A DNA stretch of 64,000 nt from Candidatus Zixiibacteriota bacterium. GTDB lineage: Bacteria > Zixibacteria > MSB-5A5 > GN15 > JAAZOE01. Under the pieces are notes generated by a model. It saw nothing but the letters and a program-made list of their open reading frames with translations, searched no databases and was not told the DNA's origin. This document shows, piece by piece, positions 1 through 64,000 of this stretch. A program made the translations under genes and the position numbers. Numbering within the stretch: position 1 is the first letter of the stretch; each line of letters starts with the position of its first letter. The stretch is from contig JAZGGI010000047.1 of the NCBI GenBank assembly GCA_036480375.1, forward strand, positions 1-64,000, read 5' to 3'.

Positions 1-811
1 TATTGATCACGGTCGCATTATCAACATGGACATAAACCACGCCACGAATGTACGAACCGGCATCAGGAACACTATTACCATAGACTAAATTACGCTCGGC
101 CAAACATCCCTCGCCTTCAATGAACGATATCGCCGGACCGTTACCGCCCTGATTACCATAAAAGACATTGCCGACAACTTCGACCGTACCGTTACCTGTA
201 CCCAAACGAGCAAATAATCCCGCACCTGTTATCGGAGTGTAATTATTGCGAATCACGTTATCGTGAATCCTGGGGGCGCAATACTGGATAAACAAACCGC
301 CACCGTCACGAGAACCAACACCATTCTGAATAATACACTCACTGATCAAAGGATCGGACTCAATACATGATATACACTGAACCGAATTATTACCATTAAT
401 CGTGAAACCGATCAACTCCGTCGTCGCGTCACTACCAGATGTAAAAGACACGACCGGTGATCCGGCACTCAGTGACTTCTGTGATAAATAATCACGTGCC
501 TTCAGCGGGGCCGATAAACTATCAAAATCCAACGGAAGATCATAAACTCCACTGGCTGAACTCGGAGATAAGATTGTCGTCTCTAATGCCCCCGACGCGG
601 ATAAGACAACAATGCTTTTACCACCAAAATTAATACTCTCTTCGTAAACACCAGATGCCACTAATACCGTATCACCATCAACTGAGATATTAATTGCCCC
701 CTGAATTGTCGAATACTCGGATGGAACATGATGAATAGATGCGAAAACTGAAGCCCCAAATAGAAATACAAACAGCCCCACAATTATCGAAATCTTACTT
801 GTCTTTCCCAT
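1..811 (-). CDS. Secreted right-handed beta-helix protein (partial, N-terminal part)
   Basis: The reading frame is open from an ATG at 811 to the left window edge, so about 270 N-terminal residues are visible and the C-terminus is missing. The first 24 residues form a signal peptide (MGKTSK, then a hydrophobic stretch ending in FASIHH). A VPSEYSTIQGAI segment follows, the usual opening of pectin-lyase-fold/DUF1565 beta-helix proteins. After it come short repeats rich in G, N and V (GGGLFIQ, NNYTPITGAGLF, NVFYGNQGG) that look like parallel beta-helix coils. A GGAGGA ribosome binding site lies 7 bases before the ATG. It is probably an exported surface or adhesin-like protein. Any enzyme activity, and any C-terminal sorting or dockerin domain, cannot be judged from this fragment. 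Confidence 0.8.
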   Translation of the reverse strand, partial: MGKTSKISIIVGLFVFLFGASVFASIHHVPSEYSTIQGAINISVDGDTVLVASGVYEESINFGGKSIVVLSASGALETTILSPSSASGVYDLPLDFDSLSAPLKARDYLSQKSLSAGSPVVSFTSGSDATTELIGFTINGNNSVQCISCIESDPLISECIIQNGVGSRDGGGLFIQYCAPRIHDNVIRNNYTPITGAGLFARLGTGNGTVEVVGNVFYGNQGGNGPAISFIEGEGCLAERNLVYGNSVPDAGSYIRGVVYVHVDNATVIN

Positions 812-1221
812 TGCTATCCTCCAGCCCCAGTTTTATATTAAAATGCGTAAATTAAAATCACCATAAAATTGAAAGTAACGCTTTTACTATATGTAGAATA
901 ATAAAATATTGTGTTATGTCAATAAAAATAGTCTAAAAAAGCAATTATTCGCTGAATTATTCATAATTCAAGCTTCAAAGTGACACTATATGCCACTTAA
1001 AGGGGATAACAGATTTTACTGAGCAAATAAGATCACATATTTACAAATTCTGTACTCAAGTCTTGCTATCAGTCATTGGTAATATTATATTAAAAGCTCA
1101 AATTCGGGGAGAGGAATTCTGATATGATGTGCTTTCCTATTTACAAATCAATAAACAAATTGGAATGGAATATTCATAGCATCACGCATAATCTAATTAG
1201 ATATAAATTTTTGGGGTAATC
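812..1221. other. AT-rich intergenic region
   Basis: About 410 bases with no credible gene. It separates the divergent beta-helix gene and the 1222 gene. It is strongly AT-rich and contains one plausible sigma-70 promoter, listed separately. I looked for a second copy of the tRNA-Gln 3' end here, as a left attachment site, and saw none. Confidence 0.6.
1063..1091 (+). promoter_or_regulatory. Possible sigma-70 promoter
   Basis: TTGCTA, a 17-base spacer and TATATT face the gene at 1222. The distance to the ATG is about 125 bases, so the assignment is tentative in this AT-rich stretch. Confidence 0.35.
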
Positions 1222-1992
1222 ATGGGACATTTGAGACTTGGTGATATATATAAAACCCGTCGCTGGAAAAAAGTAATAGAGTTACTTAAAGCCGGTGGCG
1301 ATATTTCGACTATAGCTGAAGCCAGCATGTTAGCGGCCCAATCCGGTCTTGGCCGTATCCCCAATGATGCCGGATTCACTCATACTCTTACGACAATATT
1401 CAAGTTCCTCGAATCTGCCGGATCAAAAGATTTCATATCAAATCTTAACGGGCAGGGTTATTCACTATCCAACGACGCATCCTTATTTGATATTGTTAGC
1501 GCGTTAAAATCCCGAATCGATTATGACCTTAACAGCCTGCACATAAAATCTGATGCCAGCGAAATCGCCCAGAATGCATTTACCGAAGCATTAATAAAAA
1601 ACGTCTCGACCGAAACAGGCTCTCTATTTGAAACTACATCCGAATCCATGCAGAAATCAATCTCAAAGTATGCGACCGGCAAGCGGTTGGCCGAGTTGAT
1701 GCATAACTTTTTGTCTTCGTTTACCAGCAGGTATCTATCATATCATCTGGATCGCGAATTGCCCAGCCATATCGGGCAGGGTTTGAGATTTCAAGATATT
1801 AATGACCACGATAAGTTCAATGAGGCATTTAATACTTACATACGAGAAACAGTTCGGATATCAAAAGAGTTTACACCCGGATGGTTCGGCAAGGCGAAGT
1901 TTAATCAGGACTTATCCTCTGAATCGGTCGCCAAGTTCGCCCATGTAGCCTTCAAAAAAATCAGCAATGAGTTTGCGCGAGGAGGGGAGTAA
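1222..1992 (+). CDS. Hypothetical protein upstream of a QatC-like gene
   Basis: A 256-residue protein without signal peptide or membrane segments. I recognise no catalytic motif. It has a short basic start (KTRRWKKVIELL), an Ala/Ser-rich helical segment, and a long mostly alpha-helical remainder. A GGGG ribosome binding site lies 6 bases before the ATG. The stop overlaps the next gene by 26 bases, so the two are translationally coupled. In Qat-type defence operons (qatA-qatB-qatC-qatD) an uncharacterised QatB precedes the QueC-like QatC. This gene sits in that position, but I cannot see sequence similarity that proves it is QatB. It may be the partner subunit of another QueC-like defence module. 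The lack of any qatA-like ATPase upstream argues that the operon is incomplete. Confidence 0.6.
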   Translation: MGHLRLGDIYKTRRWKKVIELLKAGGDISTIAEASMLAAQSGLGRIPNDAGFTHTLTTIFKFLESAGSKDFISNLNGQGYSLSNDASLFDIVSALKSRIDYDLNSLHIKSDASEIAQNAFTEALIKNVSTETGSLFETTSESMQKSISKYATGKRLAELMHNFLSSFTSRYLSYHLDRELPSHIGQGLRFQDINDHDKFNEAFNTYIRETVRISKEFTPGWFGKAKFNQDLSSESVAKFAHVAFKKISNEFARGGE

Positions 1993-2515
1993 TATTTCTA
2001 AAAAATCTCTCATCCTGTGCGGGCCGTATCCTCATGATAATGTGGATAAATCGGGCTTCAAAAAGATAATTAACCTCGATACGTCATCCATAAGTACGCA
2101 CAATGTAAATCTGAAACTGTTTGATATAAGTAAGAGACTCGCCCAAAATCCATCTCCCTTGATTCTGGATATGCTGGAAGTTGGCAGCTACGTTTATTGC
2201 GCCGATCAGGCTATCACACGCGGCGGGAGAACATGGAAACAGGATGGCAAAGACTGGAACAGGGATTTTGTTTTACATATCCCGGTCCGAAATCCCGAGA
2301 GATGGAATGATTCGAAAACTAAAGAATTATTGGAGCAGGCTCTCGGGTTTCTATCGGATGACATGTATGAATTTCATTTTAGCAAATTGAAGGATGAGAT
2401 ACCAATAGATCAGTATTTCGATTTTCAGGATACGATATACTGGTCAGACGCCGAAGAGGTGATTCTCTTCTCAGGCGGTCTTGATTCGCTGGCCGCGACA
2501 GTTGATGTTTGCTAA
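1967..2515 (+). pseudogene. QatC/QueC-like defence protein, truncated after the PP-loop
   Basis: The 182 residues match the start of QatC-type proteins. An N-terminal domain has the pattern WNRDF..HIPVRNPERW and ALGFLSDD..EFHF, followed by the ATP-pyrophosphatase PP-loop FSGGLDS at about residues 168-174. Related proteins continue for some 200 or more residues. Here the frame stops 8 codons after the motif and only 5 bases before the end of an unrelated gene on the other strand, so the rest is deleted. QatC is the QueC-like (7-cyano-7-deazaguanine synthase family) component of the Qat anti-phage system. QueC-like proteins also occur in type IV CBASS. The listed ATG is inside the upstream gene and has no good ribosome binding site. 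A strong GGAGGGG lies just before an in-frame ATT at 1994, a possible unusual start. It is almost certainly non-functional. Confidence 0.7.
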
Positions 2516-2520
2516 GTTTC

Positions 2521-3213
2521 TCAAATCGGCCATCGCCATGTTGACCGGTATATTCTGTGGTCGCGCATGCCTTTCCAGCTACAGGGCTCCCACATCGTTT
2601 TTCCGTTAGTGAATTTGGCAATTTTGTTAAGCCTTTTGTATACGGAATCTGTAATCCAAGTAGGGTAGTCGGGAGACAGATTGCATAGCTTGGCAGCATA
2701 GTTTGCAGCACGTCCCACCCAGACAAGATCATTAGAGCCGCGGATTCCCGTTCGAGCAACAAAGAGCGAACTCGTATCGATTCCTACCGTTTGTTGCATC
2801 AAGTACTTGATGTTAGAGTACTGTGCCTGAATTGCAGGATTTATGATCTTCTTTACTGCATAGTTAATCTTTAGTGCGGCACGTACTGCCGATGTGTTCT
2901 TGCTTCCTCCAATAAAGATAGACATTATACGATCGCCATCGTATGCTGTGATTATTCCATCTTCAGATCTGACAATTTTCGCAGTGGTGTGAAGATAAGA
3001 TTTATAGATTTCTGCTGCGAAATAGGATTTGTAACTGTCTACCAACCCAGTGGATTCTGTTAAATCTGCGTATAGTACTGTTGCGTCGAGTTCCACAGCG
3101 TCATTGCTGAGTTTGAGTTCTTCGGGTTCGGGTACTTTTTGACCGTTGCGAGTACTCCAGGAATTGCGTAAGATAGTTGCGACCTCCTGTTTGAGATCAT
3201 CATTTAAAGACAT
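2521..3213 (-). CDS. Class III nucleotide cyclase, Pycsar (PycC) type
   Basis: A 230-residue soluble protein consisting mainly of one class III adenylate/guanylate cyclase domain. The first metal-binding aspartate lies in VLYADLTES (D50), the second in YDGDRIM (D92/D94), and the glycine-rich WVGRAANYAAKLC segment follows. The compact form, the KNTSAVRAALKINYAV segment and the tail YRSTWRWPI are what I associate with stand-alone cyclases of Pycsar defence systems, which make cCMP or cUMP on phage infection. I chose the ATG at 3213 because it has GGGGG about 9 bases upstream and matches the usual MSL start. An upstream ATG at 3255 would add 14 residues. Pycsar cyclases normally sit next to a transmembrane or TIR effector. 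None is present: one side holds the truncated QatC-like gene and the other a recombinase remnant. The gene looks intact but orphaned. The base specificity cannot be told from sequence alone. Confidence 0.75.
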   Translation of the reverse strand: MSLNDDLKQEVATILRNSWSTRNGQKVPEPEELKLSNDAVELDATVLYADLTESTGLVDSYKSYFAAEIYKSYLHTTAKIVRSEDGIITAYDGDRIMSIFIGGSKNTSAVRAALKINYAVKKIINPAIQAQYSNIKYLMQQTVGIDTSSLFVARTGIRGSNDLVWVGRAANYAAKLCNLSPDYPTWITDSVYKRLNKIAKFTNGKTMWEPCSWKGMRDHRIYRSTWRWPI

Positions 3214-3275
3214 GTGCTTTTTATCCCCCAATGTTGTATAGCAGGTAAAAACCATGGGGCAATAGAAAGATATAA

Positions 3276-3758
<483 letters not shown>

Positions 3759-3848
3759 GTGTCTTACTCAATCGAAGCATAGAATATATTGATATTTTCA
3801 CCGCTGTCAAGATTGATTTCTCAATATAATACAATCAACCGCACAAAA

Positions 3849-3876
3849 AAAAGCCCGGCCATTTCACCGGGCTTTT
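3849..3876 (-). terminator. Intrinsic terminator of the cohesin-protein operon
   Basis: GCCCGG and CCGGGC pair around an 8-base loop, extended by A/T pairs. On the minus strand the stem is followed by a run of eight T. It lies 25 bases after the stop of the gene ending at 3901. The symmetric A/T flanks may let it work in both directions. Confidence 0.85.
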
Positions 3877-3900
3877 CAATTTTTTCTACAACCTAAACCG

Positions 3901-4659
3901 TTATTTAAGAAGTATCATTTGCCTGGAGGTGCTTTGATTATTTCCCGTCAGGCGATAGGTGTAAACGCCGCTGGGTAATTTATCACCGGAGAATATATAC
4001 TCATAAGTTCCCGCCGGTTTGTTACCCAGTTCAATCTTGTCAATCAATTGACCGGCAAGGTTAAATATTTCAAACGTATATTGCCCTGTCTTTTTGACCG
4101 TATAGGAAATGGTCGTTGATGGATTGAAGGGGTTGGGATAATTCTGTTCCAATACAAATTGAACCGGCAGCGCACCGGGTAGATCATCCGCTGATAATGG
4201 GATGAAAGTTATATATCCATCTTGTAGTGTTACGCTTAAAGGATCGCCAGCTTCATCGACCAGTTCAATATTCCCGGAAAATTTCACAAAAGCCGAATCT
4301 GCGGCATCGGCCGCCGCCTGAAGATTAAACTGGAAAAGCGGTTCCCCGGCCGGAAGCGTCAGGGGCGATGATAAATCTTCCCATATAACAAATATTTTCC
4401 CGTCGGTCACATTGGTTGTCCATGATTGAATATATGACGTCGCCATCGAATGAAACTCAACTTTGGATGTATCAAATTCAATAAAGATTTGAACTCCGGC
4501 TACATCCGTGAAATCTTCCGTCATAAGTTTCATCTGGACGATATCCGAAGGCGCCGCCGTCGCATTGGTGATTTCAAGCGTGACCGCGAACGCCGATGAT
4601 GGGACTACAAGCAGGAGAGCGAAGAGCAATCCCCAAAATTTACGACCCATCTTTTTCAT
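3901..4659 (-). CDS. Secreted cohesin-like protein with type IX sorting domain
   Basis: A 252-residue exported protein. A signal peptide covers residues 1-25 (ends SSAFA). One cohesin-like beta-sandwich follows at about 27-155 (VAGVQIFIEFDTSKVEF, then IWEDLSSPLTLPAG). A C-terminal sorting domain spans about 165-252, with QNYPNPFNPSTTISY, LPSGVYTYRL and a final MILLK. The sorting domain is the kind recognised by the type IX secretion system, so the protein should be carried across the outer membrane and attached to the surface or released. It is the second gene of an operon, 76 bases after the large scaffold-like gene, with its own GGAGG site. The cohesin fold suggests it binds dockerin proteins, several of which are encoded in this window. 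That pairing is inferred. Confidence 0.8.
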   Translation of the reverse strand: MKKMGRKFWGLLFALLLVVPSSAFAVTLEITNATAAPSDIVQMKLMTEDFTDVAGVQIFIEFDTSKVEFHSMATSYIQSWTTNVTDGKIFVIWEDLSSPLTLPAGEPLFQFNLQAAADAADSAFVKFSGNIELVDEAGDPLSVTLQDGYITFIPLSADDLPGALPVQFVLEQNYPNPFNPSTTISYTVKKTGQYTFEIFNLAGQLIDKIELGNKPAGTYEYIFSGDKLPSGVYTYRLTGNNQSTSRQMILLK

Positions 4660-4735
4660 AAAACCTCCACAGGACAGAGAAATTTATTTTCAAGAGGACC
4701 GGCCCCATACCGGCCCTCCTTACTTTACAAAAGTT

Positions 4736-7700
4736 TTATTTCAAAAGCATCATCTTTTTTGTCTGATTGAACGATCCTGACGAGAATTTATATAAATAAA
4801 TTCCCGAAGTAACGTTCATATCGTTGTCGTCGGTGCCGTCCCAGACAAATTCGATAATACCGGCTTCGTGATAGCCCTGATAAGTTCTAATCTTCTGTCC
4901 CATAATATTATAGATCTCAAGCGAATATTCCCCGGCCTCTCTCATGGAAGCCATTATCGTAGTTTCCGGGTTGAAAGGATTGGGGATATTCTGTTCGAGA
5001 CTATATTGGGCAGGGAGTGTAGTTCCGCCCTTGGTCAGATGACCGTTGATTATATTCAACCGATAGCTGTTTCCATCGGAATCAGCTAATTCAGCATCGG
5101 TTACAATAATTTCACTGGATTCATTAAACTCTCCGGTAATCCTGAATGAGATTTCCGCGATTGTATGCGAGCCGGTAAGATTCAAAGGCGCTTCAAAATC
5201 ATCCCAGATAAGATGGAAAGTATTATCGGCGCCGTTCAAGGTCGTGCCGGATAAGATATCAGAATCGGTTCCAACATATTGAACTTCATTGCCGTTAAAT
5301 GAAACGTGAAGTTCAATACCCGCCAGATTCTCGACGTCGGCGATATTTATTGGTACCGTGACAATGCCGTTGGGCTGCGTATAGGATTCGCCCAATTCGA
5401 TTGTAATCGGATCCATCGCGGCAGCAAATAAGGGCTTGGCCGCCAAAGGTGACCAGGTGGCGTTGACATCGCCCAATCTGACGCCGTAAAAATGCGGTAC
5501 AACGATATCTTCGTTGACAATTGAGATATTCTTGGACCGCGGCGCCAATTGCCAGTTATCAACCGTCAACGCATATTCGCCGTCGATGAAAGTCCAATTG
5601 CCACCCGGAAGAGTGCCCAGCATTGCAAGGAAACGGCGGATTGAAATAACATCGGAGACGCTGACCGTATTGGTGAGGTTTACATCCGCAGCGATCAATT
5701 GATAACCGAGATCAAACCTTTCGACATAGGCTATGTGACGGCGAATTTTAATTACGTCGGCTACGGATACGCCCGGAGCATCATCATCAAACCACGGAGT
5801 TATGGTATAACCGCCGATTTCAAGGTTGACGAAACTGTATTCACCGGCTCCGTCGGTTATATCCGAACCGCTGGCTTGTCCGCCAAAATCGACATTAACA
5901 CCTTCTATCGGGATATCATTTCCGTAATATACAACGGTTCCCGAAATATCGAAGATCGGATCAATTATCGTAACTTCACCGTCACAGAAACCGAGCGATA
6001 AATTCGGATTGCCAAATTCATCGACAATCTCATTTCCATCCAGCCAGACAATCGGAGACGTTTCGCCGACGCTGCCGATCGAGGTGAACCAGAAAGTCAT
6101 CAAAACATCGCCGTCCGGAACGGTAATTGGATTGCTTAAATTATCCCAAATGTAGTGAATATAACCGTTTCCATCGATATCGGATAAGAAACCGATGGTT
6201 GCTCCAATCATATAATTTGAAGTAACCGAATCGGCCGCCAGAACGGCGTTTAAATAAGTAAGATGCAATTCCACTCCGGCCACATCGGCAATCTGATAAG
6301 CATACACCGGTACGCCAACCGCCAGTCCCTGAGGCCCGTTAACCTCGGCGATATCAATAGCGCATTCATCACAGTTCGCGATATTGAATGAGAGAGTTAA
6401 TACTTGAGGTGAATTCGCGGCATCACCGGCGTCGACCGTGATAGTCGTCTGCTGTGGTCCAAAATTAAGATCCGCTGTATTGACCTCAAACGACACGGTT
6501 GCGGGTGCCGAGCCTGATGTAGCCGAAAGAGTAACTCCGGTACCGGTGGTCGCCGTCCAATCCATCGCGCCGGTGCCGACATTAGATATATCAAAATCAC
6601 CGGTTACGATGGTACCCATACACGTGTTGCCGAAATTTATTGAATTTGTCGATAACGCCAATTCAGGCATTCCAAAAACATCGAACAATACTGGAATCTC
6701 AGTCGGGCTAATCAGCGAGTTAGACGCGAAGGTAGCGGTCGCTATGTGGACTCCTTCAGGCAATCCGGCCGGATTGACGCTGAATTCAATGAAATCCTCC
6801 TCGGTTCCGGAGATCGGGGCCAGCGCCAGCCAGAGGGCATCGTCAGTAACAGACCACGTGAGATTGCCGTAACATGAATTTGTAATTTCGAAAGTCTGAG
6901 GCGCGGGAGGTGTTCCAAGTTCAGCGCTGAAATATACCGTGTCAACCGGGAATGAGAAACACGGCAATCCGGTTATATCGATACTGCCGGCGAAAAATTT
7001 AGTCGCGCGAGAAGACGCATCCGATTGAACAAATAGATATTCGAATGATGGCGGAATAAAAGCGGAGTCTATCGGAACGTTTTGAGTCGCCGCGGAAGGA
7101 TCAATCGAAAAATACATTTTTGCCAGCAATCCATTGCCAGTTTCCAAATATGGCTGAGTTACTCGCAATCCCTCGACATTGATAGTCTTGGCGTCATTAT
7201 CAATAGTCGCGAGATGTTCTTCCCAGGCTTCGACGCGGCTTCCCACAAATGATACGGAATCGCAAATCAGATCGGTTCCGTCATACCGGAGCGGAATATT
7301 GAAATGGCCGATTTGGACAAAATTTTGATAATTTAAATCAACCACGACCTGTTCGCCCGCTGTGGCCGATACATTGGATACCCACAAAGTATCAGCGGCC
7401 GGAGTGTCATCTATAACGGTCAAATTAATCGTGACATCCTGCGGCGCATTTTCTGTACCCGGATCAGCTGAGAAAGTAACCACATCGCTGTAATCACCGG
7501 GAGCCAGTCCGGTAAGATTGGCGAAGAAATTAATCGTCCGATTTCCGGTGCCACTGGTTGGGTTGGCAGATAGCCAGGATTCGTCTATACCGGTGATAGT
7601 GAAATTAAGCGTTGGCCCGCCGCAATTGCTGACGTTTATCGCACTATTTAAAATATCACCGGGAAATCCGCTGAAATTAATCTCGTTGGCTGAAAGCGCC

Positions 7701-8542
7701 AGACAGGGCGGGGGTGGGTCTAAAATCAACGTCACCGCCACTTCCTGTGGTGAATTGGTTGCGGCCGGGTCGCTCACAGTAATAGTACCGTTGTGAGTGC
7801 CCGCCAATAATCCGGTCAGGACGATATCGACCGTCACCGTTGCCGGGCCGGCACCCGCTGTCGGATTTAAAGTAATCCAGCTATCGGCCGTGGCAGTCCA
7901 ATTTAATGTCTCATCGCCGGTATTAGAAATATTAAATGATTGCGATGCGGGAGGAGCGCCGTCCTGAACTGCGGTAAAATCAAGCGAAACCGGATCCAAT
8001 GCAATCGTCGGGCCCGATACCGGGTCTCCAATAGTTATCGTTCCCGTTTTATACTGCGGCACAAAAGTTGATCCGCCGGTTAGTGTCAGGATAAAAGGTG
8101 AAGCCTCGATATACGAAGTAGAATCCAACGTGATCACTTGATCTGCGGCCCCGGGAGCCGGGGTAAACCACGCAGTAAATATATTACCTCTTCCGGCCTG
8201 CAAATAAGCTTCCGAAAAGATGATCATACCAACCTGGAACTTCTGCTCGGCGTTATTGATTTCTATAGGTTTGATAAGCACATAGTCAATTCGTGAGCCG
8301 CCAAAAGTAACTGAGTCAGCGGTTATGTCGGGAGAATCCCATAAAAATGGTAAACCAAAACCGCCCAGTTCTTCATCATTATAAAGATGAATTGGAACGG
8401 AAAAAGGATCGGTGCTTCCGGATGGAATACTAACCGATTCGACCCAGACCGTATCCGCGATACCCGGATCGGGAACCGCATATACGGACGCGCCGAGGGT
8501 AAAGATAGCAACTATGACGAATAAGACAATTTTATTCCCCAT
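4736..8542 (-). CDS. Large scaffold-like surface protein: several cohesin-like modules, BACON repeats, dockerin, sorting domain
   Basis: A 1268-residue exported protein. Approximate order: signal peptide 1-22; cohesin-like module 30-170; two BACON/Ig-like repeats 180-375 (SLDFTAV..SFNISNTG, SWITLNPTAG); cohesin-like 385-525; two further BACON-like repeats 530-730; cohesin-like 735-865 (VAGVELHLTYL, IWDNLSNPITVPDG); carboxypeptidase-regulatory-like fold 870-920; dockerin-like pair 925-985 (VSVADVIKIRRHI and SVSDVISIRRFL); cohesin-like 1045-1175 (LAGIELHVSFNG, IWDDFEAPLNL); type IX sorting domain 1180-1268 (QNIPNPFNPETTI, final MMLLK). Three of the cohesin-like modules, including the neighbour at 3901, share a W-[DE]-[DN]-[LF]-x-x-P motif, which suggests duplication. 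The dockerin is of a different subtype (ADVIKIRR) from the GDAVFIIN dockerins elsewhere in the window. A GGAGGTG site precedes the ATG. A scaffold role is inferred. No carbohydrate-active domain is visible. Confidence 0.78.
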   Translation of the reverse strand: MGNKIVLFVIVAIFTLGASVYAVPDPGIADTVWVESVSIPSGSTDPFSVPIHLYNDEELGGFGLPFLWDSPDITADSVTFGGSRIDYVLIKPIEINNAEQKFQVGMIIFSEAYLQAGRGNIFTAWFTPAPGAADQVITLDSTSYIEASPFILTLTGGSTFVPQYKTGTITIGDPVSGPTIALDPVSLDFTAVQDGAPPASQSFNISNTGDETLNWTATADSWITLNPTAGAGPATVTVDIVLTGLLAGTHNGTITVSDPAATNSPQEVAVTLILDPPPPCLALSANEINFSGFPGDILNSAINVSNCGGPTLNFTITGIDESWLSANPTSGTGNRTINFFANLTGLAPGDYSDVVTFSADPGTENAPQDVTINLTVIDDTPAADTLWVSNVSATAGEQVVVDLNYQNFVQIGHFNIPLRYDGTDLICDSVSFVGSRVEAWEEHLATIDNDAKTINVEGLRVTQPYLETGNGLLAKMYFSIDPSAATQNVPIDSAFIPPSFEYLFVQSDASSRATKFFAGSIDITGLPCFSFPVDTVYFSAELGTPPAPQTFEITNSCYGNLTWSVTDDALWLALAPISGTEEDFIEFSVNPAGLPEGVHIATATFASNSLISPTEIPVLFDVFGMPELALSTNSINFGNTCMGTIVTGDFDISNVGTGAMDWTATTGTGVTLSATSGSAPATVSFEVNTADLNFGPQQTTITVDAGDAANSPQVLTLSFNIANCDECAIDIAEVNGPQGLAVGVPVYAYQIADVAGVELHLTYLNAVLAADSVTSNYMIGATIGFLSDIDGNGYIHYIWDNLSNPITVPDGDVLMTFWFTSIGSVGETSPIVWLDGNEIVDEFGNPNLSLGFCDGEVTIIDPIFDISGTVVYYGNDIPIEGVNVDFGGQASGSDITDGAGEYSFVNLEIGGYTITPWFDDDAPGVSVADVIKIRRHIAYVERFDLGYQLIAADVNLTNTVSVSDVISIRRFLAMLGTLPGGNWTFIDGEYALTVDNWQLAPRSKNISIVNEDIVVPHFYGVRLGDVNATWSPLAAKPLFAAAMDPITIELGESYTQPNGIVTVPINIADVENLAGIELHVSFNGNEVQYVGTDSDILSGTTLNGADNTFHLIWDDFEAPLNLTGSHTIAEISFRITGEFNESSEIIVTDAELADSDGNSYRLNIINGHLTKGGTTLPAQYSLEQNIPNPFNPETTIMASMREAGEYSLEIYNIMGQKIRTYQGYHEAGIIEFVWDGTDDNDMNVTSGIYLYKFSSGSFNQTKKMMLLK

Positions 8543-8718
8543 CGCCCACCTCCGGTGAAAGATTAACGGTTATATCCCCTAAATAAACGAAGGGGGAGTG
8601 GCATCCCTGCATGTATTTTTTCTTAAGACATATCTACCAATAATATAAGGAGGTTTTTTTAAATGTCAACATGCAAAAGTTTGCGGATGTCATTTGATAA
8701 GATAGGCTTTGGGGAAAT

Positions 8719-9111
8719 TCAATAACCAGATTTCATTGTGGCCTTTCGCTTTGACTGGATATAGATCGACAAAAGTACAACAACGATTCCAATGGTATCG
8801 GCAATAAAGTCATAAATATCTGAAAATCTCCCCGGAATATATGCCTGATGCCACTCGTCCAACGCCGCAAAAACTACTGAAATTACTAATACCCAAGGAT
8901 ATAATTTTTTTCGATTCTTAAACGCTGACAATTGGCCAAGCGATCTCAATGCCAAAAATGCGAAAATTCCATATTCAAAAAAATGAGCGATTTTGTCGGC
9001 GAATACAATTTCCATATCGGGAGGTTTAAATTGAGGCAAAGATGAGATGCTGAGGATAAGCGCCGCAAATAGATAAAAAGGCAAATGATATCGGACGAAA
9101 TTATTGGACAT
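8719..9111 (-). CDS. VanZ-like membrane protein
   Basis: A 130-residue protein with about four membrane segments. It has the VanZ-family pattern DKIAHFFEYGIFAFLALR and a later DEWHQAYIPGRFSDIYDFIADTIG motif. VanZ-like proteins are widespread envelope proteins. In enterococci one contributes to teicoplanin resistance, but most have no assigned role. I place the start at 9111 because AAGGG lies 8 bases upstream. An earlier in-frame ATG at 9207 would add 32 unsupported residues overlapping the divergent promoter region of the next gene. Confidence 0.85.
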   Translation of the reverse strand: MSNNFVRYHLPFYLFAALILSISSLPQFKPPDMEIVFADKIAHFFEYGIFAFLALRSLGQLSAFKNRKKLYPWVLVISVVFAALDEWHQAYIPGRFSDIYDFIADTIGIVVVLLSIYIQSKRKATMKSGY

Positions 9112-9254
9112 TGTCAAACCCTTAATAATATAGACGCGGCAATTTAATTCAACCTGATTAAAACCACAATACTTTTTGAAAGATATAGACTTGCCAAATC
9201 GGTGCAAAGTTCGTAACCTGAAGCCTAATTATTCCAAAATAAGGATTAGAGCTG

Positions 9255-10445
9255 ATGGACTCAACTATATTAAGCAGCCCGATTGCGATTATTGTCGTCC
9301 TGGCAGGTATCCCTGCGCTTTTCTTCTGGCTGGAGAAAAAAACCGGTTGGCCAATTTTTAATTATTTCCCTCCGCTGATTTTCATTTATTTGCTACCCGT
9401 TTTACTCTCTAATACCGGGGTAATTCCCAACGATTCACCGGTTTATGATTTTATGGGAGCCAATATTCTCCCAATGTTTCTGACGATTATGCTGCTTGAC
9501 GTAGATATTATGGCTACGATTCGAATTATGGGACGGGGCGTTTTTGTAATGCTGGTCGGTACTCTGGGCGTCGTTATCGGGGCTCCCATCGCTTTCTTCC
9601 TTGTCAAGACAGGCTTGACGGCCGAGGCCTGGAAAGGATTCGGAGCGTTAGCCGGCAGCTGGATTGGGGGAACCGGCAATATGCTGGCCGTTGCCCAAAT
9701 GATTGATCTTGATGATGCGTCGCTTTATTACGGTTACGCCGTCATAGCCGATAATGCGGTGTATCTTATCTGGTTGCCGATAATGCTGGCATCCAAGAAT
9801 TTGGCGGGATGGTTCGGCCGATTCACAAAGGTTTCCAAAGACCGTTTGGAACGCATGGAACGAATGGCCAACGAAATTTCAAAAGATAAGGGGAAAATGC
9901 AAATGCGGCATTTTCTGTATCTTATCTTTATCGGATGCGCCGTGACGGCTCTTTCCGCCTGGATATCGCAAATGATTCCGGAGCTGAAATCTTCGGAGGG
10001 CACTACGATTTTTTCGGCTAATACTTACAAGATTTTGATAGTGACAATATTGGGGGTCAGTCTTTCATTTACGCGAGCCAGTGGGATTCCCGGATCGCAT
10101 GCCTTCTCAATGGCCCTAATTTATATGTTTGTCGCTCGTATGGGCGCTCGCGCCGATTTATCGAATCTCGATATGTCGGTTTTCTGGTTTTTACTGGGAG
10201 CTTTTATCTGGATATTCATTCACGGCGGGCTTTTGGTAACGGCCGCAAGAATATTCAAAGTCGATGTTCATACCGCCGCGATCGCGTCAGCGGCAAATAT
10301 CGGTGGAGCTGCTTCCGCTCCGATTGTAGCCGCCTATCATAATAAAAGTCTGGTACCGGTTTCAATTCTGATGGCGATGTTAGGATATGCCGTTGGAAAT
10401 CCGGCCGCCTTTTTGGCTGCTATGCTTTGTCGGATGATCGCCTGA
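9255..10445 (+). CDS. DUF819-family membrane protein (putative transporter)
   Basis: A 396-residue integral membrane protein with roughly ten to twelve hydrophobic helices and a short charged cytoplasmic loop near residues 190-215 (DRLERMERMANEISKDKGK). Motifs typical of DUF819/YjcL proteins are present: AGSWIGGTGNMLAVA in the first half and AIASAANIGGAASAPIVAA in the second, an internal repeat of glycine-rich segments as in transporters with inverted repeats. The substrate is unknown. AAGGA lies about 9 bases before the ATG. The gene is divergent from the VanZ gene and ends two bases before the convergent lipoprotein gene, with no clear terminator between them. Confidence 0.85.
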   Translation: MDSTILSSPIAIIVVLAGIPALFFWLEKKTGWPIFNYFPPLIFIYLLPVLLSNTGVIPNDSPVYDFMGANILPMFLTIMLLDVDIMATIRIMGRGVFVMLVGTLGVVIGAPIAFFLVKTGLTAEAWKGFGALAGSWIGGTGNMLAVAQMIDLDDASLYYGYAVIADNAVYLIWLPIMLASKNLAGWFGRFTKVSKDRLERMERMANEISKDKGKMQMRHFLYLIFIGCAVTALSAWISQMIPELKSSEGTTIFSANTYKILIVTILGVSLSFTRASGIPGSHAFSMALIYMFVARMGARADLSNLDMSVFWFLLGAFIWIFIHGGLLVTAARIFKVDVHTAAIASAANIGGAASAPIVAAYHNKSLVPVSILMAMLGYAVGNPAAFLAAMLCRMIA

Positions 10446-10447
10446 TA

Positions 10448-11125
10448 TTATTGAAGCGAAGCGTCGATAGAGCCGGTGATGCACAGACTATCATAGGCCG
10501 GAGTTTTACCGAGCGATAGATATTGATTAAATAATAACCGATGTTTTTCCTTAAATGTCGAATTGCCATAGTCCAGGGGGCAATACCAACGCAAATCGGC
10601 GCCCTCCCCGACGAAAATTCCGAGACCTGTTCGCCGCACAGTATCACTCCAGGTCCCGGCCACTCCCAGGGTATCTCCCGGTTCGACTCGCGTTGCCTCC
10701 AAAACCTTAACATCCTGAACATGATCATAGACAATCGTATGCTTTGACCCCGGAAGGGCGGTTACTCGTATTTCGAAATCGCCTTCTTCAACCGGATTGG
10801 CAATAATTTCTGATATTATTCCAGTCGTGACTGCCTTTACTGCGGCACCGGGAACGGTAAAATAATCGATATATGGCGATAGCTTATTATCCTCAACAAG
10901 CGAACCAAAAGATCGGAATACCGGCGAAAGCTCATTGAATGAAATGTCACCCATAGTCTTCATTGCATCATTATATTGGCTCGCAATCACAACCGGAGTT
11001 TCTTCAAAAACAGGAGACGTAGACGTGACCGGGTCTTCTTCATCGGAACATGAGAATAATACCGATCCCATCACCATCAGGAAGATACTTGAAAAAATTA
11101 ATTGGATGTCTTTTAATCGTATCAT
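10448..11125 (-). CDS. Lipoprotein with degenerate M23/LytM-like domain
   Basis: A 225-residue lipoprotein. The N-terminal hydrophobic stretch ends in the lipobox LFSC (C26), followed by acidic residues SDEEDP. From about residue 85 the chain resembles the lipoyl-like barrel of M23 peptidases (FTVPGAAVKAVTTGIISEI, HTIVYDHVQDVKVLEATRVEPGDTLGVAG). The catalytic HxxxD and HxH zinc ligands are absent, so it is probably a non-enzymatic LytM-fold protein of the envelope. It is the last gene of a secA-led cluster, 15 bases after the glycosyltransferase-like gene. The ribosome binding site is weak. Confidence 0.6.
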   Translation of the reverse strand: MIRLKDIQLIFSSIFLMVMGSVLFSCSDEEDPVTSTSPVFEETPVVIASQYNDAMKTMGDISFNELSPVFRSFGSLVEDNKLSPYIDYFTVPGAAVKAVTTGIISEIIANPVEEGDFEIRVTALPGSKHTIVYDHVQDVKVLEATRVEPGDTLGVAGTWSDTVRRTGLGIFVGEGADLRWYCPLDYGNSTFKEKHRLLFNQYLSLGKTPAYDSLCITGSIDASLQ

Positions 11126-11140
11126 GATCGTTTCTATTGC

Positions 11141-12652
11141 CTAATTATTTGATGAACCGGTTGGTTCGTCACTCGCGGCATATTTTCTGAATATCTTAAA
11201 AGTCTGATCTTCATAAACCTTTTCCCAATGTTCCATAATCGTTTTAAATCCGTTTTGATTCACGTCTCGGCCTCCAATTACGGCAATCTTTATATTATAC
11301 TTACGGCAAATTAAATCGACTAATTCCGGTTTTCCCGCAGCCATAAAATCGTTATAATCTCTTAGCATTTCGTCGGCGATTCTGGAGTTTAATTGAAAAT
11401 ATTCCCCGGAATGATGAGCAACTAAAGCCCGAACAGGGAAATAGGGCATAATAAAATTTCTGTAAGTTAAAGTACTCGCCAGAATATAGTCATTCACCGC
11501 AACAAAATCAGGCAAATTATCTTTAAGGCCGCGACCGATTTGCCGGTAATTCAAATAATTGACCTTTTCATTTTCCAAATTGATATAAGAGCGATACAAA
11601 TGTTCACCAATCCCGAATAATATAAAAGCCGTGATAATTCCCAAAGAAACCATTTTGATATTTATGAAATCGCGTAAGTGCCTAATCAAATAGCCTGTTA
11701 CTAAAAGACCAAAAAAGAAAAATATTCTCGGGCCATACTGATAGGCGTTGTAATGATACGAAGTAAATAGGTAGGCGGTCAGGAAAATATAAATCAGGAA
11801 ATGGGTTGAACGCGATTTTCGGATTCCGATAATTCCAATAACGAATATCGCCAGTGTGATCAGTACCTGCCAATGACTTATTTTCCCGTCGGCCGGATAC
11901 AATAAATATCCAATAAATGTCTGAAACCATTCCCAATCGGGCCAGCCCCGCCAGAATGAAAATGCTGAAGTGCCCGCCATTTGATAGCTGGATATGGTGT
12001 ATGTGTGAATAAGGAAGGGAATGATTGAAATAAGAAAGACGCCAATCAATATCACTATCTGAGACCACTGCCGTTTCCAAATTATTTCATAGATAAATAA
12101 AAATCCAACGACAAACAAATAAACCGGAGAAATTATAAATGATAATCCTAATAGAAATCCTGTTAAGGCTCGAGTTAAAACTGTTTGTTTTTCTCTTAGA
12201 TAAACCCACAATCCGGCAATGAAAATGGGCAGTGAGAAATAGAATGCCGTCGCCAGGAATATATTCCCCGGACCCATATATTGATTAATGTAGGGAATCA
12301 TAGCAGTCGTCAACAAAGCTGTCGTCTTATCAAAAATCCTACACAACATTAAATATGAAAAGATTAACAAAAGGCATACATTGATCATAGCCATAATCAG
12401 GGGAATAATCTCAAGTGAAATTCCAATAGATGCCAGCCACGATAAAAATAAATGATAATACGGCGGATGAAAGGACGGGAAACCGGTGACTGGGTCATCA
12501 TATAAATTACCGCTCATAACCGCCAGCGTCTTGGCTTTCACATATTGAATATCAGGCGTATGGAAGTATGGCGGAGATTGAAAAATCAAAAGAGGGCCGA
12601 CAATCACTATAATTATCAGCCCTAAAAATACCTCGTGAGTATATTTATTCAT
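11141..12652 (-). CDS. Multi-spanning GT-C type glycosyltransferase-like membrane protein
   Basis: A 503-residue protein with about eleven transmembrane helices and a soluble C-terminal part (about 380-503). The first outward loop contains [16 protein letters not shown] and [10 protein letters not shown]. This layout, an acidic residue shortly after the first helix then an aromatic/proline segment, is typical of GT-C (family 39/PMT-like) glycosyltransferases that use polyprenyl-phosphate sugars. Donor and acceptor are unknown. It lies 25 bases downstream of secA on the same strand and 15 bases before the lipoprotein gene, so the three are probably co-transcribed. The start codon has only a weak GAG upstream. 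Confidence 0.7.
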
Positions 12653-12677
12653 TTAAGCTCGCGTTTGATACCAATCA

Positions 12678-15638
12678 TTATTTCATCCCGCAGCATTTTT
12701 TATATTTCTTGCCCGAGCCGCAGGGGCAAGGATCATTGCGTCCGATTTTTGGCTGGGTTCTTTTAATCGGCTTTTGTTTGCCTCTCTCGCTTGCTTCCGC
12801 CATCGGGCTAGTTCCCATTCCGCTTTCGGCACCGCCAGCGTTTTGTTCAGCTGAAGCATAACCCATCCCGGTCGTGTCGGCGTGGCTGGCGACAAGATGA
12901 GGCATGGGACGTACGGCCTGTTGTTTTTGTTCCGCCGATTGTACCTGCAAGCGAAATACTCTGCCGACCGTATCCCGATCAATATTATCGATCAAAGCCG
13001 TAAACAGGGCAAAAGCTTCTTTTTTATATTCCATCAAGGGATCGCGCTGCCCGTATGCCCGCAGACCAATTCCGGTGCGAAGCTCATCTATCTCATTAAG
13101 ATGATCGCGCCAGTATTGATCGATAGTTACCAGTGCGGCATAACTTTCCAATCGACGCATTAATTCAGATCCATAAGCTTCTTCTTTGCTCTGATAAATT
13201 GCCATGGCCGCTTTTTTAATCTGCTCGGTTAGTTTTTCGCGAGTCAAATCCGGGATATCATCGTCTTTAAATTTCAAATCGAGAAGAAATGAATGCAACA
13301 CCTGACGGCGCAATTCTTCCAGATTCCAGTTTTCAGGGTATTCTTTTTCGGGACAGTTGGCGTCTATGATTGTTTCAATATTGATATCGATCATCTCAAT
13401 AATGGTTGACTTAATATCCTCATTTTCCAAAATCTGCAGCCTCCGTCCGTAAATCACTTCACGCTGCTGATTCATGACGTCGTCATACTTTAAAGTATGT
13501 TTGCGGATAGAGAAGTTTTGCGCTTCGACTCTTTTTTGGGCTCGCTCAATCGCTTTTGATATCATGCCGTGAGTAATGACTTCGCCCTCTTCAACGCCGA
13601 GTTTATCCATTATACCGGCGATGCGATCCGAACCAAAAAGGCGCATGAGGTCATCTTCCAACGACAGGAAAAACTGAGATGAACCGGGATCGCCCTGACG
13701 ACCCGACCGTCCTCGCAACTGGCGGTCAATACGTCGCGATTCATGTCGTTCGGTTCCAAGGATATGCAATCCTCCGGCCTCTATGACCGCCTCACTGAGC
13801 TTAATATCCGTGCCTCGTCCGGCCATATTGGTCGCGATTGTCACCGCCCCGGTTTGTCCCGCTTCGGCGACAATTTTCGCCTCTTGCTGATGACGTTTGG
13901 CATTCAATACATTATGCTTGACGCCCGTTTTCTGGAGCATTCGCGACAGGATTTCGCTGACCTCGACCGATATCGTACCGACCAATACCGGTCGGCCGAT
14001 TTTATTCATCTCGATCATCTTATTTATAATGGCCGCGTATTTCTCCCGTCGCGTCCGGTAAATTTCATCCTCCATATCATCACGGATGACCAAGCGATGA
14101 GTTGGTATTACGACCACATCCAATTTATAAATATCAAAAAATTCAGACGCTTCCGTTTCGGCGGTACCTGTCATACCGGCCAGTTTGTCGTACATCCGAA
14201 AATAATTCTGGAGCGTGATGGAGGCCAATGTCTGGGTCTGGGCCTCAACCCTAACGCCTTCCTTGGCCTCAATCGCTTCGTGTAAACCATCGCTGAAACG
14301 GCGCCCCGGCATGAGCCGCCCGGTGAATTCATCGACGATAACAACCTTACCTTCCTGAAGGACATATTCATTATTTTTCTCATAAAGAGAATAAGCCTTC
14401 AAAAGCTGGCTGATATTGTGAACTTTTTCAGACCGTTCCCCGTGAATCTTATAAATCGCGTCCGATTTTTGCGCTTTTTCCTGGCCCCCCAGCGATTCAT
14501 CCCCCTCAATCATGGATAACTCAGTAGAGAGATCCGGAATAACAAATAACTCTTGTACCTCATCGGGAAACTGAGCACGGCCGTTATCGGTCAAATCGAT
14601 AGAATGTTCCCTCTCGTCAATGACATAGTAAAGCTCTTCATCGAGCTCAAACATTTTTTTATCGCGCAACAACGCCGCCTCGGTTTGCTGAATCAGCTTT
14701 TTGATGCCTGATTCTTTTTCCATGCGCATAAGCTTTTTATGCTTGGGAGCGCCGCGTTCGGCCGACAATAACCGCAAACCGGCTTCGTATTCGTTACTCT
14801 CCTTGAGAAATTTCTCCGCCTCAGCGATGAATTGTCCTACCAGCTGATTTTGCTTCCTGACCAATTGATCCACATACGGTTTCATCTCTTTGTAACGCCC
14901 GGTATCGCTGGACTCAACCGTCCCGGATATAATCAGCGGCGTCCGCGCCTCATCGATTAGAAGCGAGTCGACTTCATCGACGATGGCGTAATTATAACCG
15001 CGATGTACCCGATCTTCGGCTGTTTGAACCATGTTATCCCGGAGATAATCAAAACCGAATTCGTTATTTGTGCCGTGCGTTATATCACAATTGTATTCTT
15101 TTTTTCGTTCCGCCGGGGTCATGTCATGCTGAATACATCCCACCGCCAGTCCCAGAAATTCATATATTTTGCCCATCCATTGACTATCGCGCAAAGCCAG
15201 GTAATCGTTGACGGTGACGATATGGACGCCTTTGCCGGTCAGGGCATTGAGATATACCGGTAGTGTCGCTACCAGCGTTTTCCCCTCACCGGTCGCCATT
15301 TCTGTTATTTTACCCCGATGAAGCACAATTCCGCCGATTAGCTGGACATCGTAAGGAATCATATTCCATTCGGTCTCGATTCCGGCAACTTCCCACGATT
15401 GCCCATATAGCCTTGTGCAAGCCTGTTTGACTGCCGCGAACGCCTCAGTGAGAATATCATCGAGGATTTCGCCTTCCGCCATCCGTTTCTTGAATTCCCC
15501 GGTTTTAGCCTTTAATTCATCATCGGATAGAGAATCAAACTGGTCGAAATAGCCGTTTATCTCTTCAACAATCGGTTTCAACTTTTTTATATCGCGATCG
15601 TGCTTGGTCCCGAACACTTTTGTAATCAGACTTCTCAT
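12678..15638 (-). CDS. secA: Preprotein translocase ATPase SecA
   Basis: A 986-residue SecA, the motor that drives preproteins through SecYEG. Visible features are the Walker A ATGEGKT near residue 113, [20 protein letters not shown], the helicase motifs [13 protein letters not shown] and [18 protein letters not shown], and the C-terminal zinc-binding tail [16 protein letters not shown]. It is longer than the 901-residue E. coli protein. Most of the extra length lies in an insertion at about 240-320 ([23 protein letters not shown] to about ELYYVIDE), as seen in FCB-group SecA. GGGAG lies 9 bases before the ATG. Two envelope genes follow at short spacing. Confidence 0.97.
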
Positions 15639-15895
15639 TCAAATAATCTCCCAAAATGTAATCATACATAATAACTACCGCGAGAATGACAGACAAGTCT
15701 TTTAAATCGTTGCTATTTTATACAAGTTACAACCATTACAATTCGATAATAGAGAAAAAAAACGAGACTTTTTGTCCAAATTCTCGTACACGAAATTATA
15801 GAGTGCATTAAAATATTAAGTTAAACCGATAAATTCTGTCGAACGAGATCGACATCGTCTTTATGGCATGAATAACCTAATTGAGGAGTTTTTTG

Positions 15896-18265
15896 ATGTT
15901 CAAGAATTATTTCAAAATTGCGATCCGCAATTTATTGCGTAACAGGTTTTACACCTTTGTCAACGTTTTCGGACTCGGAGTTGCGATGGCTATATGCGTA
16001 GTGGGATATGTCAACTACCAATTCAGCCAGGGCTTTGATTTCAATCATGCTAATATCGAAAACATACATTTGGTCCTGGGGTATGATGACAACGCCAAAT
16101 GGGCGCATACGCCGTTTCCCCTTGCCCAAAATATCAAAGAGCAAATCCCTGAAGTGGAAAATATCTGCCGAATGTCAAATTATGGGGGGCATCTGAGATA
16201 CGGCAATAGAGTTTTTGGGGAAGGGCTGCATTTTGTAGATAAAGAATTTTTCGATATATTCTCGTTTCCGCTCATCAAGGGAACCGGGACATCATTCCAA
16301 TCCCGGGACGGCATAGTCTTAAGTGAACGACTGGCTCAAAAGTACTTCGGGGACGAAGACCCGGTTGGTAAAGAAATTATATTAAGCCTCGACGGGGACA
16401 AGGAACTGACTCTGAAAGTACAGGGGATAATCTCTACGCCTCCGTTAAATTCCACTCTTCAATTAGATGCGGTTACTTCAATAGAGAATTATGAGTATCT
16501 TCGAGAATTTGATTTCCAAGAATGGGATAAATTCGCGCGCGCCACCATCCTTGAATTGAAAGACCCGTCTTTACAGGGCACGGTACAGGATAAACTACAA
16601 AAATTCGTCGAGATGCAAAATACGAGTAATCCCGATTTCCAGGTCAAGGGGTTCCAGGTCATGCCATATTCTGATTTAGCCTCAATGAATCGAGAAATAA
16701 GCAGCAATCCCTTTGACCAGGGAATGCATCCGGCGGCGATTATGGCCCCCTCGGTGATTGCTATTTTGGTTTTACTATTGGCCTGCTTCAATTTTATCAA
16801 TACCGCCATCGCCTACGCCAATCGCAGACTCCGCGAAATTGGAATCAGGAAAGTACTCGGGGGTTTGAGATGGCAATTGATTCGTCAATTTATGGGTGAA
16901 AATTTGCTATTATGTTTTTTGGCCCTAATCGTTGCGGCGTTACTTTCTGAAATTTTTGTTCCTGCCTACGATAATCTTTGGCCTGAGCTTTCATTGAGAA
17001 TGAATTATTCCGAAAATTTGGGCCTGGTTGGTTTTTTCATTGGCTTATTGTTATTCACCGCGGTCGCGGCTGGAGCTTATCCAGCCTTATATATCAGTAA
17101 ATTCCGCCCTGTGGAAATCATCAAAGGTAATCTGAAACTTGGCGGAACCAATCCCTTGATTAGAATTTTATTAACGATGCAACTGGCCATAGCCATGACA
17201 ACTATCATTGGAGCGGTTGTATTAAGCCAGAACGCCAATTATATCGCCGAAATGGATCTGGGATACGATATGGATAATGTCATCGTGGTTCCGGTAAACG
17301 GCGAGCAACAATACTTACTTCTGAAAAATTCCCTTGCAACCAACCCCAATATTACAAGCATCGCCGCCACTCGCCACCTGATGAACAGATTCTTTTCGGG
17401 GCGTGATGTTATAGTAGACGGCGAGGAAAAATATGTCCATCTCTTTGAAGTTGGCGAGAATTATTTCAGCACTCTGGGATTTGAATTAACCGATGGCCGG
17501 ATTTTCAATACCGGCCTCGGAAATAATTCCGGCAATGAGGTAATTGTTAATGAAACACTTGTAAAACAGTTTGGTTTTGAAGAGCCTTTAGGCAAACAGA
17601 TTTCTCTGAAAGGTTCGGATACCACAGAAGTATGTACAATCATCGGAGTCGTTAGAGATTTTTATCCCAACGGTCTCTGGTCGCGCCTGAGGCCGACCGT
17701 GATGCGTCCGGTCGACCCCGAGCAATACGCCTATATGGCCATAAGATGTCAGGATGAGAATCCTGGGGATATTGCCGGAACTATTGAGAGTCTATGGAAA
17801 GAATCTTTCCCGCATTTGCCGTATGAGGGATTCTGGTTTGAGGACACTTATGCCGAAAACAACCAAGTCAACGAAAGTATCAAACTGGTTTTTCAATATA
17901 TCGCCATGATGGTTCTTATCATATCCTGCATGGGGCTCTATGCTCTGGTGTCTCTAAATATTTCCAAACGAACCAAAGAAATAGGCATCCGAAAAGTTTT
18001 GGGCGCGACAGTGACGAATATCGGAGCTCTGATGTCACGCGAATTTGTTGTCCTGACCTTGATTGGCAGCGTTCTTGCTTCAGCGATGGGATATTATATG
18101 GTGGATATGCTGATGAGCAGTATCTGGATGTATTATACAGACTTCGGCCTTATACCGTTTATCCTTGCTCCTCTTTTGGTGATAGTATTGGCGCTTTTGA
18201 CCGTAAGCTACAGGATTTATTCAGCCGCTTCGGCCAACCCGGTCGATGCGCTGCGATATGAATAA
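15896..18265 (+). CDS. MacB/FtsX-type ABC transporter permease
   Basis: A 789-residue permease with two FtsX domains. It has an N-terminal transmembrane helix (about 20-40), a MacB-like periplasmic domain, three helices near 285-420, a second single helix near 430, another periplasmic domain, and three C-terminal helices. The cytoplasmic signature NRRLREIGIRKVLGG occurs in the first half and SKRTKEIGIRKVLGA in the second, the normal doubled architecture. Such proteins pair with a separate ATPase. None is adjacent, so the partner must be elsewhere. I start at 15896, where GAGGAG lies about 8 bases upstream. A TTG at 15881 would add five residues. The family usually exports lipoproteins, peptides or drugs, or acts as mechanotransmission units. 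Confidence 0.88.
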   Translation: MFKNYFKIAIRNLLRNRFYTFVNVFGLGVAMAICVVGYVNYQFSQGFDFNHANIENIHLVLGYDDNAKWAHTPFPLAQNIKEQIPEVENICRMSNYGGHLRYGNRVFGEGLHFVDKEFFDIFSFPLIKGTGTSFQSRDGIVLSERLAQKYFGDEDPVGKEIILSLDGDKELTLKVQGIISTPPLNSTLQLDAVTSIENYEYLREFDFQEWDKFARATILELKDPSLQGTVQDKLQKFVEMQNTSNPDFQVKGFQVMPYSDLASMNREISSNPFDQGMHPAAIMAPSVIAILVLLLACFNFINTAIAYANRRLREIGIRKVLGGLRWQLIRQFMGENLLLCFLALIVAALLSEIFVPAYDNLWPELSLRMNYSENLGLVGFFIGLLLFTAVAAGAYPALYISKFRPVEIIKGNLKLGGTNPLIRILLTMQLAIAMTTIIGAVVLSQNANYIAEMDLGYDMDNVIVVPVNGEQQYLLLKNSLATNPNITSIAATRHLMNRFFSGRDVIVDGEEKYVHLFEVGENYFSTLGFELTDGRIFNTGLGNNSGNEVIVNETLVKQFGFEEPLGKQISLKGSDTTEVCTIIGVVRDFYPNGLWSRLRPTVMRPVDPEQYAYMAIRCQDENPGDIAGTIESLWKESFPHLPYEGFWFEDTYAENNQVNESIKLVFQYIAMMVLIISCMGLYALVSLNISKRTKEIGIRKVLGATVTNIGALMSREFVVLTLIGSVLASAMGYYMVDMLMSSIWMYYTDFGLIPFILAPLLVIVLALLTVSYRIYSAASANPVDALRYE

Positions 18266-18367
18266 AATAATTAAATCCTTATTGCGTTATAGAGTGGACA
18301 GTAGATTGATTGTTTCGGAAATGTCATTTCCGGTTACTTTATATCAGTAAGAACCGGTAAAGTTGTG

Positions 18368-19342
18368 TTAATGGCCGGCTTTTTCAAATATATCCTTTAA
18401 GGCTTCAGCTTTGACCCAATAATATCGCACATCAGCTTTATTGTATGGTATTCCAATCATTCTTACAAAAAAGAAATATTTACCATCTCGTGAGAATGAG
18501 GGAAATCTCTGGATATGTTCAGAATTTATAATGGGTCCCAGATTAACGGGCTTTCCCCAGGTTTTGTCATCCAGCTTGAAGCTGATAAATATGTCGGTAA
18601 GTCCAAGTTTCTCTTTGGTAACAATTGAAGAAAACATTACAAATTTCTCGTCCGGATCAACATATACATCTGATTGCTCGCTAAATGATTCGATATCTCC
18701 CTTTAGGGGAACCGGCTCCTTGTATGCACCCTCATCGTATTCGGATATGTAAATTATTGGTGAGGAATCGTCTGGGCCTTTGGCGACTAAAAATAGATCG
18801 CCTTTTTTTGTCGCGCACACGCTTTTATAAGATATGGGCGAATCTAAATCCGAGAATATCAATTCTGGCTGACTCCAGGAATTATTTTGTCGTTCCACGC
18901 ACCAAATGCCGGAATACTCTTCCATAATAGTATCACCGTGAGGTTTGTTAGACCAGAAGTAAATTTTCTGACCATCCCATGAATATGATGGGCCACCATA
19001 ATAAAACGTGTCCGCGAAAGGGGCAAATTCCGGAATTGATAATACACCATCATCAAGGCGGGAAGAAAATATTGCTCTTTTATATTTATCATTTGTGAAA
19101 GCCTCCCAATATAATTCAGTATTATCGGGACTAAACGTCATCCTGCCATGAGGACGATATTGGTTAGTTAATATATCATGGGCAAAGGGAATCGGCTCTA
19201 AGCCCGGAATTCGTTGGCCAAAAAATGTCTCCGGTTTATAATCACACGCTCCAATTATTGCCAAACATAGAAGTAAAGAAATCGCATGAATTAAACCTCG
19301 GGCATTTTCCGATATTATCAATAATCCTAAATTTCGTCTCAT
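18368..19342 (-). CDS. Lipoprotein with TolB/WD40-like (PD40) propeller
   Basis: A 324-residue lipoprotein with an N-terminal hydrophobic segment ending in the lipobox IGAC (C33). The rest is a beta-propeller with PD40-type blades, recognisable by repeats such as GRMTFSPDNTELYWEAF, GGPSYSWDGQKIYFWSN, DVYVDPDEKFVMFSS and RFPSFSRDGKYFFFV. Such propellers mediate protein contacts or recognise small ligands in the periplasm. No enzyme motif is visible. GGAGG lies 8 bases before the ATG at 19342, which favours this start over an upstream one at 19372. The gene stands alone and is convergent with the permease. Confidence 0.8.
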   Translation of the reverse strand: MRRNLGLLIISENARGLIHAISLLLCLAIIGACDYKPETFFGQRIPGLEPIPFAHDILTNQYRPHGRMTFSPDNTELYWEAFTNDKYKRAIFSSRLDDGVLSIPEFAPFADTFYYGGPSYSWDGQKIYFWSNKPHGDTIMEEYSGIWCVERQNNSWSQPELIFSDLDSPISYKSVCATKKGDLFLVAKGPDDSSPIIYISEYDEGAYKEPVPLKGDIESFSEQSDVYVDPDEKFVMFSSIVTKEKLGLTDIFISFKLDDKTWGKPVNLGPIINSEHIQRFPSFSRDGKYFFFVRMIGIPYNKADVRYYWVKAEALKDIFEKAGH

Positions 19343-19616
19343 ATAAACCACCTCCGCAAACGGTGAAAGCATCCGATAATTTTTCGGTTAATAAACTAAA
19401 CCCAATGTATAGACGTCGTCAACGTAAAAAATATCCATTTTTTATAATTTATAAATCAAGTTCTTTCTAATTCAATAAAATTACCGGATTAACTTCTCTT
19501 AGTAACCAGAGCCGGATACAAATACTCACTGAACATGAGATAGCCATTGCAAATAACGTTATTCCGGCAGTCTGATGTATCTATCTTTCATAACATTTTC
19601 ATGGTATGCCTCGCTA

Positions 19617-19645
19617 TTGACCGAAGGGATTGAATATGATATATT
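19617..19645 (+). promoter_or_regulatory. Sigma-70 promoter of rsgA
   Basis: TTGACC, a 17-base spacer and TATATT. Transcription would start near 19652, placing the AGGGAG ribosome binding site at 19664-19669 and a start region at 19677 within a short leader. Confidence 0.65.
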
Positions 19646-19676
19646 TTCCAGATAAATATTCTCAGGGAGAATAAAC

Positions 19677-20609
19677 ACGGACGAAAAAACGGAAAAAAAA
19701 GAAGGGATTGTTACCCGGGGGCATGGAAACCGCTTTATAGTTTACGCTGACAACGAATATATTCCCTGCCAGCTAAGAGGTAAAATTAAACACAAGACTT
19801 TTCAATCGACTCCGGTCGCGGTTGGAGATAATGTCATAATATCTCTCGTTGAAGACGGCGAAGGAGTTATCGAAGAAGTACTGCCAAGAAAATCAGTTCT
19901 GTCTCGACCGGTAATCGGTCGCGAAACACACGAGCATGTATTGGCTGCCAATGTTGATTCACTTATAATCGTTACTTCGATAAAACAACCGCTTCTCAAA
20001 ACCGGTTTAATCGATAGATTCCTGATTGCCGCTCACATTGGCGATTTGTATCCGGTCATTGTCATAAATAAAATCGATTTCGGCCTTGAACCGCATATTA
20101 AGGAAATTATCGAAACCTATCGTGAATTGGGATTTGAATTATTTTTGACGACGGCGATTGAAAAAAAGATAAAACCGGAGAATGAAACTAATTTATTGGG
20201 CGAGTATTTAAATAACCACAAATCAATATTGGCCGGTCATTCGGGCGTCGGAAAATCTTCGCTATTGAATCTCCTCATGCCGGATTTGAATTTACCGACG
20301 TCAAGTGTATCTAAGGTGACTAATCGCGGACGTCACACGACAAATCGGATGGAGTTAATTCATCTGCCGGGCGGCGGTTTCGTTATTGACAGCCCCGGTA
20401 TAAAAGTCCTCGGTTTATGGCAGGCTGAAAAAGACAATATTTTCGAGTATTATCCTGAGATGCGGCATTATCAGGACGATTGCCGTTTCACTCCCTGTAC
20501 GCACACTCATGAGCCCGATTGCGCCATAAAAAAGGCGGTCGAGTCGGGCAAAATAACGAAATTTCGCTACCGTAATTATCTTCAGATTTATGATTCACTC
20601 GACACCTAA
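19677..20609 (+). CDS. rsgA: Ribosome small-subunit-dependent GTPase RsgA, apparently ACG start
   Basis: A 310-residue circularly permuted GTPase that assists late 30S maturation. An N-terminal OB fold (about 10-75) is followed by G4 NKIDFG, G1 GHSGVGKSS, G3 DSPG and a C-terminal zinc site CRFTPCTHTHEPDC. The conserved OB-fold sequence (GIVTRGHGNRFIVYA) begins at 19704, upstream of any ATG, GTG or TTG in frame. An in-frame TAA at 19656 limits the start to 19659 or later, and the only in-frame GTG/TTG codons lie well inside the conserved domain. AGGGAG is followed after 7 bases by ACG (MDEKTEKKEG). This is the best start unless a T-to-C error or an indel in the run of eight A is present. ATA at 19671 is too close to the ribosome binding site. 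Confidence 0.9.
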   Translation, partial: TDEKTEKKEGIVTRGHGNRFIVYADNEYIPCQLRGKIKHKTFQSTPVAVGDNVIISLVEDGEGVIEEVLPRKSVLSRPVIGRETHEHVLAANVDSLIIVTSIKQPLLKTGLIDRFLIAAHIGDLYPVIVINKIDFGLEPHIKEIIETYRELGFELFLTTAIEKKIKPENETNLLGEYLNNHKSILAGHSGVGKSSLLNLLMPDLNLPTSSVSKVTNRGRHTTNRMELIHLPGGGFVIDSPGIKVLGLWQAEKDNIFEYYPEMRHYQDDCRFTPCTHTHEPDCAIKKAVESGKITKFRYRNYLQIYDSLDT

Positions 20610-20668
20610 TTTGGTATAAAGGGGCAAAGGATTCATATTTTAGGCCGAAATATTACATAAGGATTTGC

Positions 20669-21571
20669 ATGACCTCAAAAAACGTAGAACTTAAGGTTGG
20701 GTTGCTGGTTATCGTCGGAGCGGCGATAGTCGTGTTCGCCATCTGGTTAGCCAGAGGTTATCGCTACGGGCAGGATTACTATCCCGTATCAGTTGTGTTT
20801 CCCGAAGTCGGCGCCCTGGCGACCGGCGATCCGGTCGCGGTGTCAGGCGTGACTAAAGGAAAGATTAAAAAAATAAGCCTTTATGAAGGGCAGGTTTTGA
20901 CGGTTTTGGATATGGCTACCGATGTGCAGTTAAAGGAAGACGCGACTTTTATCGTGAAAAATATCGGCCTGATGGGCGAACGTTTCATTTCGGCCAAAAC
21001 CGGTGTATCCGATAGACCTCTTGATCTCAGCCGTCCCGCGGCAGGTATCTTTGATCCCGGAATACCTGAGGTTATGAGCATGATGGGTACTGTTATATCA
21101 AATATGAATCGCCTCGTCAACTCTCTTGAACAAACGGTAATTTCACCTCAGACTCTGGATAAGTTTTCGCTGACAATTGCAAATTTACAATCTTTAACCG
21201 CCAGGCTCGAATCAGCGGCCGAGAATGAGCTGCCCAAAATTGATACCGCCCTGGATAATTTTGTTAGCCTGTCGGAAACATTGAAAGCAGGCGTTGATCG
21301 CAATCAACCTCATATCGATTCCGCCGCGCAAAATATGAATGAGGCCGGAAAAAGATTTCTAACCCTTCTCGACGATATGGAAGAGGCATCAAAAAGACTG
21401 AAATCATTCGCGACCGATTTAGATAATTCCGACGGTACCCTGCGGATGCTGATGGAAGACCGGCGGCTTTACGATGATCTGCGGGCGACGTCAAAAAAAC
21501 TCGACAGCCTGGTGTCCGATATTCGCGCCAATCCCAAAAAATACGTTAATTTTTCGCTGGAGATATTTTAA
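20669..21571 (+). CDS. MCE/MlaD-family lipid-transport protein
   Basis: A 300-residue protein with one N-terminal transmembrane anchor (about 10-29) and an MCE/MlaD domain at about 35-115 (VSVVFPEVGALATGDPVAVSG, VKNIGLMGERFI). A long helical region follows (LTIANLQSLTARLESAA, MLMEDRRLYDDLRATSKKLDSL). MCE proteins form hexameric periplasmic tunnels that move phospholipids between membranes, usually with a permease (MlaE) and ATPase (MlaF). Neither is adjacent here, so the cognate ABC genes are probably elsewhere. AAGGA precedes the ATG. The GH57 gene begins 2 bases after its stop, indicating co-transcription without an obvious functional link. Confidence 0.88.
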   Translation: MTSKNVELKVGLLVIVGAAIVVFAIWLARGYRYGQDYYPVSVVFPEVGALATGDPVAVSGVTKGKIKKISLYEGQVLTVLDMATDVQLKEDATFIVKNIGLMGERFISAKTGVSDRPLDLSRPAAGIFDPGIPEVMSMMGTVISNMNRLVNSLEQTVISPQTLDKFSLTIANLQSLTARLESAAENELPKIDTALDNFVSLSETLKAGVDRNQPHIDSAAQNMNEAGKRFLTLLDDMEEASKRLKSFATDLDNSDGTLRMLMEDRRLYDDLRATSKKLDSLVSDIRANPKKYVNFSLEIF

Positions 21572-21573
21572 TA

Positions 21574-23763
21574 ATGAAATTCAAACTGGCCTTTGCTCTG
21601 CATAATCATCAACCGGTCGGTAATTTTTCGGCTGTTTTCGAAGAGGCTCACACCAAATGCTATGACGCATTCATCAGCGAGTTGAAAAAGTATCCCGAAT
21701 TAAAAATATCGCTGCATCAGTCGGGAATCTTATGGGATTGGCAGAAGCAGCATCATCCCGAATTTTTCTCAGATATTGGGGAAATGGTTGACCGTGGTCA
21801 GGTTGAATTATTATCGGGGGCTTTTTATGAGCCCATCCTGACGGTGATTCCGGACAGGGATAAAATCGGCCAGTTAAATTCATTAAACTCATTTTTGAAA
21901 AGTCATTTTGAAGTACAGCCGCGGGGTATGTGGTTGGCCGAACGCGTATGGGAGCCGCATTTACCCAGGGTTATAAATCAATGCGGTCTTAGCTATCTTC
22001 CTCTCGATGACACTCATTTTTATTATGCCGGGTTACGCGAGGATCAGTTGTATGGCTCGTATATCACCGAAGAAGAAGGACACAGTATTACTCTTTTACC
22101 GATTCTGAAAGAACTACGGTATTTAATCCCCTTCGGTACTCCCGAAAAAATCATTGAATTTTTGCGCGACGCCGCGGCTCATCATCCGGGTGGAATGGCC
22201 GTCTATGCCGACGATGGCGAGAAATTCGGAGTCTGGCCGGAAACCTATAAGCACTGTTATGCCGATGGGTGGATGGAAAGATTTTTAAATATTCTAAGCG
22301 AAAATTCTGACTGGCTGGAAGTCGTCAGTCTGGGGCAGGCCGTGGAAGAAAATCCGCCTCTCGGCAGAATCTATCTGCCGTCGGCTTCCTATTCGGAAAT
22401 GCTTCATTGGGCGCTACCCGCCGATGGAGTGGAGGCCTATGAAGAATTTGAAAACCGGCTTAAAGAGTGCAATCTGTTTTATGAAAACGAGCGATTCGTC
22501 AGGGGAGGGCACTGGCGCGGCTTTTTGACCAAATATCCCGAATCGAATCTGATGCACAAAAAGATGCTGGTCGTTTCAAAGGTGTATGAAGAGGTTTCAA
22601 AAATCGACAGCATAGATCCTGAACAATTGGCCAAAGCCAGAAATTTTCTATACGCCGGACAATGTAACTGCGCTTACTGGCACGGAGTATTCGGAGGACT
22701 CTATCTGCCTCATTTACGATGGGCTATATATAATAAACTGATTCGAGCGGAAAAAATATTGCGTCAATTGTGCGATCGTGAAATTTTTTATGATTTCGAA
22801 GACTTTGACTATGACGGCTTTCGAGAAATAAGACTGGGTAATAAAGAACTATCAATTACTGTTTCGCCCCATAAGGGCGGGCAGATAATAGACTGGTCTT
22901 GCCACAACAGCAACATAAACCTCGTTGATTGTATGGCCCGACGCCGCGAAGGCTATCATAAAAAACTATTGGAATTGCATTCCTCGGGACAAAACGAGGA
23001 AACACAATCGATTCATAATTCGGTTTCGGCTAAGGAAAATGGTCTGGAAAGGCTTTTGGCACAAGATGATTATTTAAGACGTCCCCTAACCGAGCATTTC
23101 TATCAGGAAGGTTTGGAACTCGATTCATTCTTTGGCGGAAACTGTAAAGAGCTCGGAGACTTTGTTAACGGCGCTTTTGAACCGAGTTTCGTAGAGTCAG
23201 ACGAAAGTTACCGGCTTATTTTATCAAGGCGGGGTCACGTCTGGTATGGGGATTTTCATTGTCCCCTAAAATTGGATAAGGAGATCATCTTTCCCAAGCA
23301 TGGAAATTCGATTCAGGTAGTATATCGCCTGCTGCAAAACAACCTTGAGATTATGCCGGTCAATTTCGCCGTTGAATTTGACTATAATCTGCTGGCTCCC
23401 GAAGCCGAAAACCGTTATGTGAAAATAGACGGCCAGCGCCCCTCCGAAAGATCAAATCTGGGCGCTATCGACGCAGCAGGTCCCGCTTCGAGTATTTCAC
23501 TTAATGACGAGAATCAGCAAGTGGGTATTCAAATCATCTCCGACCAATCCGGCAAAATTTGGCGCGTTCCCATTTATTCTGTCTCCATCTCCGAGAGCGG
23601 ATTTGAGAAAGTCTACCAGGGGACGTCGGTGTTATTCTTGTTTGATAATTCCCTTGTTTCCGGCCGGGAACATATTATAAAATTCGATATTTATACCGGT
23701 CCGTTGGATTCAATGCCCGCTTTGAATCTATCAGAGCAACCGGCGGTTACCGAGGCAAAATAG
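21574..23763 (+). CDS. GH57 family 4-alpha-glucanotransferase-like enzyme
   Basis: A 729-residue cytoplasmic enzyme of glycoside hydrolase family 57. Conserved regions are visible: HNHQPVGNF at 10-18, GAFYEPIL near 82, WLAERVWEP with the expected nucleophile E123, and YADDGEKFG with the expected acid/base D214. These two positions coincide with the numbering known for the Thermococcus litoralis 4-alpha-glucanotransferase, so this subfamily is more likely than plain amylase. The C-terminal half (about 390-729) fits the beta-sandwich domains DUF1925/DUF1926 found in these enzymes. The likely role is remodelling of alpha-1,4-glucans such as glycogen or maltodextrins. No signal peptide is seen. 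Confidence 0.87.
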   Translation: MKFKLAFALHNHQPVGNFSAVFEEAHTKCYDAFISELKKYPELKISLHQSGILWDWQKQHHPEFFSDIGEMVDRGQVELLSGAFYEPILTVIPDRDKIGQLNSLNSFLKSHFEVQPRGMWLAERVWEPHLPRVINQCGLSYLPLDDTHFYYAGLREDQLYGSYITEEEGHSITLLPILKELRYLIPFGTPEKIIEFLRDAAAHHPGGMAVYADDGEKFGVWPETYKHCYADGWMERFLNILSENSDWLEVVSLGQAVEENPPLGRIYLPSASYSEMLHWALPADGVEAYEEFENRLKECNLFYENERFVRGGHWRGFLTKYPESNLMHKKMLVVSKVYEEVSKIDSIDPEQLAKARNFLYAGQCNCAYWHGVFGGLYLPHLRWAIYNKLIRAEKILRQLCDREIFYDFEDFDYDGFREIRLGNKELSITVSPHKGGQIIDWSCHNSNINLVDCMARRREGYHKKLLELHSSGQNEETQSIHNSVSAKENGLERLLAQDDYLRRPLTEHFYQEGLELDSFFGGNCKELGDFVNGAFEPSFVESDESYRLILSRRGHVWYGDFHCPLKLDKEIIFPKHGNSIQVVYRLLQNNLEIMPVNFAVEFDYNLLAPEAENRYVKIDGQRPSERSNLGAIDAAGPASSISLNDENQQVGIQIISDQSGKIWRVPIYSVSISESGFEKVYQGTSVLFLFDNSLVSGREHIIKFDIYTGPLDSMPALNLSEQPAVTEAK

Positions 23764-23826
23764 TCTGGAATGATTATCTCAGTTTAAATACATCGCTTAT
23801 ATTCCAAGCGTCTATTTCCCCGCCAT

Positions 23827-24690
23827 CTACTTGAATTTTTCAACTTTATACCCAAGCTTTTTGAGCTGGGCGATTACTCCCTCCTCACCCAATAAGTGGG
23901 CGGTTCCAACCAGCACGAATTCTGTTTTCGAGGTGTTTAGATATTCCTCGATTTTTGGCATCCAGTCCATATTTCTATCAACAATAATCGACTTAAAAAT
24001 TTTTGGAAAGAGCTGTTTAATTTCCTTTATAAAAAGATCATATAGAGTTACCTCGTCCCCGGCTTTCCATGCCGTTAACATTTTTGTAAATTTTTCTTCG
24101 ATCTTTTCCATATCATCAATACTATAAAGAATAAAGGCATTCTCGTTACCATCGCCCAGTGATGTCATCATCTTGACCTGCTCTTCGATCGTTTCCAATC
24201 CTTTTATGGATTTCTTGTCGGCTGTAGCCTTACCGTGATAGAAAGCATCAATGCCCTCCTGATCTGCGCCCAGTTTTTTCAATTCCATACCCAGCAGTGT
24301 TATTATAATCAATGATGGCTTCAATTGGTTCATTGAAGCCAGGGGAAGGCCGTTTTCCGTGCAGCACTCATCCAATTTTTTATATACTTCCGGGGATAAG
24401 ACCTTATCCAGTGTCCGGCCATCGGTATACATTGCCTTAGCCATGACAGCCTGCTGGGTTTCAATACTTTGCAATTGGGCAATATCGGTTTCAAAAACAA
24501 GTATCTCAGATGCGTTATACGCCCGGTCAAATTCAGGCGGGAAGGGGCGATCAGACTCGCGCAAAATGTGAATGGTGCCGCCGATATACATTACCGATGA
24601 ATCCGTTTTGGCGATCCAGACCGACGTTTCGCACAAAGCCGGTACCGCGATGAGCAGACTCAGGACCAGAGAGGCAATCATCATCTTCAT
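23827..24690 (-). CDS. TraB/GumN-family exported protein
   Basis: A 287-residue protein with a signal peptide (1-20, ends PALCE). It has the TraB/GumN signature: an N-terminal YIGGTIHILRESDRPFPPEFDRAY, a central KGLETIEEQVKMM, and a C-terminal VLVGTAHLLGEEGVIAQLKKLGY. The two GTxH motifs are shared with Tiki/TraB metalloprotease-like proteins, so a metal-dependent hydrolase role is possible but not proven for bacterial members. AAGGAAA lies 9 bases before the ATG at 24690. A good promoter lies upstream. The earlier in-frame ATG at 24759 would extend across that promoter region and is rejected. Confidence 0.85.
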   Translation of the reverse strand: MKMMIASLVLSLLIAVPALCETSVWIAKTDSSVMYIGGTIHILRESDRPFPPEFDRAYNASEILVFETDIAQLQSIETQQAVMAKAMYTDGRTLDKVLSPEVYKKLDECCTENGLPLASMNQLKPSLIIITLLGMELKKLGADQEGIDAFYHGKATADKKSIKGLETIEEQVKMMTSLGDGNENAFILYSIDDMEKIEEKFTKMLTAWKAGDEVTLYDLFIKEIKQLFPKIFKSIIVDRNMDWMPKIEEYLNTSKTEFVLVGTAHLLGEEGVIAQLKKLGYKVEKFK

Positions 24691-24763
24691 AATTAGTTTC
24701 CTTTTTTCAAAGTTTTCCAAACTAAGGGTTTTAAAAACACGATTTACCCCCTGCAACATTTGA

Positions 24764-24792
24764 AAAATACAATAGTCTCAATATGTTGTCAA
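24764..24792 (-). promoter_or_regulatory. Sigma-70 promoter of the TraB/GumN gene
   Basis: On the minus strand TTGACA is followed by a 17-base spacer and TATTTT. Transcription would start near 24757, giving a leader of about 67 bases. Confidence 0.65.
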
Positions 24793-24956
24793 TAATTCTC
24801 TCGTTTTCTTGAGTGATCGTTCCAATGACTGCAAAAACGATGGCATTTCGCTAAAATATTGCGTATATGTTTATTAAATTGGATTGCGGTTTAAATCGGG
24901 AAAAGGAATATTTAATGAATTCATTCGAAATGTGAAAATATATAAGGAGACGTGGA

Positions 24957-26165
24957 ATGCAGAATTTTACATTTTATCTGCCTACAAAAATTATTTTCGG
25001 CGCCGGGGCTATCAATCAGGTTGGAATCGAATCGGCCACGCTGGGTAAAAGGGCTTTGATTGTTACCGGCAAACGATCGGCTTCGGCTTTTGGGATAATT
25101 AATCGAGTAACCGATTATCTGGAAAAAGAAGGTGTCGAAGCGGTCGTCTTTGATAAAATCGAGCCCAATCCACGGACGACTACGATTGATGAAGCTGGGC
25201 GGCTCGCTCGCACCAATAATTGTGATTTTGTAATTGGCCTGGGCGGCGGATCGCCAATGGATGCCGCCAAAGCGATTGCCGCGGCGGCGGTGGAAGCAAA
25301 ACCGATCTGGGAATTTATTCCTCATGGCACCGGACCGGTAAAAACCGTAAAAAAAGCTCTGCCGATTCTGGAAATACCAACTCTGGCGGCGACCGGTTCC
25401 GAAGCCGATGCTGGAGGTGTCTTTACTAATTGGGAAACCCATGAGAAAGCCGTATTATTCAGTCCTTTGTTATTTCCCAGGGTATCAATCATTGATCCGG
25501 AGCTGACGATAACAGTGCCGAAAGATTATACGATAGACGGCGGTATCGACATCATCTGCCATGTCATTGAAGGATTTTTCACGGGAGCCGACAATACCCC
25601 GATTCAGGATCGATTCGCCTTATCAATCATCAGGACCGTTATGGAAAATCTGCCTAAAGTTGTCGAAAACCCGAAAGATGTTGAAGCCCGCGCCAATCTA
25701 TCCTGGGCGTCGGCGGTGGCTTTATCGGGTATGGTCAATTCCGGCCGCGGGGGTTCTTACCCCATCCACGCGCTCGAACACTCATTATCGGGACATTATG
25801 ATATATCACACGGATTGGGTTTAGCCTTGCTCCTGCCGGCCATAATGGAATATGGTTATAAAGCCAGACCGTCCAAATACGCCATGCTGGCACAAGAACT
25901 TTTTGATATTCATCGCGACGGACAAACCGATGAACAATTGGCCGAAAAGGCTATTGAGGAAATGAAGAAATTCCTCAAATCCGCAGGAAGACTGCTTTCT
26001 CTCAAAGATATTGGTATTGAAAATGACTCCAAATTGACTAAAATGGCCGATGACGCTCTCAAAATCTACGGAGTTGACGGCCAGTATCTGGCCAATCCGA
26101 AGAAACTGTACAAAGATGACATTCTTGCGATTTTCGCAAAGCTGGCGACTCAAGGAGCGAGTTAA
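24957..26165 (+). CDS. Iron-containing alcohol dehydrogenase
   Basis: A 402-residue group III alcohol dehydrogenase, probably reducing aldehydes with NAD(P)H. The nucleotide-binding motif GLGGGSPMDAAKAIA is near residue 98. The metal ligands appear as D and H in DGGIDIICHVIEGF, then H in PIHALEHSLSGH and H in YDISHGLGLALLLP. The overall look (FYLPTKIIFGAGAINQVG at the start, PKDYTIDGG) is closest to butanol-dehydrogenase/BDH-like members. AAGGAG lies 7 bases before the ATG. It stands alone, with no fermentation partner genes nearby. Confidence 0.92.
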   Translation: MQNFTFYLPTKIIFGAGAINQVGIESATLGKRALIVTGKRSASAFGIINRVTDYLEKEGVEAVVFDKIEPNPRTTTIDEAGRLARTNNCDFVIGLGGGSPMDAAKAIAAAAVEAKPIWEFIPHGTGPVKTVKKALPILEIPTLAATGSEADAGGVFTNWETHEKAVLFSPLLFPRVSIIDPELTITVPKDYTIDGGIDIICHVIEGFFTGADNTPIQDRFALSIIRTVMENLPKVVENPKDVEARANLSWASAVALSGMVNSGRGGSYPIHALEHSLSGHYDISHGLGLALLLPAIMEYGYKARPSKYAMLAQELFDIHRDGQTDEQLAEKAIEEMKKFLKSAGRLLSLKDIGIENDSKLTKMADDALKIYGVDGQYLANPKKLYKDDILAIFAKLATQGAS

Positions 26166-26335
26166 AAGCCTTTTAGTAATGCAATGGACTATTATATATG
26201 GAGATAAGAAGCCGGATTACCGCCCAGAAAGTTGTGAAAAACGGTTGCCATCGAAAACTTTTTAGCGTATTTTTTGTTATATAATGCCTGGAGCGTGATG
26301 CGAAGTTCGCATTTACCGATAAAAAGGAGTAGGGA

Positions 26336-26653
26336 TTGAATATACCGATATTGTTGACCAGCCCGCCTGCGGGAGGCGAGGGCGGGGCAGGATCAATGCT
26401 GGTGTCGCTTGGGCCGATTGTATTGATCTTTGTGATTTTTTATTTGCTACTTATAAGGCCCCAGCAAAAAAGACAGAAAGAACATAAAAAACTGATTGCG
26501 GCTCTTAAAAAGGGTGACAAAGTCGTAACCAACAGCGGTTTGTACGGAGTTATTTCCTCTATTAATGATGAAAAAAATATCGTTGTCCTTAAAATAGCCG
26601 AAAATGTGAAAGTTGAGTTTACACGATCTTCCGTTGCGGGTAAGGTCGAATAA
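26336..26653 (+). CDS. yajC: Preprotein translocase accessory subunit YajC
   Basis: A 105-residue membrane protein of the SecDF-YajC complex. One transmembrane helix at about 22-41 (VSLGPIVLIFVIFYLLLIRPQQKRQKEHKKL) is followed by a small cytoplasmic domain with KKGDKVVTNSGLYG. The start is TTG at 26336, supported by GGAG 8 bases upstream and by the absence of an ATG in frame. A TATAAT-like -10 lies near 26279. It heads the yajC-def-fmt-rng cluster. secD and secF, often downstream of yajC, are not present. Confidence 0.92.
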   Translation: MNIPILLTSPPAGGEGGAGSMLVSLGPIVLIFVIFYLLLIRPQQKRQKEHKKLIAALKKGDKVVTNSGLYGVISSINDEKNIVVLKIAENVKVEFTRSSVAGKVE

Positions 26654-26672
26654 TTGAATTTATGGAGCAGTA

Positions 26673-27179
26673 ATGGCGATAAGACCAATTGCTAAATATG
26701 GAGACCCGGTCTTACGAGAAATTGCGAAACCGGTGGAACAAATAACCACCGAAGTTAAAGAATCAGTGGCCAGTATAAAAGCCACACTACAAGATGCCAA
26801 AGGATTGGGATTGGCGGCGGCGCAAATAGGCAAATCGCTGCGTGTTTTTATTGTTGATTTATCGGCGGTAGATATAACCGCGGAAACAACCGTTTTTATT
26901 AACCCGGAGATATTAGAAACATCCGGCTCGATTGAGTTTGAAGAAGGATGCCTGTCTTTCCCGGGGATTTACCAGCGATTAACCCGTCCGGAACGGATAA
27001 AAGTCAAAGCACTTGATGAAAATGGCAAAGAATTTTTCCTGGAAGCCGACGGACTTGCCGCTCGGGCTATCCAGCATGAATACGATCACCTTGAGGGGGT
27101 TTTATTCATAGACCATTTTTCCGCCATAAGCCGGGCATTAATTGACCGCAAACTCAAAAGACTGGCTAAATCCGCATAG
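26673..27179 (+). CDS. def: Peptide deformylase
   Basis: A 168-residue metalloenzyme that removes the N-formyl group from nascent proteins. All three motifs are present: GLAAAQIG (Ala replaces the usual Pro), EEGCLSFPG with the metal-binding cysteine, and QHEYDHLEG with the two histidines and catalytic glutamate. GGAG precedes the ATG and the gene lies 19 bases after yajC. fmt, which adds the formyl group on initiator tRNA, follows directly, a common pairing. Confidence 0.96.
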   Translation: MAIRPIAKYGDPVLREIAKPVEQITTEVKESVASIKATLQDAKGLGLAAAQIGKSLRVFIVDLSAVDITAETTVFINPEILETSGSIEFEEGCLSFPGIYQRLTRPERIKVKALDENGKEFFLEADGLAARAIQHEYDHLEGVLFIDHFSAISRALIDRKLKRLAKSA

Positions 27180-27210
27180 ATTCCAGTCTTATCGCGTTAC
27201 TGACAATTGA

Positions 27211-28161
27211 ATGAAAATAGTATTCATGGGGACGCCGGAGTTCGCCTGTGAAGGACTCGTGGCTTTGGCTAATTCCCCTCATGAGGTGCTGGCAATTGTC
27301 ACCGTGCCGGATAAAAAATCCGGTCGCGGTCAAAAACTGTCGCCCTGTGAAGTAAAAATCAGAGCGCTCGATATGGGCTTAAGGGTTTTCCAGCCGGAAA
27401 ACCTGAAATCCGGGCCTTTTCTGGAAGAAATGAAGGCGATTGGGGCCGATTTATTTGTCATTATCGCCTTCCGAATTCTCCCCAGGAAACTCTATTCATT
27501 ACCGCCTCTGGGAGCAATAAATATTCACGCCTCAATTCTGCCCAAATATCGAGGAGCGGCTCCGATTAATCATGCCATTCTCAACGGCGAAACGGAAACG
27601 GGATTAACTTCATTTTTCCTGGCCCGAAAAATCGATGGCGGCAAGATTATAGACCAGGAAAGAGCCCAAATTCTACCCAAAGAGAATTTTACATCCCTCT
27701 ACAATCGCCTGTCACAATTGTCCGGTCCCTTTCTTTTGCGGACATTGGATAAAATCGAAAGGCAGGATTTTTCGCCTATTGAACAGGATAATTCCCAGGC
27801 CTCTCCTGCCCCGAAAATTACATCCGAGGATTGCATGATCGATTGGAATAAAAAAGCGAAAGACATATATAATCAAATTCGGGCATTTTCGGAAAAACCG
27901 GGAGCGTACTCATATTTTGAAAATAAAAAACTCAAGATATTGGAATCCTGTCTTGAAATCGAAGAGGAGATTAAAAAATTACCGCCGGGTCAGATTGCGG
28001 CGAATATGAAAAATCTATACGCGGGTACCGGAGACGGTCTCCTGCGCATACTAAGACTGCAACCGGAGGGGAAAAAGATTGTCGATGCGCCGGCATTCAT
28101 TAACGGTTACATGACAGCAGAACCAAAACAATTGACTGGCAAGAGAAAGGAGGTGATTTAG
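27211..28161 (+). CDS. fmt: Methionyl-tRNA formyltransferase
   Basis: A 316-residue enzyme transferring a formyl group from 10-formyl-THF to Met-tRNA(fMet). The N-terminal Rossmann domain (MGTPEFACEGL) contains NIHASILPKYRGAAPINHAI, with the catalytic Asn-His and the SLLP-like loop. The C-terminal OB-like domain starts near 210 (ITSEDCMIDWNKKAKDIYNQIRAFS). Its own ribosome binding site is weak. The last codons of fmt contain the strong ribosome binding site of the next gene, so fmt and rng are directly coupled. Confidence 0.96.
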   Translation: MKIVFMGTPEFACEGLVALANSPHEVLAIVTVPDKKSGRGQKLSPCEVKIRALDMGLRVFQPENLKSGPFLEEMKAIGADLFVIIAFRILPRKLYSLPPLGAINIHASILPKYRGAAPINHAILNGETETGLTSFFLARKIDGGKIIDQERAQILPKENFTSLYNRLSQLSGPFLLRTLDKIERQDFSPIEQDNSQASPAPKITSEDCMIDWNKKAKDIYNQIRAFSEKPGAYSYFENKKLKILESCLEIEEEIKKLPPGQIAANMKNLYAGTGDGLLRILRLQPEGKKIVDAPAFINGYMTAEPKQLTGKRKEVI

Positions 28162-29694
28162 ATGAAAAAGGAAATTATTGTCAATTCCACCCAGTATGAA
28201 ACCAGGGTAGCGCTTCTCGAAGATGAAAAGCTGGTTGAGCTCCTGGTAAAAGGAGCCGACGAACATCGCTATGTCGGAAATATCTTCAAAGGTCGGATTA
28301 AAACCGTCCTGCCGGGGATGCAGGCGGCCTTTGTCGATATCGGCATGGATAAAGCTGCCTTTTTGCATGCCTCGGATATAGGCAAAATCGGCGGAGGTTT
28401 TTATGATGTCGACGATGACGAAGAAGCACCCGCGGATATTGTCCGTAAAACCAGATTCGCAGGTATCGAAACGGTTGTCAAAGAAGATCAGGAGATACTT
28501 GTCCAGGTCATTAAGGAACCGATATCCACTAAAGGACCGCGCGTCTCATCGGAAATTTCCATTGCCGGGCGATACGTCGTTCTCGTACCCGATGATCAAG
28601 GTGTCCGGGTATCAAAGAAAATTTTCGATTGGGGAGAGAAGAAGAGGCTTCGCTCTATCGTTAGAGAACTGCGGCCGGAAGGATTTGGATTTATCATCCG
28701 TACCGAAGCTGAAGGACGAAGCGAATCGGATTTTAAATCCGATATCAAACGACTCTTGAAATACTGGCAGCAACTCAAGAAGCGAGCCGACCGACTCGAA
28801 CCTCCGGCACTATTGCACCAGGAAATGAGCATGATAACCGGAATTATTCGTGACTTATATTCCGATGAAGTTGACGCGCTCGTAGTGGATAATCGTACGG
28901 TTTATCGCGAAGTTCTTTCGTTCGTCCGGGAAATAGCCCCGGCCCTTAAAGGACGGGTAAAACTATACCGTGACAAAACTCCGGTTTTCGATCATTACAA
29001 TATCGAGCCGGAAATCGAAAAAATGATTGACCGCAAAGTCTGGATTAAAAAAGGCGCGTATCTGATAATTGACCAGACCGAAGCGATGGTCACGATTGAT
29101 GTTAATACCGGCCGTTTTGTCGGCCGTAAAGATCAGGAATCAACGATTCTAAGAACCAATCTCGACGCCGCCCGCGAGGTCGCGCGCCAAATAAGGCTGC
29201 GCGATATCGGCGGCTTGATAGTTATCGACTTTATCGATATGTATAGCCGTGAAAATCGGCGTAAACTTTATGATCATTATTGTCATCAATTAAGAAACGA
29301 TCGAGCCAAACGAGCGGTCAGTCCGGTATCGGATTTTGGATTGATTGAAATGACGCGAGAAAGAATCCGACCGTCTTTGATGACGGCGCTTTCCGATCCA
29401 TGTCCGCATTGCGATGGATTGGGCCGTGTTTTGTCGAGACAGACTATGTCTACCAAAATCGAGCGATGGTTCCAGAGAGCCAAAGTCGGAAGTTCTCAAA
29501 AGAGATTCAATCTCATTGTCAATCCCATGCTGGCCGATTTTATAACCGATGGTGAGACCAATCGCGTTGCCAAGATGGCTAATCGTCATCGTTTCCATAT
29601 TAATCTTGTCCGCGATACCACCATCTCGCAACAGACTTTTATGGTCACGGATGTCGAATCCGGTGAAGACTTAACTGAAGCCAACGCGGCTTAG
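28162..29694 (+). CDS. rng: Ribonuclease G (RNase E/G family)
   Basis: A 510-residue endoribonuclease acting in rRNA maturation and mRNA decay. An S1 RNA-binding domain at about 35-125 (VGNIFKGRIKTVLPGMQAAFVDIG) is followed by the RNase H-like and DNase I-like core. The catalytic metal site is visible as TIDVNTGRFVG and DFIDM, and the zinc-link motif as CPHCDGLG. No RNase E-type C-terminal scaffold is present, so RNase G is the better name. The ATG follows the fmt stop directly. The upstream sequence AAAGGAGGTGAT is complementary to essentially the whole 16S 3' end, an unusually strong ribosome binding site lying within fmt codons. Confidence 0.94.
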   Translation: MKKEIIVNSTQYETRVALLEDEKLVELLVKGADEHRYVGNIFKGRIKTVLPGMQAAFVDIGMDKAAFLHASDIGKIGGGFYDVDDDEEAPADIVRKTRFAGIETVVKEDQEILVQVIKEPISTKGPRVSSEISIAGRYVVLVPDDQGVRVSKKIFDWGEKKRLRSIVRELRPEGFGFIIRTEAEGRSESDFKSDIKRLLKYWQQLKKRADRLEPPALLHQEMSMITGIIRDLYSDEVDALVVDNRTVYREVLSFVREIAPALKGRVKLYRDKTPVFDHYNIEPEIEKMIDRKVWIKKGAYLIIDQTEAMVTIDVNTGRFVGRKDQESTILRTNLDAAREVARQIRLRDIGGLIVIDFIDMYSRENRRKLYDHYCHQLRNDRAKRAVSPVSDFGLIEMTRERIRPSLMTALSDPCPHCDGLGRVLSRQTMSTKIERWFQRAKVGSSQKRFNLIVNPMLADFITDGETNRVAKMANRHRFHINLVRDTTISQQTFMVTDVESGEDLTEANAA

Positions 29695-29716
29695 ATTTTA
29701 TCATCAGATAAACAAT

Positions 29717-29748
29717 AAGGGAAGTCCCAAAAGGACTTCCCTTTTTTT
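29717..29748 (+). terminator. Intrinsic terminator after rng
   Basis: An 11-base-pair stem AAGGGAAGTCC/GGACTTCCCTT with a short loop and a run of seven T, 22 bases after the rng stop. It ends the yajC-def-fmt-rng unit. Confidence 0.92.
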
Positions 29749-29757
29749 CTAACAGCC

Positions 29758-29898
29758 TTATTTCTTTTTCTTCTTAGTTGGCTGTATTCTAATTCGTTCT
29801 TTTTCTGTTTCTCTTGGACGCCTTTCGGCCTCGTTTTGGGTGATAAATTCTCCAGTAACAGAATCACGATAAACAGTTTTTGTTTTTCTTTTACTCAT
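29758..29898 (-). CDS. Small basic protein (46 residues)
   Basis: A complete small gene beginning MSKRKTKTVYRDSVTGEF and ending in a lysine-rich tail (TKKKKK). The pattern VYRDSVTGEFIT followed by an EAERRP segment resembles short phage- and genome-encoded proteins of unknown function with a VYRDxxTGxFVT motif. GGAG lies 9 bases before the ATG, which supports real translation. The protein is probably soluble and possibly nucleic-acid binding because of its charge. It sits among a tRNA-like element and a small RNA candidate, in a patch that may derive from a mobile element. Confidence 0.65.
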   Translation of the reverse strand: MSKRKTKTVYRDSVTGEFITQNEAERRPRETEKERIRIQPTKKKKK

Positions 29899-29984
29899 TT
29901 ATTTGCTCCGTTCATATTGCCAATTAGGCAGTTATAGCTTTCCACTTGACTTATTTAACAGGAAAGCCGATATTATATTAACAT

Positions 29985-30057
29985 AGCGGGCGACCGGGCT
30001 CGAACCGGCAATTTGAAAATGGGTAGTCTCACGGTTTACCAATTAGCCTACACCCGC
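29985..30057 (-). tRNA. tRNA-Gly-like gene (anticodon ACC), degenerate
   Basis: 73 bases fold as a cloverleaf. The acceptor GCGGGTG/CGCCCGC has discriminator T. The D-loop AATTGGTA has the conserved GG, and the T-arm is GCCGG-TTCGAGC-CCGGT. G1-C72, C2-G71, U73 and C35-C36 are all glycine identity elements. The anticodon stem TGAGA/TTTTC is weak, with one mismatch and two G-T pairs. The D-stem has a mismatch, the anticodon ACC is rare in bacteria, and CCA is not encoded, unlike the tRNA-Gln in this window. It may be a pseudogene or a specialised tRNA. Confidence 0.55.
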
Positions 30058-30071
30058 CATTGATATTGTAG

Positions 30072-30102
30072 AGGCTCAGGCATGTACAACCTGAGCCTTT
30101 TT
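30072..30102 (+). terminator. Intrinsic terminator on the plus strand
   Basis: A perfect 9-base-pair stem AGGCTCAGG/CCTGAGCCT with a 9-base loop, followed by five T. No plus-strand gene precedes it. A weak promoter (TTGACT, 19 bases, TATTAT at 29946-29976) could start a transcript antisense to the tRNA-like gene. Confidence 0.7.
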
Positions 30103-30150
30103 ATAGGCATTTTTTGGATTATCTTGGTGGCGGTCGAGCCAGATTAAGGC

Positions 30151-30179
30151 TTGACAAAATTTTCAATATATCATATAAT
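30151..30179 (+). promoter_or_regulatory. Consensus sigma-70 promoter of a small RNA
   Basis: TTGACA, exactly 17 bases, then TATAAT: a perfect match to the consensus at both elements. Transcription would begin at about 30186. No open frame with a ribosome binding site follows before the terminator at 30226-30259. Confidence 0.8.
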
Positions 30180-30185
30180 GTCATA

Positions 30186-30258
30186 GACCCCTTCCTTAAT
30201 CACAAAGTATCGGGTTTAAGTTTTGAGCCGGGATTACTTCAACTAATCTCGGCTTTTT
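30186..30258 (+). ncRNA. Candidate small RNA of about 73 nt
   Basis: The interval lies between a perfect consensus promoter and a strong intrinsic terminator and contains no credible coding sequence. The 5' part is about 40 unpaired-looking bases. The 3' part is the terminator stem AGCCGGGATTA/TAATCTCGGCT with a 7-base loop and a T run. This layout is typical of a small regulatory RNA. Its 3' end meets the stop codon of the convergent gene at 30259, so it could also affect that mRNA. Confidence 0.6.
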
Positions 30259-30259
30259 C
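30226..30259 (+). terminator. Intrinsic terminator of the small RNA candidate
   Basis: An 11-base-pair stem (one G-T pair) around loop CTTCAAC, followed by TTTTTCT. The T run is only on the plus strand, so it is oriented for the small RNA rather than for the minus-strand gene. Confidence 0.85.
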
Positions 30260-30687
30260 TAAAAGGGCAGATCGTCATCGTCAACATCAGGTATAACATC
30301 TCCTGATTCCACCCATGACCAAGAACCATCTTCATTGCGCCTTACTCTTTTTTCTTTTAATAGTTGTTTCAGGGCGCGTCTTATGGGGGCATCACGAAGC
30401 CTACGGGGTTTATTTTTCTCAGTCCAGTCCATAATCATTGAAATACTAAGAGCCTCAACGCTTTGCATGGCCTCAATAACCCATTTTTTGGGCACGCCGG
30501 GAGAAAGGCGCGGTAATTTCGATTTCTTGGGGGTGGACTTTTCTTTATCATTTTCCACACCAAGTTCGTTAATTAAGGCATCTTTTATTTCTTGTAATTG
30601 CCGAATATCTTTCTCAAGGGTGGTGATTCTATCGTTTAACTCTTTGATTAAGATGCGCTTATGTTCGTCGTGTAAATTAACCGTCAT
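30259..30687 (-). CDS. Hypothetical protein: coiled coil plus winged-helix-like domain
   Basis: A 142-residue soluble protein. Residues about 5-45 form a charged coiled coil (LIKELNDRITTLEKDIRQLQ). After a basic linker, residues about 65-130 look like a helix-turn-helix or winged-helix fold (KKWVIEAMQSVEALSISMI, then RRALKQLLKEKRVRRNEDGSWSW). The C-terminus is acidic (DVDDDDLPF). It could be a small DNA-binding regulator. I do not recognise a named family. AGAGG lies 9 bases before the ATG and a good promoter lies upstream. Confidence 0.7.
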   Translation of the reverse strand: MTVNLHDEHKRILIKELNDRITTLEKDIRQLQEIKDALINELGVENDKEKSTPKKSKLPRLSPGVPKKWVIEAMQSVEALSISMIMDWTEKNKPRRLRDAPIRRALKQLLKEKRVRRNEDGSWSWVESGDVIPDVDDDDLPF

Positions 30688-30720
30688 ACTATAAACCTCT
30701 TTCTTTATCTTTCATGTGAA

Positions 30721-30750
30721 TAATATAGTAAAGTTTTCATATTGTTGTCA
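30721..30750 (-). promoter_or_regulatory. Sigma-70 promoter of the coiled-coil/winged-helix gene
   Basis: On the minus strand TTGACA, an 18-base spacer and TATATT. The leader to the ATG at 30687 is about 27 bases. Confidence 0.65.
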
Positions 30751-30919
30751 AGGGAAATCGAAGAAATAATTGCTTGGGGTAGCTATTTTTTTCAATGGGG
30801 GGAAGGATGGTGTTAAGGTGGACAAAATTGAACAAAAATGGACAGATTTGGCAATTCTAGACTATTTGAAATTAGGATGCGACCCGATCTCTCATATTTA
30901 TAAAATTCCCCGAAACTTC

Positions 30920-30947
30920 TTGACTATTAACAACTTTCGATTAAATT
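30920..30947 (+). promoter_or_regulatory. Promoter placing transcription start at the EamA start codon
   Basis: TTGACT, a 16-base spacer and TAAATT. The expected start site coincides with the A of the ATG at 30954, and no Shine-Dalgarno sequence is present, so the mRNA is probably leaderless. Confidence 0.5.
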
Positions 30948-30953
30948 TCCTCA

Positions 30954-31814
30954 ATGAATACCCTGATTTATATCTTTCTCTGTATTGTTTGGGGCACCAC
31001 ATGGCTGGCGATGAAAATCGGACTTCAGGAAATGCCGCCTCTTCTCGGCGCATTCGTGCGGATGCTCCTGGCGGCGCTGATTTTAATAATCTATAATCAA
31101 ATAACTGCCCAATCACTTCAGGGAAACTGGAAGGACAAACTCAAAATCGCCTGGCCCGGATTATTTATTTACGGAGTTCCATATGCACTGATATATTACG
31201 GCATGCAGTATGTCAATTCCGGGATGGCGGCCATTTTCTTCGCGACGCTGCCTTTATTTGTTGTTCCTTTTGTGCCTCTAATGGTAAAATCCGAAATAAT
31301 AACATTTCAATCCGTAATCGGTGTTATTATCGGCTTCGCAGGAGTTATCGTTATTTTCAACGGCTCCATATCTTTAGATGAAAATTCAATTTTGGGGGCG
31401 ATTCTCCTTTTGATTGCCTCATCCATTTCAGGATTTTTCACGGTATACCTCAAAGCCTATTTATCAAAAGCGCCTATCGCACCGATGCTTGCCTGGCATT
31501 TTGCGATTGGTGGAACGTTTTTATTATTACTTTCGACTGCGACCGAAAACTGGTCGGGCAATTATTTTAATTTCACCGTTATAGGAAGTATTTTGTATTT
31601 GACGGTTTTCGGCTCTATTCTGGGATTTGCAGGATTTTACTGGCTTATCCGGCGAATCAGTACTTTAAAAATATCTATGGTCGCGTTTATTACGCCGATA
31701 ACTGCTCTGATTGTTGGATACTTAATTCTGAATGAGACGCTTGGCCTTTATGACGGCCTGGGATCAACACTGGTATTGGCCAGTATTTTAATTGTCAATC
31801 ATAAGAAAAATTAA
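30954..31814 (+). CDS. EamA/DMT-family transporter
   Basis: A 286-residue membrane protein with ten predicted helices in two EamA repeats (about 5-135 and 145-284). The first repeat opens with CIVWGTTWLAMKIGL and contains PPLLGAFVRMLLAALIL. The second ends with FITPITALIVGYLILNETL. The family exports or imports small metabolites such as amino acids, nucleosides or drugs. The substrate cannot be assigned. The start lacks a ribosome binding site and lies at the predicted transcription start. The stop overlaps the convergent gene by four bases. Confidence 0.88.
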   Translation: MNTLIYIFLCIVWGTTWLAMKIGLQEMPPLLGAFVRMLLAALILIIYNQITAQSLQGNWKDKLKIAWPGLFIYGVPYALIYYGMQYVNSGMAAIFFATLPLFVVPFVPLMVKSEIITFQSVIGVIIGFAGVIVIFNGSISLDENSILGAILLLIASSISGFFTVYLKAYLSKAPIAPMLAWHFAIGGTFLLLLSTATENWSGNYFNFTVIGSILYLTVFGSILGFAGFYWLIRRISTLKISMVAFITPITALIVGYLILNETLGLYDGLGSTLVLASILIVNHKKN

Positions 31815-32755
31815 GGTTTTGACAGGGGAAATCGTTCCTTAGACATCATCACACCGTTAGTCCCGCCGATAAAAATTTTACTATCAGTGATACAAACCGT
31901 TTTCAAATCCGTCTCAACCCCACACTGGCTTACCGTAAACCGATCGCCGCTATCATTAAAGTATAAGATCAGTCCGTCTTGACCAACGCCGACTCCGGAA
32001 TATTTATCAAATACCTCGACAGCGAAAAGACTCCTGGTTATTCCCATATCGACTTCTTCCCAATTACGGCCATGATCGGTCGTTCGGGCAAAAAACCCCT
32101 TTCTCCCAACTATAAATCCCCAGTCATCAATAAAATCAAAACCCCAGGCTAAACGATTACCGCTATATTTGCCGGGGAAGAAATGCACCCCCCAGCTTAT
32201 TGAGTGAAAAGCCTTTTTGGACGCCAGAAGATAGACTTTTCTGGGCGGTTGAACGACGAGGTCGGTATAGCCGTTGCCAAGATGTTTCTTCTTTTTCCAG
32301 GTTTTTCCGGAATCAAAAGTTTGATAGGCGACACCTACGGTTTTTGACATACTGTTTTGGTCAGTACCGCAGACAATCGTACTGGTATCGTTGACCATCC
32401 CGACCGCGATAAATTTGAATTTTATATTTTGAGACATATCGACCCAGGTTGCGCCTCGATTGCCTGTTTTCATAATAAGTCCGCGGTCGCCGGTTAAATA
32501 CCCCACCTGCCCCCTCATATCTATATCTTTTATCGTGCGCTTGGAGATTTTTTTCCCCTGCCAGGTTTTGCCTCCGTCCCAGGTTGACAATAATTCACCG
32601 TCAGAGGTTACCGCCCAGCCGTAATGAGCCCCATCGAAATAAATTTTATTAATGGTTGCGGTTGTGGGAACATCAATCTTTTCAAAGTCGGCTCCGCAGG
32701 ATAATCCGTAAGAGATAACTACAATTAATGTCGTTAGGATTCGAATGATATTCAT
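31811..32755 (-). CDS. Ycf48/sialidase-like propeller lipoprotein
   Basis: A 314-residue protein with a lipobox-like LSC after the N-terminal hydrophobic stretch (C20). The body is a beta-propeller with repeated blades ending in GGKTW-like motifs (DGGKTWQG, NRGATWVD, DSGKTWKK, DHGRNWEE, DSGDRFTV), as in Ycf48-like and BNR/Asp-box proteins. In cyanobacteria Ycf48 helps photosystem II assembly. Here only the fold can be claimed, probably as an outer-membrane or periplasmic binding or assembly protein. GGAG lies about 8 bases before the ATG. Confidence 0.8.
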   Translation of the reverse strand: MNIIRILTTLIVVISYGLSCGADFEKIDVPTTATINKIYFDGAHYGWAVTSDGELLSTWDGGKTWQGKKISKRTIKDIDMRGQVGYLTGDRGLIMKTGNRGATWVDMSQNIKFKFIAVGMVNDTSTIVCGTDQNSMSKTVGVAYQTFDSGKTWKKKKHLGNGYTDLVVQPPRKVYLLASKKAFHSISWGVHFFPGKYSGNRLAWGFDFIDDWGFIVGRKGFFARTTDHGRNWEEVDMGITRSLFAVEVFDKYSGVGVGQDGLILYFNDSGDRFTVSQCGVETDLKTVCITDSKIFIGGTNGVMMSKERFPLSKP

Positions 32756-33003
32756 GCTTTCTCCATTTTAATCTTGAAAACCGTGCGTCGGTTTATTAAC
32801 ATTTCTAATAATGTAGTACATGTATCCGGCTCTGTCAAATCTCAAGGCTTGCGGCCGTGATTTAACCTGGTCGTCATATACATGTTATACAAAAATTATC
32901 GGCCGAGATTGCCGTTTTTTTCGGCTCCACTGCAATATCTTTGTAGAAAATATCGGATATTGAACTGGGGATAGGCCAAAGCAACAATATAGGGGATTTT
33001 TAC

Positions 33004-33657
33004 TTGATAAGCATAAAAGATGTATACTTTTCATTTGGTCATCAGGAAATTTTTTCAGGATTGACCTTTGAATTAAAGCGAGGGAATTATTTGGTAATCT
33101 CCGGCCCTGATCGATCCGGAAAAACAACTCTGGTGAAAATGCTCACCGCCATGATTCTTCCCGATTCCGGGGAGATTATAATTGATGGTCAGTATCTCGA
33201 TGAAATCGCCCGTTCCAAGGCCATGATTCGTCATCTGCGCCGGAAGATTGGGGGTGTTGGAGGCGTTTTTTCGCTACTTAATGACCGTACGATCCTTGAA
33301 AATGTCGCGCTTTCGGCCGAGATCTGCGGTATTCCGACCCGTAAGGCCCGCAAATTCGCCGTCAAAGCATGCGGTAAATATCGCCTCAGTCATGTTATGT
33401 CATATTATCCCGATGCCGTCTCAAAAGTCGAACAAAGGATGGCGCTTATGGCCCGTGCCGCCGCCGCCCGCAAGGAATTGATTATTGCCGATGCCCCCAC
33501 CGACGGTCTTGATGAAAAAGCGGCTGATTTTATACACGAACGATTACAGTCACTAAGGCTTTCCGGAATTTCGATTTTGTATCTTACGACCGGCATTGGC
33601 CCCCCAAGCGGCCCCGACCAATATTTGCGTCTCCGCGAGGGGAGGGTCGAGAAATGA
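33004..33657 (+). CDS. ftsE: FtsE-like ABC ATPase with degenerate catalytic motifs
   Basis: A 217-residue ABC ATPase in the ftsE position of an ftsEX-envC operon. Walker A is intact (GPDRSGKT, 34-41). The other motifs are altered. The Q-loop glutamine is replaced by Ser (GVFSLLND, residue 90). The signature LSGGE reads DAVSKVE (138-143). The Walker B catalytic glutamate is Ala (IADAPTDGLD, residue 164). The H-loop His is missing (YLTTGIG near 195). It probably still binds nucleotide but should hydrolyse ATP poorly, if at all. The start is TTG at 33004 with GGGG upstream. The stop overlaps ftsX as ATGA, so translation is coupled. Confidence 0.85.
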   Translation: MISIKDVYFSFGHQEIFSGLTFELKRGNYLVISGPDRSGKTTLVKMLTAMILPDSGEIIIDGQYLDEIARSKAMIRHLRRKIGGVGGVFSLLNDRTILENVALSAEICGIPTRKARKFAVKACGKYRLSHVMSYYPDAVSKVEQRMALMARAAAARKELIIADAPTDGLDEKAADFIHERLQSLRLSGISILYLTTGIGPPSGPDQYLRLREGRVEK

Positions 33658-34508
33658 ATAATCTGGGGAGATTAATAAGGCAGATTTATAAACATGCCGG
33701 ACGTGAAAAAAGGCTATCGCTCGGCTCTTTTCTTGTCATACTTATTGTCCTGATGATGGTAGATATCTTTTGGATCGCGACGATTAATATTAACAGCCAT
33801 TATGATTCGTTGCTGAGAACAGTCAGAATGGAAGCATTTGTTTCCGATAATTATCCTGACAGCCTGCTCTCAATGCTGGAAATTACGCTATATGAATTGA
33901 CCGATGTCGCCGCCACAGAATATATATCTCGTGAAGACGCTGCCCGGATTCTGGAATCCGACCTGGGATGGGTATTTATGGAGGGACTCGACGAAAATCC
34001 TCTTCCGCGTTCATTTATAATTTATTTTCAGGAAGGAAAAACGCTGTCTAAACTGGATGAAATCGCGGCGGTATTGAGCCGTTTGGAAAGCGTGCAGGCG
34101 GTCGATTTCGGGCGCGCCTGGATTGAAAAGGTCGAAAACTTCGGCCGCAGTCTCAGCCGAATCGGCTATATCATTGGAGGACTAATCTTAATCGTAGTGT
34201 TGCTAACAATGGCCAATACCAATCGCCTCACCGCTCGAACCAAATCGAGCGATTTTTTCCAGTTAAAATTATTAGGAGCCGGACCATCATATCTATTATA
34301 TCCCTTCCTGGCCGAAGGATTCTTTTCGGCCTTAATCGCAGCGATGATGGGATGGTTGGTAATAATCTATTTATCCCAGCAGATTACTTTTCAGGAATTT
34401 GATTTGATCTTTCCCAATCTTGAACAACTGGCGATTTATTGCGCCGCGGCCGCAGGAACCGGGATGATAGGCGCTTATCTGGGTATTCGCAGGTTTTTGC
34501 TGTTATGA
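33654..34508 (+). CDS. ftsX: Cell-division permease FtsX
   Basis: A 284-residue membrane protein with four helices (about 22-45, 168-190, 215-240 and 258-280). A periplasmic domain lies between the first two, containing MEAFVSDNYPDSLLSMLE and YISREDAARILESDLG. FtsX, with FtsE, transmits a signal across the inner membrane to a periplasmic coiled-coil activator of peptidoglycan hydrolases at the septum. The gene overlaps ftsE by 4 bases and envC by 4 bases (ATGA), so the three products are probably made in fixed ratio. Confidence 0.9.
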   Translation: MNNLGRLIRQIYKHAGREKRLSLGSFLVILIVLMMVDIFWIATININSHYDSLLRTVRMEAFVSDNYPDSLLSMLEITLYELTDVAATEYISREDAARILESDLGWVFMEGLDENPLPRSFIIYFQEGKTLSKLDEIAAVLSRLESVQAVDFGRAWIEKVENFGRSLSRIGYIIGGLILIVVLLTMANTNRLTARTKSSDFFQLKLLGAGPSYLLYPFLAEGFFSALIAAMMGWLVIIYLSQQITFQEFDLIFPNLEQLAIYCAAAAGTGMIGAYLGIRRFLLL

Positions 34509-35680
34509 TTAAAATTACCCTTTATATAGTTGCCATCTTTTCCTTCTTTGGCATCACCTCAGCCTTTGCCGATGATGATAATTCACGAATTCAGGATAAT
34601 AAAAAGGAACTCGACGATTTAAAACAGCAAATATCCCATACCAGGAATAAAATCGACAGCCTGCAAAATATTGAATCGAGTATTTCCAAGACAATCTCAT
34701 CTTATGGAGACAATGTCAGCCGCAACCGAACTTTGGTCAATCGTATGGGTCAGGAACTTAGAACTGTCCGCGGAGAACTGGCCAAAAATAAGCAGGATTT
34801 GATACTGACCGAAGATCGCCTGAGGCGCATCAAAGAAGGATATGTTGGGCTATTAAAAGACTATTATATTCATCGACGAAGCGGGGCCGATTATGCGGGT
34901 TGGGATTTTGAAATGCTTTTGTCCAAAAATCGCCTCTCAAGGTATCTGGCCTCGATTTCAAATGTATCAACTCGTGAAATTATAATGGCCGATGATTCTG
35001 TCAGACGCCTGACCGATCAGGTCGATAGTTTATCCCGTCAGGGTTCTCAAATAAATCGCATGCGAGAGGAAAAGAAATCAAAGATTAATCTTGATCTGGC
35101 CCTAAAGGAAAAAGAAGAAAAAAGCCTCAGTATCGTTCGCCAGCAAACCAACATGATGCGCGACCGTTATGAGTCCCTCTCTGAGATGGCTCAGCAAATG
35201 GAGGAGATTATCGCTCAACTCGAGAGAGAACAGGAACAAAAACGATTGGCAGGTAAAATGACTCCTCGATTCGCGTCCGGTTCTTTTGCTTCTTTGAAGG
35301 GAAGAATTAATCCCCCTATAAAAGGCCGCATTGTCTCAACGTTTGGGTGGAAAGTCAACAAAACCACGAATCTCAAATCTTTTTCCCCGGGAATTGATAT
35401 CGATCCCGGACAAGGCCATAAAGATATCCATGTCGTGGCACCCGGCAGAGTCGCCTATGTCGGTAATCTTCGAGGTTATAGCAATTTTGTGATTATTGAG
35501 CATGACGACGGTTATTATACTACCTACGCCGGAATGATATCGGTCACAGTCGAAACCGATGATATTGTCCTGAGCGGCGATAAATTGGGCGTGTGCGGGA
35601 ATAATAATATTCATTTTGAACTACGCCGGGGTCGAGAACATCTCGACCCGGTAGTCTGGTTGAACCTCGATGAATTTTAA
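34505..35680 (+). CDS. envC: EnvC-type murein hydrolase activator (coiled coil plus LytM domain)
   Basis: A 391-residue periplasmic protein with a signal peptide (1-21, ends SAFA). A long coiled coil spans about 25-250 (KKELDDLKQQISHTRNKI and others). A C-terminal M23/LytM domain covers about 285-391 (GRIVSTFGWKVN, GIDIDPGQGHKDI, VVAPGRVAYVG, NIHFELRRG). The first zinc-ligand histidine (HxGID in active enzymes) is replaced (SPGIDID), so the domain is non-catalytic, as in EnvC and NlpD activators. It should be recruited by FtsX and activate amidases. The ATG overlaps the ftsX stop. The last 11 bases overlap holB. Confidence 0.9.
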   Translation: MIKITLYIVAIFSFFGITSAFADDDNSRIQDNKKELDDLKQQISHTRNKIDSLQNIESSISKTISSYGDNVSRNRTLVNRMGQELRTVRGELAKNKQDLILTEDRLRRIKEGYVGLLKDYYIHRRSGADYAGWDFEMLLSKNRLSRYLASISNVSTREIIMADDSVRRLTDQVDSLSRQGSQINRMREEKKSKINLDLALKEKEEKSLSIVRQQTNMMRDRYESLSEMAQQMEEIIAQLEREQEQKRLAGKMTPRFASGSFASLKGRINPPIKGRIVSTFGWKVNKTTNLKSFSPGIDIDPGQGHKDIHVVAPGRVAYVGNLRGYSNFVIIEHDDGYYTTYAGMISVTVETDDIVLSGDKLGVCGNNNIHFELRRGREHLDPVVWLNLDEF

Positions 35681-36773
35681 TAAACTCCTGGGACAGGATA
35701 AGGTTCGTGAAATTCTTTTAAAAACCGCCAAAAACGGACAATTACCCAATAGTTATCTATTCTCGGGTCCCGAAGGAGTCGGCAAATGGTCCGCCGCCCT
35801 GGGCCTTACAGCTTACCTTAATTGTCAAAAACCCGGTGAAAGCGAAAGCTGCGATACATGTCCCTCCTGCAAACAAATTTCCAAATTGCAGCACCCCAAT
35901 TTATTTATCGCCATCCCGACTCCGCCTTCGAAAACGGAAAAGGAAGAATTGGGCAATTATTGGGCAATTCTGGAAGATAAAATGGCCGAGCCGTATTCAT
36001 TAATAACGGGGCAGAGGCAAATGTCTATTCCGGTCGCGACTGTGCGCCAAATTAAGCAGAAGCTGAATCAAAAAGCTGAATTGACCGGTACGCGAGTGAT
36101 AATTATTGACCAAATGGATCGTATGCTGTCCTCCTCGGCTGACGCTCTCCTGAAATTGGTTGAGGAACCTCCGCCGAATACCCTAATTATAATTACCAGT
36201 TCAAATCTCGAAAAACTTCTCGATACAATCGTATCGCGATGCAGGGTGATTTCGTTTCCCCGATTGCCTGATGAAATAATATCCTCTTATTTGATTGAGA
36301 AGGAAGTTGCCGCCGATAAAAAAGCGATCCTTCTTGCGAGGTTATCGCAGGGTTCCATCGGCAGAGCTCTATATCTTTCAGATGATGACATTACCCAGGA
36401 CAGAGAAGTCGCCAGACTAATTTTCAAGGGGATATTCGTCGAACCCTCGATTGACCTGATTACCGAGGCAGGAGATTTACTTCCCTATCGGGATAGATTC
36501 CGCATTACCCGAATTATAAGTTTTTGGCAGTCGCTTTTTAGAGATCTAATTCTGATCAAGAATGATTCCGATAATGATAAGCTAATCAATATTGATAATG
36601 TCGCTGAACTCGAACGCCTTGCCGCCAAAAATATAGAAGTTGAACATTTGTTAACAATCCCTGCCTATCTGAGTGAAGTTATAAGTGATATCGAACTCAA
36701 CGTCGATACTCAAACCGCGGTGGCGGCGCTTTTAATTGAGATTCAAAGCCGATTGAATTTACGGGCTAAATAA
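35670..36773 (+). CDS. holB: DNA polymerase III delta-prime subunit
   Basis: A 367-residue clamp-loader AAA+ protein. The P-loop region is SGPEGVGKWS near 33-42. A zinc module follows (NCQKP..CDTCPSCKQI), then the sensor/SRC-like ITSSNLEKLLDTIVSRC near 180-196 and a helical C-terminal domain. P-loop residues are modified, as usual for delta-prime, which does not hydrolyse ATP. Compared with DnaX (gamma/tau) it lacks the C-terminal extension and is short, so delta-prime is preferred. It starts inside the end of envC and is probably co-transcribed with the ftsEX-envC genes. Confidence 0.9.
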   Translation: MNFNKLLGQDKVREILLKTAKNGQLPNSYLFSGPEGVGKWSAALGLTAYLNCQKPGESESCDTCPSCKQISKLQHPNLFIAIPTPPSKTEKEELGNYWAILEDKMAEPYSLITGQRQMSIPVATVRQIKQKLNQKAELTGTRVIIIDQMDRMLSSSADALLKLVEEPPPNTLIIITSSNLEKLLDTIVSRCRVISFPRLPDEIISSYLIEKEVAADKKAILLARLSQGSIGRALYLSDDDITQDREVARLIFKGIFVEPSIDLITEAGDLLPYRDRFRITRIISFWQSLFRDLILIKNDSDNDKLINIDNVAELERLAAKNIEVEHLLTIPAYLSEVISDIELNVDTQTAVAALLIEIQSRLNLRAK

Positions 36774-36791
36774 AATCATCCAATAAAAAAT

Positions 36792-36807
36792 CCGCCTTTG
36801 AAGGCGG
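36792..36807. terminator. Weak terminator-like hairpin after holB
   Basis: CCGCCT pairs with AGGCGG around a TTGA loop. An A run precedes it, so the T run is on the minus strand, and the plus-strand tail is only TTCC. It may weakly end the holB transcript. Confidence 0.4.
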
Positions 36808-36980
36808 TTCCAGACTTTTGACAAAGTCAGTCGACACCCTTTTTAGTTGATCGATGTTGTTTTTCCTTCATTATTAGAAACAGTCTATATTATAATTCAG
36901 ATAAATTAAGGAGTGTAATGTTTCAACGGCAGGAATCGTCTCAGAGCCGGATGTGGCAATCTTTTAAAATTGTTTTTTAT

Positions 36981-37082
36981 CGTCAGTTCACACTCCTCAT
37001 ATGTCGAACCAAGAACTGACGGAACAAATTTAGATCACCACGTCGTCCGTCTTACGCCGGACTCCTCGCGATGACTGGTTTT
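36981..37082. repeat. Dispersed-repeat-like element with inverted repeats
   Basis: CGTCAGTTC (36981-36989) pairs with GAACTGACG (37013-37021). It is followed by GATCACCACGTCGTCCGTC and CGGACTCCTCGCGATGACTGG, with an inner hairpin GTCCG/CGGAC. Sequences of the form CACGTCGTCCG..CTCCTCGC.ATGAC are common interspersed intergenic repeats in uncultured bacterial genomes. Only one copy is in this window. The 476-base gap 36774-37249 holds nothing else I can identify. Confidence 0.5.
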
Positions 37083-37249
37083 ATTCAATTTTCCAAAAAT
37101 TATCCACATTTGCATTTTTGAAAATCCCTTGTAATTGCATATTTTATTTTGAGTTGCGGGGAATTGGGTTCGTTTTGTCCTTTTTCGTTTTTGTCCTTTT
37201 GGCTCCTTTTATTTTGTGGCATATATGATGCCTCTCCCGATTAAGGTGA

Positions 37250-38029
37250 ATGATCTACGGATTTCCCTTTGTACCGATAATGGCACTGGTTATCGCAGCA
37301 TATTTCTACCTGCGTTTCCGCTCAAAAATCAAGGTGAAATCGCTCAATGTCTCAGCCATAGTGCGTCAGGCTTCCGACCAGATCGGACCTATGAATCGAA
37401 ACGAGTATCTCACGGCGGCGGTTCTGATTATCGTCATAGCTCTTTGGATCGGTGCCAGCGATACTTTTGGCATGGGCGGTCCGATCATTCTTGGACTGGT
37501 TGCCTTGAATATAATGCGAATACTCAAATGGCGTGACTTTACTTCAATCCACTGGGAAGTGATCGCCCTGTATGCCAGCGCCAGCGCCTTGGGCAAAGGC
37601 TTAGCTGAAACAGGCGGAGCGCTGTTCCTGGCCGACAGCTTCCTCGGTATTCTACCGGAATTCATGAGCGAGGGAACAGAATTAGCGATGGCCGCCAGCC
37701 TGTTCAGTGGGCTCGCCACCAATTTCATGAGCGACGGAGCGACAGTTTCAGCGATTGGTCCAATTACCGTGCCGATGGCGACTATCAGCGGTACACACCC
37801 CTGGATGGTTGGCTTTGCGAACGCATTCGCTTCGTCATCTGCTCACATGCTTATAATCGGTACACCCTCAAATGCAATTGCTTATGCCATGGCTAAAGAT
37901 CCGGTGACCGGCGAGCAATTAGTAACTCTCTCCGATTTCCTCAAGCATGGCGCTGTTGTGCTAATATTATCGCTTGCGGTTCTTTGGGGATGGACTATAT
38001 TTGGCTATTGGCGATATATAGGGTTTTAG
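37250..38029 (+). pseudogene. C-terminal half of an SLC13/DASS-type anion transporter
   Basis: 259 residues with about six hydrophobic segments match the second half of divalent anion:sodium symporters. The motif TNFMSDGATVSAIGPITVPM corresponds to the second substrate/sodium-binding repeat, followed by ASSSAHMLIIGTPSNAIAY. Full-length members have about 450-600 residues and need a matching first repeat, which is absent. An in-frame TGA directly precedes the ATG. AAGG lies close to the ATG, so a fragment might still be translated. It is the first gene of a cassette with a response regulator and a CPA2 antiporter. It is likely non-functional as a transporter. Confidence 0.7.
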
Positions 38030-38048
38030 GTAAAGGAAGGAATGATCC

Positions 38049-38573
38049 ATGTCAGATAAAATCAGGTTGTTGATTGTGGACGACGAGGAAAAGTCCATCG
38101 AATCCATCGCCAAGCGATTGGAAATGAGGGATTTCGAGGTCCGTACAGCTACACGCGGCGCGCAGGCTGTCGAGATCGCGCGCGAGGAGAAATTCGATCT
38201 TGCTTTGTTGGATCTCAAGATGCCCGGCATGGATGGGAAACAAGTGCTTGAAATACTAAAGCAGGAACACAAGCATATTGAAGTAATAATCTTAACCGGT
38301 CACGGATCTGTCGATTCCGCAGTCGACTGCACCAAGCTCGGAGCTTTCGGCTATCTACCCAAGCCATACGAACTGGAGAAACTGCTCGACACCCTGCAAC
38401 AAGCTTATCAAGTACGTATGGAGAAGAAATTCCAGGTAGTTCAGGAGCGGATGGACAAAATCGCCAAACTGGCACCGGCTCCAGTGCGCTTGCCATCCTG
38501 CGGGAACTCAAGAAGCTGGATGATGAAGAAAAGTAATCTCAAGCAATTCAGTGGGATGAATGTACAGCTGTAA
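38049..38573 (+). CDS. Response regulator (receiver domain), frameshifted near the C-terminus
   Basis: A receiver domain covers residues 5-118, with the acidic pair D11/D12, phosphoacceptor D55 in LALLDLKMPGMDG, T83 and K105 (YLPKPYE). There is no DNA-binding output domain, so it works as a stand-alone receiver. Around 38473 one base appears to be missing. The alternative frame reads on as GSSALAILRELKKLDDEEK and stops at 38536, a tail that fits better than the arginine/serine-rich peptide of the listed frame. The stop shown (38573) is therefore probably secondary. No histidine kinase is nearby. The receiver itself seems intact. Confidence 0.8.
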   Translation: MSDKIRLLIVDDEEKSIESIAKRLEMRDFEVRTATRGAQAVEIAREEKFDLALLDLKMPGMDGKQVLEILKQEHKHIEVIILTGHGSVDSAVDCTKLGAFGYLPKPYELEKLLDTLQQAYQVRMEKKFQVVQERMDKIAKLAPAPVRLPSCGNSRSWMMKKSNLKQFSGMNVQL

Positions 38574-38596
38574 ACGTCAAACGACGATAAAGCAAT

Positions 38597-40300
38597 ATGC
38601 ATGAATTGGCTTATCTCCAAGACCTCGTAATAATACTCGGTTTCGCGATTATTATAGTAATCGTATTCCATAGGCTAAAGTTACCACCCATAGCTGGTTT
38701 CATCCTGTCAGGGATACTCGTAGGTCCCCGGGGTTTTGGGTTGATCAATGATGTTCACCAGGTCGAAGTGCTGGCCGAGATCGGGGTCGCATTACTTCTG
38801 TTTGGAATAGGAGCGGAGCTTGCGCTGAAGAAACTACGGCGTTTGTGGAAGCTCGTTGTGGCAGGCGGTTTTCTACAAGTGGGGCTTAGCACAGCCGCTG
38901 CCTTCGCAATAGCCAGAATGGCTCATTTGTCAAGCAGCTCGGCCATATTCATCGGCCTTGTTGTGGCATTATCCAGTACTGCTATTGTCTTACGAGGATT
39001 GCAGCAGCGAGGGGAAGTTGACGCACCACACGGTCGCTTGATATTGGGGATTCTTGTATTCCAGGACTTCAGCGTCGTACCCATTATGCTGGTTATCCCA
39101 CTACTGACCGGAACGGACTTGAATGCCGGAGTGTTCTTTGTCACGTTGGCGAAATCTGTAGGAATAATTGTTGTCGTCTTGCTCCTGGCTATACTCATAG
39201 TGCCCCGAATCCTAAGCCTTGTTGCCAGGACCAGGCAAAGACAATTGTTCATCCTTTCTGTATTTCTGATTTGTCTGGGAACGGCATGGCTGGTTACCAA
39301 ATCCGGCGCTTCTCTTGCGGTAGGGGCGTTCCTGGCGGGATTAGTTGTTTCAGGAAGCGAATATAGACATCAGGCACTGGCGGACATGATATCGTTCAGG
39401 GAGATCTTTGCCAGTCTGTTTTTTGTGTCGATTGGGATGCTGCTGTCACCTTTGATGATTCTTGACAATCTTGTACCGATCTTTGCCATTCTGGCTGCAA
39501 TCCTGCTTGGCAAGTCTGTGATTGTCTTCATTACCGCGGCAGTACTGCGCATGCCGATGAGAGTATGTTTAATCGCGGCCGTCGCATTGGCACAGATGGG
39601 AGAGTTTTCTTTCATTCTACTGTTCTCCATACAGGGTACAGGGTTGATTGCAAAATCTCTTGAGAGCAGTTTAGTCTCAGCGGCGATTCTCTCTATGTTC
39701 TTCACTCCTTTCGCCATGTCTTATGGTCCTCAGCTTGCGGCCGGGCTTGGTAAGTTCAAGCGCCTTAAGAGCCTGCTCAAGGTTGATTCAGCCGAGGACG
39801 CACCCGATGCCGTCGGTAAAATGCGCGACCACATAATTGTCAGCGGGTACGGTTTTGCCGGAAGGGAATTATCACAGGTTCTTGAGGGATACAATATCCC
39901 ATATGTGATAGTGGATCTCAATATTGAGAATGTAAGAAAAGCATCTCGAGAAACAGGAAGAGCAGTATTCGGCGATGTTACAAGCCAGGGTGTGCTCAAT
40001 AAGTTGGGGATTGAAAACGCTCGAGAACTTGTTCTCCTGATAAACGATCCCAGCGCTGCCGAGCGGGCAGTACGAGTTGCTCGTGGGCTTGCTCCCCGCT
40101 TATTTATAACCGTACGAACTTTCTACTTGCTCGATATCGAACCTCTTCTCGCAGCGGGCGCCGATGAGGTCGTACCTGCTGAAAGGGAAGCTGCAGTTCA
40201 GGTTGCGATTCAGCTACTGAAGAGGCATCGGGTAGACAATCAACAGATTGCCAAACAGGCATTAGTTATCCGCGACCATTCCGAAGACAGCAGTTCCTGA
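38597..40300 (+). CDS. CPA2-family cation:proton antiporter with RCK domain (Kef-like)
   Basis: A 567-residue protein. Residues about 1-380 form the 12-13 helix exchanger (IAGFILSGILVGPRGFG, GIGAELALKKL, VALSSTAIVLRGL, VFQDFSVVPIML). Residues about 405-525 form a TrkA-N/RCK domain with the nucleotide-binding GYGFAGRELSQVLE and VDLN motifs. Such proteins move K+ or Na+ against protons under control of NAD(H) or other ligands. Unlike its two upstream neighbours it looks complete. Codon use in this cassette (many CTT, CTC and AGA) differs from flanking genes, consistent with transfer. Confidence 0.9.
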   Translation: MHELAYLQDLVIILGFAIIIVIVFHRLKLPPIAGFILSGILVGPRGFGLINDVHQVEVLAEIGVALLLFGIGAELALKKLRRLWKLVVAGGFLQVGLSTAAAFAIARMAHLSSSSAIFIGLVVALSSTAIVLRGLQQRGEVDAPHGRLILGILVFQDFSVVPIMLVIPLLTGTDLNAGVFFVTLAKSVGIIVVVLLLAILIVPRILSLVARTRQRQLFILSVFLICLGTAWLVTKSGASLAVGAFLAGLVVSGSEYRHQALADMISFREIFASLFFVSIGMLLSPLMILDNLVPIFAILAAILLGKSVIVFITAAVLRMPMRVCLIAAVALAQMGEFSFILLFSIQGTGLIAKSLESSLVSAAILSMFFTPFAMSYGPQLAAGLGKFKRLKSLLKVDSAEDAPDAVGKMRDHIIVSGYGFAGRELSQVLEGYNIPYVIVDLNIENVRKASRETGRAVFGDVTSQGVLNKLGIENARELVLLINDPSAAERAVRVARGLAPRLFITVRTFYLLDIEPLLAAGADEVVPAEREAAVQVAIQLLKRHRVDNQQIAKQALVIRDHSEDSSS

Positions 40301-40356
40301 TCCTGGTCACAGCGACTAGCCAGCTTAGCTCGTAAGGATTAGGGCGTTAGTCCCAA

Positions 40357-40482
40357 CTGATTGTTTATCGACACCTTTTTTTCGATCGCCGCCAACTGCA
40401 ATGGACGCCTGAATCCTGGGGTGAGCGTGTACTATTGATAAGCGGATTGATCGCGGCCATATCTCTTCTTACACTTTTCTAA
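40357..40482 (+). pseudogene. Remnant of a membrane-protein C-terminus
   Basis: A 41-codon stretch reads HLFFDRRQLQWTPESWGERV followed by the hydrophobic LISGLIAAISLLTLF and a stop. It has a protein-like composition, amphipathic then membrane-spanning, but no plausible start codon or ribosome binding site. It is probably the tail of another gene of the imported cassette. The family is not recognised. Confidence 0.35.
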
Positions 40483-40523
40483 CAGGCCGATCCAAAACAG
40501 TAGAATCGCCAGCCAAATAAATA

Positions 40524-40552
40524 GCTCCACAATTGCAGAATGATTGTGGAGC
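40524..40552. repeat. Perfect inverted repeat downstream of the VCBS/dockerin gene
   Basis: GCTCCACAAT and ATTGTGGAGC form a perfect 10-base-pair stem with a 9-base loop, 50 bases past the stop of the minus-strand gene. There is no T run on either side, so it is an mRNA 3'-end or protein-binding hairpin rather than a clear intrinsic terminator. Confidence 0.5.
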
Positions 40553-40601
40553 CAATATTTCAAAATATAAACTAAATGACGCCTATTTTTACATCAATAC
40601 T

Positions 40602-43361
40602 CTACCAGGCTATATCACAATCGTCACACGTACCCGGGCCACCTTTGAAAACGACATTAATTATATACACGGCGTCACCCACATTGGTATTTCCATCGCA
40701 GTTGGCGTCGCCCTTTCCAATTGGATTCGGAGGCGGTCCTCCCTTAAATATATGACTGATTAGAAATACGGCATCGCCGATATTTACAATTCCATCATTA
40801 TTGGCATCACCACAATGATTACCCGGATTGGGGTATATATTGATAACATACAGGCAGTCGTAATCGGGTTCGCCAACTGGTTTAATCCGCCAATAATACG
40901 TAGTTGTGTCCGTCACATCCAACGGTTCATCGGTGGTGAATTCGTTTCCGTCAATTGTCAAATCATAGAGGATGTTATTGAAATCATAATCACCGGCTAA
41001 TTGGAAATCAAACTGCCCATCTCCCAGCCACATAAAAGTAGGTGGATTTATATGGGTAATTTTCCCGGGACGAGGTACGGCTGGAAAGTGATCGCCTGCG
41101 TAAAACGTAAATTGATAACCTTCCGGTCGCATCGGCATATCTTTGGCCAGACGATAGAGACGGCCGTTAATCGTAAATTCCAATGTGAAACTCTCACCTT
41201 CCGTCACGTTTGGTTTGGGAAGGGCGTCAATTGTATATGCTTCATTTTCAACAACGCCCAGGACGAGATAATCATCGATAATATCATTGGGATCGACATT
41301 GCGCCGGTAATATTCTCCCGATGGCATTACATTTTTTATCCGATTGAAAACTTTACCATCCGAAGAATTAAGCTCGATTGAGGCGTTATCATATGCTGTC
41401 AATGTAAGCGATTGCGGCAAATAACCGGCTGGATTTGTTTGATTTTCCAAATAATATAGCGAATTGCCTTGCATAACAGAAACCGACGCTGCCATTAAAT
41501 CAAGATCACCATCCAGATCGGCGTCAAAACAATCAATATATTGCGGTACATGGTTGGCGATTTCATATCTCATTTCATTTGAAAATGAACCATCTCCTTC
41601 CCCAAATAAAATTCCGATGTATTTCTGGGAACCGTTGACAAAGGCGATATCGAGCTGATTATCGTTATTGAAATCACCGACACAATTACCAAAAACCTGG
41701 CCTCTGATGTCATGAATCACATGCTGACTGAAGGTCCCGTCGCCGTTGCCAAGATATATGACTATCTCACTTCGCTCCCCGCCAACAGAAGGTGTGGAGA
41801 TACACAGATCGTAAATATTATCGTCATTAAAATCGCTGCCATTGTTGGTTATTTCAACATCCAGAGTGGCGTACACTTGTGAATGAAATTCTTCCTCGGT
41901 AAATCCGCCGACACCGTCGCCCAGATATATTTTTATTCCACTTTTGGTTCCAATGGCCAGATCATCGACTCCATCCTCGTTAAAATCGGCACAGTTTACG
42001 GTAACGGCTGAATCGAAAGTGGGAATTATAGAGATGTATGAAAAATCGCCCTGTTCGTTTCCGGCATAAATCCGAACACCGTCATGCCAGGTTGAGGCGG
42101 CATCTATATAATTATCACCCGTAAATTCTCCGCAAATAATATTGCGGGTCACATGGCCGTCATTTGAAAAACCTGATAAAGAAAAAGAATTAGCGCCATC
42201 TCCTTCAGCGGTGAGAACCCGATAAGGCCCGTTTTCAAATCCCATCAATAGGACGTCCAAATTGCCGTCATCATTATAATATCCGGTTTGAGAACCAAAT
42301 TTCGGTTCCATATCTTCGTGAGCAAATACTCTCTGCCAGCCTTCTGACAAATTCAAATCATATAGCGCCATCGTTGGAGTTAAATTACTACCTGTTCCGC
42401 TGATAAATAATTCAGGATTGTCATCATCATCGAAATTGCCGTGAGCCAGACCATTGGCATTACAAACACCCGTTATTTCATCAATATCCATATCAACCAA
42501 ATAATATAAACTTTCGACAACCTGAATCACAACGCTGTTGACTTCACATAATTCTTCTGTGTCACAGATTCTGAATACGGCTGTCCAGACCCCAATGTCA
42601 TTGGCTGTGACATCCCATTCAAAGAGTGCCGGGTTCGCCTCGCTGAGAGTTGGCGTGTTTTCCGGTAATCTTGTGTCATCGTCGTAACCTGCCAGCTCAA
42701 TCAGTTCAAGTGTAATCTGTAAATCTTCGGGTGAATACCCCTCAATTTCAAAACCGACGGTTTGACCGGCAATTGAGGAAATATAACTATCGGGAACCGT
42801 TAATTCAGGAGGTAATGTTCCCTCGATGATTTCAATCGTGGTTGAAGTAAATTGAGGTGTATAGCTGTTAATGTAATCCCATCGTTGTAATGCAAATGGA
42901 GCTCCCGGTGGAAAATAGGAGGAATCAATAGTAATATGGCCGGTACTGATGCCCGTGAAATAAAGAAGAAGAATCGGGTCATTTCCCGGAGGTAATGGAT
43001 TTCCAAACCATGTGCCATTGACAACATGAAGACTATCGTATCCAATACAAGTTTCTTTTCGCGACCTTATCAACCGAAAATCCATAACAGATGGGTCATT
43101 TTGGCGATTGATATAAACGACCGAATCATATTTGGCACAGCCACCGTCATCCGAAAAAATAATAAGACCAGATGTATTTCCCCTGACTAATTCATCGTTT
43201 ACGACTGTAAACGTGAGTGGAATTGATCTTCCGACAATCAGCGGTCCTCCCTCGATCTTAACGGTATCAGGAAGTCCCGGATCCTGAGCCAAACAATTGG
43301 CCCCGGCCACGACAGTTAGAATACATATGACGATATTAATAAATCGTATCCATGATTTCAT
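40602..43361 (-). CDS. Secreted VCBS/FG-GAP propeller protein with C-terminal dockerin
   Basis: A 919-residue exported protein with a signal peptide (1-25, ends LAQ). An N-terminal cohesin/Ig-like region spans about 30-175 (IPLTFTVVNDELV) and an Ig-like domain about 185-280. FG-GAP/VCBS repeats lie at about 290-640, with calcium-binding loops such as DFNEDGVDDLAIG, DFNDDNIYDLCIS, DFNNDNQLDIAF and DLDGDLDLMAAS. A further beta domain follows. A dockerin pair forms the C-terminus (850-912: GDANNDGIVNIGDAVFLI and GDANCDGNTNVGDAVYII). No type IX sorting domain is present. GGGAGGG precedes the ATG. It is probably surface-bound through the dockerin, with unknown function. Confidence 0.8.
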   Translation of the reverse strand: MKSWIRFINIVICILTVVAGANCLAQDPGLPDTVKIEGGPLIVGRSIPLTFTVVNDELVRGNTSGLIIFSDDGGCAKYDSVVYINRQNDPSVMDFRLIRSRKETCIGYDSLHVVNGTWFGNPLPPGNDPILLLYFTGISTGHITIDSSYFPPGAPFALQRWDYINSYTPQFTSTTIEIIEGTLPPELTVPDSYISSIAGQTVGFEIEGYSPEDLQITLELIELAGYDDDTRLPENTPTLSEANPALFEWDVTANDIGVWTAVFRICDTEELCEVNSVVIQVVESLYYLVDMDIDEITGVCNANGLAHGNFDDDDNPELFISGTGSNLTPTMALYDLNLSEGWQRVFAHEDMEPKFGSQTGYYNDDGNLDVLLMGFENGPYRVLTAEGDGANSFSLSGFSNDGHVTRNIICGEFTGDNYIDAASTWHDGVRIYAGNEQGDFSYISIIPTFDSAVTVNCADFNEDGVDDLAIGTKSGIKIYLGDGVGGFTEEEFHSQVYATLDVEITNNGSDFNDDNIYDLCISTPSVGGERSEIVIYLGNGDGTFSQHVIHDIRGQVFGNCVGDFNNDNQLDIAFVNGSQKYIGILFGEGDGSFSNEMRYEIANHVPQYIDCFDADLDGDLDLMAASVSVMQGNSLYYLENQTNPAGYLPQSLTLTAYDNASIELNSSDGKVFNRIKNVMPSGEYYRRNVDPNDIIDDYLVLGVVENEAYTIDALPKPNVTEGESFTLEFTINGRLYRLAKDMPMRPEGYQFTFYAGDHFPAVPRPGKITHINPPTFMWLGDGQFDFQLAGDYDFNNILYDLTIDGNEFTTDEPLDVTDTTTYYWRIKPVGEPDYDCLYVINIYPNPGNHCGDANNDGIVNIGDAVFLISHIFKGGPPPNPIGKGDANCDGNTNVGDAVYIINVVFKGGPGTCDDCDIAW

Positions 43362-43504
43362 AACGCCCTCCCGGACAAGTCTCTATTATGGCCGAATGAT
43401 TAATACTCTGCTATGCCCACAGCCTGTGATTAGTACTCCTGAAATCTGCCTATGTCCCTTATTACTTTCATGATTCAAATACAAATTTAACTGTCAGGTG
43501 CCCC

Positions 43505-43578
43505 AATTCTATCGCACCATAAACGATAGAATTTCATTTGGTGAAGGCAGGCGAGATGGTTACCTATCCAAAGATAGG
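43505..43578. repeat. Two hairpins in the leader of the VCBS/dockerin gene
   Basis: AATTCTATCG/CGATAGAATT (43505-43533) is a perfect 10-base-pair inverted repeat with a 9-base loop. CCTATC/GATAGG (43563-43578) has a 4-base loop. Both lie 145-217 bases upstream of the minus-strand ATG at 43361 and could be RNA leader structures or operators. I do not recognise a known riboswitch. The rest of the 329-base gap 43362-43690 shows only the terminator below. Confidence 0.45.
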
Positions 43579-43645
43579 CATTTGTAAAAATCATGCAACA
43601 TATTTTTTGAGTCATTATTACTAACAGAAAAATTCTGTTAAAATT

Positions 43646-43677
43646 AAAAAAGCCCTCTCCAACGCGAGGGCTTTTTT
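43646..43677 (-). terminator. Intrinsic terminator of the M16 peptidase operon
   Basis: GCCCTC/GAGGGC with an 8-base loop, extended by six A-T pairs. On the minus strand a run of T follows. It lies 14 bases after the stop of the gene ending at 43691. Confidence 0.88.
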
Positions 43678-43690
43678 AAGAATATATCGT

Positions 43691-45199
43691 CTATTCAATT
43701 TCCAACGTCATTGGATTACGTAAAGGCAGGATGGTAATTTCGCCAAAATCGGCAAAGCTATCATCGTGCTTGTCTGAACCCTTTTGAACCGCTTCAGGGT
43801 CGCCGACTACCAGAAATACTAATTTATTAGGATGCAAATATTTTTGGGCGGCGGCCAGAACATCATCCGGTGTAACCGCTTCCATGTTTTTCTTATAATT
43901 CTTCCAGAAATCCCCCGGACGGTTAGTATATTCATCATCGGCAAAAGTGTTGACAATCGTATTTTTATTGGTGAATGGATTGACCATGCGACCTATAAAG
44001 CTGGCCTTTGCATTTTCAACAATTTCCGCATCGCATTTTTCGGTGCGAATGCGATTAATTTCCTTGACGATGATACCGGATCCAAATGCGGCCGTAGAAT
44101 GCTTGGTCTGAAACCATGACCGGAATGTTCCCGGATACAAAATCGGCCGGCCAAAAGCGCTACCGGCATTATATGCCAATCCCTCGTCGGAACGAATTCG
44201 CCTGACAATACGAGACGTAAATCCGCCCCCGCCAAGAATATTATTCATCACCCGCAAGGCATATTGATCGGGTATATCGCGTTTAACCCCGAGATGGCCA
44301 ACCCTGATGCGAGACTGGTTGACGTCATCTTTCTTCACTATATAAACGCCCGGTTTGGCTTCCGAAATCTGTTCCGGAATTTCCGGAAGAACTAAATCCT
44401 TATCCGGCCAAATGGTAAAAAGATTATTAAGTTTGGCGAGAATTTCATCGGTTTTGAAATCACCGGACACGGCGATAATAAAATTACCGGGGAAAAAGTA
44501 TTTTTGATGAAAAGCTGCTAAATCCTCGCGGGTAATGGTATTTACCGATTGCTCAGTACGTCGATAAGGTGTCGTGTGGGGATGATCGCCATATAATAAA
44601 AATTGCCATTCTCGTGATTCAATCGCCGAAGTCGAAGCGTTGCGCTGCTCCAAATCGGAAAGGATATCGGTGCGATAGAGATCCAGCGCCTCCTGGTCAA
44701 AGACCGGGTAACGGAGAATTTTCTTTAGCAATTCCAGACTTTCATCTATATCTTTGGACAGGCAAAAGAGATTGGCCGAACCGCGCGTGTTGCCAATATT
44801 AACCGACAGATCACCGGCCAAGAAGGCGAGACGCTCATCAATTTCTTTCGCCGTCATTCCTTCAACCCCGCCGTTGCGCATTAAATAGCCGGCCATGTCG
44901 GCCAGTCCGGCCTTTTCCAACGGATCATAAATCGAACCGGTACGAACAAAAATCGTTAGATCAAAGGTCGGTACTTCGTTATTTTCGGCGATGTACGCGG
45001 AGGCGCCGCAATCCAATTTATGATGATATTTTCCCGCGTCAGGAGGCTGATAGTTTAGGTCATCGTATTTAAGTTTGTCGGGATGGTCAACGATATCATC
45101 AGCCCTTACGATTGAACCAAAAATTATGACGGCCGTCAACGCCAAAATCACCACAAGCGTGACCGACCGATATAAAAACAAGTTTGATAATCTTCTCAT
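43691..45199 (-). CDS. M16 peptidase-like protein, catalytically inactive partner
   Basis: A 502-residue exported protein with a signal anchor or signal peptide near 10-33. It has the M16 fold: SIYDPLEKAGLADMAGYLMRNGG in the N-terminal half and NNILGGGGFTSRIVRRIRSDEGLAYN in the C-terminal half. At the place of the zinc motif HxxEH it reads LADMA (about 99-103), so it lacks the metal site. It keeps the glycine-rich loop and the R/Y region used for substrate binding. In paired bacterial M16 systems one active and one inactive subunit form the working protease. Here the active partner is encoded 25 bases upstream. AGGAG precedes the ATG. Confidence 0.88.
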   Translation of the reverse strand: MRRLSNLFLYRSVTLVVILALTAVIIFGSIVRADDIVDHPDKLKYDDLNYQPPDAGKYHHKLDCGASAYIAENNEVPTFDLTIFVRTGSIYDPLEKAGLADMAGYLMRNGGVEGMTAKEIDERLAFLAGDLSVNIGNTRGSANLFCLSKDIDESLELLKKILRYPVFDQEALDLYRTDILSDLEQRNASTSAIESREWQFLLYGDHPHTTPYRRTEQSVNTITREDLAAFHQKYFFPGNFIIAVSGDFKTDEILAKLNNLFTIWPDKDLVLPEIPEQISEAKPGVYIVKKDDVNQSRIRVGHLGVKRDIPDQYALRVMNNILGGGGFTSRIVRRIRSDEGLAYNAGSAFGRPILYPGTFRSWFQTKHSTAAFGSGIIVKEINRIRTEKCDAEIVENAKASFIGRMVNPFTNKNTIVNTFADDEYTNRPGDFWKNYKKNMEAVTPDDVLAAAQKYLHPNKLVFLVVGDPEAVQKGSDKHDDSFADFGEITILPLRNPMTLEIE

Positions 45200-45224
45200 T
45201 TTCGTATCTCCTATGGCGTGCGCC

Positions 45225-47006
45225 TTATTTCTTTTCGGCCGCCTTTAATTCTTTAAGATGATCATTGGCGATTTTCAATATTTCTTCCATCTGGGCTTTC
45301 TCATCGGGATTTTCGGTTTGATCGATCCTCGCAGAGAACATACCAATCATTTGACCGAGTCGGTCGGTGTCTGTCATTGATTTTATCATCTGGACCATTT
45401 GGACAAATTGCGTATCGCGCGCCCCTTCAGATCCTTCGGTAGCTTTGGCGTTGATTATCAAGATATTTTTCTGATCATCGGCGAAATATATATTGGCCAC
45501 TCGCTGAATATCTTCGGCCGTAACCAAATCGCACATTTCGGGATTATTATTAACTTCTGTCCAGTCGCCCATAGCCGCATTCATGCCCAGAGTGAATAGA
45601 ATACCGATACCGGACATGATATCCATGAATTTGATTTTATCTACCCGCATCTGGTTCTTGACTTTTTGCAATTCCTCTTCAGATACGGGATTTTCCTTCA
45701 GGTTCGCAATTACTTCATACATCGCCTGTTCGAGTTGTTCGGCATTGATACCGGATAATCCTTCGGCCGATACATAAAACGCCCCGGCGTATTTTCGTGA
45801 ATCCTGAGTAGCATTAACAGCTAAGCCACTTCCACCAAACATACCGCCTCCGCCTCCGGAACTTTTGGCAATGCCTTTTTCTTCGACCAATTTTTTGTAT
45901 AGATGCCCGGTTTTGCCGTTTAAGATACCGGCCAGGACCTCAAGAGCATAGCTATCCGGATTCTTCCAGGCAGCGGTATGGTACCAGATTTGAGCTTGCG
46001 GATTGGTTTCGGCCTGAGCTATTAGCCGTTTTTCACCGTACTGTTTTTCCTCGAGAGTTATCACGTCGGGAGGTTCGGTCGTCCCGCGGGGAATGCGATC
46101 AAAATATTTCCGAACCATTTTAATCATATCGTCAGGATTTAAGTCACCTACCAGAATCATTGTCAAATTATTGGGCGCATAATAAGTGTCATAATAATCC
46201 ATTGCCTGAGCCCTGGTTATACTTCCCAAATCAGACGGCCAGCCAATAACACCCCAATGATACGATGATGATTTCCAGAACATGGCCTGGAATTCCTCTT
46301 CTATCAGTCCCGTGGGAGTAGATTCAATCCCCAACCTTCTCTCCTCACGTACGACATTCCGCTCCGAATAGAATTCCCGGAAAACCGGTTTTTTGAAACG
46401 GTCAGATTCCATCCACATATACAGTTCAATTTTGTTTTTGGGGAGTCGAACAAAATACCCGGTGACATCCTCAGAAGTGAAGGCGTTTAGAAAAAATCCA
46501 CCGTGCTTTGAATATTGTTCATTTAGCTGGTCTTTAATAATAAGTTCTCGCTGTTCGAGAATAAGGCTATCAAACACTTTCTCAATTTCACGGTAGCGCG
46601 GGGTTTTGGCGTCTGGGTCCAGCATATCCGTAATTTTTCCCCGTCGCAAATTCTCTCGCATGATGCATTCTTCAGCCTGTAACAATACTCGCAGTGAATC
46701 GAGCCGCGCCATAATTTCCCGATCGCGCTTGATGTCTTTGGTTCCGATGATTTCCGTTCCCTTGAACATCATATGCTCAAATAGATGCGAAATTCCCGTT
46801 ATGCCCGGTACTTCATTGGCCGACCCGACCCGGGCAAATATCGAGGCCATGATAGTCGGAGCCTCGTGTCGCTCGACCATCAAAACCTGCATTCCGTTAT
46901 CGAGCCGGTATTCTTTGGCGTCAATGTTTTGCGCGGCCGCCGGCACGACGGCGGCAAAAAGCAATAACGCGCCGATAAGAATAAATTCAACATGGCGTCT
47001 GATCAT
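45225..47006 (-). CDS. M16 zinc peptidase, active partner
   Basis: A 593-residue exported protease with a signal peptide (1-25, ends AAAQ). The inverted zinc motif HLFEH is at residues 74-78, preceded by GITGIS. The distal glutamate region is present (VVREERRLGIESTP). An insertion of about 90 residues follows the zinc motif (about 85-180, IKRDREIMARLDSLRVLL), typical of some M16B members. The M16 C-terminal half contains AEGLSGINAEQLEQAMYEVI. It probably degrades peptides in the periplasm together with the inactive partner downstream. AAGGAG lies about 9 bases before the ATG. The pair shares the terminator at 43646. Confidence 0.92.
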   Translation of the reverse strand: MIRRHVEFILIGALLLFAAVVPAAAQNIDAKEYRLDNGMQVLMVERHEAPTIMASIFARVGSANEVPGITGISHLFEHMMFKGTEIIGTKDIKRDREIMARLDSLRVLLQAEECIMRENLRRGKITDMLDPDAKTPRYREIEKVFDSLILEQRELIIKDQLNEQYSKHGGFFLNAFTSEDVTGYFVRLPKNKIELYMWMESDRFKKPVFREFYSERNVVREERRLGIESTPTGLIEEEFQAMFWKSSSYHWGVIGWPSDLGSITRAQAMDYYDTYYAPNNLTMILVGDLNPDDMIKMVRKYFDRIPRGTTEPPDVITLEEKQYGEKRLIAQAETNPQAQIWYHTAAWKNPDSYALEVLAGILNGKTGHLYKKLVEEKGIAKSSGGGGGMFGGSGLAVNATQDSRKYAGAFYVSAEGLSGINAEQLEQAMYEVIANLKENPVSEEELQKVKNQMRVDKIKFMDIMSGIGILFTLGMNAAMGDWTEVNNNPEMCDLVTAEDIQRVANIYFADDQKNILIINAKATEGSEGARDTQFVQMVQMIKSMTDTDRLGQMIGMFSARIDQTENPDEKAQMEEILKIANDHLKELKAAEKK

Positions 47007-47158
47007 GAACCACTCCTTCCTGGATTTATCATTTCCTGGATCAATCTATGCTTCTCCTGCCCCTTCAAGATTTGGAAATTGAAATATAAGTCTAACTCGT
47101 CATAAAAATCAAGAGGGCGAGACGATTTTTGAGGATTATCAATTATTTGCTTTAACAG

Positions 47159-47187
47159 TTGACCTCTTTGGAATAACCATCTATTAT
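47159..47187 (+). promoter_or_regulatory. Promoter of the metallo-hydrolase gene
   Basis: TTGACC, a 17-base spacer and TATTAT. The expected start site (about 47194) is only some 6 bases before the ATG at 47200, with no room for a Shine-Dalgarno sequence. Confidence 0.55.
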
Positions 47188-47199
47188 CATAATGATATT

Positions 47200-48339
47200 A
47201 TGCGATGGTGGAAGATTATAAAAATGATGTTCCTGGTTTTCGGCGGTCTGTTTATTTTAGGTCTGATTGTATTTATCATTTCAACCGATAATCTATCACA
47301 ATTTGGCGCAAACCCAGCCGGCGTCCGGTTGGAACGAATTAAAAACTCACCCAATTTTGATGGTAAAGGCTTTATCAATCCCAATAAATATGTTGAAGAA
47401 TTCACGGCCCTTGAAACGATTAAAATGACTTATCGATTCTTTTCTTATTCAGAGGAAAGGGAGCCGTCGGTGGAACTACCCGTTAAACATATCGACTCCG
47501 CTACAATTGCCAATAATCCCCAAAATGAATTACGGGTTTCCTGGATGGGCCATTCCACGGCATTAATTGAGATAGATGGTAAACGAATTCTCACCGACCC
47601 CATCTGGAGCGAAAGAAACTCACCATCAACCCTTTGGGGACCCAAAAGGTTTCATCCTGTACCGATACAACTTAACGAATTGCCGCCTCTTGATGCGGTA
47701 ATTATATCACATGACCATTATGATCATCTCGATAAGCCAACCGTTGAATCTCTCTCTCAAACCGGGGTTCATTTTTATGTTCCTCTTGGTGTAGGCGCAC
47801 ATCTGGAAAAGTGGAATGTTCCCTTATCTCAAATTCATGAATTGGATTGGTGGGATGAGATTGATTTACCCGAGTGTTCCGTAAAGATATTGGCCGTACC
47901 GGGTATGCATTTTTCCGGACGCCGTCTGCCCGGAAAAAATCCAACCCTCTGGGTATCCTGGATAATTATGGGTACAAAACAAAAAGTCTTCTTCAGCGGC
48001 GATACGGGAGAATACTCTGAACACGCTGAAATCGGCCGGAAATACGGTCCCTTTGATTTTACTCTGATTTCAATTGGAGCTTACGGAAAATTATGGCCCG
48101 CTATCCATCACACTCCGGAGCAAGCTGTAGCGACTCATTTGGCCTTAAACGGAAAAATATTCCTTCCGATTCACTGGGGAACGTTTAATCTCGCCTTTCA
48201 TGAATGGTTCGAACCGCCGGAAAGATTGTTGAATGCCGCCGAAGCGGCCAATATTAAGTTCGCTATTCCTAAACCGGGTCAAACAATCACCGATTCAGAT
48301 ATTCCCCCGCATGAAACTTGGTGGCGCGACTACAAATAA
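47200..48339 (+). CDS. NAPE-PLD/UlaG-like metallo-beta-lactamase-fold hydrolase
   Basis: A 379-residue protein with one N-terminal membrane anchor (about 5-28) and a metallo-hydrolase domain. Zinc-binding motifs are visible: HDHYDHLD, a later PGMHFSGR, FSGDTGEY, and a C-terminal LPIHWGTFNLAFHEW. The combination GHSTALIEIDGKRILTDP and IHHTPEQAV is typical of NAPE-PLD-type phospholipases and related Zn-dependent hydrolases acting on phospholipid-like or lactone substrates. The membrane anchor favours a lipid substrate. An alternative ATG at 47209 also lacks a ribosome binding site. The gene is convergent with the 48341 gene, one base apart. Confidence 0.85.
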   Translation: MRWWKIIKMMFLVFGGLFILGLIVFIISTDNLSQFGANPAGVRLERIKNSPNFDGKGFINPNKYVEEFTALETIKMTYRFFSYSEEREPSVELPVKHIDSATIANNPQNELRVSWMGHSTALIEIDGKRILTDPIWSERNSPSTLWGPKRFHPVPIQLNELPPLDAVIISHDHYDHLDKPTVESLSQTGVHFYVPLGVGAHLEKWNVPLSQIHELDWWDEIDLPECSVKILAVPGMHFSGRRLPGKNPTLWVSWIIMGTKQKVFFSGDTGEYSEHAEIGRKYGPFDFTLISIGAYGKLWPAIHHTPEQAVATHLALNGKIFLPIHWGTFNLAFHEWFEPPERLLNAAEAANIKFAIPKPGQTITDSDIPPHETWWRDYK

Positions 48340-48340
48340 A

Positions 48341-51214
48341 TCAGCAGCCCTCACATGGCGCCGGGCCGCCTTTGAAGACATGATTTATAAGATATACGGC
48401 GTCTCCGACGTTTGTCGCGTCATCGCAATTGGCATCACCGGCTTCAATTGGATCGGGGGCCGGCCCACCTTTGAATACGTGGTTGATTATGAATACAGCG
48501 TCACCGACATTGACGTCGCCGTCGCCGTTAGCATCACCGCATTTATAATCGCATAAATCCCCAATCCCATCACCGTCAGTATCCTCCTGATTGGGATTAG
48601 GCGTTGCTGCGCAATTATCACACCCGGCAAGAATCCCATCGGTATCGGCATCACCGAAAGAATAGACATAAACCTTACCGGCGTCACTACCGCTCTCATT
48701 ATCAAATCCTTCAGAGCCAACAATTAAATCTCTGACTCCATCGCCATTAATATCTGATGAGCCTGAAATGAAGCTTCCAAACCACGAAAAGTGCACTTCC
48801 GAGGATAACAGATACAACAAACTACCATCTATGCCTGAATGGATATAAACCCTATGGGCCTGGATTTCGCTATAAGCATAGTCATCATATCCGTCATTAT
48901 TAAGATCACCCATGCCGCAAACTCTCTCCCCAAGAAGCCCCTGCCAAATTCCTTCATGTGTCCGAAATGTAGAAAGATCATTGGCTGAAATAATATATAC
49001 TTTTCCGCCATTATTTAATTTTCCCTCAAAACTACCGGCGCCAATAATAATATCATCAAGCGCATCTCCGTCCACATTGCCGACTCCTGCAACAGAACAA
49101 CCAAACCGATCGCCTGGATTTTCCCCAGTAAAAAAATGTAGTAATGATCCATCGCCTGAGTAAATATAAACCTTCCCGGAGTGGTATCCGTTGTCGCTAT
49201 TGTGTTGAGCGCCGACTACAAAATCAGGCATTCCGTCATTGTTAAAATCCCCGGCAGATGACAGAGATACTCCAAAATTTTGACCAGTCGCTTCACCGTA
49301 AACACTAAAAAGAAAATCCCCGCTGCTCCCCGAATAAGCCGATACCATACCAAGACCGCTGCCGTTTATTTGCAGTGAACCGATCAAAATATCGGATACC
49401 CCATCCGAATCAATGTCACCAATACTGGAGACTGAGTATCCCATTAGTTGATCGATAGAACTTCCCAAGAAAGTATGAATGACAGAACCGTCAGCCCCGG
49501 AATATGCATAAGCCTTGCCAGCGTTTGCGGCACCTTGGTCATTTCTATAAGCGCCAACGAGGAAATCGTCAATCCCGTCATCATCAATATCTCTAATTCC
49601 GCACAGGCTGTAACCAAATCGGTCTACCGCATATTCACCTTCAAGGGCATACAGAGTATCAAAGTCTTTACCTGAAAAGATATATACTTTTCCGATTTCA
49701 TTGTCGGGCCCTATATCTTTGTAGGGTGATCCGATACCAATATCATCAAAACCATCGCCATTCACATCTCCAACGCCACTGACACATTTTCCTAAATAAT
49801 CACCGGTAAATTCACCTTCAAAAGAAACTACTTCTTCAAAACACTGGCAATCATCACCAATTCCATCTCCATCACTATCCTGCTGGCCCGGATTATAAAC
49901 AAGCGGGCAATTATCCAATCCCGATATCAAGTCATCGTTATCATAATCTCTCGAGAATTCAAACATGGCAGCTTCTATGTAACCAATCCCACCGTTCCAT
50001 ATATTTGTCAGAATAATAAATCCTGTGCGCTCTTCAGGATCAAAATACATTCTTGTATCAGCCCCCCAAGACTGCCCTCCATGTCCCCAGGAATCATTAT
50101 TCAGGAAAAGAAATTCGTACCAGCCCAAACCTTGTAAACGGGTGCTCCCTGCATCTGTATCAGGATAATGAATCGTTCTCATCATTTCTACAGTAGTACT
50201 GTCAAGAATTCTGTTACCTTCAATTTGACCGTATTGCATAAAAGCAATCATATGACGGGCCAATTGTTGCGCACTGGAGCGAACCTGCATGCATGGGTAA
50301 GGACCGATTCCATAATGCCCAAAGGGTTCATTAGCGCTTCCTGTCCATTTATAGGGAATAGCAACATTATCCTGGTTTAGATTGGAAATAAACCAGGATG
50401 TTTCATCCATTCCAATCGGTTGAAAAATAGAATCCTGGCAATATTGCCCCAGCGACATCCCCGATACATTTTCTATAACGCACCCGGCCAAAGCGAAGCC
50501 AAAATTGCTGTACCAAAAATATTCACCGGGGCGACGGCTTATGTAATTTAAGACTGAATATCGAGATCCTCCCGAAACCAAAACAGATTCCATATAATCA
50601 CAATTTGATATTGGAAAATCACTGGTCGTATTGGTGTCAAGCTCGGAAGTCCATATGTCGTTCCTATTGTCAAGGCCTGAGGTATGCGACAAGAGTGTCC
50701 GCATTGTAATCGCATCATCCGGGTACCAGGGATTAATAACATCAAAGGGCAGATAATCATTGACATTTGCATCAAGGTCCAAAAGCCCATCCTGCCATAA
50801 ATGGGCGGCGGCGTTGGCCACAAATGTTTTGGAGATTGACGCCAAATAAAATAGAGTTGTATCTGAAGCTGGTATGCCTTGTGCCAAATCAGCATAACCG
50901 TATGATTTGCTGAATACAACCTGATCCTCAAGTATCGCAAGGATTACAACTCCGGGCATATGATACTCCGCCATAGCTGCCTCGACAATTGAGTCAAGCA
51001 CAGTCTCGGTGAATTTGGATAGTACTTTAAATGCCTTTATACTACCCGTATCGGGTAGAGGACTATCTAATAATCGCTGCTCAAATTCCGAGTTAAAACG
51101 AATATAATCCTGCACTGGTGTAAATGGGTCGGGCTCCAATTGCGCCAAACCATTTGCCGTTAGGATAGATGCAATAACTGTACAAAAAACCAGAATCTTA
51201 GCCAATTTTTTCAT
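48341..51214 (-). CDS. Fusion of serine beta-lactamase domain, TSP3 loops, integrin-type propeller and dockerin
   Basis: A 957-residue exported protein with a signal peptide (1-24, ends LAQ). A class C beta-lactamase/penicillin-binding-like domain spans about 65-415, with SISK (S126, K129), YSN (in FWYSNFG) and HGG motifs, so it should be an active serine hydrolase. A thrombospondin type 3 calcium region follows (about 425-455, DSDGDGIGDDCQC). About seven FG-GAP/integrin-alpha-like repeats come next (about 460-865, GVGDVNGDGFDDIGIG and others), then a second TSP3 loop and a C-terminal dockerin pair (about 893-955). It has no type IX sorting domain. It may cleave D-Ala peptides or esters at the surface. 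GGAG precedes the ATG. Confidence 0.86.
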   Translation of the reverse strand: MKKLAKILVFCTVIASILTANGLAQLEPDPFTPVQDYIRFNSEFEQRLLDSPLPDTGSIKAFKVLSKFTETVLDSIVEAAMAEYHMPGVVILAILEDQVVFSKSYGYADLAQGIPASDTTLFYLASISKTFVANAAAHLWQDGLLDLDANVNDYLPFDVINPWYPDDAITMRTLLSHTSGLDNRNDIWTSELDTNTTSDFPISNCDYMESVLVSGGSRYSVLNYISRRPGEYFWYSNFGFALAGCVIENVSGMSLGQYCQDSIFQPIGMDETSWFISNLNQDNVAIPYKWTGSANEPFGHYGIGPYPCMQVRSSAQQLARHMIAFMQYGQIEGNRILDSTTVEMMRTIHYPDTDAGSTRLQGLGWYEFLFLNNDSWGHGGQSWGADTRMYFDPEERTGFIILTNIWNGGIGYIEAAMFEFSRDYDNDDLISGLDNCPLVYNPGQQDSDGDGIGDDCQCFEEVVSFEGEFTGDYLGKCVSGVGDVNGDGFDDIGIGSPYKDIGPDNEIGKVYIFSGKDFDTLYALEGEYAVDRFGYSLCGIRDIDDDGIDDFLVGAYRNDQGAANAGKAYAYSGADGSVIHTFLGSSIDQLMGYSVSSIGDIDSDGVSDILIGSLQINGSGLGMVSAYSGSSGDFLFSVYGEATGQNFGVSLSSAGDFNNDGMPDFVVGAQHNSDNGYHSGKVYIYSGDGSLLHFFTGENPGDRFGCSVAGVGNVDGDALDDIIIGAGSFEGKLNNGGKVYIISANDLSTFRTHEGIWQGLLGERVCGMGDLNNDGYDDYAYSEIQAHRVYIHSGIDGSLLYLLSSEVHFSWFGSFISGSSDINGDGVRDLIVGSEGFDNESGSDAGKVYVYSFGDADTDGILAGCDNCAATPNPNQEDTDGDGIGDLCDYKCGDANGDGDVNVGDAVFIINHVFKGGPAPDPIEAGDANCDDATNVGDAVYLINHVFKGGPAPCEGC

Positions 51215-51251
51215 AATTTACTCCAAATTCATCCAAAACATTCCTTTGAGA

Positions 51252-53573
51252 TTACCCACACCCCGCACATGGCACCGGACCGCCTTTGAAGATGTGATTG
51301 ATCATATAAACCGCATCTCCGACATTGCAGTCTTCATCACAGTTGACGTTGCAGCTTTCAATCGGATCGGGGGCCGGCCCACCCTTGAAAACGTGATTGA
51401 TAATAAAGACTGCATCGCCGACATTGACGTCACCGCCGCCATTAGCATCACCGCATTTATAATCGCAAACATCTCCAATATTGTTTCCATTGAGATCGAT
51501 TTGATCCGGATTATACGTATCGGGACAATTATCCAATGCATCGGTTATGCAATCGCCATCACTATCAGGGAAAACTCCCCGGGCCAGTAGGGTTGCGTCG
51601 GCGAGAGCGGGATCAAGGTCGTCAGAACCGGTACCGGAAAATATTATCGCCGCCTGGAAAAACTCAGTTTCACCCGGTTCCAGGATTACTTCACCGAATG
51701 ATATTAGTGTTGATACATCAGTTGAATTCAGCGATCCCGTGCTGCTGGCGGAAACCAATTCACGATACGCATCGTTATCGGTCAAGCCGCTATTGGGATA
51801 AATTAAATCCGGGTTGGAGATTATGCGTAAATTTGGGCCAGAACCGCAACTTTGCAATACGGTTAGGGCCACCGATTGAGAGGCGCCATTGGTACCATCT
51901 GTCGCGATGACCATGTCACCGCTGATAAAGGCATAGTTATCGCCCGAATTGTCAATATCAAAATCACAGAATATTCCGGCGACTATATTCAGAGCGGTAT
52001 CGCACGGATTAGAAATAGTATAGTCGATTTCCAAAGCCGAACAACTGTCAAGGTCCAGGTTATTATAACCGTAATGATAGCTCACCGAACCGTGCAGCCT
52101 GTTATCATTAGTCACATATCTAATCGTCTGAGTATTACGACCGGCCGCGTCAATATCGCTCACATAAGAATCAATAACAGAAAAATCTTCCGCGCCATAC
52201 GCATCCATGTATGTTGTCGTATCGGTCCCATCAATGACTCCAATTAGAAGAGAACCGTCGTAGAGAATATTGCCAAATCCGGCCGGTACAAAACCGGTGC
52301 CGGACAGATCAGATATTCCCGGCGTGTTGGGTACCGTAAATGTCAGACATGTGGAACCGGTCGTGAGATGCTCGTTGGTCGGAACCGCGTACACGACCGC
52401 AGGCGTTATCGGAATTGACGCGATTGTCACTTCGGAGTGAGTTGTATTGAAGATGACAGTATCTTCTCTGGGCCCAAGATCGCATTCACCGGTTAAGGCA
52501 GAAGCATTAAAACTGACGATATAAGACACTGTATCATCCTGATTCAGGGTAACTGGTACGGTACCGGATACATTGATAATTCCGATTGAGGTGGAAAAGG
52601 ATATAACATCAAATGGTGTCTCCGAACTGTTAATAATCTTGATTACCGTATCGGAAGTTTGTCCGGCAAGGGTGGGCAGCGTTTCAATCACGCCCGGCAG
52701 CACAATAAAACCGTCGATACTAAAGGCTAACTCGGATCGTAGAGTCAGAAGCGTTGTTCTGAATTTTTCGATTTGCATGTCGCTATGGAAATCACGACAG
52801 GATTTCCGGGAATATGACATTATATTTTCGACCTGAGGATTATACGTTTCAGAACCGCATGACGCGGGAGATGTATCAGTTCCGGTATAAGTACAGGTGG
52901 CATCTACGAGACCCGAAAGAGTCGGATCAGCGGGGGTGTCGCAAATCAAATCGCCAGCTTCGATACAATTACTTCCATCAGGACATTCATCACCAAAGGC
53001 GGTTTCATGAGTATGATAAAGATTAAAATAATGGCCGATTTCATGAACCAGAGTGGAATTTATAATAAGCTCTCCGGCGCAATTATTGCTCATGATTATA
53101 CCCTGCGTCCCGGAAAACGAAAACGACGAAAGACCGCAATAAGGAAAATCCGATTCATCGGGTAAATAGTAAATATTTACCGCTTCGGGAACGACATTGA
53201 CGCTTCGGAGTTCATCGTAGCGGTGTCCATCAAAGAAAAATACGTCATCATCGATATAATCCAGCGAATACTGATAAATGCTGACATTCAAGGGCGCGAA
53301 AAGTACATTTGCGCTATCAGTCGAAGCGGTCAAATCGGTTAAAGAAAAGCCGCCGGTACCGTCTGAACGACGCACAATATGATAGGCAATCGGGATTTCT
53401 ATATGAGTGGTCGTGCTTAGAGTCTTGGAAGCAAATTGCATCTCGCGCTCTATTCTCAAGGCCTGCTCAACCTGTTCGGGATTGATGACTGTCCCGCAAT
53501 CGCTGTCTTGCGCCTGAATATTAAAAGCGGCAATCAAAATAAAAAATAATCCAAAAAAGCTAAAAATTCTCAT
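51252..53573 (-). CDS. Secreted M43 (pappalysin-like) metalloprotease with dockerin
   Basis: A 773-residue exported protein with a signal peptide (1-22, ends IQAQ). The metzincin zinc motif HEIGHYFNLYH gives ligands H177, H181 and H187 with catalytic E178. A Met-turn follows (ENIMSYS near 255), with the cysteine-rich insert CPDGSNCIEAGDLICDTPADP between, as in family M43. The middle part contains choice-of-anchor-like Ig domains. A TSP3 loop (DSDGDCITDALDNCPDTYNP) and a C-terminal dockerin pair close the chain. I chose the ATG at 53573 because AGAAGG lies 5 bases upstream. An earlier ATG at 53606 adds 11 residues. The gene lies 37 bases upstream of the beta-lactamase fusion, probably in one operon. 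Confidence 0.86.
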   Translation of the reverse strand: MRIFSFFGLFFILIAAFNIQAQDSDCGTVINPEQVEQALRIEREMQFASKTLSTTTHIEIPIAYHIVRRSDGTGGFSLTDLTASTDSANVLFAPLNVSIYQYSLDYIDDDVFFFDGHRYDELRSVNVVPEAVNIYYLPDESDFPYCGLSSFSFSGTQGIIMSNNCAGELIINSTLVHEIGHYFNLYHTHETAFGDECPDGSNCIEAGDLICDTPADPTLSGLVDATCTYTGTDTSPASCGSETYNPQVENIMSYSRKSCRDFHSDMQIEKFRTTLLTLRSELAFSIDGFIVLPGVIETLPTLAGQTSDTVIKIINSSETPFDVISFSTSIGIINVSGTVPVTLNQDDTVSYIVSFNASALTGECDLGPREDTVIFNTTHSEVTIASIPITPAVVYAVPTNEHLTTGSTCLTFTVPNTPGISDLSGTGFVPAGFGNILYDGSLLIGVIDGTDTTTYMDAYGAEDFSVIDSYVSDIDAAGRNTQTIRYVTNDNRLHGSVSYHYGYNNLDLDSCSALEIDYTISNPCDTALNIVAGIFCDFDIDNSGDNYAFISGDMVIATDGTNGASQSVALTVLQSCGSGPNLRIISNPDLIYPNSGLTDNDAYRELVSASSTGSLNSTDVSTLISFGEVILEPGETEFFQAAIIFSGTGSDDLDPALADATLLARGVFPDSDGDCITDALDNCPDTYNPDQIDLNGNNIGDVCDYKCGDANGGGDVNVGDAVFIINHVFKGGPAPDPIESCNVNCDEDCNVGDAVYMINHIFKGGPVPCAGCG

Positions 53574-53913
53574 AATGGCCTTCTGCTGTTTGTAATTTTT
53601 GTACATTAGTACGTAAAAAACGTGTAATCATGCAGCCCCATAAGTCAGTATTGGCTAAATATAACGAATTTTGGGAATTATAAAACTCCTTTTTAAGTCC
53701 TTCATACCGGGAAAATATTAAAAAATATCTGGAACCGATAAAATATTGGGAAATATAATTCTTATTTAACGGGATAGGGTCGTTGAAGGAGCGGAGGTAG
53801 CCTTAAGTCTGTCGGCCTTGACAGATTGGCTTTAGTTGTTTATAATCCCAATCCTGACCGATACAAATTTAATTAGATAATTAACTGTTTGGATTCGTGT
53901 GTGAGGTAAATTG
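53574..53913. other. Divergent intergenic region
   Basis: 340 bases between the divergent protease and ABC genes. It is AT-rich, with no gene, tRNA or strong hairpin that I could support. It presumably holds promoters for both sides. Confidence 0.5.
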
Positions 53914-54681
53914 ATGATAAACGGCAATGATAAACCAATGATTGAGGCGCGAAATCTATCCAAATACTTCGGAGAATTCGTGGCCATCAAGGATATTTCC
54001 TTCTCGATTCCAAAAGGACAAATTGTCGCCTTTTTGGGACCCAACGGAGCGGGAAAAACTACCACGATGAGGTTATTGACCGGGTTTATGCGTCCCAGTC
54101 AAGGTTCCGCTTTCATCTGCGGGCATGAAGTATCCGGAAATCGACTGGGAGCTTCTCGCTTTTTGGGTTACCTGCCGGAAAACGGCCCTCTCTATGAAAA
54201 TATGACTCCGCTGGAACTATTACGATTTTTTGGAGAAGTTCGAGAGATGGAGGAGAAATATCTGAGTCAACGAATTGATACCCTGGTTGATCGCTGTGCA
54301 CTGCAAACCGTGCTCGAAAAACCGATCGGAAAATTATCCCGGGGTTATCGACAGCGGGTCGGGCTGGCCCAGGTTCTTTTGCACGACCCGGATGTCCTGA
54401 TTATGGACGAGCCAACAGCGGGCCTTGACCCCAATCAAATTCGCGATTTCAGGGATAATATTTCCGAGCTGGCCAATACTAAAACGATTTTACTTTCGAC
54501 CCATATTCTTCAGGAAGTTGAAGCCGTTGCCGCCCGGGTACTGCTGGTGCATAACGGCCGACTCGTCTTCGATGGTTCTCCGGGAGATTTGAGAAAACAA
54601 AACTCCATGGAAGAATCGTTTTACAAAATGACAAATTATGGCCGTTCCTCAGAATTAAATACCGAGGGGGGTATGCTATGA
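53914..54681 (+). CDS. ABC transporter ATPase (GldA-like)
   Basis: A 255-residue ABC ATPase. Walker A is GPNGAGKTTT, the Q-loop region is GYLPENGPLYENMT, the signature reads LSRGYRQRVGLAQ, Walker B is VLIMDEPTAGLDP and the H-loop is LLSTHILQEVE. All catalytic residues are present. The sequence resembles GldA and other ABC-2 exporter ATPases. The start is the ATG at 53914 with GAGG 7 bases upstream, rather than the TTG three bases earlier. The stop overlaps the permease gene by 4 bases (ATGA). Confidence 0.9.
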   Translation: MINGNDKPMIEARNLSKYFGEFVAIKDISFSIPKGQIVAFLGPNGAGKTTTMRLLTGFMRPSQGSAFICGHEVSGNRLGASRFLGYLPENGPLYENMTPLELLRFFGEVREMEEKYLSQRIDTLVDRCALQTVLEKPIGKLSRGYRQRVGLAQVLLHDPDVLIMDEPTAGLDPNQIRDFRDNISELANTKTILLSTHILQEVEAVAARVLLVHNGRLVFDGSPGDLRKQNSMEESFYKMTNYGRSSELNTEGGML

Positions 54682-57362
54682 TGAAATTGAATCTGAACTG
54701 GCGAGTAATTTCTGTCATTAGTAAGCGAGATCTCAAACTGTATTTCAGCAGCCCGACCGGATATCTTTTTATAACGGTCTTTATTTTCCTGAGCGCCGCG
54801 GCAGCCTTCTGGCAGGAAAGATTTTTTGCCAATAATCTGGCCAATCTTGATCAATTGAATTCCATGTTCCCGTTCTTGCTGCTTTTATTTATTCCGGCGG
54901 TAACGATGAACGTCTGGGCCGAAGAGCGAAGGCAGGGCACAGATGAACTTCTTTTAACTCTGCCAGCCACAGATATCGAAATCGTGTTGGGCAAATATCT
55001 TTCGGTTCTGGGAATTTATTCAGCCTCACTTATTTTATCATTTAGCCATATCATCGTTTTGTTCTGGTTGGGTAGTCCTGATTTGGGATTGATGATTGTC
55101 AATTATTTCGGCTATTGGCTAATCGGAGCCGCCTTTTTGGGAATCGGGATGCTGGCCTCACTTCTCACCTCCAATGCGACAATCGGTTTTATTTTGGGAA
55201 TGCTGTTCTGCTCGATATTTATTTTTATAGGCAGTCTCGAATGGCTCACCGGTGAATGGCTGCAAAGCATTTTGGGGCGTATTGCGATCGAGAGATATTT
55301 CAAGGATTTTGCCCGGGGCATTATCAGTTTTTCGGGATTATTTTATTTTATCGGTGTCACCGCGATAATGCTGTTTTTGAATGTCATTATTCTCGGAAAA
55401 CGACACTGGCCCGCCACCGCCGGCGGTTATAAAATGTGGATTCATTATTTTATCCGCACTGTGGCTTTGACAATCGCGGTCTTTTCGTTTGTTGCGATCA
55501 TCGTAACGATGGCGCTGCGAATCGATGCCACGGCCGAAGGACTGCATTCACTATCGGATACATCAAAACAACTATTAGAGGATTTACCGGAAGGCAGGCA
55601 GGTTCTTATTCAAGCTTATATCAGCCCCGAAGTCCCACGCAATTTTGTCGAACCGCGCGCCAATATCATCGGCAAACTGGAAGAAATCGCGGCCGTTAGT
55701 GGCGACCAGGTTCAAATTCTTATAAAAGATACTGAACCATTTTCCGAGGAAGCTCGTGAAGCCCGCGAAAAATTCAACATTTTCCCGCAGGAATCTTTTG
55801 TGAATGAAGGCGGCCGTTCCGGTAAAGCCCAGGTGTTTTTGGGCGTAGCCTTTACCTGCGGCGCGCGGGAGGAAGTTATTCCGTTTTTTGACGTTGGGCT
55901 GCCCGTTGAATACGAATTAATAAGAAGTATCCGATCGGTTGCTCAAAGTAACCGCAAGAAAATTGGGATTCTAAGCACCGGTGTGAAACTGTTTGGAGAT
56001 TTTAATTACCAGACCGGACAGCAAGTACCTCCCTGGCCGGTAGTGGGAGAACTACGCAAGCAGTATGAAGTTCTCATGGTCAATCCGGAAGAATCGATCG
56101 AGCAGGAGATGGATGTTTTGATGGCGGTTATGCCTTCTACTTTGGGTCAGAAAGAATTAGATAATTTGAAGGATTATGTACAAACCGGTAAACCGACTGT
56201 TTTGTTGATCGATCCTATGCCGCTTATTGACATATCCCTCTCCCCCATCCTGCCCAGCGACGCTCAGGTTAGCATGTTCCAGCAAAACCAGCAGCAGAAA
56301 CAACCCAAGGGAAACATGGAACAGTTCATGAAAGAAATCGGCGTCCCGTGGAAAATGTCTGAAGTAATTTGGGATGTGTATAACCCCCATCCCGATCTTT
56401 CGGTTCTGCAACAGGAAATTATTTTCATCGGCGAAGGGAATAAGAACAAAAGCGCTATCAACCAGGACAATCCGGTCAGCGCCGACTTACAGGAAGTAGT
56501 ATTTATGTTTCCGGGATATCTCGAATATCCTCCTGAACCCAATCTGGTATTTGAACCACTTTTGCAAACTGGGTTGGTTTCCGGCGTTCATCACTGGTAT
56601 AGTCTCGTTCAGCGCGGATTTTTCGGATTGACTCTTAACCAACGGCCCAGACGAATAGCGACACCCGACTTATATACCGTGGCCGCGCGTATATCGGGAA
56701 CGACATCCGGCATTCAGAAAGAAAACGATCCGGAAAATAAATCCGGCAATTTGATAAATCTGCTGGTTATCGCGGATGTCGATTTTATCTCGCAACAGTT
56801 TTTTGAAATCCGCAATCGAGGTATTGCCAATCTCAATTTCGATAATATCAGCTTTTTCTTAAATAGTATCGATTACCTGGCCGACGACGAATCTTTCATC
56901 GAGCTGCGTAATCGGCGCGTTAAACATCGCACCCTCACCGCCGTTGAGGCCAAAACTCAGGAATTTATTACCCGACGTCTTGAAGAAGAACGCGAGGCTG
57001 AAGAAGAAGCGCGGCAGGCGCTTTCGGAAGCTCAACAAAGGCTTACTGAAAAAGTGACAGAAGTGCGCAATCGCACCGATGTCGATGAACAAACCAAACA
57101 AATCATGGCCCAGAATATGCAGGAAGTGGAAAACAAGAGGTTTGAGGCAATTCGAGCCAACATTGAGGCTAATCGTGACGCGACGATCGCTCGCAGTCAG
57201 GAAAACACCGAAATCGCTATCCGGGCTATTCAGGCCAACATAAAAACTCTGGCCGTGCTACTCCCGCCCGTCCCTATTTTTATCCTGGGAGTAATGATAT
57301 TTATCCGGCGCCGACGCCGGGAGCATGAAGGAACTATTGCCGCGAGAAGATTGAGGAGTTAG
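54678..57362 (+). CDS. Fused ABC-2 permease and GldG-like protein
   Basis: An 894-residue protein that joins two functions. Residues about 1-240 are an ABC-2 permease with six helices (VKYL-type start YFSSPTGYLFITVFIFLS, RRQGTDELLLTLPATD), as in GldF. After a seventh helix (about 255-280), residues about 290-830 form a GldG/DUF4350-type periplasmic region (LLEDLPEGRQVLIQAYISP, VLLIDPMPLID) with a long charged coiled coil at about 770-850. A C-terminal helix and RRRRRE tail finish the chain. In Bacteroidota GldF and GldG are separate, so the fusion is a useful lineage trait. These transporters are linked to gliding/T9SS or gut-peptidoglycan functions. The exact substrate is unknown. Confidence 0.85.
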   Translation: MMKLNLNWRVISVISKRDLKLYFSSPTGYLFITVFIFLSAAAAFWQERFFANNLANLDQLNSMFPFLLLLFIPAVTMNVWAEERRQGTDELLLTLPATDIEIVLGKYLSVLGIYSASLILSFSHIIVLFWLGSPDLGLMIVNYFGYWLIGAAFLGIGMLASLLTSNATIGFILGMLFCSIFIFIGSLEWLTGEWLQSILGRIAIERYFKDFARGIISFSGLFYFIGVTAIMLFLNVIILGKRHWPATAGGYKMWIHYFIRTVALTIAVFSFVAIIVTMALRIDATAEGLHSLSDTSKQLLEDLPEGRQVLIQAYISPEVPRNFVEPRANIIGKLEEIAAVSGDQVQILIKDTEPFSEEAREAREKFNIFPQESFVNEGGRSGKAQVFLGVAFTCGAREEVIPFFDVGLPVEYELIRSIRSVAQSNRKKIGILSTGVKLFGDFNYQTGQQVPPWPVVGELRKQYEVLMVNPEESIEQEMDVLMAVMPSTLGQKELDNLKDYVQTGKPTVLLIDPMPLIDISLSPILPSDAQVSMFQQNQQQKQPKGNMEQFMKEIGVPWKMSEVIWDVYNPHPDLSVLQQEIIFIGEGNKNKSAINQDNPVSADLQEVVFMFPGYLEYPPEPNLVFEPLLQTGLVSGVHHWYSLVQRGFFGLTLNQRPRRIATPDLYTVAARISGTTSGIQKENDPENKSGNLINLLVIADVDFISQQFFEIRNRGIANLNFDNISFFLNSIDYLADDESFIELRNRRVKHRTLTAVEAKTQEFITRRLEEEREAEEEARQALSEAQQRLTEKVTEVRNRTDVDEQTKQIMAQNMQEVENKRFEAIRANIEANRDATIARSQENTEIAIRAIQANIKTLAVLLPPVPIFILGVMIFIRRRRREHEGTIAARRLRS

Positions 57363-57366
57363 CGCT

Positions 57367-58728
57367 ATGAACGAAAATAAAACAACATTATGGTTCGCCG
57401 TTGCCGCCGCGGTACTTCTTATTATAGCCGTGATCGCCTCTCCCGATCGAATAACCCCCTCGGCGTTCCAGGATCAGGGTGAACCGTTCTTTCCGGATTT
57501 CAACGACCCCAACACTGCGGCCATCCTTGAAATAGTAGAATTCGATAATAATACAGAAACGGCTTTACCGTTTAAGGTGACATTTACCAAAAATCGGTGG
57601 AGTATCCCTTCCCATCATGATTACCCGGCTGATAATAAAGACCGTTTGGCTCGCATCGCTTCGGGAATTATCGGCATCACTAGGGACGATTTTCGTTCGG
57701 ATAATATCGCCGATCATGAATCCTGCGGCGCTATCGATCCTCTGGATGAATCCAATTTGGCATCGTCGGGATACGGCACCCGGGTAACTATCAAAGATAT
57801 TCACGACAATATCCTGGCCGATTTGATTATCGGTATTCCGGTTGAGGGCGGTCAGGGATTTAGGTTTGTGAGATTACCTGACGAGAAACGAGTGTATGCC
57901 GTCAAAACATCAATTGATATTTCAACCAAATTTGAGGATTGGATTGATACCGATCTTCTGCAGGTCGACAATAATAAAATCAACCGTTTGTCGCTTCATG
58001 ATTATTCCATAGATGAGAGATCGGGCCGCCTGAACGAACATGATAAACTTATTCTCTATAAAAAAGACGATGACTGGACGGCGCGGGATATCGGATATGG
58101 GAAAAAGGTCGATTCGACCAAGTTAAGTGAATTGAAGACCGCGATTGATAATTTGAAAATTGTCGGAGTACGCCCCAAACCGGCCGGCCTTTCTCAAAAC
58201 CTGAAAAAGATGAATCAGGAAGGGCAGGAAATAAATCGTGCGGACCTTATGAACCTTCAGGGTAAAGGATTTTATTTCACACGCGATGGCGAGCTCAAAT
58301 CCAATGAAGGTGAATTGATCGTCAGAACCGATGAAGGCGTTGTTTATACTCTACGGTTCGGTGAAATTCTTTATGGTACGGGATTATCTGTTACCGCCGG
58401 AACCGAGGAAGGCGACACCGGTGAGGGAAGCGCCGAGAACAGATACCTTTTTATAACAACCGAATTTGATCAGTCGGCCTTTACCGAACCTCCCAAACCG
58501 AACAACACTGATTTTTTGACGATTGATGACAGTCTGTGGACAAATGCCGACCGTGAAAATAAAACCAAATATGACGTCCATGAAAAATGGCACAAGAATG
58601 TAACCGACGGCCGGATCCTAAGCGAAACTTTGAATGCTCGCTTCGCCGACTGGTATTATGTGATATCATCGGAGAGTTTCGACAAATTGAATCTGTCCCG
58701 AAAAGATCTGATAACCAATAAAGAATAA
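57367..58728 (+). CDS. DUF4340-domain protein of the Gld-type ABC operon
   Basis: A 453-residue protein with one N-terminal membrane helix (about 7-24) and a large extracytoplasmic part. The repeated pattern of DUF4340 is visible: KVTFTKNRWSIPSHHDYPADNKDRLARI, VTIKDIHDNILADLIIG, and RLPDEKRVYAV. DUF4340 proteins regularly follow gldA/gldFG-type genes and probably form part of the same envelope complex. Their role is unknown. AGGAG lies 9 bases before the ATG and only 4 bases separate it from the preceding stop. Confidence 0.85.
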   Translation: MNENKTTLWFAVAAAVLLIIAVIASPDRITPSAFQDQGEPFFPDFNDPNTAAILEIVEFDNNTETALPFKVTFTKNRWSIPSHHDYPADNKDRLARIASGIIGITRDDFRSDNIADHESCGAIDPLDESNLASSGYGTRVTIKDIHDNILADLIIGIPVEGGQGFRFVRLPDEKRVYAVKTSIDISTKFEDWIDTDLLQVDNNKINRLSLHDYSIDERSGRLNEHDKLILYKKDDDWTARDIGYGKKVDSTKLSELKTAIDNLKIVGVRPKPAGLSQNLKKMNQEGQEINRADLMNLQGKGFYFTRDGELKSNEGELIVRTDEGVVYTLRFGEILYGTGLSVTAGTEEGDTGEGSAENRYLFITTEFDQSAFTEPPKPNNTDFLTIDDSLWTNADRENKTKYDVHEKWHKNVTDGRILSETLNARFADWYYVISSESFDKLNLSRKDLITNKE

Positions 58729-58789
58729 GTTTGCTAATGAGATAAATTTCTTGAAGACGAGAGAATTTTCACTATCGCCTGTTTTATTC

Positions 58790-59413
58790 TTACGGAAGAT
58801 CAGGGGAAGTGTATATATAGAAATAGTAATTATAGGGCAGATTAACCCCCGTAACGCTCCGTACGTCCTTCGAAATTCCGATGCACATCATAATAGCAAA
58901 TTCAAAGCGTGCGAGTTTGACAATCACTTTGTTGCCATCGCATTCAAATGTCCCCCCAAATCCGGGCCCTATGTCAATCGTCTCGGAGGAAATACTCTCG
59001 CAATCAACTTCGTCTGAAAATGTAATTATTATTGAATCTGTTATAAGCAATTCACGATCATCGGGATACAGGGAAATTACGCCAAACTCATATTCGCCGG
59101 TATCTCCAGGAGGTGGACCATTTCGGAAAATGTGGTTGATAATATACAATACATCGCCGACATTAACATGGCCGTCCAAATTGGCATCTCCCGCATAAAA
59201 AGGAGACGGCGCCTGGCCATCACGAAAAATAAAATTAATAAGATATATGGGATCGCCAACATTTATACGGCCATCAGAATTGGCATCGCCAATCGTATAA
59301 TTTGCCTCAGCAATTTGAGGCATAAATACTAACGCCCATACCAAAACAGCAATAAATCCTAAAAATTCTGGCATGCCTGCCCGTAAACAGCGCAGGAATA
59401 AAGAATGAAACAT
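58790..59413 (-). CDS. Small secreted protein with N-terminal dockerin and Ig-like domain
   Basis: A 207-residue protein with an N-terminal hydrophobic signal (about 15-37, ends AEA). A dockerin pair follows immediately at 41-103 (GDANSDGRINVGDPIYLI and GDANLDGHVNVGDVLYII, each followed by FRDG/FRNG). The remainder (about 110-207) is a bacterial Ig-like (Big_5/SbsA-like) domain (VISLYPDDRELLITDSIIITFSD). In the other proteins of this window the dockerin is C-terminal or internal. The N-terminal placement is unusual and leaves the Ig domain at the end. GGGAGG lies 5 bases before the ATG at 59413. It has no sorting domain. Confidence 0.75.
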   Translation of the reverse strand: MFHSLFLRCLRAGMPEFLGFIAVLVWALVFMPQIAEANYTIGDANSDGRINVGDPIYLINFIFRDGQAPSPFYAGDANLDGHVNVGDVLYIINHIFRNGPPPGDTGEYEFGVISLYPDDRELLITDSIIITFSDEVDCESISSETIDIGPGFGGTFECDGNKVIVKLARFEFAIMMCIGISKDVRSVTGVNLPYNYYFYIYTSPDLP

Positions 59414-59612
59414 GGCATCCTCCCGGCTAAATATCGAGTATATCTATAAAAAAGGCGTTAGAAGTATGACATATGATATATATATTACCGATATTAAAAT
59501 GTCAAGCAATTAAACTTATAGCCGGGTTATTAGCATCGTTCTGATAAGGAATGATTTTTAGCGAATTTGTACAAATAATTAAATATTCGGTCGAATCAAT
59601 CCCTAAATTTCT

Positions 59613-59984
59613 TCAAATTTTATTTGCCTGTAATTTTTCCTTTTTCCGATAAATCAATAAAAGGATAGACGTTATGACTAACAAAATGATAACGCCAAAT
59701 GTAAATTTGACTTTATTGAATCCAACCACATATCCTTGAAAAACAGTTTGACCACCGGCCTGTTTGTGGGGCATAGAAAGATTGGAGATTGTATCTTTCA
59801 CCAATCCGCACTCGTATAAATATATATAGCCATCCTCAAGTGAAGGCGGATTCCAGATGGGATAATATCCCATATTTCCATCATGTATCCCTTCACTAAA
59901 AGGCTTTTTACCGGCATAAAAGGGCGGAAATAAGATCATGATTATCAAGACTATTAACGCCAGGATTAGGATTATTTTTTGCAT
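59613..59984 (-). CDS. Small membrane protein of unknown function
   Basis: A 123-residue protein with hydrophobic helices at about 3-23 and 95-113 and a soluble loop between them containing EGIHDGNMGYYPIWNPPS. The second helix is followed by a basic tail (YRKKEKLQANKI), so the loop probably faces the periplasm. I recognise no family. GAGGAAGAG precedes the ATG closely. It stands alone between the dockerin/Ig gene and the ferredoxin gene. Confidence 0.65.
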   Translation of the reverse strand: MQKIILILALIVLIIMILFPPFYAGKKPFSEGIHDGNMGYYPIWNPPSLEDGYIYLYECGLVKDTISNLSMPHKQAGGQTVFQGYVVGFNKVKFTFGVIILLVITSILLLIYRKKEKLQANKI

Positions 59985-60040
59985 GCTCTCTTCCTCTTAC
60001 TTGATGTTTATCGTTTTATCGAGGATTGATTTCTATCGTA

Positions 60041-61105
60041 CTATATTTGCTTAGCGGATAATCCCCGACTCTGCAGGCGCATCTTTTCCCAGGCGGGAAA
60101 ATTTTCTGGAGGATGTACAATCTCTTCTTCCGGTTTCGGTTCCAATCGAGCCGCGTCTTCGGGACAACCGGTCACGCACAGACCGCATCCGATACATTTT
60201 TCGCGGATTACAAAAGAAATGTCTTCACGAGTTTCAATCGCGCCAATCTGACATCTCTCCTGGCAAGTACCGCAATCGGCGCACAAATCGGGATCAATCA
60301 CGGCATAATAATTGGCATATGCCACCGATTTTTCAACTCCCCATTCGGTAATCCCCCGCAAAATAGCGCAGCAGCAGCCGCAGCAATTGCAGATATATCC
60401 AATTCCCGAAGCGATATTACTTACGGTATGGACTAGCCCGGCTTCTTCAGCCTCGTCCAGAAGTTTGAGAGCTTCACTTTGAGTTATGGCATCGTATCCG
60501 GGAGGCATTTTGGTCAGGTTAAAAACCAGACAATTATGAACCGGACGGTCACAGGCGTGTTCCAGTTGAGCTCGCTGAACACGGCAAATGCAATCGTGCG
60601 TAGCGAATGATTTGGCTTCCTGAAGGATTTTCTTCACGTCATCGTATGGCAAAACCCATTCGCCGTGAATGGCGCCCCGAACTGGAATAACACGATGCAG
60701 GGCCGGATCGTATTTCATTATCCCGGCCGCTCCTCCATCGGCCAGATATTCATCGACTAGGCCGGCTAATTCCTCATCCATATTGTCAAGCTGCGATTCA
60801 TATAATCCGACTACGAAAGGCGCCAGTCTGAATTTCAACATATCCGGAGTTTTCTCAAACCAGATTAACCCACGTTTGGCCATACTTATAAGATTCTCTG
60901 ACGTAACTTCAGACGGCAAAGATGCCCTCTTCGCGATTTCTGAGGCGGGCTCCATATCAATTGTCAGATACGAAGCCAATAACGCTTCATCCGAGGTAAA
61001 TATCTTTTTAAGAAGCGGTATCTCGACGTTGGAAGGCGTCCGCGGAAAACCATTGGGAAGCCGGTCCAGCGCTACGGCCAATTTTTCATATATGGCATCT
61101 GTCAT
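60041..61105 (-). CDS. 4Fe-4S ferredoxin-type protein with N-terminal winged-helix-like region
   Basis: A 354-residue cytoplasmic iron-sulfur protein. Residues about 25-125 look like a winged-helix domain (SEIAKRASLPSEVTSENLISMAKRGLIWFE). A central cysteine-rich part follows (HDCICRVQ..HACDRPVHNC, and ICNCCGCCC near 237). Two classical 4Fe-4S clusters lie at about 268-330 (CADCGTCQERCQIGAI and CIGCGLCVTGCPEDA). It matches a family of ferredoxin-like proteins found in anaerobes, whose role (electron transfer or redox sensing) is not established. GAGGGAG precedes the ATG. There is no obvious partner enzyme in the window. Confidence 0.85.
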   Translation of the reverse strand: MTDAIYEKLAVALDRLPNGFPRTPSNVEIPLLKKIFTSDEALLASYLTIDMEPASEIAKRASLPSEVTSENLISMAKRGLIWFEKTPDMLKFRLAPFVVGLYESQLDNMDEELAGLVDEYLADGGAAGIMKYDPALHRVIPVRGAIHGEWVLPYDDVKKILQEAKSFATHDCICRVQRAQLEHACDRPVHNCLVFNLTKMPPGYDAITQSEALKLLDEAEEAGLVHTVSNIASGIGYICNCCGCCCAILRGITEWGVEKSVAYANYYAVIDPDLCADCGTCQERCQIGAIETREDISFVIREKCIGCGLCVTGCPEDAARLEPKPEEEIVHPPENFPAWEKMRLQSRGLSAKQI

Positions 61106-61418
61106 AATCGCTCCCTCACTAAAAATTCCCTCAACGAATCCAAGGAACGATTATTTAAGCGAAATGTCAAATGACTATTTTTGGATGCCAAAGTGTTTGA
61201 CTTTTAACGTAAAATGTATATCTTCATATAAGATGACGGGTGGAATTAGCGGGTCGGCATTTATAAAATACAAATCTTATATTTGATTTTGCAGTAACAA
61301 CAGTAATTCATCCCGGGGGCGGGGGGATTATCCGTTGAATAAATTATAGCATTGTAACTCATTTGCGAATTTGGGATATTTTATCGCTATGGGTTTATTT
61401 AAATTTCGGGGAGGTTAT
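61106..61418. other. Divergent intergenic region
   Basis: 313 bases between the divergent ferredoxin and dockerin genes. It contains TTGACT and TATATC-like segments near 61198-61218 and a G-rich run (CCCGGGGGCGGGGGG, about 61313-61327). I could not assign a complete promoter with confidence. Confidence 0.45.
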
Positions 61419-63536
61419 ATGAAAGACAAGGCTAATGTATTTATTATTACGATGACAGTTATATGTTGCGGTATTTTGATGCTGTTATTGGTGCCTGATG
61501 TAAGCACCGAAAATGTTCCGACGGCAAATACTATCATAGGGAAAATCCCTCGATTAATCGATAACGAGAAGAGATTAATGGGAGAGGATTTGTTACCGGG
61601 GGAAAAATCTTTATCACCGGATAATATGTCTTATTGTGAGTATCAGGCATATTATTGCAATATGTATTATTACTGGCCTATTCCCAATGCGTACGGCGAC
61701 GATTTTTTTAATATGCGGTTTACTGCGCCTGATGTTTGCACTCTTGTCTCGATTCATATGAAGTTTTATGAATACGGCAGTACTAATGATTCCGTAAACG
61801 GAATTAATGTGCTAATTTGGGATAACGATGAATACGGATTTCCGGGAGACACAATTGATATTATTCATGTTCCGGGATCTGATATTATTTGGTTTCCAAA
61901 TTGGACAACGATTACTCCATCCGAGCCAATAATTATTTCCGGAGATTTCCACGTCGGATATACAGTCGTTGATCAGGTAAATGACACGATATCAATAACG
62001 TCAGACGACGGTTCCTGCGGAACTGGGCGCTCATATGAATATTGGAATAATGTATGGGGCACAATGTTGGGTGATTGGGCAAACGATGTAAACTTTTGTA
62101 TTGTTATCAATTATTGTTGCCCCGATACGAACGAGGTGCCTTATGTTACCAATCACCCAGAGTTATTACAACGTAGTTTTTGTTCCAATATGTATTATGA
62201 TTATTTTGGTGAAGACCCGGAGGGAGACGAGATATATTTTGAACTAATCTCCGGACCGGGAACGATGATTGATTCTACCGGTGAATGGATATGGGAACCC
62301 GGACCTGAAGATATCGGGACTCACTATATAACCTACCAGGTATGTGATCCGACCGGATGCTCGGAAGAACTAATTACCGAAGTTATCATAGATAATTACC
62401 CCCCCGATATGATAAGTAATTGCGATATAAGTATTGAGGCCGAGGCCGGCGATCATATACTGCATATATTTACGGCTATCGGTCCGGAACGTTGTGATAA
62501 TGTCATCTATACAGTAGTCGGCCCCGGAGACATTGACTCTGTTACGGGAGTTTACGATTGGTACACAGCGCCGTCAGATTTGGGTATGTATGAAGTTATG
62601 GTAACGGTTCAGGATATTTTTGGGCAAAGCACTGACTGCGGAATATTAATAAATCTGACTGAAGCCGTAGTTTGCGGAGATGCCAATGGAGATGGCACTA
62701 CAAATGTCGGCGATGCCGTTTTTATTATAAATCATGTCTTCAAAGGTGGCCCGCCACCCGAGCCGTTATATGCCGGTGATGCCAATGATGATGGTTTCGT
62801 TAATGTCGGTGATGCCGTGTATGTCATTAATTATGTTTTTAAAGGCGGCACTGCGCCATGTACAGATGAAACTCCGGTTTGTTGTAATGCCCCAGCCTGT
62901 TCACCCAACCCGGCCGTACCTGTTACTTACACGAAAATACCCAGCAAAGTCGCAAATTGCGGCGGTGATTTCGGACTATGGGAAGGACATCCGGTAACAG
63001 CTGAATATGACGCTTGCTGTCTTGACGGAGATAATTGGGAGATGCGAGTTAAAAAATGTCTATCAAATTACTCTATTTCGGTCTGTACTCAGGGGAAGAC
63101 CGATATAACCGGTGTTGGTGCTGTTCCGAATCTGGCGACATGCAAATTAGTCGTGGCCGATTTAGCATTTACGGGAGCCCCTGCTCCTACCGGTCGCCCT
63201 ACAAGAGCCACCTATACTTCGACTAGTGCAACCCTGGCTCATGAACAAGTGCATCAGGCTGAATGGAAAGCGGCTTTTGACGCACAATGGATAGCGGATG
63301 AACCCAAAATTGAGACCCTGACCACCGCATGCATTATACCGGAGGTTGATACCCCAGCGGAAGCCGTTGCCAAAATGAAAGCCGCCGCTGACGCTCTGGT
63401 AAAGGCCGCTGATGCCGCCGCATGGGCCAATACGCCTAATCATGGCCCTCCGGATACCAGCGGAGCTTATCCCGCACATAAGGTAAATCATAATGCTTTG
63501 ATAGCGGCTCTTAAGGCGGCATTTCCGGGATGTTAA
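61419..63536 (+). CDS. Secreted multidomain protein: Ig-like region, dockerin and C-terminal HExxH domain
   Basis: A 705-residue exported protein with a signal peptide or anchor (about 8-27). Its N-terminal half is a beta domain rich in aromatic residues (YYCNMYYYWPIPNAYG). Two cadherin/Ig-like domains follow (about 245-410, FGEDPEGDEIYFELISGPG). An internal dockerin pair is at about 417-480 (GDANGDGTTNVGDAVFII and GDANDDGFVNVGDAVYVI). The last 220 residues form a cysteine-containing domain with the zincin motif HEQVH at 608-612, then an alanine-rich helical tail. I do not recognise this domain. The motif suggests a zinc peptidase. The start at 61419 has GGGGAGG upstream, better than the ATGs at 61371 and 61389. 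There is no type IX sorting domain. Confidence 0.8.
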   Translation: MKDKANVFIITMTVICCGILMLLLVPDVSTENVPTANTIIGKIPRLIDNEKRLMGEDLLPGEKSLSPDNMSYCEYQAYYCNMYYYWPIPNAYGDDFFNMRFTAPDVCTLVSIHMKFYEYGSTNDSVNGINVLIWDNDEYGFPGDTIDIIHVPGSDIIWFPNWTTITPSEPIIISGDFHVGYTVVDQVNDTISITSDDGSCGTGRSYEYWNNVWGTMLGDWANDVNFCIVINYCCPDTNEVPYVTNHPELLQRSFCSNMYYDYFGEDPEGDEIYFELISGPGTMIDSTGEWIWEPGPEDIGTHYITYQVCDPTGCSEELITEVIIDNYPPDMISNCDISIEAEAGDHILHIFTAIGPERCDNVIYTVVGPGDIDSVTGVYDWYTAPSDLGMYEVMVTVQDIFGQSTDCGILINLTEAVVCGDANGDGTTNVGDAVFIINHVFKGGPPPEPLYAGDANDDGFVNVGDAVYVINYVFKGGTAPCTDETPVCCNAPACSPNPAVPVTYTKIPSKVANCGGDFGLWEGHPVTAEYDACCLDGDNWEMRVKKCLSNYSISVCTQGKTDITGVGAVPNLATCKLVVADLAFTGAPAPTGRPTRATYTSTSATLAHEQVHQAEWKAAFDAQWIADEPKIETLTTACIIPEVDTPAEAVAKMKAAADALVKAADAAAWANTPNHGPPDTSGAYPAHKVNHNALIAALKAAFPGC

Positions 63537-64000
63537 GGAAAGAGAATATAATATTCCGGCTTAATGCGAAGTTTTCTAAATCGTATAGGGTGGTTTCTAT
63601 AATCACCCTATATTTAATTTTTATAGTGATTCCCACATACGCAGATGTTCCTCGGCGGCCAAGTATTGAAGATTATCTGCTGCAAATGGGTTATGAACCT
63701 ACTCAAGAAAGTCTGACCAGGGCATTTAATAGCGGAGATGCATGGGCTCAAATTTATTCTTTAATGTGGCTTCAGGAAAACAACGATTCTGCATTTTTGG
63801 ATATGATTCCTTCATTATTAAAGTCCAGTTCAATTAAGGTTCAACTCGAGACCGCCAAACTTCTATCGCAATTTGATCGTAGCGACGGAATTGAATGGCT
63901 GCAAAAATGGGAAAATATAGATATTAACTGGGAATCTCCCTACGTCGATACTGCCAATGCCTTATTGGACGCCGCCAGCGCGTTGGCCAAAAAGGGCGAT
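63530..64000 (+). CDS. Exported protein of unknown function (partial, C-terminus beyond window)
   Basis: The frame opens at an ATG that overlaps the end of the preceding gene by 7 bases and stays open to the window edge (157 codons). A hydrophobic signal (VVSIITLYLIFIVIPTYA) at about residues 22-39 is followed by DVPRRPSIEDYLLQMGYEP and a helical region (LMWLQENNDSAFLDMIPSLL) that resembles repeat/HEAT-like architecture. AAGGCGGC and CGGGA segments lie just upstream. The tight overlap suggests co-translation with the HExxH protein. The family cannot be named from this part. Confidence 0.7.
   Translation, partial: MLRKENIIFRLNAKFSKSYRVVSIITLYLIFIVIPTYADVPRRPSIEDYLLQMGYEPTQESLTRAFNSGDAWAQIYSLMWLQENNDSAFLDMIPSLLKSSSIKVQLETAKLLSQFDRSDGIEWLQKWENIDINWESPYVDTANALLDAASALAKKGD

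Follow-up and report, generated by a model that had tools for sequence, protein, structure and literature searches.

Several systems built from cohesins and dockerins have been described or proposed. In Ca. Stygibacter (Cloacimonadota), a CTD-anchored scaffoldin of 3755 aa with multiple cohesins and CBMs was proposed, together with dockerin-bearing peptidases and glycoside hydrolases (GH) (PMC8542988). The locus studied here resembles that system in two respects: a scaffoldin-like protein with several cohesins ends in a C-terminal domain of the T9SS type, and peptidases with signal peptides carry C-terminal dockerins. Both systems were inferred from MAGs of a Gram-negative candidate phylum (PMC8542988). 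The Stygibacter scaffoldin has CBM2 and CBM3, with GH18 and GH57 among its clients, whereas P1, the large protein of the present locus, carries BACON repeats without any CBM match (PMC8542988). A separate single-cohesin partner, P2, about 90 dockerin proteins without a GH among the families listed, and the phylum-wide occurrence of the whole kit also set the present system apart. In the 'planctosome' of Nemodlikiaceae (Planctomycetes), cohesins and dockerins are likewise proposed to assemble peptidases instead of cellulases at the outer membrane, but anchoring is by a lamin-tail domain and involves an adaptor protein, a T9SS tail is not described and the components are few (PMC6461901). ANME archaea have non-cellulosomal proteins that combine a dockerin with several cohesins, but these belong to an archaeal S-layer context, with ABC-transporter binding proteins as dockerin partners and no T9SS (PMC9012536). 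The Limousia mucinolysome is also a cellulosome-like assembly for another substrate; it is described as mucin-degrading complexes of anaerobic gut bacteria, and the part of the abstract covered does not mention T9SS anchoring (PMC12997984). The clostridial scaffoldins (CipA, ScaB and others) share with this locus the cohesin fold, the multi-cohesin protein and two-repeat calcium dockerins at the C-termini of enzymes. Unlike in clostridial cellulosomes, no CBM3 and no cellulase clients were found here, a T9SS tail replaces the SLH or sortase anchor, the cohesins fall into two subtypes and the dockerins are rich in cysteine.

T9SS-anchored scaffoldin-like proteins and peptidase-assembling cohesins and dockerins are already known as proposals, from Ca. 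Stygibacter and the planctosome. The present system differs from them in the lack of CBM3 and GH matches, the numerous peptidase-rich clients, the pairing of P1 with P2, the dockerin cysteines and the spread through the phylum. We consider it rather likely that P1 and P2 are a T9SS-anchored, non-cellulosomal scaffold on which dockerin-tagged, peptidase-rich clients are predicted to dock.

The P1–P2 gene pair and its cohesin modules

The window, which is the whole stretch of 64,000 nucleotides that was analysed, is contig C47 of a MAG of 3.59 Mb that is 97% complete. P1 and P2 are intact, co-directional ORFs with a gap of 76 bp between them (Table 1), and a hydrophobic N-terminal signal peptide can be read straight from the sequence of each. 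Pfam Cohesin (PF00963) scored over its cut-off of 24.1 bits in both proteins, in P1 with 56.4 bits over two stretches, of which the best (aa 1047-1159) is module 4. BACON_2 (67.2 bits, three stretches) and FlgD_ig (33.8 bits) were also found in P1, and the T9SS tails of both proteins exceeded the TIGR04183 cut-off of 23 bits. Pfam found no catalytic domain in P1, in which Pfam and profile searches place four cohesin-family modules on one non-catalytic chain, as in a scaffoldin. The gene pair is kept in the family, being orthologous in two sister genera. In one of them (G055), the P1 orthologue is full length (44% identity over 1279 columns) with an identical order of modules, and the P2 orthologue (42% identity) lies downstream of it; in the other (G056), the pair sits at a contig end. 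The arrangement also recurs in analogous form across the phylum, as large-plus-small pairs in the more distant families f11, f12 and f15 (genomes G081-G083, G086 and G093-G095).

Table 1. Features of the P1–P2 locus and dockerins encoded elsewhere in the window
Feature	Position	Strand	Description	Evidence
P2	3901..4659	-	252 aa, single cohesin, signal peptide, downstream of P1	intact ORF, Pfam/NCBIfam
P2 T9SS type A sorting domain	3904..4146	-		TIGR04183 42.3 bits, Por_Secre_tail 36.9 bits
P2 cohesin module	4192..4587	-	WEDLSSPL, W93	Pfam Cohesin 32.3 bits; AF2 + Foldseek
P1	4736..8542	-	1268 aa, multi-cohesin, scaffold-like, signal peptide MGNKIVLFVIVAIFTLGASVYA	intact ORF, Pfam/NCBIfam, G055 orthologue
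P1 T9SS type A sorting domain	4739..4990	-	aa 1185-1268, QNIPNPFNPETTI ... KKMMLLK	TIGR04183 36.2 bits
P1 cohesin module 4 (subtype A)	5027..5416	-	aa 1043-1172, WDDFEAPL, W1113	Pfam + profiles
P1 half-degenerate internal dockerin	5615..5794	-	aa ~917-976	G055/G056 orthologues match dockerin profile
P1 CarboxypepD_reg-like domain	5798..5947	-	aa 866-915	Pfam 23.4 bits, below cut-off 32.3
P1 cohesin module 3 (subtype A)	5954..6367	-	aa 726-863, WDNLSNPI, W799	profiles
P1 BACON / Ig-like repeats 3-4	6371..6946	-	limits approximate	Pfam BACON_2 + HYDIN-like Ig
P1 cohesin-family module 2 (subtype B)	6947..7402	-	aa 381-532	profiles
P1 BACON-like repeats 1-2	7415..8011	-	limits approximate	Pfam BACON_2, best stretch aa 299-369
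P1 cohesin-family module 1 (subtype B)	8012..8464	-	aa 27-177	profiles, AF2 + Foldseek
C-terminal dockerin of 40602-43361	40656..40811	-	candidate client, FG-GAP; N-terminal cohesin-like module too	Pfam, profiles
C-terminal dockerin of 48341-51214	48377..48538	-	candidate client, beta-lactamase-family serine hydrolase + FG-GAP	Pfam
C-terminal dockerin of 51252-53606	51291..51452	-	candidate client, pappalysin-family M43 metallopeptidase	Pfam
Internal dockerin of 58790-59413	59129..59290	-		Pfam
Internal dockerin of 61371-63536	62676..62837	+		Pfam

The preliminary description had counted four cohesin-like modules for P1 and a single one for P2, and this count was right. Cohesin homology was reached by three routes, namely Pfam scores over the cut-off, profiles compared with the PDB, and AlphaFold models searched with Foldseek. 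Modules 3 and 4 and the P2 module are less divergent than modules 1 and 2; a profile begun from the former three reached the latter two with E-values of ~1e-36 and ~1e-41 after iteration. Because an iterated profile search could drift, the comparison of subtype profiles with the PDB and the AlphaFold and Foldseek analysis were added as further tests. The subtype-B profile (modules 1 and 2 with relatives) matched cellulosomal cohesins in the PDB at best with 7.7e-8, and the subtype-A profile (modules 3, 4 and P2 with relatives) matched PDB cohesins with 2.8e-8. Among the PDB matches listed, both profiles found cellulosomal scaffoldins or other cohesin entries, except for one weak chance match to tektin. 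A few of the matched chains are named after the enzyme or another protein of the deposited complex. Profile–profile comparison of subtypes A and B gave a probability of 84%, a weak result from very few sequences, and was superseded by the iterated profiles and the searches of the PDB. AlphaFold2 models built from shallow alignments had a mean pLDDT of 80.7 for P2 and 82.5 for module 1, and both show the cohesin fold. Cohesins were the top Foldseek matches in the PDB for both models, with a TMt of 0.83 and an rmsd of 1.5 Å between the P2 module and 6kgf_A, and a TM of ~0.7 between module 1 and many cohesins.

The motif W-[DE]-[DN]-[LF]-x-x-P-[LI], which had been noticed in three modules, is indeed common to modules 3 and 4 of P1 and the module of P2. 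These subtype-A modules have A-G-x-[EQ] in common on one strand and, on a second strand, [IV]-W-[DE]-[DNS], and the same positions are found in the G056 orthologues and in most G055 orthologues. In an alignment to cohesin 2 of CipA, whose residue numbers were confirmed to be consistent, the subtype-A positions fall on the strands bearing N37/D39 and E86/D87, and the W motif on the strand bearing E86/D87, with an uncertainty of about one residue. We take these two strands to be the dockerin-contacting ones. The W motif is real and, as judged from this alignment, is placed where a cohesin meets its dockerin, but just three modules out of five have it. In the alignment, modules 1 and 2 lack both the W motif and the acidic and Trp positions that mark subtype A; therefore, the five modules need not all bind one partner.

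An unlikely alternative is that the cohesin-like modules have lost dockerin binding and act in T9SS surface proteins as beta-sandwich spacers with a structural or adhesive role, so that P1 and P2 would be adhesins and the dockerins would serve otherwise. The lack of the subtype-A motif in modules 1 and 2 would agree with this, as would the abundance in P1 of BACON and Ig repeats, which are typical of surface proteins. Some cohesin-like modules of the genome also lie within dockerin proteins and abut the dockerin without a linker, as a structural module might. However, on the strands by which CipA contacts its dockerin, conserved positions are kept in three modules and in most of their orthologues, and cohesins and dockerins co-occur across the phylum; both observations speak against the alternative.

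The single dockerin that the preliminary description assigned to P1 is real by orthology, because the orthologues in both sister genera match the dockerin profile. The P1 copy has no match in Pfam or to the profile of the client dockerins of its own genome, and its first calcium loop is degenerate in the alignment; a typical Dockerin_1 (PF00404) would match the profile and have two calcium loops. Since the P1 copy is without a match and its orthologues have one, we call it half-degenerate. It was also considered as a dockerin of the client type and rejected, because it does not match the client profile.

The genome has 10 Pfam cohesin hits and 47 T9SS-tail hits. With purpose-built profiles, cohesin-like modules were found in 25 ORFs, of which 15 have a T9SS tail and 12 a dockerin; 24 of the 25 have one or both (the exception is a short fragment), a count biased upward because the genome stretches examined had been picked for their hits to dockerins, cohesins or tails. 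The translocon SprA, the sortase PorU (633.8 bits against a cut-off of 420) and the shuttle PorV are encoded. Together with the sorting tails, they support the predicted surface display by T9SS; the scaffoldin-like architecture that had been suggested for this locus is supported as well.

Dockerins and their candidate clients

Five further dockerins had been named in the window, in the ORFs at 40602, 48341, 51252, 58790 and 61419, and Pfam finds all of them real; the start of the last ORF is 61371 in the ORF list. The genome encodes about 95 dockerins over or near the cut-off, 78 of which end within 30 aa of the C-terminus. Signal-peptide-like N-termini were found by a crude script in 77 of the 95 entries. 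The dockerin consensus is strikingly uniform, approximately GDANGDGDVNVGDAVYIINHVFKGGPAPDPIEAGDANCDGNCNVGDAVYLINHVFKGGPAPC followed by a short tail, and it matches dockerins in the PDB. Client dockerins have paired, intact calcium loops with the helix, as in PF00404, and those at the C-terminus share a conserved FKGGPxPC end. Positions 10-11 are mostly [V/I]-G; 63 of 74 dockerins have G11 twice, once per repeat, and K/R22 is likewise conserved in the two repeats. This symmetry between the repeats is consistent with a dual-binding-mode dockerin that would have one shared type of partner. Loop 2 and the tail contain cysteines and loop 1 has none, and a cysteine right before loop 1 accompanies a second tail cysteine (33/38 versus 10/38, p = 1.4e-7). 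We infer from this pattern a predicted clasp of two disulfides, one linking loop 2 to the tail and the other linking the N-terminal flank to the tail, that would close the N- and C-termini of the dockerin onto each other.

In the 77 ORFs whose dockerin is C-terminal, M28 peptidases were found by Pfam in 11, and other ORFs carry peptidases of the M6, M14, M1, M43, C1, C10, S8, M20 and trypsin-like families. Further client domains are FG-GAP, LVIVD and other propellers, TSP_3 and Ig-like domains. No glycoside hydrolase was present among the best 25 of 29 and the best 25 of 36 families matched in these 77 ORFs, and no CBM3 scored over the cut-off in the whole genome. Both results support the non-cellulosomal character suggested in the preliminary description, which had noted no cellulase domains near P1 and P2.

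Distribution across the phylum

A set of 110 genomes of the phylum, each at least 80% complete, was searched with Pfam. Cohesins were found in 100 of them, dockerins in 106 and T9SS tails in all 110. A non-cellulosomal scaffold displayed on the surface had been called unusual, but the same kit is present in about 100 of the 110 genomes, and a precedent has been proposed in Cloacimonadota (PMC8542988). In our literature search, no paper joined Zixibacteria with dockerin. Cohesin modules were detected with the sensitive profile A1 in all 11 dockerin-bearing genomes tested, including all six that have dockerins and are negative for Pfam cohesin. In five dockerin-poor genomes (G005 and G097-G100), profile A1 found no cohesin (0/5); in G100, however, Pfam gives two hits to cohesin and a single, weak dockerin is present. 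This co-absence of cohesins and dockerins is suggestive, and the five genomes come from two families and are not independent events. They contain 130-297 candidate T9SS tails each, versus a median of 46 elsewhere. A general trade-off between dockerins and T9SS tails was rejected, as the correlation over the 110 genomes is weakly positive (rho +0.22).

Gene neighbourhoods were also compared. Dockerin genes are not enriched beside genes for cohesin proteins with a T9SS tail relative to genes with the tail only (12/95 versus 4/41, p = 0.78). They lie beside the cohesin-tail genes more often than beside background ORFs (15/470, p = 5e-4), in loci that were chosen around cohesins. Two neighbourhoods recur across families: in one, a dockerin gene of about 400 aa stands beside a cohesin-tail gene of 800-900 aa, and in the other, a large cohesin-tail gene (1300-1800 aa) is followed by dockerin genes.

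These distributions also bear on whether the C-terminal dockerin is a secretion or anchoring tag, read by the export machinery and not by cohesins, and parallel to the T9SS tail. The extreme C-terminal position of 78 dockerins and their conserved end would suit such a tag, and so would the unusually many T9SS tails in dockerin-poor genomes. Moreover, only 4 of 101 dockerin ORFs have a T9SS tail, and in those four the dockerin is internal. Nevertheless, we judge this explanation decidedly improbable: intact, paired calcium loops with near-perfect two-fold symmetry at the recognition positions are expected of a cohesin ligand, and where dockerins are missing, cohesin modules are missing too. That the system is a degenerate remnant of a cellulosome for polysaccharide breakdown, which the identical cohesin and dockerin families and the decaying internal dockerin of P1 might recall, is highly implausible, considering the absence of CBM3 over the cut-off and of GH among the client families listed, the intactness of P1, P2 and the clients, and the conservation of their domains throughout the phylum.

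Proposed surface display of dockerin proteins

The docking of clients on P1 and P2 would proceed as follows. Going by known T9SS biology, T9SS would export P1 and P2 and fix both on the outer surface with their cohesins pointing outward. The subtype-A cohesins (modules 3 and 4 of P1 and that of P2) would then capture the near-uniform C-terminal dockerins of about 78 proteins. The captured clients, mostly with signal-peptide-like N-termini, would include many peptidases and, among others, beta-propeller proteins, and the outcome would be a non-cellulosomal enzyme-display complex on the cell that probably degrades protein or peptide. Proteins with both a cohesin and a dockerin could act as adaptors, and the subtype-B modules (1 and 2 of P1) may bind different partners or serve as spacers.

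The clients with C-terminal dockerins, about 80 proteins, are without T9SS tails, which counts against this reading, as they would need some other way past the outer membrane. They may dock in the periplasm and then be exported together with the scaffold, or they may use another secretion system. On a broader scale, we tentatively propose a two-step relay throughout the phylum, which is possible. T9SS would export and anchor a small number of scaffolds with cohesins (P1 and P2 with their paralogues), and in up to about 80 other proteins per genome a dockerin at the C-terminus, clasped by disulfides, would be the alternative tag for the surface, so that much of the secreted peptidase repertoire is displayed in this way; lineages without dockerins and cohesins would have expanded direct T9SS tails instead. 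The uniform and apparently disulfide-clasped dockerin could also serve protein engineers as a robust tag.

To all appearances, the known cohesin–dockerin machine has here a widespread version that handles proteins. If the clients dock on P1- and P2-like scaffolds, this would account for the many dockerins in these genomes despite there being no cellulose-binding scaffold, and a large group of uncultured Gram-negative bacteria would have a general surface-display system that serves peptidases and not cellulases.

Cysteine covariation in the C-terminal dockerins

In the C-terminal dockerins of this genome, the cysteine of loop 2 covaries with the first cysteine of the tail, as in two dockerins of the window (table). 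The second tail cysteine is paired in occurrence with a cysteine immediately N-terminal of the first loop, and loop 1 of these C-terminal dockerins has no cysteine. This pattern of covariation suggests a predicted clasp of two disulfides.

Features of the window and of contig C28
Location	Position	Feature
Window	40602-43361	FG-GAP protein; dockerin and cohesin-like module at the N-terminus
Window	48377-48538	C-terminal dockerin, beta-lactamase-family hydrolase
Window	51291-51452	C-terminal dockerin, M43 metallopeptidase
Window	54678-57362	894-aa ORF matching GldF and GldG models
C28 (L072)	228409-237189	Tandem array of four dockerin proteins, 947-964 aa each

Type IX sorting tails and a possible gliding-type gene

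The GldF and GldG models both match a single ORF, each with a score below the model cut-off, and its sequence looks like that of a fused gliding-type ABC transporter component. Five genomes of the same phylum that are poor in both dockerins and cohesins (G005, G097-G100) have 130-297 candidates for the type IX sorting tail, several-fold above the median of same-phylum genomes.

Dockerin gene copies and domain junctions

Contig ends truncate dockerin genes at two loci, L083 (C39) and L084 (C40), which share the same dockerin sequence. Since assembly breaks seem to fall within dockerin repeats, dockerin and cohesin counts from metagenome-assembled genomes may be underestimates. The tandem array on C28 is possibly a local expansion of a single client type.

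A cohesin-like module adjoins a dockerin without a linker in at least six ORFs of this genome (at loci L054, L055, L056, L057, L059 and L106), and likewise at L028 of another genome of the phylum (G054). The junctions in the own-genome ORFs resemble the X-module-dockerin dyads of cellulosomes.
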